A stretch of 64,000 nucleotides of DNA. It comes from Helianthus annuus (Eukaryota; Streptophyta; Magnoliopsida; Asterales; Asteraceae). Of this stretch, positions 1-64,000 are shown piece by piece. The stretch lies in NCBI RefSeq assembly GCF_002127325.2, contig NC_035437.2:166686263-166750262 (forward strand), in the 5' to 3' direction. Made by a program: the position numbers and the translations under genes. The notes beneath the pieces were generated by a model that saw only the letters and a program-made list of their open reading frames with translations, made no database searches and was not told the DNA's origin. Within the stretch, counting starts at the first letter, position 1, and each line of letters begins with the position of its first letter.

Positions 1-287
1 AGGTGCTTATATAAGGAGAATTATGTAGAGGCCATGAGGTTACACACTTAATCAGACAACCTAATCATAACATCATCATTATCATCGACCTCCCTCTCCA
101 TAGCCGATTCCCTTGTCGGTTTTCTTAGTCACCATCATCAGTCAGCACCCTAAGGAGGAACCAGATCACACTGACAATTATGTCTAACGGGATGTCATCT
201 TCTCTGACTGGATTCTCCACTGCACTGTCTGCTGTAACATGTATGTTTTCATGTTTTCCATTATGATTAAACAGAACTGATCCAACA
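1..287 (+). repeat. 5' LTR (partial) of first Copia element
   Basis: It matches 4600-4886 base for base except for five substitutions and ends in CCAACA, just before the primer-binding site. It includes a TATATAAGG motif near position 9, a plausible core promoter. Confidence 0.93.
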
Positions 288-289
288 TG

Positions 290-301
290 TGGTATCAGAG
301 C
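290..301 (+). other. Primer-binding site (initiator tRNA-Met type)
   Basis: TGGTATCAGAGC two bases after the LTR end is the usual plant Copia and Gypsy primer-binding site, complementary to the 3' end of initiator tRNA-Met. The same motif follows the 5' LTRs at 7387 and 20048. Confidence 0.9.
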
Positions 302-824
302 ATATGTTGATTAGTCAGTTCTGTTTTCTATCCGTAAATCTGGATTAAAACTGGAAAGCAGGTTTTAAAACGATAATTAAATTCGTTTTTCTGTCATCCG
401 AAATCATTAACTGTTCGATTTCTGTCATCCGGAATGGCATCTCGGATGACATGTTCATTCTTATGTTACTGTCCGAGATCATAATGTTCAAGTATTGTTT
501 AAATGATTGATAAATTCCCAGATTTCGGATATAGTATTAAGGTTATTTTGAATTTAGGGTTCATCATGTTCTTAGTTAAAATTCGAAATTTCCTTTATGT
601 TTAGGAATATAATTTGAATTGTGGAATGTTTTCCTAGTTTTGATCTAATTTTATCTAATAAGCTTTTCGAAATCTGTTAATAGGATAAACAGATTATGAT
701 TTTCGAAATTTTCTGATAAAATTAGATCAATGATAAAATAGGAAACTCTATCACAATTCCTAAGATTTCGAATTTTCTGTTATGTTTTCACATTAACAGC
801 TGTAACAGCTTGAAGAACACATTA

Positions 825-1165
825 CGGATGATCATTTCGGACGAACATTGTTCGCCCATTACGGATCAGCAACCGTCTGATCATTCCGGATGAACATTGT
901 TCGCCCATTACGGATCAGCAACTGACCATTTCGGATGAATCTCGGACTAAGCATTACTATCCGAAATCATCCGAAATCCATCACGGATCATCAAGAACTG
1001 ACCATTTCGAATGAATCTCGGACTAAGTATCATTATCCGAAATCATCCGAAATGACTCGACTTATGCGTCTTGAACACATCCGAAATCATTCGAAATCAT
1101 CCATTTCGGATAGTCCGAAATGATTCGAAATTAGTCATTTCGGATGAATCCAAGACATGATTCAT
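825..1165 (+). repeat. Leader array of short TCCGAAAT / ATTTCGGATGA repeats
   Basis: This stretch of the first Copia leader is made of many imperfect copies of TCCGAAAT and its complement ATTTCGGA, with recurring ATCTCGGACTAAG and ACATTGTTCGCCCATTACGG blocks. The mix of both orientations makes it rich in potential hairpins. No protein-coding content is convincing; the 62-codon open frame at 935-1123 is a by-product of the repeats. Confidence 0.75.
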
Positions 1166-1334
1166 CCGAAATCATGAGTGTTCATAAAATTTGGCAGTGT
1201 ATGTGAACTAAAAGTTCGATCCGCGCTAACGGGTGGTTTGCTATTAAATAATTGGTTTTGTAATTACTTAGTTAATTAATCAGAATCAGATAATGTTTTA
1301 CAAAACCAAAATGGCTTAACTTGAATGAACTTTT

Positions 1335-1599
1335 GATGTATCATTTCTGGCCAAAGCTGACTTGATACATCTACTTATCATTCAACTATTACGAAAGCTA
1401 TGTTGAGTGTGCATCATAAACGTGAATGTCTTAATATCTGGCCAAAGCTGATTTAATTCCTTCATAGATGGCATACTTAACAAGTGCATAACTAAAGTGA
1501 TTGTCTCAATTTCTGGCCAAAGCTGACTTGTTACAATCATTTTGCACACATGCTTAAATGATTACACTTCTGTTCAAAGCTGATTTGTCTTCGTTTAAG
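1335..1599 (+). promoter_or_regulatory. Array of four leader hairpins with a shared loop (first Copia element)
   Basis: Four inverted repeats each present a loop built around TCTGGCCAAAGCTGA. Hairpin 1 has arms 1335-1343 and 1363-1371 (GATGTATCA/TGATACATC). Hairpin 2 has arms 1423-1434 and 1453-1464 (TGAA and TTAA paired around an internal loop). Hairpin 3 has arms 1498-1509 and 1528-1539 (TGATTGT and CAA around a 2x2 internal loop). Hairpin 4 has arms 1553-1566 and 1586-1599 (CTTAAATGA and ACA, one G-U pair). Stem sequences differ between copies but pairing is kept. The loop of the first three contains the self-complementary hexamer TGGCCA. The array lies just upstream of gag. A role in RNA packaging, dimerisation or translation is inference. 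Confidence 0.75.
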
Positions 1600-1741
1600 T
1601 AGAATTTTAACTAAGTCAATTATTTTGATGTTAGTAATAGACAATATCACAACTTCATAATGTAAAATGGTCATTATTTATGCATGCCTTAGTTTAACAT
1701 GCCCTTAGATCACATTAGAACTTCTTCCTAAGTATCATAAC

Positions 1742-2407
1742 TTGCTCATCCTATTTCCACTATCAGCACCAAATCAGGGGATTCCACCTTTGACTGGTGA
1801 TAACTTTGCTGCATGGAAGGATGCCCTCATGCTTACACTTGGATTGCTGGACTTTGATTATGCTCTAAGAGAGAATAAGCCAGCGGACCTTACCACTCAA
1901 AGTACTGCTGCTGAGCAGATAGTTCATGAAAAATGGACTAGGTGTAACCGCATGTCTCTCATGTTCATGAAGCAGTCCATCAGTAATGCAATCAGAGGAG
2001 CCATTCCTGATTCTGAAGATGCTAAAACCTATTTGGAACATGTGGAGGCGCAGTTCAAAGGGACGTCTAAAGCACACGCTAGTACCCTTATTCTCAAGCT
2101 GGTGACAACTAAGTATGATGGGAGGAGCGGCATTCGCGAGCACATCATGATGATGAATGACATGGCCAATAAGCTGAAGGGGCTGGAAATGGAGATCAGT
2201 GATGGTTTCCTTGTTCATTTTGTCATCACTTCGCTTCCTTCATCCTTTGAAGCATTCAAGATCAATTACAACACTCAGAAGGACAAATGGACGATGAGTG
2301 AGCTGGTCGCTACGTGCGTACAGGAGGAAGAGCGTATGGGGATGGATCGCCCTATTGATGTTGCTAACTTCACCACCTCTACAATCAGAACCCATTATAC
2401 CTCATGA
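1742..2407 (+). CDS. gag: Copia gag polyprotein segment (UBN2-type capsid), truncated
   Basis: The reading frame encodes a Copia-type gag capsid region. Near the N-terminus it has PPLTGDNFAAWKDALMLTL, the usual opening of plant Copia gag proteins, followed by the helical UBN2-like domain to about residue 205 (EEERM). The CCHC zinc knuckle that normally follows is absent. The frame runs through the deletion junction near 2370-2385 and stops at 2407. The first codon here is TTG; the first in-frame ATG is about 29 codons later, so the true start is uncertain. In life Gag packages element RNA into cytoplasmic virus-like particles. Confidence 0.8.
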   Translation: MLILFPLSAPNQGIPPLTGDNFAAWKDALMLTLGLLDFDYALRENKPADLTTQSTAAEQIVHEKWTRCNRMSLMFMKQSISNAIRGAIPDSEDAKTYLEHVEAQFKGTSKAHASTLILKLVTTKYDGRSGIREHIMMMNDMANKLKGLEMEISDGFLVHFVITSLPSSFEAFKINYNTQKDKWTMSELVATCVQEEERMGMDRPIDVANFTTSTIRTHYTS

Positions 2408-4121
2408 CGAAGGCACATCAAACGCTCAAAACAAAAACAACGATGAAACCGATAATCCACTCAGGAGGTCATCTAGGCAAAGAAGGCCTACTAATTGGGA
2501 TGATTATGTTACCTACCTGACTGAAATGGATCCCGAAAAGCTTAATGATCCTATCTCTTACAATGAAGCCATTAGCAGTGATCAGTCTTCTGAATGGAAT
2601 AAAGCAATGATTGAAGAGCTTGAATCCATGAAGAAAAATGACGTTTGGGATTTGGTAGAATTACCCAACGGTGTCAAACCCGTAGGATGCAAATGGGTGT
2701 TCAAAACAAAACTGGATCCGAATGGTAACGTTGAACGCTACAAAGCGAGATTGGTTGCAAAGGGCTACACTCAGAAAGAGGGAATTGATTATCAAGAGAC
2801 ATTTTCACCTGTCTCTCATAAAGATTCATTAAGGATCGTCATGGCCCTAGTAGCTCATTTTGATTTAGAGTTACATCAGATGGACGTTAAAACCGCTTTC
2901 CTTAACGAAGACTTGGACGAAGATGTTTACATGAAACAACCTGAAGGCTTTAAACCCGAAGGTCAGGAGCAGCTAGTGTGTAAGTTGAAGAAATCCATTT
3001 ACGGGTTAAAACAAGCATCACGTCAGTGGTACCTCAAGTTTGATGAAGTCATGAAGAAACAAGGTTTTATGAAGAATCAAGTGGATCAATGCACCTACCT
3101 CAAGATGAGTGGGAGCAACTTTACTATACTTGTCCTTTACGTAGATGATATTCTATTGGCAAGTAATAGTTTAGACATGTTGCATGAGTCGAAGCGGTTA
3201 CTCTCGCATTACTTCGACATGAAGGATCTCAGAGATGCTTCTTACGTCATTGGCATCGAAATCCACCGAGATAGACACAAAGGGATCTTAGGATTGTCCC
3301 AGAAGGCTTACATACATCGTGTCCTTACACGGTATAACATGCAACAGTGCAAACCCTCCGTCGCTCCAGTAGTTAAGGGAGATGTTTTCGGTTCATTCCA
3401 GTGTCCGACAACAGAAGTTGAGAAGGAGCAAATGAGCCAGATACCTTATGTGTCAGTAGTCGGGAGCCTGATGTATGCTCAAGTCTGTACTCGCCCAGAT
3501 ATCGCTTATATTGCTGGAATGCTAGGCCGTTATCAGTCTAATCCTGGCCTAGATCACTGGAAAGCAGCTAAGAAGGTACTTCGATATCTGCAAGGGACGA
3601 AAGACTATAAACTGACTTATAGAAGAAGTGATCATTTAGAAGTGGTGGGCTATTCTGATTCTGACTTTGCCAAATGCAAAGATGATAAGAAATCCACTTC
3701 GGGCTATATCTTTATGTTAGCAGGCGGCCCTATTTCATGGAAGAGTCATAAACAACAGTTGACCACAACTTCCACAATGATGGCAGAGTACATTGCTGTT
3801 TATAATGCAACCTGTCATGGAATGTTGCTTAGAAATCTGATCACTGGACTCAAAGTCGTTAATTCCATTTCTAGACCATTGAAGCTTTATTATGATAATT
3901 CAGCTGCCGTTAGTTTCTCGAACAGTAACAGTTCGACTGGAGCTGGTTTATATCTTGATACAAAATATCTGTTCGTACGTGAACGAGTTGAGGAAAATAA
4001 TCTTTGTATCGAGTATATTAGTACTAAAGATATGCTTGCGGATCCGATGACTAAAGGTCTCCCTCCTAAGGTTTACGAAGAACATGTTCGGAATATGGGA
4101 TTTAGTAAAGACCTTATTTAA
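2385..4121 (+). CDS. pol: Copia reverse transcriptase and RNase H (pol remnant, uninterrupted)
   Basis: An open frame with no stops covers the whole RVT_2 reverse transcriptase (from WNKAMIEELESM, with IYGLKQASRQW and the catalytic LYVDDILLAS at about 3135-3164). The RNase H domain follows (GYSDSDFAKCKDDKKSTSGY, ending LADPMTKGLPP). The first residues (RRSSRQRRPTNWDDY) are the linker that normally follows integrase, so protease and integrase have been deleted. The open frame starts at 2298, but the part before about 2385 overlaps gag in another frame. It is not in frame with gag, so the two would not form one polyprotein without recoding. Confidence 0.9.
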   Translation, partial: SEPIIPHDEGTSNAQNKNNDETDNPLRRSSRQRRPTNWDDYVTYLTEMDPEKLNDPISYNEAISSDQSSEWNKAMIEELESMKKNDVWDLVELPNGVKPVGCKWVFKTKLDPNGNVERYKARLVAKGYTQKEGIDYQETFSPVSHKDSLRIVMALVAHFDLELHQMDVKTAFLNEDLDEDVYMKQPEGFKPEGQEQLVCKLKKSIYGLKQASRQWYLKFDEVMKKQGFMKNQVDQCTYLKMSGSNFTILVLYVDDILLASNSLDMLHESKRLLSHYFDMKDLRDASYVIGIEIHRDRHKGILGLSQKAYIHRVLTRYNMQQCKPSVAPVVKGDVFGSFQCPTTEVEKEQMSQIPYVSVVGSLMYAQVCTRPDIAYIAGMLGRYQSNPGLDHWKAAKKVLRYLQGTKDYKLTYRRSDHLEVVGYSDSDFAKCKDDKKSTSGYIFMLAGGPISWKSHKQQLTTTSTMMAEYIAVYNATCHGMLLRNLITGLKVVNSISRPLKLYYDNSAAVSFSNSNSSTGAGLYLDTKYLFVRERVEENNLCIEYISTKDMLADPMTKGLPPKVYEEHVRNMGFSKDLI

Positions 4122-4443
4122 GCATATTGTACTAGCTTATGTTTTATGATTAATGAAATGTCCTCAGTTTGATTTTGTATGTCTTTTAGAATATGTTCAA
4201 CCGGTGTAATGGCATATAGACAAATAAGGTTACAAATCAAACAAAGGGCTTATGCGTATTTTGATCATGATGATTAGGTTTTAAATTAAGACTATAGTAT
4301 GACTAATGGGGTCCTGAGTCGCATAATGATTCAACGGCTGTATTTCTCTGCTATAGTACTTGTTTAAGGCTAAAATGAGGGTTAACTCCTGATCAGGCTT
4401 ATCTAATACTCATGGTAAATGATTACTCGACTAAGTGGGAGAA

Positions 4444-4886
4444 TGTAAGATTAAATATGTTATGTGTTAATATTTAATCTTGTAGCCATTATAATCATTT
4501 ACGTAATATAGATCAAAATATATTATAACCTATTAAATAAATTAGTTGGTAATTGTTGATGGACTATATTACCCTTATTAACTAATTAGGTTTCCTCCTG
4601 GGTGCTTATATAAGGAGAATTATGTAGAGGTCATGAGGTTACACACTTAATCAGACAACCTAATCATAACATCATCATTATCATCGACCTCCCTCTCCAT
4701 AGCCGATTCCCTTGTCGGTTTTCTTAGTCACCATCATCAGTCAGCACCCTAAGGAGGAACCAGATCACACTGACAATTATGTCTAACGGGATGCCATCTT
4801 CTTTGACTGGATTCTCCACTGCACTGTCTGCTGTAACATGTATGTTTTCATGTTTTCCATTATGATTAAACAGAACCGATCCAACA
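4444..4886 (+). repeat. 3' LTR of first Copia element
   Basis: A 443-bp LTR from TGTAAGATTAAATATG to GATCCAACA, preceded by the purine tract AAGTGGGAGAA. The same tract precedes the 3' LTR of the second Copia element, so the two belong to one lineage. Confidence 0.93.
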
Positions 4887-5430
4887 GTTACTTCGATCAA
4901 CAATGATTTATTTATTAAATTGTATTTTAAATATAATCATCATAACATTCTTCATCGATATCATAAAAATTGCACACAACCACGAACCAAATATTAAACA
5001 ATCGTAAACAACATCAAAAGATATTAATTGACTTCAAATTTCTTTAAGCAATATAAGAAACTATGAAACCCATTGTAGGATGTACTATAATAATGTGTCA
5101 TTTAACACTTTTGGCTAGTCGTCTTCAACCATCGTAGAAAAACTATAACCCTTCAAAAGTTGAAAGGTTTGACAAGTAGATAGACAAAGATGAATTTGGA
5201 GATATGTTTAGACTGAACAACGTTGTTAAAAATTCATATACTTTAGACCCTTTTAATCGTTTTACTGTTATTCAAAACATCAAATCAGAAAAAAAAAAAA
5301 AAAAAAACTTTTATTTTGATTGCATCAAAGTAACAATCTCATTTAACTTTGTACCCACCATCCAAAAACCGACTCCCACATCATGTTCCAAAGATGACAT
5401 GTAGCGTGGGGGTTCATTTACTAGTTAATT
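4887..5430. other. Intergenic, AT-rich, no gene seen
   Basis: Contains an 18-base A run near 5289-5306. From about 5355 it holds part of a repeat that recurs near 31243-31460 (shared block GACTCCCACATCATGTTCC and GCGTGGGGGTTCATTT). No convincing open frame. Confidence 0.6.
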
Positions 5431-5911
5431 AAAAAGGAACGTGCAGATTACTAATTCTGAGTGTATGTTTTGCAACTCGGGAGAGGAATCTGCTGAGCAC
5501 ATATTTACAGCATGTCAAGTTGCGGCGATCGTCTGTAATGGTATTATTAATTGGTGTAATATTCCAAATATTTTTGCTTTTTCGACGAAAGATCTTCTCG
5601 GGTTACACAAAGATATTAGAGGTTCGGAGAAGAAGAGGGATGCGGTTCAAGGCATTATAATGACGGTCTGCTGGAGCTTGTGGAGGGCTAGGAATAATGC
5701 TAAATTTTCGAGTGCCCCGGTTAGGATTCATTCCATTGTTAGTGAAGTTAAATCTTTGAGCTTTCTTTGGTTCGCTAATAGGTCTAAACACAAAGGGGTA
5801 GAATGGGGAGATTGGTGTAAATTTGTGAATATGTAATGTTGTAGTTGTTGTTGTCGGCCCAGTTTGGGTCGGCGTTAGTGGTTAATGAAAGTTACTTTCC
5901 AAAAAAAAAAA
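5431..5911 (+). pseudogene. 5'-truncated LINE fragment (zf-RVT region plus 3' tail)
   Basis: The frame 5441-5836 encodes the C-terminal part of a plant L1-type LINE ORF2. It has CMFCNSGEESAEHIFTAC, the zinc-binding reverse transcriptase domain, followed by the conserved W-rich segment (VCWSLWRARNNAKF) and a C-terminal WGDWCKFVNM. Endonuclease and RT core are absent, as expected from 5' truncation on insertion. The end is a 3' UTR with GTTGTTGTTGTCGG and a run of 12 A at about 5900-5911. The flanks continue a repeat that exists without this insert near 31.3 kb, which supports an insertion of about 480 bp. Confidence 0.8.
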
Positions 5912-6919
5912 ATGTCACTCATGTTATGAACTCTATCATGGACCATGTCATAATTTCACTCATGTTATGAACTCTATCATGAGTCATCGTTAAATTTATC
6001 ACGCATGATTGTAAAACTTCTATTAAACCCATTAAGGGAAAGCGATTAGGTTTCAGTTTTTATTAAATTCCCTCTAAAAATGAAAATTTTATTAAATACA
6101 TGGTTTACATAATGTTTTATAGAATTTATATCAATTCAATAAAGTATGAAGTAAAAACTTAATGATATTCATTTTGTTATGCTTCATATGAAGACATACC
6201 ACCATTGTCATGCAATTTCTTTTTGGTACCATTGTCATGCAATTTCTTTTTGGTGGTCCAAGCAATTTGTCGGATATGTCCAACTACATGTGTAACTATA
6301 CAAAAACTAATTAGAAGGAAAAAGAAAAAAAATAAAAGTAACAGAAGTAATGAGGGAAATACCGACCATTTTTTTTTGAAATCAGATGGTTATAACATGT
6401 TTTTCTTAGAACGTCATAATTTTGTTAACAAACGAACTAGCCAATACTAAACTGTTTGGAAGTGTGTTCTAAATACGTTACATTGTTACGTCTATTAATG
6501 AAAACCTGGGTCTTGTAAACAGGCGGTTTAGGTCGGCTTGGCTACTAGGTCAAAATGTGTTCAAGTCATACTCGGTTCGTGTTAAAACAAGTTATAAGCA
6601 AAAAAAGGTTCATATTAAAAGGGCCATTTAAAAAACGTATCAATCTGGGTTAGGTCAAAAGTCAAAACGAGTTATGATCAAAAAGGACTCGATTTGAAAT
6701 GAGGTGTTATTGAAATAAGTTCACCTCCTATATCTTTTTTTAATCACACCTAGTGGCAATGGGTAGAGGTGGTGGCCACAGAGGCATGGTGGTGGTGTTG
6801 CATCGATGCCATTGGTGGCAGCGACGATCACGAGGTGGTGTCAGTGGTAGAGGCGATGACGAGTAGTGGTGGTGGTGGTGCTGGAAGTGTGGCAGTGGAG
6901 TAACTTGAGTAGATTAGTT
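5912..6919. other. Intergenic, old repeat debris
   Basis: 5912-6050 resumes the repeat interrupted by the LINE, with a tandem duplication of the block TCACTCATGTTATGAACTC. 6770-6900 is a GGTGG-rich stretch of low complexity. Open frames here are short and have no recognisable domains. Confidence 0.5.
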
Positions 6920-6924
6920 TGAAC

Positions 6925-7384
6925 TGTTAGAAATAACCCGTTGATGTGGCCTTAGGGATCATTTGGTAACATTACCAATATGACATAACTAGTCCCCGAC
7001 AATTACTTGATGGTAGTAATTGTAATTATTGATTAGTATTAAGGGGCAATTATGATTTCCCTTTAGGTACCATTAATAGAGAAAACATAGAGTTTTATAA
7101 CGGATCACCATTCATGACCATTATTCATTGATCTTTATATATTGATAACAAGTGGTGATCAAAACTCTAGAGTAGAACGCCAATACTAAAAATACTAAAA
7201 TTATCTCTAAGGTGATCCATCAACCTAAGGTACCATAACGGGAATCATGGCTTCATCTTTATTCTCAAAGATAATCATCCCTACAAGTAAGTATCTCTAT
7301 CTTGGTATATATATTTGGATTATGATTGAATAAACATGATTAGGGTTCTACGTTTTTAACCCATGTTTAAAGATATAATCAACA
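6925..7384 (+). repeat. 5' LTR of second Copia element
   Basis: 460 bp, TGTTAGAAATAACCCG to AATCAACA. Immediately preceded by TGAAC, the target duplication. Confidence 0.95.
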
Positions 7385-7386
7385 TG

Positions 7387-7398
7387 TGGTATCAGAGC
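7387..7398 (+). other. Primer-binding site of second Copia element
   Basis: TGGTATCAGAGC two bases after the 5' LTR, complementary to the initiator tRNA-Met 3' end. Confidence 0.9.
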
Positions 7399-8592
7399 TA
7401 TGTTGATTATATCAATCTTATATGATTATGATTTCATGAATTAACTGTGCCATCAGTTTCACCCTTTTGATGTCGATCTTATAATTTATTGCCATTGAGA
7501 TCTTGATGGTTCACTATATTTTAACATTGAGATTGGTTGATTCTAAACCGTGCGATGAACTGATGATGATGGTTATATATTAAATACAAATGGAATGAAA
7601 AGAAAAGAACGAGTCCTCCAAGGGTTCTTTTATGTACTGCCGCCACTGCTTTTTCATCATAACTAATGAAAGTTAAAAAAAAAAAAAAAAAAAAACTAAA
7701 TTTTGATATGTGATTTTGTAAAAATCACTTACTGGATCAATTGGAACCAAACATGTTTTTTACCTTTTTTATAATTTTGATAAAGAATTATTCATCATGA
7801 TTGGTTCTATATTTGAACTTTGACATTTTGAAGATTTTTTTAATGGATTACGATGTCATCATTTAGTTCAATTTGAACTTGTTTGAAATTTGTTTTATAC
7901 GAGAGGAATTGTTATGATTTGTTCCATATCCTTTTTCATATTTAGCTTTGACTTTTCAAACTAAATAAAGATGAGTATATGAAGTATTTGATTGAACTTT
8001 TACATGTTTATGTTACTTGTGAATAAAATAGATAGATATGAGATTTTAATGATTAGTTAAGTAAATAACTTAACCTTTTATTTACATGTCTTAAAATCTA
8101 AGTTTTTGACATAGAAATTAGAATTATATAATGGTAAATTTCAATGTATAGTTAGATGATTAATCAAATGGTATATCCTTTTGGTTTGACATTGAAATTT
8201 TAAATGATACTCTTTTATGTAATTATGTGTATGATAATGAACCTAAAGGTAAGTTGTAATTAATAATTTTTCAATGCACTTGATTATGTATTCATGCATT
8301 CTTGAATTAATCGGTTACAAAGTCCTCATGAATTAATGTTTGAATTTAATGATTGCAATTAATGAATTGATTATAGAAATTCTAGACTATAATCCATGAA
8401 CTGAATAGTTGATTTTGTGCCTAAATGTTTGTACACTTAAAGCCCTTTATATGCAACTTTTATGTGAGATTCTTATTTTGTGAATGGCCCAACTTTAATT
8501 TATACCATTTTATGTGATTATGTGTATTGTTGGATAATGAAACCAACAACGAATTGTTTGATGATGCACATAATAAATTATCAGCCTAATTT

Positions 8593-8640
8593 ACATAAAT
8601 ATTTCATTTCTGGCCCAAAGGTGTTATGTTATATTTATGT
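8593..8640 (+). promoter_or_regulatory. Hairpin with TTTCTGGCCCAAAGG loop upstream of the main array
   Basis: Arms 8593-8602 and 8631-8640 are a perfect 10-bp inverted repeat (ACATAAATAT/ATATTTATGT). Its 28-nt loop contains TTTCTGGCCCAAAGG, close to the loop of the first Copia element rather than to the seven hairpins that follow. Confidence 0.55.
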
Positions 8641-8671
8641 GTTTTACTTTATTATTTATGTGTGTTCATGA

Positions 8672-9200
8672 TACATGAATTTTGGTCAAAGCCAAAGCGA
8701 AGCTAGAGTTCATGTAGAACATTGAGACAGTCTATATTTATGTGTGTTCATAATATGTGAATTATGGTCAAAGTCAAAGCGAAGCCAGAGTTCATGTAGA
8801 ACACTAAAGACGGTCTATTATTTATATCGTTCATAATGCTGAATTTTGGTCAAAGCCAAAGCGAAGCCAAAATTTAGGTAGAACATTAAGCCGAGGTTTA
8901 TTATTTTTTTATCGTTCATAATGCGTGAATTTTGGTCAAAGCCAAAGCGAAGCCAAAATTCAGGCAGAACATTAAGTTGGTTTTATTTATTTATGTTCAT
9001 AATACATGAAATTTGGTCAAAGCCAAAGCGAAGCCAAATTTCATGTAGAGCAATAAGTCAGTTTATTATGTATGTTCATAATGCATAAATTTTGGTCAAA
9101 GCCAAAGCGAAGCCAGATTTATTGTAGAACATCAAGACAATTTGTTATTTATGTACGTTCTTTGAATTTTGGTCAAAGCCAAAGCGAAGCCAAAATTCAG
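8672..9200 (+). promoter_or_regulatory. Array of seven leader hairpins with a near-invariant 17-nt loop
   Basis: Seven units of about 80 bp each carry an inverted repeat closing on the loop TCAAAGCCAAAGCGAAG (one change in copy 2). Arms are: 8672-8685/8703-8716; 8754-8767/8785-8798; 8839-8849/8867-8877; 8923-8935/8953-8965; 9003-9016/9034-9047; 9084-9095/9113-9124; 9163-9172/9190-9199. Copy 5 pairs TACATGAAATTTGG with CCAAATTTCATGTA, while copies 4 and 7 pair TGAATTTTGG with CCAAAATTCA, which is a compensatory change. Copies 1 and 2 use G-U pairs at several changed positions. Loop conserved and stem covarying is the pattern of a selected RNA structure. It lies in the leader before the decayed gag. 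Confidence 0.85.
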
Positions 9201-9225
9201 GTAAAATCTTAAATTAGTCTGTTAT

Positions 9226-11378
9226 TTTGGTGTTATAGTAGACTATATCTTCAATATAATAATTTGTGTATGCCTTACTTGATTACCTCATAATGTAAAT
9301 CACTCCAAGCTTCTTCTTAGGTTTGTATCTCATCTATTTCATCCACTCTAATTTCAAAACCTAAAATGTTTTGCTTACTAAAGAGTTTCTACAAAATTTG
9401 CTCTTGTTGAATTGTTGATTATTTCTTAAGATATGATAATCCTACTGCTCTTTTCTGATAAAAAGTATTACAGCAGAAAACTAGAGCATGACTAGTGGGA
9501 TAAGTCAACCATTATATCTCTTATGATAATCAAGAACTCATTTCATTATTGCTATCATGGGAGCTATTCTAGATTCTAAATTTCCTAAGACTAATTTGTT
9601 TTTTTTTTGGAAGAATCAAAATAACTCCTAAGCCGCATGCATTACTCTAGATTCTTACTATAAAGTTTGTGGCATATGTGAATACATCATAATGTACAAT
9701 ACCATCACCCATAATTTAAAGGTTTACACATGGAAATCATTACACTTTTCCGATGCATTACATATAACTTTTCCATTAATACCATAAATTTTCTTAAGAA
9801 TCAACTATAACACTCAAGAGTACCAAAGGAAAATGAGTGTGTTGATTAGCAGCATATGTACAGGAAAAGGAATGCATGAAACTGGAAAATTAGATGATGT
9901 TCATCTCACCGCCACTAAACCTGAAAGGAGGATACTTTTAAGATTCAGAGATAGTGTACAACTACTACTTCCAGCTATAAGTTTCTTCAAAGGAAAGTCT
10001 CACAGCAGGTTTATGCCATTAAACTAGGCATGAGCATCGAGACTATCCATAATTCAATGAAACAGCTGGCTAAGATAAGTAGTAAGATATTTATGATATT
10101 TAAGTCTGCTAATGGTAATATTCTAACCAACATATGACCGGTTGATTTTAGTTCTATGTGTTTCCTTACCAGAAATCAACAAATAATTAATATGAGAGTT
10201 AGTGGCAAAATTTTATGTTAAGACTATAAGAACCATAATAAACTGTTTTATAATTGGGCTTAATGATACCTTATATATTCTGTAGATTATTCAGAATTTA
10301 GTATCAATATAAAAGTTGCATTATGACAGTTGTGAGGTTTGCATGGTTAAAACAAAGTCACTTTTACCTTAAACTCTCATATTATTTGTTATCTCAATCT
10401 GGATAGAAACCTTCTAAGATAGAACTTGATGATGCTACATTTTTCACAACCTTTGTTATCATGAAAATGAAAATTTAACAAAAGAAAAATGAGACTTACA
10501 AATTCCATCCATTAAGACCAAATTTCATGAGAAATCATGACTAGGTTAATGAAGGATGAAATATTATCAAATTTCATTCTTAGTGACTTATGAACATGTG
10601 TTATAAGCCTTAATATTTAAATGGTTAAGGGAATAAATTAAGTTCCATTAGAAGTTATATTTCATTGGAACTTATCCCAAAATGGAATATTCAGACATAA
10701 TTCATTTATCATAATATTTACTTGTATTGTCTTATATGAATTAAGGTATTAAAGAAATTAATTCATATATACTATGATTCCTTCTAAATATGTCCCTAAA
10801 ATTTTTATAACATATGGACATTAAGGAAATCAAGTCTAACATATATGACATGTTCCCACAGCACATACATCATTGAAACTTATCTTGTAGTATTCCTACA
10901 GATCTAAAAGGTTAGTGGAGTATTAAGTGTCTTAATCTTAATTTGCGAGAGTTGCAAGAGGTGGGGGAGTGAAAACTTGTTATTACCTCAATTTGCACCT
11001 CTTGTACAAGACATTGCTCCTTCACAACTTTTCTCTTTAAGAATATACTGCTACTCTAACAAAAGTTTCATTGTTGCTTAAACGCGGGCACACTCAGATT
11101 TCTTGCCAAAATTGTAATCCTCAAACAGAGAAACTACAATGAGTAACTTCTTTAATTTGTTTATCTATTAGAATTTATTGGTTTTTTAATGTTGACCATA
11201 AGCATGCTAAATTATTAAAGATTTCTAAGTCAGTGGGAGCAGTAAAAGTCCTTATCGGGAAGAGACCTATTAAATTTTACTCCGATTACACCTCTTGCGC
11301 ACACTTAGAATTATGAAAGTGATAGCAACTTAGGCAAGAGTTAATCCATAAAACTGAAACTCTTAATAAACCCAATAA
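9226..11378 (+). pseudogene. Degenerate gag region and internal sequence of second Copia element
   Basis: No long open frame. Around 9440-9640 short stretches in broken frames resemble the gag segment of the first Copia element. The 64-codon frame at 9833-10027 shows no known domain. Protease and integrase motifs are not recognisable. Confidence 0.55.
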
Positions 11379-12810
<1,432 letters not shown>

Positions 12811-13178
12811 GAGCTCATAATAAAGACGGGTCTTACTAAAGGCCTTACATAATAGCATATCGTACATATGAATGATTAGTTATTATTTTTTCCTCAATTA
12901 CACAATTTGTTTGTCTATAAATACATATGTGCACCTGATGACGTATAGACAAGAATTATACAAATTAATTTCAAAGGGCTTACCTCAGTCATTTTGGTCT
13001 TAAATTTACGTATGTTTTGATTTGGGGTTGTAACATGATTAATGGGGGTCTTGAGTTGACAGTAACTCAATGACTGTATTTTTCTGTTGCAATTTCAATT
13101 TGAAACATTGATTAATGTTTTAACTTGGCCAAACTTACTTATACTTATCACAAATGATCACTCGGCCAAGTGGGAGAA

Positions 13179-13646
13179 TGTTAGAAATAACCCGTTGATG
13201 TGGCCTTAGGGATCATTTGGTAACATTACCAATATGACATAACTAGTCCCCGACAATTACTTGATGGTAGTAATTGTAATTATTGATTAGTATTAAGGGG
13301 CAATTATGATTTCCCTTTAGGTACCATTAATAGAGAAAACATAGAGTTTTATAACGGATCACCATTCATGACCATTATTCATTGATCTTTATATATTGAT
13401 AACAAGTGGTGATCAAAACTCTAGAGTAGAACACCAATACTAAAAATACTAAAATTATCTCTAAGGTGATCCATCAACCTAAGGTACCATAACGGGAATC
13501 ATGGCTTCATCTTTATTCTCAAAGATAATCATCCCTACAAGTAATTAAGTAAATATCTCTATCTTGGTATCTATATTTGGATTATGATTGAATAAACATG
13601 ATTAGGGTTCTACGTTTTTAACCCATGTTTAAAGATATAATCAACA
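13179..13646 (+). repeat. 3' LTR of second Copia element
   Basis: 468 bp, nearly identical to 6925-7384 but with an 8-bp longer stretch after ACAAGTAA. Followed by the target duplication TGAAC at 13647-13651. Confidence 0.95.
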
Positions 13647-13651
13647 TGAAC

Positions 13652-14002
13652 CCGTTTTATTGTAGTGGGTTTTTAAGAGTTATTTATTTTGACCCGTTAT
13701 ACTTATACATTTAAATAGACCCAATTAACCTGTTTTGTAATTTGAGTTGACAATCTTTTAACCAAATCAACTCATTCTTTACTAACGTGTCATTTTTTTG
13801 AACGACCAACAAATACTATACAAGATTGGTCATCAGGACAAACCCATTGATGAAAGGTCACCCAGTGTGTTATGATTGTCACATGTACATGTATCCAACT
13901 TATGTACAGGTACATAAACTCTTCGAATTATGTTGTGGACAAACGGCTATTGATGAAGACCCAACACAACAAAAGATGTATTATTATATTAGTGTAAAAT
14001 AC
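13652..14002. other. Intergenic, no gene seen
   Basis: Continues the sequence interrupted by the second Copia element. Includes a T run followed by GAACGACCA near 13792-13806, a string also seen at the tail of the SINE-like unit near 15489. The open frame at 13826-14041 has no recognisable domain. Confidence 0.4.
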
Positions 14003-14010
14003 AACACAAC

Positions 14011-14668
14011 TAGGGTTGTAAACGAACCGAACGTTCAGTGAACAGTTCGTGAACCGTTCGGCGGGAAGTTCGTTTATGTTCGTTCGTTTATTAAACGAAC
14101 GAACATGAACAAGAAATTTCGTTCGATTAGTTAAATGAACGAACATGAACAGATGTCTCGTTCGTTCAATTGGGTTCGTGAACGTTCGGTAAGGTGTTCG
14201 TGAACATTCGTTCATTTGCGCTCGTTTATGTTAATATGTTTGTGTTTTAATTAAAAATTTTTGTACTTTCATATATTTTATCTATACTTTTTATATTATT
14301 AAACTTTTATTTATTTTATTACCCTAACAATTAAACTAGGAAACCCTCTTTCACATTTTTTTTGCATCATTTCCCTTTCCTTTCTCATTAATTACATCGA
14401 CGAATATGATCGACATCCGTTCCACAATAAAGGATTTAAGTTCCAGTGCTACTCTTTGTGTCATCCACCTTTATCCTTTGTCACGTTCGCCAAATTTATT
14501 TGTGTTCGTGAACCATCTGTGAACACGCTCATTTCCTTAATGAACGAACACGAACATAAAATCTCGTTCGGTAAATGTTCATGAACCGTTCATGAACGCA
14601 TTTATTTCCTTAACGAACGAACACGAACAAGGCCTTGTTCGTGTTCGTTCGGTTCGTTTACAGCCCTA
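14011..14668. mobile_element. hAT-type MITE (GTTCG-rich), 658 bp
   Basis: Termini TAGGGTTGTAAACGAACC and GTTTACAGCCCTA are imperfect inverted repeats flanked by the exact 8-bp duplication AACACAAC (14003-14010 and 14669-14676), the hAT signature. Both arms are packed with GTTCGTT/AACGAAC motifs. No transposase. A related copy lies at 48351-48833. Confidence 0.9.
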
Positions 14669-15002
14669 AACACAACAGAAAATCTTTTGGTTTGTTGGAT
14701 TTTTTTTAACATAAGTGCTATGTTATAAATTTTTCTTAAAATATGAATTTTGAACTATAGTGTATTTTTTTTAATCCAAAACAATATGTATGGAAGTTTA
14801 AGATTACATGTGAGGTTTGAATAAAAGATTGAATTGACGCATATAATTTAGGGGATAGACGCTAGACACGGAGTGGACTAATAATCTTATTCCATTTAGT
14901 CAAATACGGCGAGAAAGCAATCACTAGTCCACTACAAGAAAACATCATCTAAAAGTTTTGTAGGTGTAGTAAATTACTTAAGAAGTTTCTTTTTATATTT
15001 AA

Positions 15003-15421
15003 GAGTAAACTGCCATTTTGGTCTTTGTGGTTTGGTCAATTTTGCCACTTTAGTTCAAAACTTAAACTTTTTGCATCTGGGTCCCTGTGGTTTCAGTTTT
15101 ATTGCCATTTTGGTCCAAAAATGAAATTAGGTCATATTTGTCTTATAAAATCCTGTTATTTTGTCATTTTCCGCAGGGACAAAATGATCATTTCTTTTTT
15201 ATAAATAAATACCATATTTTATAAGACAAATATGACCTGATTTGCCCCTGAGGAAAATGACAAAATTGCAGGATTTTATAAGACAAGTATGACCTGATTT
15301 CATTTTTAGATCAAAATGGCAATAAAACTGAAACCACAGGGACCCAGATGCAAAAGGTTTGAGTTTTGGACTAAAGTGGCAAAAGTAACCAAACCTCAGG
15401 GACCAAAATGGCAGTTTACTC
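15003..15421. mobile_element. MULE-type foldback MITE, 419 bp
   Basis: Long terminal inverted repeats of about 170 bp begin GAGTAAACTGCCATTTTGG. The flanks are a perfect 9-bp duplication TATATTTAA (14994-15002 and 15422-15430), typical of Mutator-like elements. Non-coding. Relatives start GAGTAAA or GAGTTAA at 31121, 33955 and 39139. Confidence 0.92.
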
Positions 15422-15488
15422 TATATTTAAATTGCCTTTAATAATATATTTCAACCATTTTTTTAAATATAGTTAAATAAAAATTACT

Positions 15489-15712
15489 TTTTTTTGAACG
15501 ACAAATGTGGATCACTGACGGACCACTGAAGTATAATCGTGCCACCAGTGGAACCACCCGATCATATCTATCTCCACTAGGCATAATGCCTATACACCAA
15601 TTCAGGAGGAAACCCAATAAATATGGGAAAAACCCTCTTTTGTAGAAATCGAACTCAGAACTTTTTAATCCCAAAGCTTTATCTTACCTCTAAAACGTAA
15701 TTAGGCTATAAA
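15489..15712 (-). mobile_element. SINE-like unit (tRNA-derived)
   Basis: Read on the minus strand, a box A-like TAGCCTAATTACG (15708-15696) is followed about 40 bases on by a box B-like GAGTTCGATTTC (15656-15645). The unit ends in an A run after GTCGTTC near 15489-15496. Length of about 220 bp and a poly-A end fit a Pol III-derived SINE. Box B departs from consensus at its last base. No clear target duplication was found. Confidence 0.5.
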
Positions 15713-15966
15713 ACCATGTTTTTTTTTAGTAATGGATGTGAGTTCCCTTCCTAACCTAATATACATTTTAATCACAAGAGTCAATTTCTATCATGCGATT
15801 TAAATCCTTAACTTGATACCACTAAATTACATGTATAATTAATTTTTGGGATATTAGATTTAAATAATCTCAATTTTCAGTTGGTTGATAACACTCTCAA
15901 TTTACGAATTGTACCACGTCATTCTACTCTCAACTTTCAACTTATTTTTTTCTGACACTCACAAAC

Positions 15967-16647
15967 TAGGGCTGTCCAAAAAACTCGTGGCTCGCAACTC
16001 GCTCGAAGCTCGCTCGGATTTAGCTCAGAAAAAGCTCGCTCGATATGGCTCGGTTTGAAAGTGAGCTGAGTCGGCTCGGCTCGGCTAGAAAGTGAGCCTA
16101 GCTCGGCTCGGCTCGGCTCGTGACGAGCCAAATTGGCTCGGTTTGGTTCGCTTGGTATCTCGACTCGGCTTAGCTCGAATTATTTTACTTATAATATATT
16201 TTATTTTTATATACGTATAATATATTACAAAAAAGTGATTATTATTTACATGTATATAGGCTTATAGTTTGATATCTATGACATATTTAAACGGTGATTG
16301 TCATGTTAATGAACAAATATTATATTTACTTGAAATATAAAATATATTTTGCGTTGTTGAACGTGATTTTGGCTTGTAATGTATTAGGTTGAACTTATTT
16401 TGAATATGTTCTTTTGAAGTATTGAATAATATTTTAGAATACTGAATTTTGAGAGTTATATATTAATTTTTATTTTTAAAATCGAGCCAAACTAAGCCGA
16501 GCCGAGCCATCTCGGTTTAAAACCAACCCGAGCCCGAGCTTAGATTTTCAGCTCGGTTTCAAATCCGAGCCGAGCCGAGCCAGCTCGGTTTATAATCGAG
16601 TCGGGCCCGAGCTTGCCCTAGCTCGGCTCAGCTCATGAATAGCCCTA
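15967..16647. mobile_element. hAT-type MITE (GCTCGG-rich), 681 bp
   Basis: Ends TAGGGCTGTCC and AATAGCCCTA are flanked by the exact 8-bp duplication TCACAAAC (15959-15966 and 16648-16655). The arms are rich in GAGCC/GGCTC repeats that can pair with each other; the centre is AT-rich. No transposase. Confidence 0.9.
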
Positions 16648-16655
16648 TCACAAAC

Positions 16656-17568
16656 TAACTAACTGAACCCTAACCCAATTAGTTTTTTTTTGCTGATTTG
16701 ACACTTGTTTAGTGACGTGACACTTATTTGGTGATGTGACATATGCCATGACACTTGTTCAGTGATGTTGCATACATCAGCTAACTGGGTTATGATTCAG
16801 TTAGTTTGGGAGTGCTAGAGAAAAATAATCTAAAAATTGGAAGTGACATGATACAATTCATAAGTTGAAATCCTATTAACCAAATAATGAAAATTGTGGT
16901 TATTTGAATCCAATATCCTTTAATTTTTAAATGATTGAAATAACCAATAACAATAGAAAATCAACTGCCTCATGTCTTCTCGTTTGCCCGCGGCAACCTG
17001 AAAAATTATATATTATATACTATCAATTTCCAACAACTTGCTGTAATAGTTGTTGTACTTTGTGTAAAGTTATTTGTACAAAGCTTTCCATATATCTCTT
17101 GTACAAAATGTTGCTTTATGAAGTTGGACTTCATGGTGGGAGTTTAAAAAAAAAAATTTCTTTTGTAATCTAATGTTTTTGATCTTTTACAATTTAGCCC
17201 TAACATATTTTTATTTTCATCTTTGGCCCCTCATAATTTTCATCTTTCACAAGTTATTCGTTTTACTTTCGTTTTAATTTTTGCAAGACATGCCGCAACG
17301 TGCGTGTGGTGTTCCCTGTTTTTTGTTATATTTTTTCCCATTTGACAAGTCCGTCGCAACACGTTTATTTTTCCCGTTCAACTTAGTTATTTTTTCTACA
17401 TTTTACGTTTCGGTCTAATTCTTCGCATTAACGCACCGCAACGGGTGTGCGTGGTTTAACGATTTTACGTTTGCTTTTCGTTCAATGTTATTTTTTTCTT
17501 TTTTATTTATTTTATTTTTACGAACTTTTCCAATGTTGGGATCGCTAACAATGATGTGGCATTGGTGC
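16656..17568. other. Intergenic, repeat debris, no gene seen
   Basis: Contains repeats of TGACACTTGTTTAGTGA near 16700-16770. From about 17170 it holds a repeat family whose reverse complement recurs at about 39620-40090 (shared GCCGCAACGTG and TTTGCATTTTA-type blocks). No supported gene. Confidence 0.45.
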
Positions 17569-17573
17569 TACTT

Positions 17574-20043
17574 TGTAACGCCCGGCTCTTTTGTACCTTC
17601 CATTTATAGAAAGTTTTGTTCGTATTTCTATTTTTGGAAACCTTGTATTCTTGTAATCGTTCCTTTCGTTGTAATCATTATCAAACCGAGACTTGGATCA
17701 TTAATGAAACTTGTATTTTGTTACATTATTGTTGTACACATTCTATGTATGCTCGTACGTTCGACTTCGTGAATCAATCAATGTCTAATCGTTATTCTTG
17801 GAAACTATGTGCGAAACTTGTAATTAATCTAAACTTATGCATTGAACGTCTTTTGAACGAGAACGATACTTGGTTACGACATTTATACGCTTAAATATAC
17901 TTGGTTACGATCATCATGCTTAACTACACCTTATACTATGCTTTTATATCAAAACAAGTCCCTAAACTATCAAAAATGCACCTAATAGACTCAAGCATAA
18001 ACTTCAGGGGGGTAAAATGCAAAGTTATGGAACTTGCCGGCACTAGGGCGCAGCGTGACGCGAGGGTCCTAGACGTCACGCGAGCCCCTTGTTTCGGCAG
18101 AATGTGTGTTTCCTTGAGCTGCATGCACGAAATCCCATTAATCCAATTCACCCAATCACCTTTAATCCACCTCTAATCACCTCCAATCACCTTCTAACTC
18201 TTCCATTATAAATACCCACCTTCTCCAACCCATTTGACACTTTCACAACTCTCTAATCTTCACAAATTCACTCTCTAATCTGCAGTAAATCTGAGTTTTG
18301 GACAGATTCTTGTATCTTCACAAAAGTGAGTGTAACTTGCTCATTTCTTAACCAAACTACTTGGTTCTTCTTTCTAATGCTTTGTTATGTTCTTGGGTTT
18401 GAATCCTTGGTTTTTCCTTGGAAGAATCATGCTTGGATTTGCCCTAAAATGGACTAAAACTTTCTGTTTTGTTTATTATTAATCAACAACTTGTTATTTC
18501 TTATCCAACTTGTGTCTAACACATCTCACACCAATGTCCTAATGCTTACAACCTCTCTTATGGTTGGTTAAGCTTAAAAACATGGTTGAGACATTTAAAT
18601 CAGAGGTTAAAACCTCACAAACCTTCTGTTTTAATTAGGGTTTTACCCACAAGTGGTGTTCAAGTGTGAAACTTGATGTATGTGTGATGGTTGGTTTAGC
18701 CTAGGCTATCCCTTCATAAGAATCCACTCATTACTTGATGTTTTTTCTATAGATTAGTTGTTGTTATTACCTTAATACTTGTATGTTCATGACCCTCCTT
18801 GTTGTTTATAACAACAAGTGTAGTGGTGAACAATAGAGGTGCCTAAATGGAAGCTTGTTCTTCCTACCTCATGTATGTATTCTATGACACAAAGAGGTAC
18901 CTAAATGGAGACATTAATCTCCTACCTCATGCTTGAATCATAAGACTTGTAAACTATATAATATCTAAGTTATTCTATATGTATACATCTAAGTAACTAA
19001 GACTTGATGATGACTTAATAGTTATTTGTTAAGTGGACGTTACATCATCTATGACCATGCCCTTGTTACGACTCTAATGGATCTTAGAATCCATGAAATC
19101 ATACCAACTCTTTTGAGTTTCAATAGTGTCAAGAACAAGAGTTATGTGTACAAGATGATTATTTTCACCTATGTTACTTTCTATATATTTTAAAAACTCC
19201 GAATCTATAATCTTCCGTTATACGCCAAACTCACACACCTACGTTTCCTTGTGTAGAAGGATAAGGTGCTCCGAACTAATTCATCTACAAACTTGCTCTC
19301 GGAACTTCAAGTCACCACTTGTAAACCGTGAGTATACTCGAACCCATTTTTACTTTTAACACTTTGGGTGCAACATGTATTCTATATTAAACGCACTTGA
19401 CACTTGAAACTTATTTGAAACTTACTCTATCCATTTAAACATGAAACATGAAACTTGTGAATCTTGAGACTATTTTGTGCTATGTGAACGTTTAATTCTT
19501 GTGTGTAGTTCCGCCTTAACAATAGTAGCGCTATAGGAGTAATGCACCTCCCCGTTAGTCTTTGGGGTATTGTTAGGAGGAGACATATCAACCTCCCGTG
19601 AAACTTTGGGTTAGGTACTTTAACGCATTGGGAAACTTGGGCTATCACTTGGACTACGTAAACTAGCATGATTGAAACTATTTTATTATGTTCATGTTGG
19701 ATATGAGTTTTATTCTAATATGCTATGTAAACAAACTTGTATACTCGCTCTTTGCTTTTGCATTGAACTCTATTTTAATACATGTTGCAGGTTGATTATT
19801 GAAGTATGGATGAATGATGAAACAAGTTAGGGTGGACTAGATACACACCTAGATTAATCTATCATTTTGTTATGTTATGTTATGAAACAAAGTTGTTATT
19901 TCCTTTTGAATTATGTATGACATTTAGTTTTGAAATGAAATTTGAATTTAATTAAATATTGTCACATAGTGTTATGACGTCTCTAGCAATCTATACACAC
20001 TTCGTCTCATCCCGATGTTTCCGCCATCGGTTGGGGTGTGACA
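17574..20043 (+). repeat. 5' LTR of Gypsy element
   Basis: 2470 bp, TGTAACGCCCGG to GGGGTGTGACA. A TATAAATA box lies near 18208, consistent with the LTR promoter. Small open frames inside it are duplicated in the other LTR and have no known domains. Confidence 0.95.
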
Positions 20044-20046
20044 GAT

Positions 20047-20059
20047 TGGTATCAGAGCC
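20047..20059 (+). other. Primer-binding site of Gypsy element
   Basis: TTGGTATCAGAGCC three bases after the LTR, complementary to initiator tRNA-Met. Confidence 0.88.
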
Positions 20060-20265
20060 ATAACTATAGGGAATTAGGAAAATTGTCATGCTTTTGCCCT
20101 AATCTATAGTTCTAGGAATTTTGCCTCTTATTTGTTGTTTAAAACTTTGTACTCTACCATGCATGCTTCCTAGCTATACTTTTGATTAAATTTATGTGCC
20201 TTTCCTAAGGCTAACACGAATACACTTATGATATTTTTATAATCTTGTAACACCAACGAGAAGAA

Positions 20266-20506
20266 TTTACCAAAATAGGCGTGAAACCCACAATTTGGTA
20301 AACGACTCTCACTCTACCATTAATCTATTTTTGCACGAAATTTCACCGTTAAGCTAGGAGTGACATCCACAACTTAATGGTAATTTCCATTTCAACTCTA
20401 GTGGACCCTCGTCAAAGTGTCGAAATTTTATTTTGGCCGACGAGTACCAACCACATTTAGGGTACGAAATTGTCAAGTTAGGGGTGAAACCCGCATCTTG
20501 TCGATT
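20266..20506 (+). promoter_or_regulatory. Array of three leader hairpins with a conserved 19-nt loop (Gypsy)
   Basis: Hairpin 1: TTTACCAAA (20266-20274) pairs perfectly with 20294-20302. Hairpin 2: ACCGTTAAG (20345-20353) pairs with CTTAATGGT (20373-20381), extended by GAAATT/AATTTC after a 2-nt bulge. Hairpin 3: CAAG (20474-20477) pairs with CTTG, extended five pairs past one mismatch. All loops are exactly 19 nt and alike: ATAGGCGTGAAACCCACAA, CTAGGAGTGACATCCACAA, TTAGGGGTGAAACCCGCAT. Inside the loop a mini-stem covaries (GGA/TCC against GGG/CCC). A further 9-bp inverted repeat (20585-20593/20616-20624) has a different loop. RNA function is inference. Confidence 0.75.
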
Positions 20507-21055
20507 AAGTCCCATTCCTCGATTTTTATTCTCGCCAAAGTCCCGAATGTTTCAATCATTTAGAGATGTGTAGTAACCGGAAGGGTAAGATACCGTTAGT
20601 CGCTTCTCGATGAGAGTATCTTACTTATAGGCCAAAGCACAATATCTCTAAAACGAAAGAACTTTCGACCCACTTTGGAATAGTCGACGTTTCTCTACCC
20701 GAAACAATCCGATGTTTTATTGAGCCTCTCTTTTATGTATCTCAATTTATATGTGATTTTATACTTGAACGTTCATTCATTTCAAAATGTCGTTTTAAAC
20801 ATTTCACACGCTATCGCAATCACAAACAATAATAATCCCTTGTGAACAAACTAAATTTACAATGCTTTCATCCATTCATGTTATGCTATGTGGAATCCAT
20901 GATTATGCTATATGAGATGTTTAAACATTTGTGCTATGAAACTTTTATGCAATGAGTCTTTTGTGCCATGAACCCTTTATGCTATGTGATCAATTTCATT
21001 TTTCTAAAACAAGCATTATGACCAAGTCTCACCTATTCGTTCTTTTGAATCTTAG

Positions 21056-21730
21056 ATGTCTTCTCGTCACTCCAACGCGTCTAGGAAGTCAAAGTCTCGC
21101 TCCACCAAGAAGATGATGGCTTTCATGGCCGATCAATTTGCGCGTGTCGTTCCAAAGGTCATTTCTGAGATTCGAGCCTCTGAAACTCCTCACTCATCCG
21201 TCGACTCTAAGGTCGAAATTCGCAACCCCGCCTCGTTCAACTTTAAGCACTTCTCGTCGTGCAATCCCAAGCCATTCACCGGCAATGATGGGGTGACCGC
21301 TATGCTCGAGTGGTTTGACAGCATAGAGGTCACATTCATCAATAGCGATTGCCCTGACGAACTCAAGACACGTAGCGCAACCGGGGTATTCCAAGCCCGC
21401 GCTCTTGAGTGGTGGTCGAATGAAAGAAACATCCGTTCGAACGAGTTGGCTTATGTGTTGACCTGGGAGGAGACTAAGGCCCTAATGATGGATGAGTTCT
21501 GTCCTCCGCATGAGCAAAGAAAGTTGGAAGAAGAATTTTGGGTTTTAAAGCAAGTTGGTGATGACAACCTAGCTTACACCACCCGTTTCAAACAACTTAG
21601 CTTCATCGTCCCTCACCTTGTTTCAACCCCTGATCGCAAGAATAGCAAGTACATCAATGGTTTGCCCCTACCATGCGAGACACCATCGAGGCAGCCAAAC
21701 TCGATAGCATCGAAGCCATTTACCGTTTAG
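21056..21730 (+). CDS. gag: Gypsy gag (capsid region), frameshifted from pol
   Basis: It starts at an ATG after TTAG at 21051-21055. The chromovirus gag capsid domain is clear: [17 protein letters not shown] near residues 62-78, then LEWWSNERN and [20 protein letters not shown], up to KYINGLP near residue 200. After that the expected capsid C-terminus ([20 protein letters not shown]) is found in another frame, starting at 21673. A one-base change around the CCCC run at 21666-21669 is the likely cause. Known relatives have one continuous gag-pol frame, so I read this as a mutation or assembly error rather than programmed recoding. Confidence 0.88.
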
Positions 21731-24700
21731 CCGCGTCCTTGAACAACAATCGCGTTCGCGATAAGCAAGCCGCAAACCCCGTTTCTTCTAAGCCAGCCCA
21801 TCAAATTACCCAACAATCGAATAACAATAGGGGAAAGAAGCGAACGCAATCCAACCCCGTTTGTAACGCGATTGTGCCGCCTGTTAACCCAAATCCTATC
21901 GCTCCTGTTGATGCCCCCAAGCCGTACACTGGGATTCACCCCAAGTGTACCACTTGTAACTTCCATCATCCCGCTAATGCTAGGTGTCGTCGTTGTGAAA
22001 ATTGCAACCGTTATGGTCATACCATCAACTATTGTTGCCAAGGGCAGCCAGCTCAACCAGTTCAGCAAGCTCAGCCAGCTCAGCAAGCACCACAAGCTCA
22101 GCAAGCGCCACAAGCTGCACCTGCTCCTCAGAACGCAAGACCACCTAGGGCATGTTTCAAATGTGGGGATGTTAATCATCTTCGTCCCCAATGCCCTCAA
22201 TGTATCCAAGAGCAGCAGCAACCTCCTCGTGGACGCGCCTTCAACCTAAACGCGAATCAAGCACGCAACGACAATGATGTCGTTAATGGTACGTTTCTTG
22301 TTAACCATCTTTATGCTTCGATACTATTTGATACTGGTGCGGACAAAAGCTTTGTGTCCTTAGAATTCGAATCATTGTTAAATTGCACACGCTCTAAGCT
22401 ACCTAAGTCGTTTTCCGTCGAAGTCGCCAATGGCAAGTCCATCTTAGTCGATTCCATTCTCCTCGATTGTCGTCTTACTCTTAACGAGCATGCTTTCTCT
22501 ATTGATCTCATACCCATGCAATTGGGTAGTTTCGACGTCATCATAGGAATGGATTGGCTTCAAAAGAATCATGCCGAAATCGCTTGTCACGAGAAATTCG
22601 TTCGCTTACCTCTTCCCTCTGGTGATGTTTTACACGTTTATGGAGACCGACCTTCAAGGGGACTAAAGCTGATGTCCTGCACACAAGCAAACAAGTACTT
22701 ACGCAAACAGTACTTTGCCTTTTTAGCCCACGTGGTGGAAGAAAAAGGCAAGGGAAAGAGCCTAAGTGATGTTTCAGTGGTGCGTGATTTCCCTGACGTC
22801 TTCCCTGAAGAATTGCCCGGTCCTCCTCCTCCTCGATCTGTTGACTTTCGTATTGACCTCGTACCTGGTGCGACTCCTGTCGCCAAGGCTCCTTATCGTC
22901 TTGCACCTTCCGAGATGCAAGAATTGTCTTCTCAGCTTCAAGAACTCCTCGATAAAGGTTTCATTCGTCCAAGTACCTCTCCTTGGGGTTCTCCTGTGCT
23001 CTTCGTTAAAAAGAAAGATGGTTCTTTCCGCATGTGTATCGACTATCGTGAGCTCAACAAACTCACCGTTAAGAATCGCTATCCTCTCCCGCGTATCGAC
23101 GACCTCTTTGATCAACTTCAAGGCGCTACCTGTTTCTCCAAAATCGATCTTCGTTCTGGCTATCACCAACTTCGAGTCCTCGAAGAGGACGTTCCCAAAA
23201 CTGCTTTTCGCACTCGCTATGGACATTACGAGTTCGTGGTTATGCCCTTTGGCTTAACCAACGCACCCGCTGTGTTCATGGATCTCATGAATCGTATTTG
23301 TAAACCATACTTGGATCGCTTTGTGATCGTCTTCATTGATGATATTCTCATTTATTCTAAATCTCGAGCCAATCATGAGCGTCATCTTCGTCTCATACTT
23401 GAACTTTTGCGTGCTGAACGTTTATATGCTAAGTTTTCTAAATGCGAGTTTTGGATCAAAGAAGTTCAATTCCTTGGGCACGTTGTTAGTGAAAAAGGAA
23501 TCCATGTCGACCCTTCAAAAATCGAAGTCGTGAAGAATTGGACCGCGCCTAAATCACCTTCTGAAATCCGTTCTTTCTTAGGATTGGCGGGTTATTACCG
23601 TCGATTCATCTCAAATTTTTCAAAAATCGTCGTTCCACTCACTTCGTTGACTCAAAAAGAGAAACCTTTTGCTTGGGGTCCTGAGCAAGAGGAATCTTTT
23701 CAAACTCTCAAGGACTTGCTTTGCAACGCTCCTATTCTCGCTCTTCCTGATGGGAATGACGATTTCGTGGTGTATTGCGATGCCTCAAATCGTGGTCTTG
23801 GTTGTGTGCTCATGCAACGAGACAAAGTCATCGCTTACGCCTCTCGTCAACTCAAAATACATGAGAAGAATTATACTACCCACGACCTCGAGCTTGGCGC
23901 AGTTGTTTTTGCGTTAAAGATTTGGCGACACTACCTATATGGTACTAAGTGTGTGGTTTTCACCGACCATAAGAGCCTACAACACATCTTTGACCAAAAA
24001 GAACTCAACATGCGACAGCGACGTTGGGTGGAATTACTCAACGACTACGACTGCGAGATTCGCTACCATCCTGGTAAGGCGAATGTCGTGGCCGATGCAC
24101 TTAGTCGTAAGGCTCATGTAGATGTCATTCGTTGTTTTCACATCTCGAGCGATCTTCACAATCGCATTCGTGAAGCGCAGTACTCCTCTATCAATGAAGG
24201 TTCCATGGCTGTAGAAATACGTGGAGCATCTGAAAGTCAACTCGTTTCAAAACCTGATGGTCTTCTCTATTGTTGCGATCGCGTTTGGATACCAGATCGT
24301 GACAATCTTCGTGACCTTATCATGAACGAAGCACACAAATCTAGGTACTCAATTCACCCGGGCGCTGACAAGATGTACCATAATCTACGTACATCCTATT
24401 GGTGGCCTGGTATGAAGAGAGATATTGCTGTGTACGTTTCCAAGTGTCTTACCTGTTCGAAAGTCAAAGCCGAGCACCAACGACCTTCTGGTCTACTCGA
24501 ACAACCCGAAATTCCCGTTTGGAAATGGGATAGCATTGCGATGGACTTCATAACTAAACTCCCACGTACACCTTCTGGTTACGATAGCATTTGGGTAGTC
24601 ATTGATCGTTTGACTAAGTCCGCACAATTCATTCCCATTCGCGAGGATTTCAAGGTTGAACGACTTGCTCGTGTCTATACCAATGAAGTCATACGCCATC

Positions 24701-25590
24701 ATGGTGTTCCTCTCGACATCATTTCTGATCGTGATGGTCGATTCACTTCGCGTCTCTGGCAAACTTTTCAGTCCGCTATGGGTACTCATTTGAATCTTAG
24801 TACGGCTTTTCATCCTCAAACGGATGGACAGACTGAACGTACTATCCAAACCCTAGAGGACATGCTCCGTTCTTGTGTCATCGACTTTGGTGGTAGTTGG
24901 GATGTGCATTTACCTTTGATCGAGTTCTCGTATAACAATAGCTACCACTCCAGTATTCAAATGGCTCCTTTCGAGGCATTGTATGGTCGCAAATGCCGAT
25001 CTCCTTTAAGCTGGCACGAGATTGGTGACAAACATTTTACTGGCCCTGAGATCATACAAGAAGCAACGGATAAGATTCTCCAAATCCGTGACAATCTACT
25101 CAAGGCTCGAAATCGTCAAAAGAGCTACGCAGACAAGGGACGCAAACCTATGGAATTCGACGTTGGGGACCATGTCCTACTCAAGGTGTCTCCTTGGAAA
25201 GGAGTGGTTCGTTTTGGTAAAAAGGGAAAAATTGCCCCTCGCTATGTTGGTCCTTTCAAGATACTCGAAAGGATTGGTAAGGTGGCTTATCGACTCGACT
25301 TACCTCAAGAGCTCAGCAATGTTCATCCAACGTTCCACGTCTCTAACCTAAAGAAATGTCTCGCTGATGAAGGACTTCAAGTTCCTCTCGAAGATCTTCA
25401 AATCAATGATACTATGCATTTCGTGGAAAAACCGGTAGAAATCGTGGACCAGCAAGTCAAGTTACTAAGGCGCAGTAAGATTCCTATCGTCAAGGTTAGA
25501 TGGGAAGGAAAACGTGGCGCCGAATTTACTTGGGAACTCAAAAAGGATATGAAGTCAAAGTATCCTCATCTTTTCCCTACGTCTTCCTAA
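21673..25590 (+). CDS. pol: Gypsy pol polyprotein with chromodomain (Tekay-like)
   Basis: Open frame of 1305 codons. In order: end of capsid (1-25); two CCHC knuckles ([14 protein letters not shown] about 108 and [14 protein letters not shown] about 161); aspartic protease ([12 protein letters not shown] about 217); reverse transcriptase with [11 protein letters not shown] (about 553); RNase H ([15 protein letters not shown] about 698). Integrase follows, with its HHCC finger and catalytic residues in MDFITKLP (about 957), SDRDGRF (about 1018) and TDGQTERT (about 1050). A GPY/F region leads to the C-terminal chromodomain ([16 protein letters not shown], about 1272-1287), which in relatives steers integration to heterochromatin. 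All catalytic motifs look intact. Confidence 0.95.
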
Positions 25591-25624
25591 ATTTCGGGAC
25601 GAAATTTCCTAAAGGAGGGGAGAC

Positions 25625-28097
25625 TGTAACGCCCGGCTCTTTTGTACCTTCCATTTATAGAAAGTTTTGTTCGTATTGCTATTTTTGGAAACCTTGTATT
25701 CTTGTAATCGTTCCTTTCGTTGTAATCATTATCAAACCGAGACTTGGATCATTAATGAAACTTGTATTTTGTTACATTATTGTTGTACACACTCTATGTA
25801 TGCTCGTATGTTCGACTTCGTGAATCAATCAATGTCTAATCGTTATTCTTGGAAACTATGTGCGAAACTTGTAATTAATCTAAACTTATGCATTGAACGT
25901 TTTTTGAACGAGAACGATACTTGGTTACGACATTTATACGCTTAAACATACTTGGTTACGATCATCATGCTTAACTACACCTTATACTATGCTTTTATAT
26001 CAAAACAAGTCCCCAAACTATCAAAAATGCACCTAATAGACTCAAGCATAAACTTCAGGGGGGTAAAATGCAAAGTTATGGAACTTGCCGGCACTAGGGC
26101 GCCGCGTGACGCGAGGGTCCTAGACGTCACGTGAGCCCCTTGTTTCGGCAGAATGTGTGTTTCCTTGAGCTGCATGCACGAAATCCCATTAATCCAATTC
26201 ACCCAATCACCTTTAATCCACCTCTAATCACCTCCAATCACCTTCTAACTCTTCCATTATAAATACCCACCTTCTCCAACCCATTTGACACTTTCACAAC
26301 TCTCTAATCTTCACAAATTCACTCTCTAATCTGCAGTAAATCTGAGTTTTGGACAGATTCTTGTATCTTCACAAAAGTGAGTGTAACTTGCTCATTTCTT
26401 AACCAAACTACTTGGTTCTTCTTTCTAATGCTTTGTTATGTTCTTGGGTTTGAATCCTTGGTTTTTCCTTGGAAGAATCATGCTTGGATTTGCCCTAAAA
26501 TGGACTAAAACTTTCTGTTTTGTTTATTATTAATCAACAACTTGTTATTTCTTATCCAACTTGTGTCTAACACATCTCACACCAATGTCCTAATGCTTAC
26601 AACCTCTCTTATGGTTGGTTAAGCTTAAAAACATGGTTGAGACATTTAAATCAGAGGTTAAAACCTCACAAACCTTCTGTTTTAATTAGGGTTTTACCCA
26701 CAAGTGGTGTTCAAGTGTGAAACTTGATGTATGTGTGATGGTTGGTTTAGCCTAGGCTATCCCTTCATAAGAATCCACTCATTACTTGATGTTTTTCTAT
26801 AGATTAGTTGTTGTTATTACCTTAATACTTGTGTGTTCATGACCCTCCTTGTTGTTTATAACAACAAGTGTAGTGGTGAACAATAGAGGTGCCTAAATGG
26901 AAGCTTGTTCTTCCTACCTCATGTATGTATTCTATGACACAAAGAGGTACCTAAATGGAGACATTAATCTCCTACCTCATGCTTGAATCATAAGACTTGT
27001 AAACTATATAATATCTAAGTTATTCTATATGTATACATCTAAGTAACTAAGACTTGATGATGACTTAATAGTTATTTGTTAAGTGGACGTTACATCATCT
27101 ATGACCATGCCCTTGTTACGACTCTAATGGATCTTAGAATCCATGAAATCATACCAACTCTTTTGAGTTTCAATAGTGTCAAGAACAAGAGTTATGTGTA
27201 CAAGATGATTAATTTCACCTATGTTACTTTCTATATATTTTAAAAACTCCGAATCTATAATCTTCCGTTATACGCCAAACTCACACATCTACGTTTCCTT
27301 GTGTAGAAGGATAAGGTGCTCCGAACTAATTCATCTACAAACTTGCTCTCGGAACTTCAAGTCACCACTTGTAAACCGTGAGTATACTCGAACCCATTTT
27401 TACTTTTAACACTTTGGGTGCAACATGTATTCTATATTAAACGCACTTGACACTTGAAACTTATTTGAAACTTACTCTATCCATTTAAACATGAAACATG
27501 AAACTTGTGAATCTTGAGACTATTTTGTGCTATGTGAACGTTTAATTCTTGTGTGTAGTTCCGCCTTAACAATAGTAGCGCTATAGGAGTAATGCACCTC
27601 CCCGTTAGTCTTTTGGGTATTGTTAGGAGGAGACATATCAACCTCCCGTGAAACTTTGGGTTAGGTACTTTAACGCATTGGGAAACTTGGGCTATCACTT
27701 GGACTACGTAAACTAGCATGATTGAAACTATTTTATTATGTTCATGTTGGATATGAGTTTTATTCTAATATGCTATGTAAACAAACTTGTATACTCGCTC
27801 TTTGCTTTTGCATTGAACTCTATTTTAATACATGTTGCAGGTTGATTATTGAAGTATGGATGAATGATGAAACAAGTTAGGGTGGACTAGATACACACCT
27901 AGATTAATCTATCATTTTGTTTGTTATGTTATGTTATGAAACAAAGTTGTTATTTCCTTTTGAATTATGTATGACATTTAGTTTTGAAATGAAATTTGAA
28001 TTTAATTAAATATTGTCACATAGTGTTATGACGTCTCTAGCAATCTATACACACTTCGTCTCATCCCGATGTTTCCGCCATCAGTTGGGGTGTGACA
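25625..28097 (+). repeat. 3' LTR of Gypsy element
   Basis: 2473 bp, near-identical to 17574-20043. Preceded by the purine tract AAAGGAGGGGAGAC (25611-25624) and followed by target duplication TACTT. Confidence 0.95.
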
Positions 28098-28102
28098 TAC
28101 TT

Positions 28103-28661
28103 GGCATGGTTTTACAAACGTTTTTAACATATTAAGTTTTTTACTAATCATTTGTTTCGAGTTTATTCCTATACTTCCTTTACTTAAAAAACTTTTTTTA
28201 CGTGCATATTTTTATTTACATGACGGTATACATATGATTTGCCCTACGTTTCGACGTAAACTTTTTCCGGAAACTAGTAAGGTCAAATATTAAAAATCAT
28301 TTTTTAGGTGCATATTTTTATGTACTATAAATTTGAGTTGGTCTACGTTTCGATTTGGGAGATGAGTCAGGACAAATATAATATGTGTTCGTGCGTATTT
28401 TATGTATGTTTCATGAATTTTGTTTTGAACCGTGTGGAGTCAAATTGTAGTTTCTTTTCTATATATGAGTCGGATCACATATTGATTCGATTTACTTTAC
28501 GTTTTGATCAAATCGCAATTCTTAAATAGGTTATTTCGAGTTCAATTGGATACGTCAAAACGTGTGTTTTCATATGGTTAACGCATCACACAACGTTTGG
28601 ACTAATCCTTTCGATGTTTGCGATGTTCTCGCGCCGCAACGCGGGCGAGTCTTATTGCTAG
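28103..28661 (+). mobile_element. Helitron-like 3' terminus
   Basis: A 9-bp stem with one bulge (CTCGC-g-CCGC, AAC loop, GCGGGCGAG; 28628-28649) is followed eight bases later by CTAG (28658-28661) and then T, the Helitron 3' signature. The body to the left is interrupted by the Gypsy element. I could not locate a 5' TC end, so full extent is unknown. No RepHel coding is visible. Confidence 0.6.
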
Positions 28662-28787
28662 TTGGTCTTAAACCATAACAGGCTTAAATCAAACATTTTA
28701 CGGCAAAATTTCAACGGACTTAGAAGATTCCCTAAGAGTTAACTGTGTTACTCGCAAGTAAACAATGAGAAACCAAAAATATAATAA

Positions 28788-29091
28788 GAGGTAATTGTAA
28801 TTTTCGTCTCTGCAGTTTGTCCAATCATATCAGTTCAGATCAAATTTTAAATTTGTACCATTTTCGTCCCTGACATTTTTGAAACATGCTAGCTCCGTCC
28901 AAAAAAAAAAAACACGAGTTAACTGCCATTTTCGTCCTTGTGGTTTGTCCAATTATTCGATTCAACCTTAGTTTTTTTGGACGAAACTGCCATGTTCAAA
29001 GAACATCAGAGATGGAAATAGTACAAATTTGAAATCTGACCTGGACTAGCATAACTGGACAAAGCACATGAACGAAAATAACAGTTAATTC
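28788..29091. mobile_element. MULE-type MITE, 304 bp
   Basis: Terminal inverted repeats start GAGGTAATTGTAATTTTCG and end with the imperfect complement AACGAAAATAACAGTTAATTC. Flanks ATATAATAA (28779-28787) and ATATAACAA (29092-29100) match at 8 of 9 bases. Interior resembles the 31121-31767 element. Confidence 0.7.
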
Positions 29092-29258
29092 ATATAACAA
29101 ATAAGCTTTAGCAGGCAAAACCATAATATGAAATACCAAATAAGTAATTTCAGATCCATACGCACTTTGAATTATAAAAAAGGAATTTAAAACAATGATA
29201 ATTTATGATTATTCATCTTTATGACTTGATGTTTTCATTAAAATGCCAAAGTAACAAA

Positions 29259-30905
29259 TTACAAACAAGTGGCAGGTAAACGGGCAACAAGCTGCGCCGC
29301 AACCCCCTTTTGAATTGCAAAACCAATCCTGCTAAAGACGAAACGACCCTTAAAGGTTGAGAGGTTACTATTCACAACCCGTTGAACCCTGTTTAGGAAT
29401 TCCACAGCCTCTGGGGCTAGGGAACCAAATGTATCAAAAGCGAATGGGATAAACACATGTTGATTCTCTAAACAAGCCTTCTCATGTTTAGCGACCTTGC
29501 TTGATTCCGCCTTCAACGCAGCTTGGCCAGCAACAAACCCATTATCCCTGAGCCCAACAAGAGGGGACACTCCTGTAAGGTCCACACAAGCGTGTTTTCC
29601 CCTGGCCCACCCAAACACAAGAATATCAGCTGGTCGAAGAGTAGACCTCCCATCGAGCGGATCCGTCAGAAAGTTCACCGGAGCCTCCTTTTTTGCTGAA
29701 ATCCCTGCCCGCTTTAAAATATCAAACAAAAGATCCCTTACCAAATCATGCCTGTATTTAAAACCAGGCAACTCCTTACAATGAATCGCATGCTCGCCAA
29801 AAGTATCTAAACAAACCTTGCGGCAAACTGGGCAGGGCTCATCAACCGGAAACAGAGGGATCATTAGTCGGTACTTAAGGATTGCCCGGTATTCCACTGC
29901 CGACATGTGTTGGCCTAGTCCTTCAATGGGGATGACTGTCAGAAAATCTTGAGCATGAGGAGCCCGGAGACAATCGAACACGGCTTTCTGACGAGGGGAT
30001 AGACTAAACTTCTCTCCCAAACTCTGGACAGTTCTACTAAATAGGGCACTCGCCAAAGCATTTTGGGCTTTAGGGGGGGCGGTGTCCTTATTAGAGAAAC
30101 CGCCAATATCGAAATCCGGAAGGGACATGTGCATGCAATCCAACGCACACACATAATCAGAATCTAACCCAGCAATACCACAGTCCCGAAGAATGTGGTC
30201 CTGCAAACTCCAAGATTGCGCCCTCGATGCCACGAAAGCATACGTAGATACATCCTCAGCCGAACATAAACCCAAACCCCCAAAACAGGTCGGAAGGGAT
30301 GCAAGCCTCCATTGAAGGTCCCCAAAAAACGGACCCCCGCAAACCACAATATCCTCAATAGCTCTCCGAAGGCCTTTGTCAAAAACCGAAACAGCCTCCC
30401 CAACAAACGTGGGTTGGCACGTTCTGAGGCCGAACAACAACTTAGCAACACCCATGCAAGAGCGCAGCAAGAGAAGCTCGCATTGAGGGTCCCGCAGATG
30501 TGGAAGATAGCTCATCAGATCCACTGCACAAGATGCCCTTTTCACGGCCAACCTACTAATAAAACCCGCATCCCGACTAACAGCGCCCCCGAGGAGTTTG
30601 ACACCCGACACCGGCCTTCCAATTCCACTAGGAAACAAACCCTTTTGCGCCTTAACTCCATTGCACGATGGCCAAAAAACTTCTGTTTTCTTAACGTTAA
30701 GTTGAAGCCCCAAACAAGGCCCCTTAGTCCTGATGATTTCTAAAGCTTTAGCCACCTCTTTAGCATCTCCTATAATCGTACCATCATCCAAGTACCAAGC
30801 ATGGAAGAGTAACTTGCATCTATCTCGTATCTGATGAATGAGGGGATGCAAAACTAAGGCAAAGAGAAGAGGCCCCAAGGGGTCTCCCTGCTGAACCCCA
30901 GTGGT
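29259..30905 (-). pseudogene. 5'-truncated non-LTR reverse transcriptase with zinc-knuckle and endonuclease-like tail
   Basis: The frame is open from about 30905 (GVQQGDPLGP, RT motif just before the palm) to the stop at 29259. Upstream codons soon reach a stop, so the N-terminal half of the RT is missing. The catalytic site is AWYLDDGTIIGD (about residue 27-38 counted from 30878). A CPVCRKVC...GEHAIHC knuckle lies near 348-368, followed by RHDLVRDLLFDILKRAG. After that comes RPADILV (about 414) then CVDLTGVSPL (about 429), an arrangement like the PD-(D/E)XK restriction-like endonuclease of R2-type elements. It is not the usual plant L1/RTE layout. No poly-A or target duplication was found, so element or domesticated gene cannot be told apart. 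The frame over about 540 codons is intact. Confidence 0.75.
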
Positions 30906-31120
30906 GGACCAAAAGTATTATGATGTAATAACAACACTTCATAAGTGTTGACTCTTTACATGATTAAACACATAACTGGCATGGTTTTGTAAACACTAAT
31001 TGGTATACACTCGCTCACACATGATATGTTAGCGTTACTAGTTTCATCAAGTCATTTTAGTTTTTGTTTTTTTTTCTTAAGACCTAAAAGGTCATTAGCA
31101 TAAACTTCGACGTGTTAAAA

Positions 31121-31767
31121 GAGTTAACTGTCATTTTCTTCTCTGTGATTTGTCCAGTTATGCCAGTCCGGACCAAATTTCAAATTTATACCATTTTCGT
31201 CCCTGACATTCTTGAAACATGCTAGTTTCAAATTTGTACAATCCAGAACCGACTCCCACAATCGTGTTCCAAAGATAAACATGTATCATTGTAGCGTGGG
31301 GGTTCATTTCCTAGTTTGATATGTTCAAATCGATGTCACTCGTGTTATAAACTCTGTCATGAACCGTGTCATGATCCATATTGAATTCTATTATAAGTCG
31401 TCATTAAATATATCACGCATGATTGTAAAACTTCTATTAAACCCATCAAGGGAAATTGATTAACTAAGGTATATGAAAAATTGTTAACAATTTTTTTTAA
31501 ATATATCTTACACATTGAAATTTTCACATACTCTGGTCAATTTTCATTTTCGTCCATGACATTCTTGAAACATGCTAGTTCCGAAAAACTAAGGTTGATT
31601 CGAATAACTGAACAAACCATAAGAACGAAAATGCCAGTTAACTCATGTTTTTTTAGACGTAATTGACATGTTTCAAGAATGTCAGGAATGAAAATTGTGC
31701 AAATTTGAAATTTGGCCTGAACTGGCATAATTGAATAAACTATAGGGACGAAAATAACAGTTAATTC
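31121..31767. mobile_element. MULE-type MITE with internal insertion, 647 bp
   Basis: Ends GAGTTAACTGTCATTTTC and AACAGTTAATTC are inverted repeats; flanks GTGTTAAAA (31112-31120) and GAGTTAAAA (31768-31776) match at 8 of 9. The middle (about 31243-31470) is a different repeat, shared with 5355-6050, where it carries the LINE insertion. Inverted copies of TTTCGTCCATGACATTC and ACATGTTTCAAGAATG are also present. Confidence 0.65.
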
Positions 31768-31776
31768 GAGTTAAAA

Positions 31777-32264
31777 CATGTGGAGTTCACACTTGTCCAA
31801 GATGGAACCGACGAACCTAGAGGTCCCAAAGAGACCACCTTGCTCGGAGTCCAACGGTTGTGCCCATTGCCGGGGTTTCACTGACCGGATAGTTAAAGCC
31901 TATGTAAACTTTTAAAAAATGGGCGGGTTGTGTCGTTTGGGTAGCAAGTATCAATCTATCATCTAGAAGATAGAAATCAAAGAATCCCCAAAAGGTTTAA
32001 TGTTCAACAACAGCTTAACTTACAATTGAAAGCAAACTCACCTAAAAGTAGAAACAAAAATCTGCCCTGAAAAAATTATTTAATTACAAAAAAGTTTCCA
32101 AACAACACATAATCAGTGGTCCAACTATCCAAGTATGTAGAACCAAGTGTACATCTATAAAAACTAAGAAAAGTAGCGGAAAACAAGGATTTGTTGATCA
32201 TTTGCAACAAGAAAACAGAGTACTAGAAAAAAAAAACCAGAGTATTTACAAGCAGTTATGTGCT
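31777..32264. other. 3' flank / 3' UTR region of the SnRK1 gene
   Basis: The SnRK1 stop codon is at 32267-32265, so the part next to it is expected to be its 3' UTR (minus strand). No other gene is seen and no poly-A signal can be assigned with confidence. Confidence 0.4.
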
Positions 32265-38660
<6,396 letters not shown>

Positions 38661-39138
38661 GCCCCTGAAGTTTAGAGGAAGAGGCAATATGTGCCCTGAA
38701 GTTTTGGTGATGACGAGTTTGGTCCCTAGTGTTATTATGCTTTTATGAATCTTAATTTATTGGAACGTGGTGAGGGTAAACGAATGAATAAAAGCACGAA
38801 GAAAAAAAAATCTAAAATTTCAAATGCCTTCTACGAGTGGAAAATAAAATCTTTAGATCATAACTAACTATATAAACTAAGTTATATCAATGAACATAAT
38901 AAAATTATCAATACTATATCTATATCTATATCTATACTATATAATAAAAAAAACTATTTTTTAAACACTTGTCATAATATTAGGACATGTTTTATAGATA
39001 AGTATTATTTTAGTTTAATCTTTTCTAATTAATTATATATAATCCTCCTACTAAATATTATTTAGTTTAATTTCTTATGGATAATTATTATTTAGTTTAA
39101 TCTCATTCTCATTTATAATATTATTTATTTAACTAATA

Positions 39139-39417
39139 GAGTAAATACGATTTTGGCCCTGTGGTTATATCACTTTTACTCTTTTAGGCCAAAAAAAATT
39201 TTTAACATCTGAACTCCCAACGCTTTTTTAATCTTTCTGGTCCCTAACATCCTTTTTCTAACTCTTTTGGCCCCTAACATTTAATGGATGAGGTTAGTGT
39301 TAGGGGCCAAAAGGGTTAGAAAACAAAGACGTTGGGGGCTCAGATGTTAAAAAATTATTTTGTAGGCTAAAATAGTAAAAGTGATATAGCCACAGGGGCC
39401 AAAATTGCAATTTACTC
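39139..39417. mobile_element. MULE-type MITE, 279 bp, nested in Helitron-like sequence
   Basis: Ends GAGTAAATACGATTTTGG and CCAAAATTGCAATTTACTC; exact 9-bp duplication TAACTAATA (39130-39138 and 39418-39426). Confidence 0.9.
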
Positions 39418-40560
39418 TAACTAATATTATTTATCATTTATACATTTACGGAGTTTTAAATAATGAGTTAAATTTATTGAGACTTCGTTAACAAATTTTG
39501 CTACAACATAATAATCTATTTATATCAATCTAAATTTTTATCTATACTATACTATGTAATAAAACATTAATGTGTGACACATGTCGTTCATTGTAGGTAT
39601 TTATTTTGTGATTCTCTGTTAAGTAGTAGCAATACTATATATACCATTGTCAGCGACCACCAACACCGGAAAAGCTCGTAAAAACAAAATAAAAAAAAGG
39701 AAAAAAATAACGACGAGCGAAAAGCAGACGTTATATCTTTGAATCACGCACGCTCGTTGCTGAGAAATTAAACCAAAACGTAAAACATAGAAAAAAATAA
39801 CTAAGTCCATCCAGGACCCGCATGTTGGACGAACTTGTTAAACGCAGAAAAATAGATGTGACGTGACGGGCCTTTCAAACGGGAAAAAATATACGAAAAA
39901 ATGTTGAACCCCACACGCACGTTGTGGTGCGTTAACTCACAAAATTTAGAACGAAACGAAAAACTTTGGAAAGATGAAAAGTATGGCGGTCCAAAATTAA
40001 AAACAAAAAAGAGTTGGGATTAAATTGCAAAAGATGAAAAACTTTGGGTTAAAAGTAAAAAAAACAAATGGTCTAAATTGCAAAATTAAAGTTATTATTT
40101 AATTTTAGATAAAGATAAGAATAAAAATAGGTGATATCTATATATTGGTTATTAATTAATTAATTAATATTAAAAGAAATTTATTAAACAAATATATATA
40201 AAATTTATGAGGTTGAAGGAGAAAATGTCATGTGTCATTATTTGGAGTCTTTTATTATAAGTTAGATTAGATTTTCTCGCCTCACTTCCATACTTATCTT
40301 ATATTAATTAAATAAATGAATGAATGATGAGCTAATATTAAATTTTATCCTACTTTAAATTTTGAATACCATTCTTCTATTTTTCTAATAAAATATTATC
40401 CGAAATTGTAAATTGTTAATTTAAAACATTTTAAATAAAACAAATTATTTATCACGTTAACCAAACTTTGTATTAATATATTAAATATTTTTATTTTCAC
40501 TATACAAAATTAAATTTACTAACTTTTTTTATTATTTGGTATATAAAATTACATTTATTT

Positions 40561-40876
40561 AACTCGTGTAATAAATGAGGTTTTTTAAAGATGTATTATT
40601 TTATTATTTGGTAAACAATATTACATTTATTCAACCCATGTAATACATGTGGTTTTAAAGTATAATTTTTTTATTTGATATATAAAATTACATTAAATCA
40701 ACCCGTACAATATGGTTCTTATATATATATATATATATAACTTTTTATTATTTAATATATAAAATTATATTTATTCAACCCGTGCAATAAAGGAAGTTTT
40801 TAAAGATATAATGTTTTATTATTTAGTATATAAATTTACTTACTCAACCCGTGTAACACACGGGGTTATAACCTAG
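40561..40876 (+). repeat. Five tandem copies of a Helitron-tail unit
   Basis: Units beginning AACTCGTGTAATAAATGAGG (40561), AACCCATGTAATACATGTGG (40633), AACCCGTACAATATGG (40699), AACCCGTGCAATAAAGG (40777) and AACCCGTGTAACACACGGGG (40846) are spaced about 65-80 bp, with TTTTATTATTTGGTATA between. Only the last is followed by CTAG. Confidence 0.75.
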
Positions 40877-42996
40877 TTATAATATACGAGAAGGGTATTT
40901 TAAGATTAAAAATAAGTTTTTTTTTTCCTTTTAATTTATAAATATATCTAATGAGGGTAAATTGATCTTTTATATAATAATTATATTTTAGCCCTTATCT
41001 TATTACACGTAAATCCTTGAGTTTTAACATAATTATGGGTAATTAGTTACACTTTTCTTCCTCCACAACAAACTTAATTCTTTTATGTATTCTTCTCATA
41101 TCTTATAAACTATAATGTTTAAAAAAACCACAAGTATCGTGAAGACCTAATCATTTTTGTTAACATTTCAATAGCTGTCTTGGTTAGTATTGATGTGTGG
41201 ATTAAAAGATACAAGTAGAAGATGCCTTAGTGTACAATTGACTAAAGCCCAACGTACTTAGTCATTATCACAGAATGTTTAATAGCTACAGAATGTCAAG
41301 TAATATCGTAAATTTAATCCTCTTATCTAGATTACACTTTAATCTCTCATCTTTAACAAAATTATAGATAATTAGTTAGTAGTTATACTTTATCCTCTTA
41401 TAAAAAACTAACCTTCCCTGATTTTTAAACGGTTATAACTTTTTGGTACGCTAATATTTTTTTTTTAAATTACACCATATAAATGAGTATTTTATTCTCT
41501 TTACTTTGAATATAGTATTGCTATATTTTTTAATTAAAAAAGTTGATATGTTACGTGATTAATAATGTCTAAGGGTGAGTAATAACTGAATCGTTAACCG
41601 AAATCAACCAAAACCGAATTAAGTGAAAACTAATTAACCAAAACTCGAATTAACCAAAAACGGTTATCGATTTTTTGTACCCTCATTTAACCAAAATTAA
41701 CTAAACCGAACCATTCATATTTCATATATTTCTAGCTTTTATACCTTCACTTCATGTATTTCATATTTTTACCCCCATTTTATGTATTTATACCTCCATT
41801 TCGTGTACCTATACATCCATTTCATGTATTTATACCTAAATTTTATGTATTTCTAATCAAAAGTTTTAGCCAAAGTTTGATTTTGGCTATTAACCGAAAT
41901 TAAATGAATCAAATAAAAAATCGTCAATCTAACTGAATAAACCAAACCGATTAACTAAAAACGGATTGGTTAATAAAATAGACTAATCGATGACCTTGAT
42001 TTCAGTTGAGGATAATAATCTAACCAACCGAACAATGCACACCGTGGCAATGTCTATGTTTCACGTTGCATCGCGCGCACACCTATCAGTTATTTAACAA
42101 AACTGATTATCGGTGAGCAATAACTAAATTGTTAACCTAAACCAAACCAAACCAAACCGAAAATAGACGAAACTGAACTGAAATCAACCTAAAACTGAAT
42201 TAACTAAAAACCGAATCAACCAAAAAACGGTTATCAATTTTTTTGTACTCTCGTTTAACCAAAATTAGCTGAACCGAACCGAATCATTCATATTTCCAAA
42301 TATTTTCTAGCTTTTATACCTCCAGTTCATATATTTCATATTTTATATCTCCATTTCATATATTTATACTTTTATTTCATGTATTTATATCTTAATTTCA
42401 TATATTTATAAGCAAAAGTTTTAGCCCAAGTTTGGTTTTTGCTATTAACTGAAATTAAATAAACCAAACCAAAAATCGTCAATATAACCGAATAAGCCAA
42501 AAAATGATTGGTAAATAATATAGACTAACCGATTACTTTGGTTTCGGCTTCGGTTGAGGATAATAACCGAACCGACCTAGCCATACACAACATAATGAAA
42601 TGAATTACCCGATTACTTTGATTTTGATGTATAACTATCACAATGATGCTACAGTAAATATCATATGAATAAGAAAACTACCAAAACCGAATATCGCAAT
42701 GCGACTTGTCGCTCCTGCCGCATTGCGCGGGCATCCTGCTAGTAGTGTTAGAACGACATATTGTAATAGTTGACCAATGATTCGTGAACCTCGCGTAACA
42801 TTCTAGATTAATATAACCGAATAAATCGAAGTGATTAACTGAAAACCGATCGGTAAATAATATAGACTAACCGATGACTTTGGTTTCGGCTTCGGTTGAG
42901 GATAATAACCTAACCGACGGAATCATACACAACACAATGAAATGAATTACCCGATTACTTCGCTTTTGATGTATATCTATCACAATGATGCTACGG
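40877..42996. other. Repeat region with duplicated AACCGAAT-rich block and a Helitron-like tail
   Basis: Blocks at about 41574-42010 and 42112-42570 are diverged direct copies (AATAACTGAATCGTTAACC, then CCAAAAACGGTTATC, then TTCATGTATTTATACC). A partial third copy is at 42805-42920. A hairpin at 42716-42733 followed by CTAG at 42739-42742 and T is a Helitron-like 3' end. No gene. Confidence 0.55.
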
Positions 42997-44020
42997 TAAT
43001 GTATTGACAAAAATGTATTTACATGTGTCCCTAATCCTAATAGTGCCAAAAGTTGGCTAGGAGGGACTATTTTTGCCAAAATTGAAAACTATGAATGTGG
43101 AGGGATTAAAAGTGTCAACATGCTTAAACTATGCCTCTGAGTGACCCTTACGGTGTTCGTATTCTCAAACGAGCCACTTGTTGGACGAACGATACCGTTT
43201 GTAATTTTAATTGGAAGTTTGTTAATTAAAGGGTTAAAAGCGTCAACATGTTAACTTACCTCTGAGTGACCTTTTAACGAACCGGGAGCCTTACGATGTT
43301 CGGTTATACTCCCGGGTATGCCTAAAATTGGTCTTGAGGGGTTAAAAGTGCAAATTATGAAAGTTATATTGAGTTTTAGAGCATAAGGACTAAAACTGCC
43401 AACTTTGGGAACTTATTTGAGGCCGCGGAGGGGCGCGAAGGGCTAAGGCTTTTCCGTTGCGGGTAGCCATACCTTCACTAGTTCAAAATTTTTGCTTGTT
43501 CACCACTCAAAGCTCCTATACACCTCACAAACGGAAATATGGACTTGTTTCTTGTTTAGGACACGTTAGGGGCACTTGTAATCATCTCATGAAGCCTCAT
43601 AACACTTGGAATCATCCTAGAAATCCTCCAAACACTATAAATAGGTGCATGTTTCATTTTGAACTTGCACCTATTCTTGAAATCATTCTATACTTCTCCT
43701 CTTGAGGTTCCTGAGCAATTGGGAGCTTCCGCTTGAGTTTTAATCACTTCCTTGGATCACTTGTAAGTGTTCCTTTCATTGTTTATTCGTTTATTAGGCT
43801 TTTAAAGCCGAAAGTCAATCATTTTCGATAAACGCTTTGACTTTCGGTTTAGACCTTAATGGTTTAGCCATTGTTCGCAACGAACATGGCTACGTGATCG
43901 TAATTAGGTAGGTGTTAATCCCTCAAAAGGGCACCTCCTAAGAATCAGGTTTGCTTGGTCAATTGACGAGTCAACATATTAATATTTTAAAAAGTCAACG
44001 GGGAAAATTTTGATTAGTCA
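42997..44020 (+). repeat. LTR fragment, same family as 58691-64000
   Basis: Shares with the 58.7-kb LTR the GTCAACATG-TTAACTTACCTCTGAG blocks, the TATA region AACACTATAAATAGG (TATAAATA 43636-43643), and the block AACATGGCTACGTGATCG with GGTAGGTGTTAA. No coding internal region attached. Boundaries are approximate. Confidence 0.7.
43805..43850 (+). promoter_or_regulatory. Conserved LTR hairpin downstream of TATA
   Basis: AAGCCGAAAGTCAA (43805-43818) pairs with TTGACTTTCGGTTT (43837-43850), one G-U pair, loop of 18 nt containing TTTTCGATAAACGCT. The counterpart in the 63.7-kb LTR is 63730-63774, with the same loop core and altered stem. Confidence 0.6.
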
Positions 44021-44591
44021 AGGACTGATTCGCGACTGCTTAGGGGCGGTGGTGGCAATGGCGGAGTTGAAGTGAAAGGTGTTGGTGGTTGTTATGGCAT
44101 TGACCGTGGTGATGGTCGGGGCTTCGACGATCTGCAGAACAAAGTTTCGTCAAGATTTTGTTAATTGATTTGGTGTAAAAGGTCGGTTGTGTTGTTTATT
44201 TATATGAAATTTGATTATTAACAAGGTTAGATTGAGTTTTATTCGGTTTCACAAGATTAGGTGATATGGTTCAATTATAAATGATTTGGCTGGTAATTTC
44301 GAGTGCATATGGTTCACCTTAGAGGCTAGGTTCATGGTGCAGATTTTGGTAACACAATCAAGATTTGGAAGGTTATTGATCATCCAAAAAAATCACTGTT
44401 AGGCGCAAATTCTGCATTTAAGTTTGAAAATTGCTACAAATAGCCCCTCTAGATATGTAAGGTTTTTAATTTTGGTAGCTAATTATCATACACACCATTT
44501 TCTTTTCAGAAATAGCAATAATGGTCCCCCTGTAGTTTTATATATGTTTGTTAAATTTTATAATTTAAATCTTATAGTCTTGAGGTCTTTA

Positions 44592-44639
<48 letters not shown>

Positions 44640-44750
44640 TAAAAACAAATCGAACTTTTATTTAACTAAATAATAAAAAAAAATACGGTTCGGATCCAAT
44701 TTACAAAACCAGTAAGATTTCTAGGATCCGTTTTTTTGGCGGATGTTACA
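44021..44750. other. Intergenic with AAT microsatellite
   Basis: 44591-44639 is an (AAT)n run of about 16 units, the source of a meaningless poly-Asn frame. 44041-44110 is GGTGG-rich. No gene seen. Confidence 0.6.
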
Positions 44751-46555
44751 ACCTCCTTCCCGTCATCACCATTACAAACATCTTCCCCCCACTCAACTCC
44801 TATCCCCTCTCCCCCCTACTCGGCCTTGGCCTTCTCACATTCGACAAAATCCTAAACAAACCACTCAATATGATCCATTGGCCTTTACGGCTACATGTTC
44901 TCCGTCTTCCATTGTGCCTTGATCCTTTACCGTTGCCAACAAATCCCCGGAGTGGCATCATGCCATGTCTGATGAGTTTCAAGCTTTACATAAGAACGAG
45001 ACATGGTCTTTAGTTCCTTTTGTCAACAACACTAATGTTATTGGTTGTAAGTGGGTGTACAGGTTAAAGAAAGATGCACAAGGCAATGTCACCCATCAGA
45101 AAGCATGCCTTGTTGCAAAGGGGTTTACGCAACAACTCGGTCTTGATTATCATGAGACATTTAGTCTGGTAATAAAGGCAACTACTCTTCGGGTTCTCTT
45201 GTCTCTTGCCGTGACAAGCAACTGACGTGCAAAATACTTTCTTACATGGGATTTAAAAGAAAATGTCTACATGAAACAACCACCTGGTTTTATTGATCCA
45301 CAAAAACCAAAATCATGTGTGCCTTCTTCACAAATCTCTCTATTGGCTCAAGCAAGCTCCTCGGGTCTGGTTTAATCGCTTATCAGGAGCTCTAGTTGAA
45401 CTTGGCTTTTATGGATAAAAAACTGGTCACTCACTGTTTATTGTTAACTATGGTGGCACTCTTGTTTATGTAGATGACATTATCATTACGGGCAACAATG
45501 ACTCTGCTATTAATGGCCTTGTTCATCGCCTCAGTTCCATATTTGCCATTAAAGACCTTGGAAAGCTTCATTAGTTTTTGGGAATTGAAGTGGTTCATCA
45601 CAAGAAAGACACCGTCCTATCACAACAAAAATATATTCTAGATGTCCTTCATCGTTTCGGCCTCTCTGCTTGCAAGCCGGTAAATACTCTAATGCGCACG
45701 TCCCAAGTGTTGACCATTCATCGTTTTGGCCCACTTCTCTCTGATTTGGTGAAATATCGTCAAGTCATTGGTGCCTTAGAGTATGCTACTCTATCTCGCT
45801 CGAATATTGCTTTTGTTGTTAACCGTGTATGTCAATTCATGCATGCTCCAACAGAAAATCATTGGTCGGCAGTTAAACGTATACTCTGGTACCTAAAGGG
45901 GACCGCATATTTGGGTCTCTTTATACGCCATTCTTCGGGTTCCGTCTTGCAAGCCTTTACAGATGTCAACTGGCAAAATGTAGTCACTTCACCGGTTCAT
46001 GCCTATTCTAACTCAGATTGGGCAAGTTGCCCAGTTGACCGTTATCCACAGGAGGGTTCGCCATATATCTTGGATCCAATCTCATCTCCTGGTTTTCCCG
46101 TAAACAACAAACTATTTCAAGATCTTCAACCGAGTATGAGTGCCCTTGCTAATACAACGGCATAATTAATCTGGTTACAGTCTCTCCTACATGAACTAGG
46201 TGTTTCAGTAAACACATCCCCTACACTTTGGTGTGACAATCTAGGGGTCCCTTATCTCTCAGCGAATCCTATATTTCATGTTCTAGACGTAGATTTTCAC
46301 TTTGTTCGTGAACAAGTGGCTCAAAGTCAATTAAATGTCCAGTTTATCTCTACAAGTGATCAGATTGCGGATGTTTTCACAAAGCCCTTACCATCTCTAT
46401 GGTTTCCTCGCCCTCAACTTGCAGGGGGATGTTAAACAAAAAGTTTGTCATGTTTATTATTGTTAAAGAGTTGAATGTGTAATATTTTAGTCTTTATATT
46501 TGCCTGATTGTAACCTCTCTATCCAGTCAATAAAATCGAACCCTTTGGTTTAACA
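44751..46555 (+). pseudogene. Broken Copia 3' half (RT, RNase H, short LTR)
   Basis: 44965-45225 encodes the start of RVT_2 (CKWVYRLKKDAQGNVTHQK, LVAKGFTQQLGLDYHETF). After a frameshift come LVYVDDIIITGNND (about 45470) and 45578-46165, with the middle and RNase H parts. The rest of RNase H ([20 protein letters not shown]) follows a TAA at 46163-46165. A purine tract GCAGGGGGA precedes a 126-bp LTR (46430-46555, TGTTAAAC to TTTAACA). Short LTRs of this size fit the Ale/Retrofit type of Copia. The 5' half and 5' LTR are missing, and there are several stops. Confidence 0.85.
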
Positions 46556-48095
46556 TGGATGTGCTTCATGGTTACATTTTGTCACATCCTTGTACTCATA
46601 TTTTGAGGTGGGACAACATTGGCTATACGTATATAAACGTTTATACGTTGTCTCATTAGCATATCATACATTTTAAAATTGTTTTGTACTTTATTCGTGA
46701 CATGGTTTTAGCACAAATACTTCGTGTCTCACATGTTTCTACAGTAGTCAGTTGGATGACATATCAACATTTGGCTTAGTTGTGCCTTGGCTTGCTTCTC
46801 TCCGGTGCAAGTTTCACGTCTCTACCACCGTTTAGCGTGCAAGGGGTGTTAGACTATTAGCGTCACAGTTGTCACTACTTTGTAACAATTAGGAGTGGCT
46901 AACTAACCTCTATTCCTTGTTTGAATAAACACATTACATGTACAAATTACAGAAAGTTTTAGACTTTTTTTCCCCTCTCAATATTAGATTTCACAAACAA
47001 TGTCTTTCAAAAATGAAGTTATGTTCCTATGTACAACATCTGATTGTACACTTAACAACATTTTCTTGACATAAAGCTATGTTTTAACGTACAAGAACAT
47101 TTTTCTGACATAAAGTTATGCTTAATACATACGAGTAAATACTTCAATTGTCATGTTTTATTATAAGAGTCACATGATGGATAAATCACTTCGATTCTTT
47201 AATGACATGGATTCAAATATGAAACAGAATTCATGTACATAACCAATAATCATTCTCGAAAGTATTTTTTGATGTACACAAACAACGATTTTCAGACAAA
47301 GTTATGTTAGTTGTGTTCATATGTACACAAACAACTATTTTCTAACTTCTGAGGTAACATATGTTACAATGTACACAAATGCTAGAAACCAATATAATCA
47401 AAGTCTCAACTAAAACCTCATTCAAAACCCGGTATTTGATAATGGAAAACTAACAAATTCCTCATTTTGAATCTAAAAAATCTACAGCCTATATCTCATG
47501 GTTAACAAAAATTACATTCCATAGCCTATTTTTCTATATTCTATACTCTATATTCTATTTTCTATTCTATTCCTAGTTTTATATACAACAAACTGTGGTA
47601 TAATACAATGATGAATAAACGAATATGGCTAAGCTAGTTGGGTTAGAAACATCTGTACATGGTTATGCAATATGCTGTCCTGGCTCGACCCCACGAGCCG
47701 CCATTTGAATCCTGAACTTATGGCCAGATGGGGCCGTGTGATCTCCGAGAACACAGACACCAATGATCATCCATGGTTTCATGAAGACTGTATTTACAAT
47801 CCTTCACATAATCTTCAATGGTGGACAGATCTTCTTCACTGTGCCCAGCATATATGTATTTACAGCTGTTTGCAGGATTTTTGCAAGCCTCTTATGAAGA
47901 GCCCATAAAATCTTCATTGACCAGACTATTTGACTTTTTTCATCATTACTTACATTTGGGTCCCTGGTCTGGTTGGCAGCAGGCTTGTGAATTCTTCATT
48001 GACCAAGACAGGTTTGACTTTCGCATGATCTTATGAAGAACACGTAGAAATCCATATTTAAGGATTTTTTTTAATATAATATGAGTGTTGTTTGT
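46556..48095. other. Intergenic and formin 3' flank
   Basis: 46.6-47.6 kb is AT-rich with several TGTACACAAAC-like repeats and no gene. The last few hundred bases before 48096 probably hold the formin 3' UTR (minus strand). The 78-codon frame at 47672-47908 has no recognisable domain. Confidence 0.4.
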
Positions 48096-51000
48096 TTACT
48101 TTCCGGCTTTTGCTTTCTCCATCTCAGCCTCCTTTTCGGCTTTCTTTCTTTCGAGTTCAGCCTGTTTAAGGTTCTCCTCATGGCATTTTAGAAATAGCCT
48201 CACAAAGTTGCAAAGGGTTTGAGTAGCTGCCCAAAAATAGGCAGACGTAATAAATCAATAACTGTTTGGATTAACGGTGGCAAACGGGCTGGGTCAAGCC
48301 GGTTGGGTAACAAGTCAAAACAAGTTTGTACCAAGATGGGTACTTTTTGGTAGAGCTGCAAGTGAGCCGAATTGTTCGCGTTTGTTTGTTAAGAAAATGA
48401 ACGTGTCCGTGTTCGTGTGTTAATTTTAGGCAACAAACGAAAATGAACGTTGATGAACACAAATGAACACAAACTAATGTTCATGAACACAAATGGAAAC
48501 AAACGAACACCAACAAGTGTTCATGGACAAAATATATAATACACTGACACTTATTAGATATTTTATTTGTCGGAATTTTGAAGTATTTAAATAAAATATA
48601 AAAACTAAAACCACTAATGAACTATCGAACATAAACGAACACGTTACCAAATGTTCACGAACATAAATGAACGAGCGTGGCCGTTGTTCATGTTCGTTCG
48701 TTTGACTAAACGATCAAACGAACGGAATTTCTTGTTCGTGTTCGTTTGTTTAATAAACGAACGAACACAAACGAACTTCCCGCCGGACGGTTCACGAACT
48801 GTTCGCTGAACGTTTGGTTCGATTACAGCCCTACTTTTTGGTCCAGGTTGTGTTGACATGAAATTTTTTTTTCTGAATTCTTTAGTTTTTCTGCAACTAA
48901 CTATTGTGCTAAATATGATTACAAAACTTATATAATTTCAATAACAATCCAAGCTGGAGGTTCTATGCATAAAAAGTACACTTTGGCCCATTTCCTTATA
49001 AGCTAAGTGTTTTTATTTTTCTCTTTTGACCCGTTGGAGATAAAATAAGTCATGAATCGACTCATTCATAAGTAAATGGGTCGACACTGTCACATCTAAC
49101 TTTGGTTTCACTCTAAATAGTTGCATGAAAGTTACCTTGTTCGAAAGGGCAACGGGCAGGGTCTTCACCAAAATATAGGGCCAACCCATCAGCACTTTTA
49201 CCCTGTAACAGAAACAATTAAATGAAATAATCCAAATAGCAACTTTCTTACAATAAATGGCAAATCATACATATAGGAGCTCGATTTCATTCGTTTTCTG
49301 TTTTAGGGAACACGATTACAAAAGCAACATTTAAGAGCCTATTTTATAATCTTATAAAAGAACGAGGGCCTGGTTACACGTTAAGAGTTAAGCTTATTGA
49401 AAGTATGTTCCCTAAAATGGAAATGAAATAGAAATCGACTATTAAGTATGTTCCTTTAAGGTCCAGTTTGTCCTAGAATAACAGAAAAATTTATTGAGAT
49501 TTACCACAACGGTATAGAAATTTGTAACATTTGTAACTTCTGCCTCAGCATAGCCGATGAACTCTTGCAATGTCTGACAATGCCAGAAATACTTAATCAG
49601 TGTTCTAAACATTAGTAATCTTCAATAACATTAGTTTTAATAAAAAAACTCAAAGCTTGAACTACATTAAATTTTTAAATTTCTAAAATAAACTAAGAAC
49701 ACTGTATTGAACATGAGTGTTCTAAATATTAGTTTTAATAAAACAATAACTTTTATAAATAGTGTAAAAGTAGAGAACAATGTAAAGTTTTATTTACGTG
49801 CAGTACGAAAGTTCACGCTAAAACACATCTCACGAGAAACTCCATAGGATGTTTACCTACCTTATGAAAACCTGCGGATACAGGACCATCATTTGCGCAT
49901 GCTTCTAGTTCATTCCGGACTTTTTTCAGTCCACTGCTAAGAGAAAGCATTTCTTCTGCTAAAGCTTTCAGTTGTATCTGCAAGTTAAAGCATTAATAAG
50001 TAATATACTAAAGCTTTTAATAATAAATCTTCGCGAAAAAAGATTAACATAAACCTTTGTTGCAGCTTCGAGGCTAACAAGATCGTCTGGGAAATCTAAA
50101 AGAGTTGGTGATTTCGTAGCAAGAAGCTGTACCATGAAAAAAAGTGAAACCATGTTAACGCTTTTCGAGAGTGTGGACTAGGGATGAGATTTTCTTCCCA
50201 TATACCCCATACCGGTACCCTATCGATTTTAGGTATTCAGTACATGTACTGTATCGGTACCCAGTTTTATTGATTTCGGTATTAAGTACTTTTGTATCCG
50301 TACGGGTAAAAAATGGTACTGGTACCGAATTTTATGTACAACTTTAAGAGTATAATTTTTTATATCATGTCTTATTTTGTATTATGGTATTTATGATACT
50401 CGTATCGATTTTTACCTATTTGGTACCATACTGAAATGCCCGTACAGATACGTGTACCCGCACAGTACCAATATATTCGATACGGTATTCGGTACCCAGT
50501 TTTGTTCAAATTCGGTACTGGCACCGGTACAGGTATGGGTACTGTACCGATCTCATCCCTAGTGTGGACAGTAGAATATTGATTTAGTAGTAATCAAATC
50601 TAGAAAATGTTAAAGAGTGTAAGGGCTTGTTCTACCTTGCAGAGATAATGCATTAAGGTCATCCGGCTGTTTGATGCGCGTGTATCTGTCAATTTCAAAA
50701 GACTATCCAGCTTGAAACCAACTGCCGAACCTGCAATCGTTGGATAGCATGAAGAAACTTATAAATAAAAATATATGATCTCTATCTTAATGAAGGTATT
50801 ACCTCTAGCAGTTCCTTGATTTAATGTATTCCCTAAATATAAGATTCTCTTCATAACTTCCTTCAATTTGACAGACTTCCGGACCTAATAAACAAATAAC
50901 AGAATTAAATCAGGTACCTAAAAACAAAAACAAAAAAACAGGAGTATAGTGTTTATAATAACGGACCACCTCGTCACAAGCAGAGTGTACGAGGTTTAAA

Positions 51001-54000
51001 CTCTTCTTAAAATCTGCAAGCTGAAAGAAAAGTCAAAATGAGATAATAAAATATACAAAGATCAGAACATATAAGAAGTTAAGAACTAGCAGGCATTCAA
51101 CCCATGATCACAAACCTGAGAATTAAATTGAATTTTGAACAAAAATATATTTAGTTTTGTCTCCATACGTGGCACCTTCATTAGCTCCAGAAAAAACTGC
51201 AATATAGTTCAAATCTTGAGTTTAGTTATTGCATCCATGTAGTTAGAAATAACTAAATAAGTTGTTCATATATGGATAATTATTAAAAGAATAAACTATT
51301 ATGATCTTGATACTCACATGCTCACACTTGCCCAATTTCTCTATGTCACCTTTAAAATTCTGAACAGTCACAATGCAGAAAATCAATACTTATATGAAAG
51401 AATCAAGAAAGGTTCATATCTAGAATTATAATATCGAGTAAATACGTCTAAAAAGTTGTGGTTTCACCTTGAGTTGATCCATCTCTTCTTTTGTAGGACA
51501 AAATTTGAGAATATTTTCTACTTGATCAACATCTAAAAGTGTCTCATCCATAGCTAAAGCTGCTTCCTGCAGATGGCAGAGAAAGTTGTTATCATTAATC
51601 CTCGTAGAAGTTCAAGAAACTATAAACATATATATAAAAATTCCTAATATACGTATCAAGACGTGTTACAACATGATATCCGCACGTACCACGATTTCAG
51701 GCAGCGGCATTTTAACCTTTGTAAGCATGATTTCCGTGTTATTGGCCCTCCTCAGATCAATCTAGAATCAAGAACACAATCGGAAAAAAAAGGTAATTAC
51801 TGAATTCAAAATTAATGAGCTACTTCTATCATAGAGTATAAAAAAAAGTAAAAGGAAATTTAAAGGATGAGTACTCAATTTACATTGCATTACCAATTGG
51901 ATTTTTTCCGGTTTTGAACTAGCAGCTTTTTTATCTGCTGCTTTAGGAGCAGCTTTTTTCGGCGGTGCGTTGGAGAAAAGCGTCTCAAGTTCTGATACGT
52001 CAACATCTGGCGGACTAGAATTCAATAGCATAACATCAGCAGTTAGAAGAAATGATATATATATAGGAAAAGTGTAAAATACAATACGGCTTAACGTACA
52101 TCACGTACGACAACGTGCGTGATTATGTGTATAACGTGCGTGATTAATGTTTTCATCATGCGTGATTAATGTTTTCCAACATGCGTGATTTGGGTTTTTT
52201 AGTTTATAACGTGCGTGATTTTCAAATGGACGTGCGTAATTATCTGTCGTACGTGATTGTACGTTAAGCCGTATTGTACGTTAACTGGCCTCTATATATA
52301 TATACATGCATTCATATAAATATATATTGCACTCTACACACGACGAATGATGGCTACCTTTGTCTTTGCAGTTCCTCCCACAAGCTTCCTTGCAGAGCCC
52401 TGGTTACCTTGTTCCAGTGCAATGGCTTTAAGTTAGATCTTTTCACTGCGGCACCACGTCCACGCCCTCTACCTGGGCCACCACCTAGTCGACCAGGTGG
52501 AGGTGGAGGACCACCTGGAGGTCCAGGTGCACCAGGTGGTGGTGGAGGTCCGGGAGCTCCCGGTGGTGGTGGAGGTCCGGGTGGTCCTCGTGCTCCTCCA
52601 GGCGGCGGGGGAGGTGGAGGTGCTCCTCCAGGCAGTGGGGGAGGTGGAGGTGCTCCTCCCGGCGGTGGGGGAGGTGGAGGTGCTCCTCCCGGCGGTGGGG
52701 GAGGTGGAGGTGCTCCTCCAGGCAGTGGGGGAGGTGGAGGTGCTCCTCCAGGCGGTGGAGGCGGCGGAGGTGGTGCTCCAGGCATCGGTGGTGGAGGTGG
52801 AACTCCAGGCGGTGGGGGAGGTGCAGGTGGTCCATACATTGGCGGAGGCGGTGGAGGTGGTGCTCCAGGCATCGGTGGTGGAGGTGGTGGTCCAGGAATC
52901 GATGGAGGAGGTGGAGGTGGCTCTCCGCCAGGCAATGGGGGAGGAGGTGGAGGAGGCGGTGCCTTAGAGATTGAGGGTGGGGTAGGTGGAGGGGGGGATT
53001 CATGCATTGGTGGGGGTGGTGGTGGAGGAGGAGGAGGTGGTGGAGTTGGAGCACCTTGCATAGGAAGTGTGGGTGTTATAGATGGAGCAGGGGCTTCATA
53101 CACTGGCGGCGGCGGTGGTGGTGGTGGAGGTGGAGGTGGGAGAGAAGGAGACGGGGCTACATGCACTGGAGGTGGAGGTGGAGGTGGAGATGCAGGTTTA
53201 CACACAGGTTGAGGAGCTTTTGATTCAGGTGGTGCAGGTGGCGGTGAAGCTTGTTTACTTTGTTGTTGTGGCACAGATGGAATAGGTGGAACTTCCAAAC
53301 CATCTTGTACAGGTTTTTTAATTGTAGACACATCGCCAAGTGATTGGGTCGCAGGAGGCAGAACTGGAGGTGGAGCTGGTGTTTCCACCTTGTTATTCTC
53401 TACTGGTGGTGGTTGTGGAGGTGGTGCAGGGACCTTAATAGATTTAATTCCAAATTTCTTTAGAGCCGCATCATAAGTTTTTGGCACTCGTTTCAAATCT
53501 AAAGATGGCGGACAAGAAGCTCGTTTCTTTGATCCCTTTTTATTCTCTAATAACTGAGAATTCTTCATTAGTGGTGGTGCACTCCAATGTCTTGATTTCT
53601 TATATAACCGTTTATCAAAAAGAGTCCACCGTGACATATCATATGGTTTTTCCTTTCTTCCACTTGTTAGGCTTTCTTTTTTTAAACTATTCGCCTTTTC
53701 CATATCTTCTTTCAACTTTTTCATCATCCATTCATGTACGAAACTCTCAAATTTCGCTTCAAGGGAATCCACCTTATCCTTCAAATCAACGTCGTTCGCT
53801 ATTGCAGGCTTCAAATTAACATCTTTGACTACTGTATTCTTTAGGTCAACTTCATTGACTATTGTATTCTTCAAGTCAACGTCTTTGACACTTTTGTTAT
53901 TCAAGTCAGCGTTTTCAACCAACTGGAAACTCGGATCATCCTTAACATGACGATTGTTATTTGCGTCATATGATATATGATCTTGTGATGAATGTGGTTC

Positions 54001-56550
54001 TACTTCAAAATCTGGAATATCGTCTTCAAATAAATTTGTAGACTCTATGTCATGATCGTGATTACTAAATATATCCTCAACCTCGAAGAACTCATCAGCT
54101 GAACCATAGCCACTTGTCTCACTACCGTCAGACGACGATGCTCGGTCTGTGGTGATAATAGATGGTAGAGGATCAGCGTCCACAAAAAGTACCTGACACA
54201 GATATGAATATGCATTTAATCTGGTATAGAAAAAGTCAAAGTCAAAGTCAAAGTCAAAGTCAAAGGCCTACCTCCGCTTTAAAGTCTTTTGGAATCTGAT
54301 CCCGGGCATCCCAGACACTGTCAACTTCATCACGACCCAACATCAATACATACCCTCGGATAAAAGCAGTATGGAATACTACTCTGAATAGCATCTCCTC
54401 CTTTACAAGATCATCATCTAAATGAATGCATTCAAGAACAACGTCCCCTTGAACACGAAAATGAATATCGATTTTTGCCAGATGGCATTCGTCCTGCAAC
54501 CATAAGCTACAGGATTATATAACAGACCAACTTGTATTCTTATAACGTTTCCACTAGACGTGGCAATTCAGACCACTTACTAATGAATGGACTGATTCAA
54601 GTTATATATTATATCTAATGAGCAAATATTGCTTAAAAGGAAACGGGTCAAATGGGTGCAAATGTGTTATCATTATTCAAAGATTAGAATACTATTTACC
54701 ATGGAATCGGTTTAACTTTTGTAGTCATAAAAACACACTAACAATTTATGAAAAACCTATCAAAATTATGGAGAGTTTTTTTTCCGTGGAACCATAGAAA
54801 AACTTCCCGTTGTGACCCGTTACCCAACCAGCCCGTTTTGCCACCTCTAGTTTTAATAAACATGGATCCAAATATGTTTACCATTCGATAATAGCGCGCA
54901 TGTTTCTTGTTCTTTGAGGTTAACGTTGAAAATAAAAGCTTACAGCTTTTATTGGATTCTGTTGAAAACGAGTCATGACCGTATATACGGATGATGGGGC
55001 GACAACCCTTTCCATCAATTACCGGAAGGACCCGAAGTATAAGACAATCCAAAGCCAAAGGTGATACTTCAGGTGGCCAGTCAATCCCTAAATTTCTTTT
55101 TGTCACATATTGAAGATACCTTATTTGTGACGGTTGAGGATTTAAGGGTGACAAAATATAAACTGCGTCACGAGAAGATTGTTTATATATCAAATCAAGT
55201 GTTCTTTGCTCGCCATTATAAATTTTTCTAACTAAAAAAAGCCCAGCAAGCATAAAGGCGAGAATGGGTAAGCCTCCTCTTTCACAATGCAGCAAGAGCA
55301 CGTTTTTTTGAGTTGAAACCGATAGCCAGCTATCACAAGACTGCAAAAAGTTATCAACAGTTTCTAGTGGTAACAAGGGACACCCGTCATATTGCCAAGA
55401 GTATTCGGTGAGTTTCATATCATATGTGGATACTGCATCGGCAATTGCGGTCTTCCCATCACCGCCTTGTTTGAAATTAACAACCATTGCAGAACACTCG
55501 GGATAGTAGACTTGAAGCTGAGGTACCATGCCATCCACGTAGGATTTGTATGCATCTGCCTCTGGTGCATCATTTTTGTAGCACCAATCGAAGACTGTAA
55601 CATCAATGAAACAGATGTTAGATGATTAATATCTTTAAGAGCGTAATCATATTTTTTCTCAATGAATGCCATTTGTTTTGGTTCTCTGATTCTACTCTTT
55701 TTGCAGCCTAGAACCAAAACAACTTGATAATAAACAGCCAGTGCTAAACAAACACCAGTGACACAATATCCCTGCTTACATGTCATACGACATGATATGG
55801 TAGGGCGAAATTGGTCATATGGGTTGTATGGAGCCAAATCATATGGCCCGTATGGGGTTTGACTTGCATAGAAATGAATGATTTGACCACTGACAAAATC
55901 ATACGACATATATTGTTACAGACTGAAACCATTGCAAGGTATGGGGATTTTCCAAGTCCAACACCGGCTGTGTGGGCATTAAATGTGGGGTTTATATACC
56001 AAACGTACTCGCTCAAGTTTGGGTTGTAACATATATGACCATACCATATAGCCCGTATGATGTGACAAGCTCTAGAGTGCAGACTTGATTTAATATTATA
56101 CAACACCTATGATGTGACAGGCAAGCTAGCGTACACTACTGGGGATGGTGTCACGTTACTATAACATCACCCTAATAAATCATTAGGAGCTAAAATGGTA
56201 GCTGAACTTAAAAATGTTAATGTAGCTATTGGTACGTAGGGTCTCGGGTGGGATGCAGACAAACCTTACTTCTACCGGTGGAGATATCCCACGGCTACAA
56301 AAACATACGAACAAACAAACAGCCTAACACTGTAGAGATAGAAGGCTACCAAATAAACATAGTCCAATAGAAAAACAGACCACTATGATTAATAAAGAAA
56401 AAAAGACACAAGGGAAGTGCAATTATTATTAAGATGATGAAACATGTGCATGCATGCATGCAAAATAGGTTACGTACCAAAAACCCTATCGTTGATCTCA
56501 AGGAGGCGATCCGGCGGATTACGATAGAAGAAACGTTTGAACAGCGCCAT
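48096..56550 (-). CDS. Class II formin (PTEN-like + FH1 + FH2), actin nucleator
   Basis: Seventeen coding exons, all GT-AG: 56550-56478, 55594-54882, 54493-54272, 54192-52358, 52014-51894, 51761-51690, 51566-51468, 51359-51318, 51196-51116, 51020-50967, 50884-50803, 50730-50636, 50126-50055, 49977-49861, 49573-49505, 49202-49136, 48226-48096. Total 3945 nt, 1314 aa. It starts MALFKRFFYRNPPDRLLE, typical of class II plant formins. Residues about 1-200 are a PTEN-like domain with a degenerate signature HCERGGLPI (127-135, no catalytic Arg), then a C2-like region to about 336. An acidic linker and a long proline-rich FH1 follow, then FH2 from about 925 (LKPLHWNKVTRALQGSLW), with GNTLNQGTARG in its core. 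The C-terminus is a charged tail (ERKKAEKEAEMEKAKAGK). Class II formins nucleate and elongate actin via profilin bound to FH1; the PTEN-like part binds membranes in relatives. Which paralogue is not decided. Confidence 0.94.
48351..48833. mobile_element. hAT-type MITE (GTTCG-rich) in formin intron 16, 483 bp
   Basis: Ends TAGAGCTGCAAG and TTACAGCCCTA; exact 8-bp duplication CTTTTTGG (48343-48350 and 48834-48841). Related in sequence, inverted, to 14011-14668. Confidence 0.9.
50179..50561. mobile_element. hAT-type MITE (GGTAC-rich) in formin intron 12, 383 bp
   Basis: Ends TAGGGATGAGAT and ATCTCATCCCTA; exact 8-bp duplication GTGTGGAC (50171-50178 and 50562-50569). Interior repeats CGGTACC motifs. 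Confidence 0.92.
52081..52277. mobile_element. Small MITE with GTGCGTGATT repeats in formin intron 4
   Basis: ACAATACGGCTTAACGTAC at the left and its complement at the right (GTACGTTAAGCCGTATTGT) form the inverted ends. Inside, CGTGCGTGATT or a close variant occurs about six times. Target duplication not clear. Confidence 0.65.
52591..52770. repeat. 30-bp minisatellite in the formin FH1 coding region
   Basis: Six near-identical 30-bp units (52591-52770) encode, on the minus strand, a repeated decapeptide of the form PPPPPPGGAP within FH1. Each unit is a potential profilin-binding site, so copy number could alter elongation activity. Confidence 0.85.
54232..54266. repeat. AAAGTC hexamer microsatellite next to formin exon 3 donor
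   Basis: About six AAAGTC units begin within ten bases of the intron 3 donor (54272/54271). Confidence 0.8.
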
Positions 56551-56564
56551 TGAATGGCGCTGTT
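56540..56564. promoter_or_regulatory. Perfect palindrome across the formin start codon
   Basis: AACAGCGCCATT and AATGGCGCTGTT are perfect 12-base complements separated by one base. The formin ATG (56550-56548) lies inside an arm, so the mRNA can fold with its start codon in a GC-rich stem. Confidence 0.7.
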
Positions 56565-58428
56565 ACCACCGTCCCAACCGGATCCCAAATGTTGATTCCC
56601 TATGCCTTCTGTCCAATAATATCGACCATCTCATCAACAAATCGATCAACCAGATTTTCAATTTCCTGTTTTCAATAATCTCAATGCAATCAACGCCTCC
56701 AAACTTCATTCACCAATTCAATTACAAGAATAGGGGGGAATTTTAATAATTATGTGACGTAAGGTGATTATGATTATGATAATAACGTAATTTAGGTTTC
56801 AGGAAGAATTTAGTGACAGCAAGATTGTTAGGGTTTTTTAAGGGGAATCGTAATTTTTGGATAGGAATATGGCGATCACGTACAGGTTTATTATATATGG
56901 AATTGGATGATTTTGGAGATATGTTTGAAGTGATTGGAGTGAGGAGATATGCAATTGATTGCAGGAATTCTGCAATGGAAATCTTGGATTCAATTGAAAT
57001 CGCAAATGAGATTATTGGGGACGACGAAAGGGGAGGTTGAAGAACACTGACCAGCTTTTCCGATTATTGTTTTCTTGTTTCTTCTTTGTGACCTTTTTTT
57101 TTTTCAATACACAATATTCTATTATGTGATTAGTAATGTGTGACATGTTTTAAACATTCATTTCTTTTTAATTTTATATCGTATATATTCCTTAAATTTC
57201 TTTTTAATTTTATATCGTATATATTCCTTAAAGGTGTTTAAAGTGGGCTCGGGTGTTTGTGAAGATAGGCATGGCTTCATCCGAGATACCTAAATGATTA
57301 TCATTCAGTTTAAGTTTACATACGACATGTCTATTGCAATTGTGACGGTGTTTTGTCGTAAGGATGGGCGACTTTTATTGTAACCATGGCAGAGTTGTAA
57401 CCTTTGGAATGGTATTGGGTTTTGGTTTGTGAATCAGGCTGTGATTTACATGTTAATTATTGTCAGCCTATGGTTTACTCTTGTAAACCACGACTTAATT
57501 TGTAAGTGGCTTTAGGATTGTTGTGCTCTACTTTTTTTACTTTATTTGTGTTTTTTGCATTAGGGTGTTGTACTTGCTTATTGTTTTGTTGTACATTTGT
57601 TGTGTATATAAGGTTAAACCCTCATTTGTGCAAGGCCTTACATCTGTCTCATAGCGTCGCCCATTATGATGTTATGCATGGTTGTATTATACTGTTGACC
57701 TGTGTTTTAAGTTGTGTAGGTGATGATGATGATGTTGTTCTTCGGCAAGGCAACTGAGATGGCCTTCAAGAGGCAATTGGTTGCAACTAAGTTTTCTGTG
57801 CCTCAGTAAAGATATTTTCTTTAGTATTTTGTTGATTCTTATTTCAATTCAGATTTACAAGTTCTACAAGTTGAAATTCGATGATAAATGAGATTTGACA
57901 ATGGTTGTCGTGGCTAATGCAGATTGAAATGAGCTTCCAGTTGCACCAATATTTATGAGCCTCTTTACTACATTTTCATTGGTAGCTTACTTTACTTTTG
58001 GTTATTAGTTGGCTTATTCTCCTATTTAATTGAATTTTGTACGTATAAGGATGTCTACTTCGGAGGATAATCGGTGGGTTTTCGAGCGTCTAAGGAAGGT
58101 GTTGGAGGATGTTGTGGTATGAGATCTGCGTATTGCATATGACAATGACTGACAAGCTAAATGAATTGACCGAAAGGGTGGCGAATATTAGGAAGAAACA
58201 TGCGGAGTTGCAGGTGCCCTAGACACACTTAGCGCACGTTATGTAGACCTCCAGGATGTTGAAAAAGTAGAATAGGATTTTATATGTAATAAACTGTAGT
58301 TGTTAATTGTAGTTTTTGTACTATATTATTATGCAACCAACGATATCTTTCGTATTTTTTGGCTTTTCATTTTGATTTTTTACCATACCGTGACACCACC
58401 CGTCGCAATGCGCGGGATTTAATTCTAG
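56565..58428 (+). other. Formin upstream region, then Helitron-like sequence ending at 58428
   Basis: The first several hundred bases should hold the formin promoter (minus strand). A small plus-strand frame (ATG 56897 to 57040, 47 aa) has no known domain. 58399-58416 folds as CCCG-t-CGC/GCGCGGG around an AAT loop, and CTAG follows at 58425-58428 with T after it: a Helitron 3' end. The 5' end was not found. Confidence 0.5.
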
Positions 58429-58690
58429 TTAAATATCTAAAAACTAAATCTTCTTATTTTAATAATTTATTAAAATTTACTCACCCATAAGATTTCAATT
58501 ATGTTTATTTTAAAATATAATTTTATAATTCTTAAATCTTTATTATTTTTTATTTATAATTGTTAAATATTTATTATTTTTGTTTTATCAAATTGATGAC
58601 ATCCAAAATACAAATTCTTTGCCTAAACTTATAGTTTTAACAACTTTATTAATTCAACCCGTTAATACATAGGTTTCTAACCTAGTTAGT
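58429..58690 (+). other. AT-rich, second degenerate Helitron-like tail
   Basis: AACCCGTTAATACATAGG near 58648 followed by AACCTAGTT near 58679 resembles the tail at 40846-40877. No gene. Confidence 0.4.
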
Positions 58691-58959
58691 TGTAACACCT
58701 CGTAAAATCACGACCAATGATGTATTGACACGTGTAATGAACCCTAATAAAGTCAAACATTGAATTTAAGGGATTAATTTTTTGAAAATTCGAAAACTTT
58801 GATTATGAAAGGACTGGAAGTGTTAGCATACCTAAAATAAGTTTCTAAATAACCTCTCATGATGTTATATTCACAAATGAGCCACTTGTTGATCGAGTGT
58901 AGCCGTTTGCGTGATTAATTGAAAGTTTGCGCAATGAAGGGTTAAAAGCGTCAACATGT

Positions 58960-59460
58960 TAATTCTTACCTCTGAGCGACTTTTTAACAAACCGGGTGCT
59001 TCATGATATTTGATTATACTCTCGGGAATGCCAAATAATGGCCATCTAAGGTTTTTATGCCTATAAGTAAAGTTATGCGCAACTTTGCAAGTTAGAGGGA
59101 CTAAAAGTGTCAATATGTTTAATTATACCTCTGAATGACCTTTTAGCAAACCCGAAGCATCGTGATGTTCAATAATACTTTCAAGAATACCTAATATGGA
59201 TTATATGAGGCTTCAATGCTAATAAATGTTGAGATGCACAAGTTTTCGCAATAGAGGGGCCTAAAGCGTCAACTTTTGAATCTATGCCTTTCGGTGATCT
59301 TTTAAGGGAACGGGAGCGTAGTAATATTTAAGTATATGCTTAGGAATGCCCATTATGGGCCATGGAAGGCTTGGACATAATTAAACAACATTTCGCGCTA
59401 CTTTGCGCAATTAAAGGACTAATTGCGTCAAACTGCAAAAGTATGTCGATTCGTAGGGTC
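58960..59460 (+). repeat. Diverged subrepeats of about 130-160 bp in the LTR
   Basis: The order ACCTCTGAG-TGACCTTTTA, then GGGAATGCC-ATGG, then GGGACTAAAAGTGTCAA recurs about four times with drift (near 58970, 59125, 59280, 59440). The same motifs occur in the 43-kb fragment. Confidence 0.6.
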
Positions 59461-60014
59461 TCGGACCTTCCGGAATATGGACATGAGTTAAACATACCCT
59501 ATTTATTCTTTATATAGCTTAGATATAGGCTTAGAGGTGTTTGGTGCGCAAAAATAAACTTTTACGTCATGCAGGGACTAAAAGTGTCAAAAAGCGCACA
59601 AGTTTGCATTTTCGCGCATATCTTGCATTCTGAATATCCACGGACACCCAAAATTTATGTAAGCACTAAAATATTTTATTTTAGTGTTTGATTTGATAAA
59701 ATTCCATTCGTCGCGTAATTTGGTTCGTTTTTCGCATCCGTCCGTGTTTCGTCGTAATTAGCCGAACAACGTGACCGTACGACCAAACGAACTGACATCC
59801 GGCATGTTTTTGAGAATGTTTCATGTTCCCTATGTTGAGGCATCATTTTATAACCTTAAAAATGGTTTAGCGGGCCTTACATGTGTCGGAAATGGCAATT
59901 AGCAAGTGTAGGGGCCAAATATGTCAACTTGTGAAAGTTCTGGTGAGCTGGCCTGGTCCTTACGGACCTTATGGCTGGACCCTTGCGGTCCGTATGCCAT
60001 GCCCAGTACCAGAA

Positions 60015-63000
60015 TGTCACACCCCGATTTCCACGTGTCTCACCGGTGGGCCCGGTGGGGGATTACCGTGACGATGTTGGCAACAATATAGTCAAACCAC
60101 ACAATTATATAAATGCACAGCGGAAGCTTTAAAGATAAATATATAAACTTCAACCTCTGGTTGTAATATCAAATGTATTACAGAAGTTGAATATATCCAC
60201 AGCGGATCAAAATAAATAAATATTGTTCATTCAGATACGGCATCGAGTTTGCGAGACTATTCGTGATGCTTAGGAAGCTAATACCAGCCCATTTCGTATA
60301 GTACCTGCACTTAATCTTTTTGGGGAAAATACGTCAGTTTACACTGGTAAATACATTCAACTGACACATTTGAAAATGTTTATTAAAATTGATTTGAATG
60401 CACAAGGCACAAACTCTTTTATAACTTGGGAAAATTATAATAAAATCTTGTGAATGTTTTACATGTTCTTTTATGCGTTCAGTAGCCCGGGTCGTGCCGG
60501 GTTAAAGATTTATAGACACACCACATTGCGTAAAACCGTAGTATAAAAACCAACGGCTACGTCTTTTAATTTAATGTCGACACTTTATACCGGGTGTACG
60601 CCTACACCGGGATGTCGATGGTCGTGGCCATTTCGTAAAATGATGCCAAGGATATCCGGGACAACGGTCATTAAACCCCCCAAAGGCTTATAAGAAACAA
60701 AACTGTTTAAATGAGCCGATCATATTATTTAATTTAACCACCTAAGCGATGGAAGAATACAATGCTCAATCAAGCGGTATTAATATACCGTAACCCAAGC
60801 CCATATAGGGGAAATAAGTTAAAGTATTTACCTTTGCAAGTATATTTCCTTAATTTGGATTAAATCACCGATAGCTTTTACTGGGGCTCCTAATCTGGAA
60901 CGAAGGTTTTAATTAACCTCTTAGAATCCTAACGAGTCGTTATAATGGCCGTAGCCTAGACTGGTTGGTTCCGATATATTTAGATATGGTTTAATCGCGT
61001 GAAAGGCGAAAACCGAGAATGGAGTGTGATTCTGACCCAACAAGTTCAGAGACTTGTTTTATACGGGTTTATGGTTCACACTCTGGATTTTGGGGTTCAA
61101 ATAGTATAATTTGACCCGTATCGACTAATTTATGAAAACTAGTTTCATAAGCCGAACCGTGCGCGCAATAGACGAAACGGTTAACCATGAGAGTCGTACG
61201 CTTATTTCCTAAGTCAATATGCCTTAAATGGGTTGTGGTATCAGTAGGATACCTTCCGTGACGCCCGTAACGAGTTTAAGTTAATATTATGCCCCGTAGG
61301 GGCTTTTCGGTCATTTTAAAGATTTTTAAAGAGCTTTTCGAGTTCTACAGGAAATCTGAGTTTCCCGAACAGCTTATAAAGCTTAAAATACTCTATTTAT
61401 TATTTAAAACCAGTAGCAATTGGAATCGGGTCAAAAGACCTTGTAGAACTCATGTTTTGGCCGAAAAGGGCATATTCGGTATTTACCGAACCGTAGCCAT
61501 AACCGCAGGTTATGAGCGAGGTAAAAATTATTAAAAATCTTTAAAATTCCCAAAATATTATTTTAATACAGTGGGTAAAAGTTTTGATGATGAAATCTTG
61601 GTTTAGATAGGTGTTATGCTAATTGCGCCGTTAATTACAAAAGTTTACTTTAAATGCGCCATTTAGCATAACTATCATTTTAGACCTCGGATTGACGTGA
61701 AACTTTAAGGACATGCTTATAATTTAATCAGCAAGGTTCTGGTCCGTTCAAGTGTCCGGAATACTCGTTTTAATTTCAAAAGGTCGTTACGGTCAACTTT
61801 TAGGCGAATGACGGAAATGCGCAAAAGACTCGGATAACTCATGAACCGATCACAGAGGTTTATACCAACATGTGACCTGGTCCTAAGAGAGTTCTAAGGC
61901 ATATCTATACCTCACTAAAACGGGTCAGAACTGAAGTCAAAGCAAAAGTCAAACTTTTGCGACATTCGGCTCCGAACCGGTTCAATATAGCAAATGGTCG
62001 ATTCAAACGAGCGCAAACAAGTTTATATACTTAATATCATGTTTTATAAGTGTCAAAACAGGTTTCATAACATATATATTACAGATTATGCATAAATCGC
62101 TAAAATAGCTTTCTGTTGACTTTTTAACCGCACGTTTGACTCGATATTTGACATAGTTAGAGTGGTGATCAGGGGGAACCCTTTTAGAGGTTTATTACCC
62201 ACATAAATACCAACTCAAAACTACTTTTGATCCGTCATAAGACTGAACCATTTGCAAGTTATTGTAATGACAACCGTTAGTTACGACGGTTGTGTTTATA
62301 GGCTAAAACTATGGAAATGTATGACCAAAATGGTTATGAACGACTTACAGAAGTGTGTTCTTGCTTATAGAGCAGAGATGGATGCCAGAGAGCTCTTAGA
62401 ATGATCAGATAGAAGTGTTTGTGTTGTGGTGAATGTTATGAACCAATGTGGCTATTTATAGTGTTCAAAAACCTTCAAGATCATTACAACACATGCTACA
62501 CTTGATCATGGATCATGGGCAGGTGTCCCTAAGTGGTATGGGTCGAGTAGGGGGCACCCATGCTCCATTAATTGGTTGTTTGATCGTTCAAAAGCTCCAA
62601 AAGGCAAGAAGTTACAACTTTCTGCATCTGGGCACTTTACGCGACCCGCATGGGAGTCCCATGCTTGTTTAACGCGGGTCGCCTGATATTCAAATATCAG
62701 GCGCGTATTTTAGGAGGCTCGCGACCCGCCTCAACTTAACCCATAACACAACGCGGGTCGCGAGAGGTCAGATTTCCAGAAATTCTAAATCTTTTGTAAT
62801 GATTATCAGAATCCGGTAATTAATAACGAAATCTTTCGTAATGATTTACCTGACCTTTCGGGTTTGAAGGGGTAACTTTGCGGTTTGGCCCTCAGTTATT
62901 TACCGATAGGGGCCTCGTGTTATTTACCCGCATTATAAAGTCCCTGGTTAATTTATTAATTATTTGGAAAGCCTTAACTTTCACTGTTGACGCTTTTAAC

Positions 63001-63408
63001 CCTTCTCATACGAATTCGAGTATAACTTTCTCGTTTTAAGACGGAACTTCGCGGAATTTATACAGTATATTCTAGTGAGCGTATAATACTGTTACGAAGC
63101 CTTGGGAACGTTAAAGGGTCACTCAGAGGTATAATTAAACATGTTGACACAGTTAACCCCTGTAGCTCGAAATCTCTCACTTTCTTCCGCGTTTCGCCTC
63201 CGTACGATCTATGATTTATTCGTTTGAAGGTACAAGCATTTATTTAGGGTTACTATACAGTATATTTACCCTTGTTGACATTTATAACCCTCGAATTTAT
63301 ATACTTTCAAGGTTTGTCAAAATTAGTCCTTTATTTTATTATGGATGCCACGTGTAATCAAATGACACGTGTTAACACATCATTGGACACAAAATTCGAG
63401 GTGTTACA
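60015..63408 (-). mobile_element. Solo LTR, 3394 bp, inserted in another LTR of its own superfamily
   Basis: On the minus strand it runs from TGTAACACCTCG (63408) to GGGGTGTGACA (60015), flanked by the 5-bp duplication CAGAA (60010-60014 and 63409-63413). No internal region, so it is the product of LTR-LTR recombination. Its minus-strand TATAAATA is at 62460-62453, in the same context (AACACTATAAATAG) as in the host LTR. Small open frames inside are not genes. Confidence 0.88.
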
Positions 63409-64000
63409 CAGAAACTGAAAACCAGCTTTGGTTTTGCTTCTATGTCTCACATATTCGATTCCAGGGGCTTTGATGGTTTGGGAAAGGTGGTTTTACACCT
63501 GTAATGATCTTGTTAACCCATTCCAACACTTGTTGATCATCCATGGATCCCTCAAACACTATAAATAGGGGTGAGTTCTTTGTTGAAAACTTGCACCTTT
63601 CTCATAATCTCCTATTCTGCTCTCATTGGGAGCTCATGAGCTATAAGGAGCAAACCATTGAACTATTTTCTGTCCCTTGGACCTTTTGTAAGTGTCCTTC
63701 CTTGCATTGTTCATTTTATTCGGTTCTTAAAGCCGAAAAGTCAAACGTTTCGATAAACGCTTTGACTTTTAGCTAGACCTTGTATGGTCAAGCCATGGTT
63801 CGCAACGAACATGGCTACGTGATCGTAATTAGGTAGGTGTTAAACCCTCAAAAGGGCACCTCCTAATTACCACGTTTACTTAGTTTAATTGTCGGGTCAA
63901 ATAAAAGTCAAACGGGTTAGTTTTAAATAAAATATATAACTATTAATACAAAAGTCATAAAAATCAGTTTTCTCACTTTAATAACTTGGTAAATATTAGT

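Follow-up and report, generated by a model that had tools for sequence, protein, structure and literature searches.

Why should the leader of a plant Copia retrotransposon carry the same hairpin many times over, and what is it that selection holds in place there? The question is raised by 64,000 nucleotides of Helianthus annuus DNA (the window), in which a sequence-only reading had pointed to seven tandem RNA hairpins in the leader of a Copia element, here called E2. Our computations, which compare two elements in this one window, show tandem hairpins of the sense RNA that share an apical sequence and whose stems are free in sequence but paired, at a homologous place in E2 and in a second, diverged Copia element, E1.

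The E2 array spans positions 8648 to 9203 and consists of seven tandem units of about 82 nt each. The hairpins lie on the + strand at 8672..8716 (unit 1), 8754..8798 (unit 2), 8837..8880 (unit 3), 8922..8966 (unit 4), 9003..9047 (unit 5), 9082..9126 (unit 6), and 9159..9203 (unit 7). All seven proposed units could be mapped, and the earlier description of them held in detail: the 17-nt loop TCAAAGCCAAAGCGAAG is identical in 6 of the 7 units, with a single change in copy 2, copy 5 has 14 perfect pairs, copies 4 and 7 share the stem arms TGAATTTTGG/CCAAAATTCA, and copy 1 keeps 14 pairs, three of them G·U. Unit 6 is the weakest, with three mismatched pairs. The inventory itself was incomplete, since it missed a further unit of E2 (unit 0, 8592-8641) and the whole of the E1 array (1321-1609). 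A search of the 64-kb window for the loop with up to 3 mismatches returned 9 matches (7 in the array and 2 elsewhere, with 3 mismatches each), compared with 0.16 expected, and 9 matches were reached in 0 of 100 shuffles. The array plainly grew by tandem duplication. A coding repeat was considered and rejected, because the start-to-start distances of 82, 82, 86, 81, 79, and 77 nt break the reading frame.

Pairing in the E2 stems is extensive and specific to the register. Standard pairs occupy 91 of 97 stem cells across all seven units (93.8%), and pairing drops to 17 to 51% once the 3' arm is displaced by 1 to 3 columns. Both sides have changed in 3 of the 14 stem pairs and 6 pairs are invariant; when the columns of the seven units were shuffled 500 times, the observed covariation measures were reached 13 to 35 times. 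Within the seven E2 units alone, covariation is thus moderate. Stronger evidence came from swapping 3' arms between units, for which the total duplex energy was equalled or bettered in 6 of 5040 permutations; with the hairpin centre moved by 10 to 40 nt, the mean energy was -0.4 to -5.4 kcal/mol (versus -13.1 kcal/mol) and the arm-swap effect was gone. Fold z-scores for copies 1 to 7 were -4.1, -2.5, -3.3, -5.5, -7.6, -1.6, and -3.4, respectively, which makes copy 6 a weak folder. A covariance model built from the seven units and searched against the 64-kb window recovered the same seven at 64.5 to 74.6 bits, whereas the next + strand match scored only 16.9 bits; the better matches on the - strand, which reach 33.1 bits, come from reading the same palindromes in reverse. 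In pairwise comparison the units differ by 1.7% over the loop, by 19% and 23% over the two arms, and by 36% and 42% over the flanks and spacers (figures that include alignment error), which indicates that the units are old duplicates in which the loop has been held.

The leader of E1 carries four hairpins between 1321 and 1609, also on the + strand. Unit 1 (1321..1385) folds better than all of its shuffles (z = -6.5; 0 of 1000 fold as well), and units 3 (1490..1552; z = -2.7; 15 of 1000) and 4 (1547..1609; z = -3.4; 3 of 1000) fold better than nearly all of theirs; unit 2 (1415..1470) is weak (z = -0.7; 225 of 1000). Four TTCTGGCCAAAGCTGA-like copies lie within 1343-1592 of the E1 leader, one per hairpin. 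A unit of this sub-type is also present in E2: unit 0 (8592..8641, + strand; z = -3.4, matched by 5 of 1000 shuffles) adjoins the seven-unit array on its upstream side and is built of an 11-bp helix, a 2x2 pyrimidine internal loop, a 3-bp helix, and the apical sequence TTCTGGCCCAAAGG.

In these five E1-type units (units 1 to 4 of E1 and unit 0 of E2), 47 of 50 helix cells pair. The 2x2 site between the outer and inner helices has pyrimidine mismatches in 4 of the 5 units, and only 2 of its 10 cells are paired, both in E1 unit 1. In the register derived from the folds, the true assignment of 5' to 3' arms was the best of 120. That register was set by hand, MAFFT having placed E2 unit 0 and E1 unit 1 one base off, and because a hand-set register favours a unit's own pairing, we added a free-register test and random five-site sets. 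With the register free, the true assignment was again the best of 120 at each of five arm lengths (14 to 30 nt), with mean energies of -7.7 to -15.3 kcal/mol for the true assignment versus -2.2 to -6.6 kcal/mol. Taken by itself, the 5' arm of E1 unit 2 pairs slightly better with the 3' arm of unit 3 (-13.5 kcal/mol) than with its own (-12.4 kcal/mol). Among 400 random five-site sets, rank 1 of 120 was obtained in 6, and the mean energy of -11.0 kcal/mol was reached in 1. Pairing is therefore unit specific beyond what swapped arms achieve in both kinds of unit (6 of 5040 in E2; 1 of 120 in the E1-type units).

The flank downstream of E1 unit 4 aligns with the flank downstream of E2 unit 7, which places the two arrays at the same position in the leader. 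The apical motif TGGYCAAAGC is exact in 9 of the 11 array units (3 of 4 in E1 and 6 of 7 in E2) and has one mismatch in the other two; its exact form occurs nowhere else in the 64-kb window outside the two arrays. E2 unit 0 has the motif with an extra C and is absent from the matches with at most 1 mismatch. The E1 stems are wholly different from the E2 stems and are still paired; the E2 covariance model found no significant match among the E1 units (best, 11.2 bits, E value = 4.6, for unit 4). The kinship of the two arrays rests on place, motif, and architecture. In the one relative that could be compared, it is therefore not the case that stems were lost while a linear repeat was kept: E1 retains the motif together with different, still paired stems, with the qualification that its unit 2 folds no better than shuffles. 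Taken together, the arm swaps, the pairing kept in E1, and the G·U bias described below support the earlier suggestion of selection on RNA structure, and the suggestion that the loop is also constrained in sequence is borne out by its low difference relative to the flanks and by the retention of the apical motif in E1. As a separate matter, the palindrome TGGCCA is present in the loop of 3 of the 4 E1 units, and by eye the E2 loop has none of this kind; kissing-loop dimerisation was rejected as a shared function because the palindrome is present in the E1 loop only.

The kind of mismatch tolerated in the stems indicates the strand on which the constraint acts. On the + strand, which is the sense strand of E2, the 97 stem cells comprise 79 Watson-Crick pairs, 12 G·U pairs, 0 A·C pairs, and 6 other mismatches. 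Counted as distinct position/types, there are 8 G·U versus 0 A·C (two-sided sign test, P value of about 0.008, by our own arithmetic). The E1-type units add 2 G·U and 0 A·C, in a register that was taken from RNA folds. A dyad maintained at the DNA level, or template switching, would yield G·U and A·C equally, so the ratio of 12 to 0 places the constraint on the sense RNA.

The two elements that carry the arrays differ in what is left of their coding regions. In E2, the 5' LTR (6925..7386, + strand) and the 3' LTR (13179..13648, + strand), each delimited by alignment to the other, differ by 3 mismatches and one 8-nt gap over 470 columns. The sequence-only reading had placed the array between the primer-binding site (PBS) and gag of a Copia element, and this holds for E2, with a PBS-like site at 7387 and a gag remnant at 9551..9853 (+ strand; tblastn with E1 Gag, E value = 5e-6, 32% identity, 2 stops). 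A reverse transcriptase (RT)/RNase H remnant at 11406..12787 (+ strand) extends over three frames with 11 in-frame stops in three successive segments; the RT/RNase H remnants were matched by all 4 of the database proteins tried, and a Pfam search with the longest E2 RT frame gave no match. We estimate that fewer than 1 stop would be expected since the insertion of E2 at such LTR divergence, on the assumption of no LTR conversion. Near-identical LTRs together with 11 RT stops therefore indicate that E2 had already lost its coding capacity when it last inserted, and that it moved in trans.

E1 has LTRs at 2-287 and 4601-4886 that are 98.6% identical over 286 comparable nt, the 5' LTR being cut by the window edge. 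Its gag (predicted exon 2, 1767..2404, + strand; Pfam Retrotran_gag_2, PF14223, 2.3e-20) is joined almost directly to RT (2298-2407), and the RT/RNase H region (2406..4118, + strand; PF07727, 5e-77) follows with the protease and integrase part missing. No integrase part was found in E1 (1-4886) with P0072 residues 68-320, P0026 residues 1-279, or P0006 residues 1-352. We read E1, without an integrase before RT, as a deletion derivative, so that its membership in Copia rests on paired LTRs, gag, and RT. The stretches shared by E1 and E2, 2443-3329 and 3730-4450 in E1, are alike at 64.9% and 67.3% of bases, respectively. The family to which E1 belongs may be that of P0002, an RT model of H. annuus (24 member sequences; 96% identical). 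The array has been kept in order in both coding-defective elements, and the simplest reading is therefore that it acts in cis as a replication signal; for the E2 array, the simplest reading is such a signal used in trans.

Other repeats are present elsewhere in the window. A young element with 2.5-kb LTRs that are 99.2% identical (17574-20052 and 25625-28107) occupies 17574-28107, and its long gag/pol frames (21056-25590) appear by eye to be of the Ty3/gypsy type. Two large self-complementary stretches, 14992-15431 and 33955-34323 (86% over 443 columns and 93% over 370 columns, respectively), are perhaps foldback elements or MITEs, and open frames at 44923-46165 (+ strand) look by eye like further copia-like RT remnants.

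Where gag begins bears on which RNA would contain the array. No methionine occurs among the first 40 residues of the E1 gag frame, yet the conserved Gag sequence GIPPLTGDNFAAWKD precedes residue 41. Sunflower Gag models P0121 and P0122 start MSNSMSSSLTGFSSALSAVT-APNCGIPPLTGDNF and MSNSMAASLTGFSAGLSAVT-APNCGIPPLTGDNF, respectively. The first 20 residues of P0121 are identical at 18 of 20 positions to the E1 U5 frame from 180, and the remainder matches E1 gag after 1766; the local alignment score of the E1 U5 peptide with P0121 is 83, and the best of 300 shuffles scored 45. The predicted structure thus comprises a gag exon 1 in U5 (MSNGMSSSLTGFSTALSAVT, 180..240, + strand) followed by the donor GTATGT, a leader intron (241..1766, + strand) that would hold both the PBS (290) and the hairpin array and end in the acceptor TTTCCACTATCAG, and exon 2 from 1767. 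At the predicted junction, the donor ACAT/GTATGT at 241 is joined to the acceptor TATCAG ending at 1766, with a phase of 61 nt plus 2 nt. Two Bidens models (P0138 and P0149) carry LSAVTAPNGGI at the homologous junction, whereas four sunflower models (P0124-P0127) start at an inner methionine instead. GDNF is found near the start of 7 listed models; 4 of them have SAVT, and the other 3, all from Bidens (P0130, P0193, and P0196), start otherwise; these gene models were drawn from the 120 of 319 matches listed, and their starts were read as protein strings, not cDNAs.

In E2, the predicted gag exon 1 likewise lies in U5 (7247..7286, + strand; 40 nt, phase 1; peptide MASSLFSKIIIPT) and is followed by the donor GTAAGTAT. 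Its peptide resembles the N termini of H. annuus models P0188 and P0152 (MASSAKITIPTS and MASSSSSAKISIPTT, respectively), with a weaker match (score of 37, reached by 1 of 300 shuffles). No clear acceptor was found in E2 at the place homologous to the E1 acceptor; a candidate, CTTCTTCTTAG, lies 117 nt after the end of the E2 array, and the E1 array ends 165 nt before its acceptor. The sole gap between the E2 LTRs falls by eye at the predicted splice donor, which reads GTAAGTATC in the 5' LTR (7287-7297) and GTAATTAAGTAAATATC in the 3' LTR (13541-13560). The U fraction is 0.35 in the E1 leader, 0.26 in exon 2, and 0.34 in exon 1, and the U-richness of the leaders gives no clear support either way for an intron. 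In yeast Ty1, gag starts inside the LTR. Judging from the gene models and the predicted splice sites, the leader is probably an intron and gag probably starts in the U5 region of the LTR; if this is right, splicing out of the leader would confine the PBS and the array to unspliced RNA.

Further structures are predicted around the PBS. In E2, the sequence TGGTATCAGAGC at 7387, which we take to be the PBS for initiator tRNA-Met, lies in the loop of a hairpin at 7372..7413 (+ strand; -17.4 kcal/mol), and in E1 a hairpin at 269..326 (+ strand; -26.9 kcal/mol for 262-335) holds the PBS with an outer stem unlike that of E2. In both elements these hairpins are formed by U5 together with the leader; an inner CAACAT/ATGTTG is common to them, and the outer stems differ and still pair. 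The E1 leader also contains, at 380-1200, 7 copies of ATCCGAAAT and 4 of ATTTCGGAT that are mutually complementary and form a second structured module; neither of the shorter forms, TCCGAAAT and ATTTCGGA, occurs in E2 at 7387-8650.

We propose that the array acts in cis as a multivalent RNA element, namely a packaging tag on the unspliced genomic RNA of a plant Ty1/copia lineage that would be read by Gag, and we put this at a little under an even chance. In such a scheme, gag mRNA would lose the PBS and the array through leader splicing, and unspliced genomic RNA, the only form that could be primed, would keep both. The repeated loops, whose core TGGYCAAAGC can close a small GGY-CAAA-GCY hairpin, would be read by a protein, most likely the zinc-knuckle part of Gag from an intact partner element; several loops in a row would provide avidity, and such reading would gather unspliced RNA into virus-like particles. 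The array may have been retained in E2 and other coding-dead elements because it would let them be packaged in trans. More tentatively, and as a possibility that we favour somewhat less, the lineage as a whole may start gag in the LTR and splice out the PBS and array, so that the tag would be gated by splicing and coding-dead families could persist by keeping just the tag. The weak folds of E1 unit 2 and E2 unit 6 count against the packaging explanation, as do the slight preference of the 5' arm of E1 unit 2 for the 3' arm of unit 3, the lack of a significant match to the E1 units with the E2 covariance model, and the fact that yeast Ty1 packages its RNA without a comparable array; the conflicting sunflower gag starts, the lack of a clear acceptor in E2, and its weaker U5 peptide match count against the leader-intron part.

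The main rival to packaging is nuclear export, in which the array would act like a CTE or an RTE and recruit a host export factor for the intron-containing genomic RNA. A probable leader intron and repeated copies of a protein-bound loop would both fit this role, but we know of no export motif that resembles the loop, and we consider the explanation unlikely. The sources cut both ways: intron retention in Arabidopsis EVADE leaves full-length RNA mostly nuclear (PMC8892269) and the mouse elements IAP and musD each have a structured RNA for export, whereas the available passages of a review describe no export element of a plant retrotransposon and state that direct plant studies have not been conducted (PMC12786077). 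The third explanation is splicing control, in which hairpins in the leader intron would keep part of the transcripts unspliced. The array does lie between the predicted donor and acceptor (or candidate acceptor) of each element, and a coding-dead element might gain by staying unspliced; simple occlusion, however, would need neither a conserved loop nor hairpins away from both splice sites, and E2 may have lost its acceptor yet keeps its array, which makes this reading improbable. A translation element (an IRES or a shunt) that carries ribosomes past an AUG-rich leader is suggested by the many start codons (39 ATGs in E1 at 288-1780 and 84 in E2 at 7387-9800), but a leader that is spliced out leaves nothing to bypass, and E2 no longer encodes a working Gag whose translation selection could maintain; we regard it as very improbable.

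The two remaining explanations dispense with an RNA function. The untranslated leader of Drosophila copia reportedly contains an enhancer, and template switching at quasi-palindromes can create false compensatory changes, so the dyads could in principle serve as enhancer or transcription-factor sites or be kept paired by template switching. Both versions are strand symmetric, and the excess of G·U over A·C is not; moreover, the sequence of the arms varies freely, and a DNA-binding protein would not permit that. A DNA-level origin is accordingly about as improbable as a translation element. Least probable of all, by a shade, is functionless drift of a tandem repeat with hairpins arising by chance, even though tandem duplication built the E2 array and plant Copia leaders are described as varying in length by insertion and deletion (PMC2576258, in the part available). 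Drift would have to explain a constrained loop among diverged spacers and a second array with unrelated stems. It would also have to explain the pairing itself: 10 of 12 ungapped pairs are reached at 1.7% of window positions, and at least 10 in 10 of the 12 units, the other two having 9.

A packaging tag, if that is what the array is, would matter beyond this locus. It would bear on how plant LTR retrotransposons keep translated and packaged RNA apart, for which the array offers a concrete, testable signal, and on the cis signal by which dead copies are carried along by live ones, for which it is a candidate. It may also serve as a mark by which nonautonomous families and their partners can be found in sunflower and its relatives.

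Earlier work on polymorphic leaders in Tvv1, a Copia family of grape, is cited in PMC2576258. Among the matches listed from the open-licence literature, in the portions available, we found neither a plant Copia hairpin array nor a PBS-spanning leader intron, consistent with the sequence-only reading, which knew of no plant Copia element with such an array; 0 papers in that literature contained the loop strings, and the available part of a paper on active sunflower elements (PMC11728184) yielded nothing on leaders. A search of Rfam 15 with positions 6500-14000 gave 6 listed matches, 0 of which reached the gathering score. In viral contigs, 18 stretches matched the E2 17-mer (shifted by two bases) and 19 matched the E1 16-mer, with one match each, which by our own estimate is about chance; the full E2 loop 17-mer was found in 1 of the 18, once, and RT searches of the viral contigs gave no relative. 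Phages gave no match. Bacterial genomes had no match to a loop-containing 21-mer, and 7 of 39 candidate stretches in them were Copia relatives (38 to 42% identity), 2 of which contain TGGYCAAAGC, once each (L039 and L044). Two of these records were compared at the 5' end: L042 contains AT-rich short repeats (625-727) that have small inverted arms and no 17-nt loop, and L044 contains nothing alike. In two records labelled as plasmids (L045, NZ_CP115454.1, and L046, NZ_CP115302.1), the RT is 50% identical and its frame is at or near the record start. The copia-type RTs in these bacterial-labelled records (L045, L046, and L038-L044) look like eukaryotic, perhaps plant, contamination.

The available portions of papers on other systems allow some general comparisons. 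The packaging signal of MMTV has stem-loops near the PBS upstream of gag, a loop read in sequence, and Gag binding confined to unspliced RNA, and there a purine loop and the PBS bind Gag (PMC8096270). E1 and E2 differ in that a single hairpin is repeated in tandem, 4 to 8 times, in a Copia leader that is 1.5 to 2 kb long, and Gag binding is putative here. Within the Copia superfamily, the 5' domain of yeast Ty1 is likewise a cis-acting leader RNA that serves dimerisation and packaging in trans (PMC5454406, PMC8396678), and its Psi region is a precedent for packaging (PMC8396678); the portions at hand describe single hairpins with a pseudoknot and kissing hairpins rather than a tandem array or a leader intron. 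Packaging in trans has a precedent among plant Copia elements in barley BARE2, a Gag-less subfamily that is packaged by BARE1, with separate RNA pools of which one is spliced; the 104-nt intron of BARE is situated where gag ends, and the part available makes no mention of a hairpin array (PMC3735527).

Splicing also parts gag mRNA from genomic RNA in the shGAG transcript of Arabidopsis EVADE, where it removes the protease domain downstream of gag, whereas the intron predicted here would span the PBS and leader (PMC8892269, PMC12786077). A 2025 review says, in the passages available, that plant LTR elements "generally lack introns" and names Ogre and EVADE as two of the exceptions (PMC12786077). 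The RTE of IAP and the MTE of musD resemble the array as structured cis RNAs that act on full-length LTR-element RNA, but they belong to other hosts and have other sequences, and tandem arrays of one hairpin are not described for them in those passages (PMC12786077). Sirevirus motifs, finally, are repeated and dyad symmetric and lie in noncoding parts of plant Copia elements, as do the hairpins of E1 and E2; in the account available, they differ in having mostly a CGG-CCG core, in lying upstream of the LTR TATA box or near env, and in being read as DNA signals (PMC2829016).
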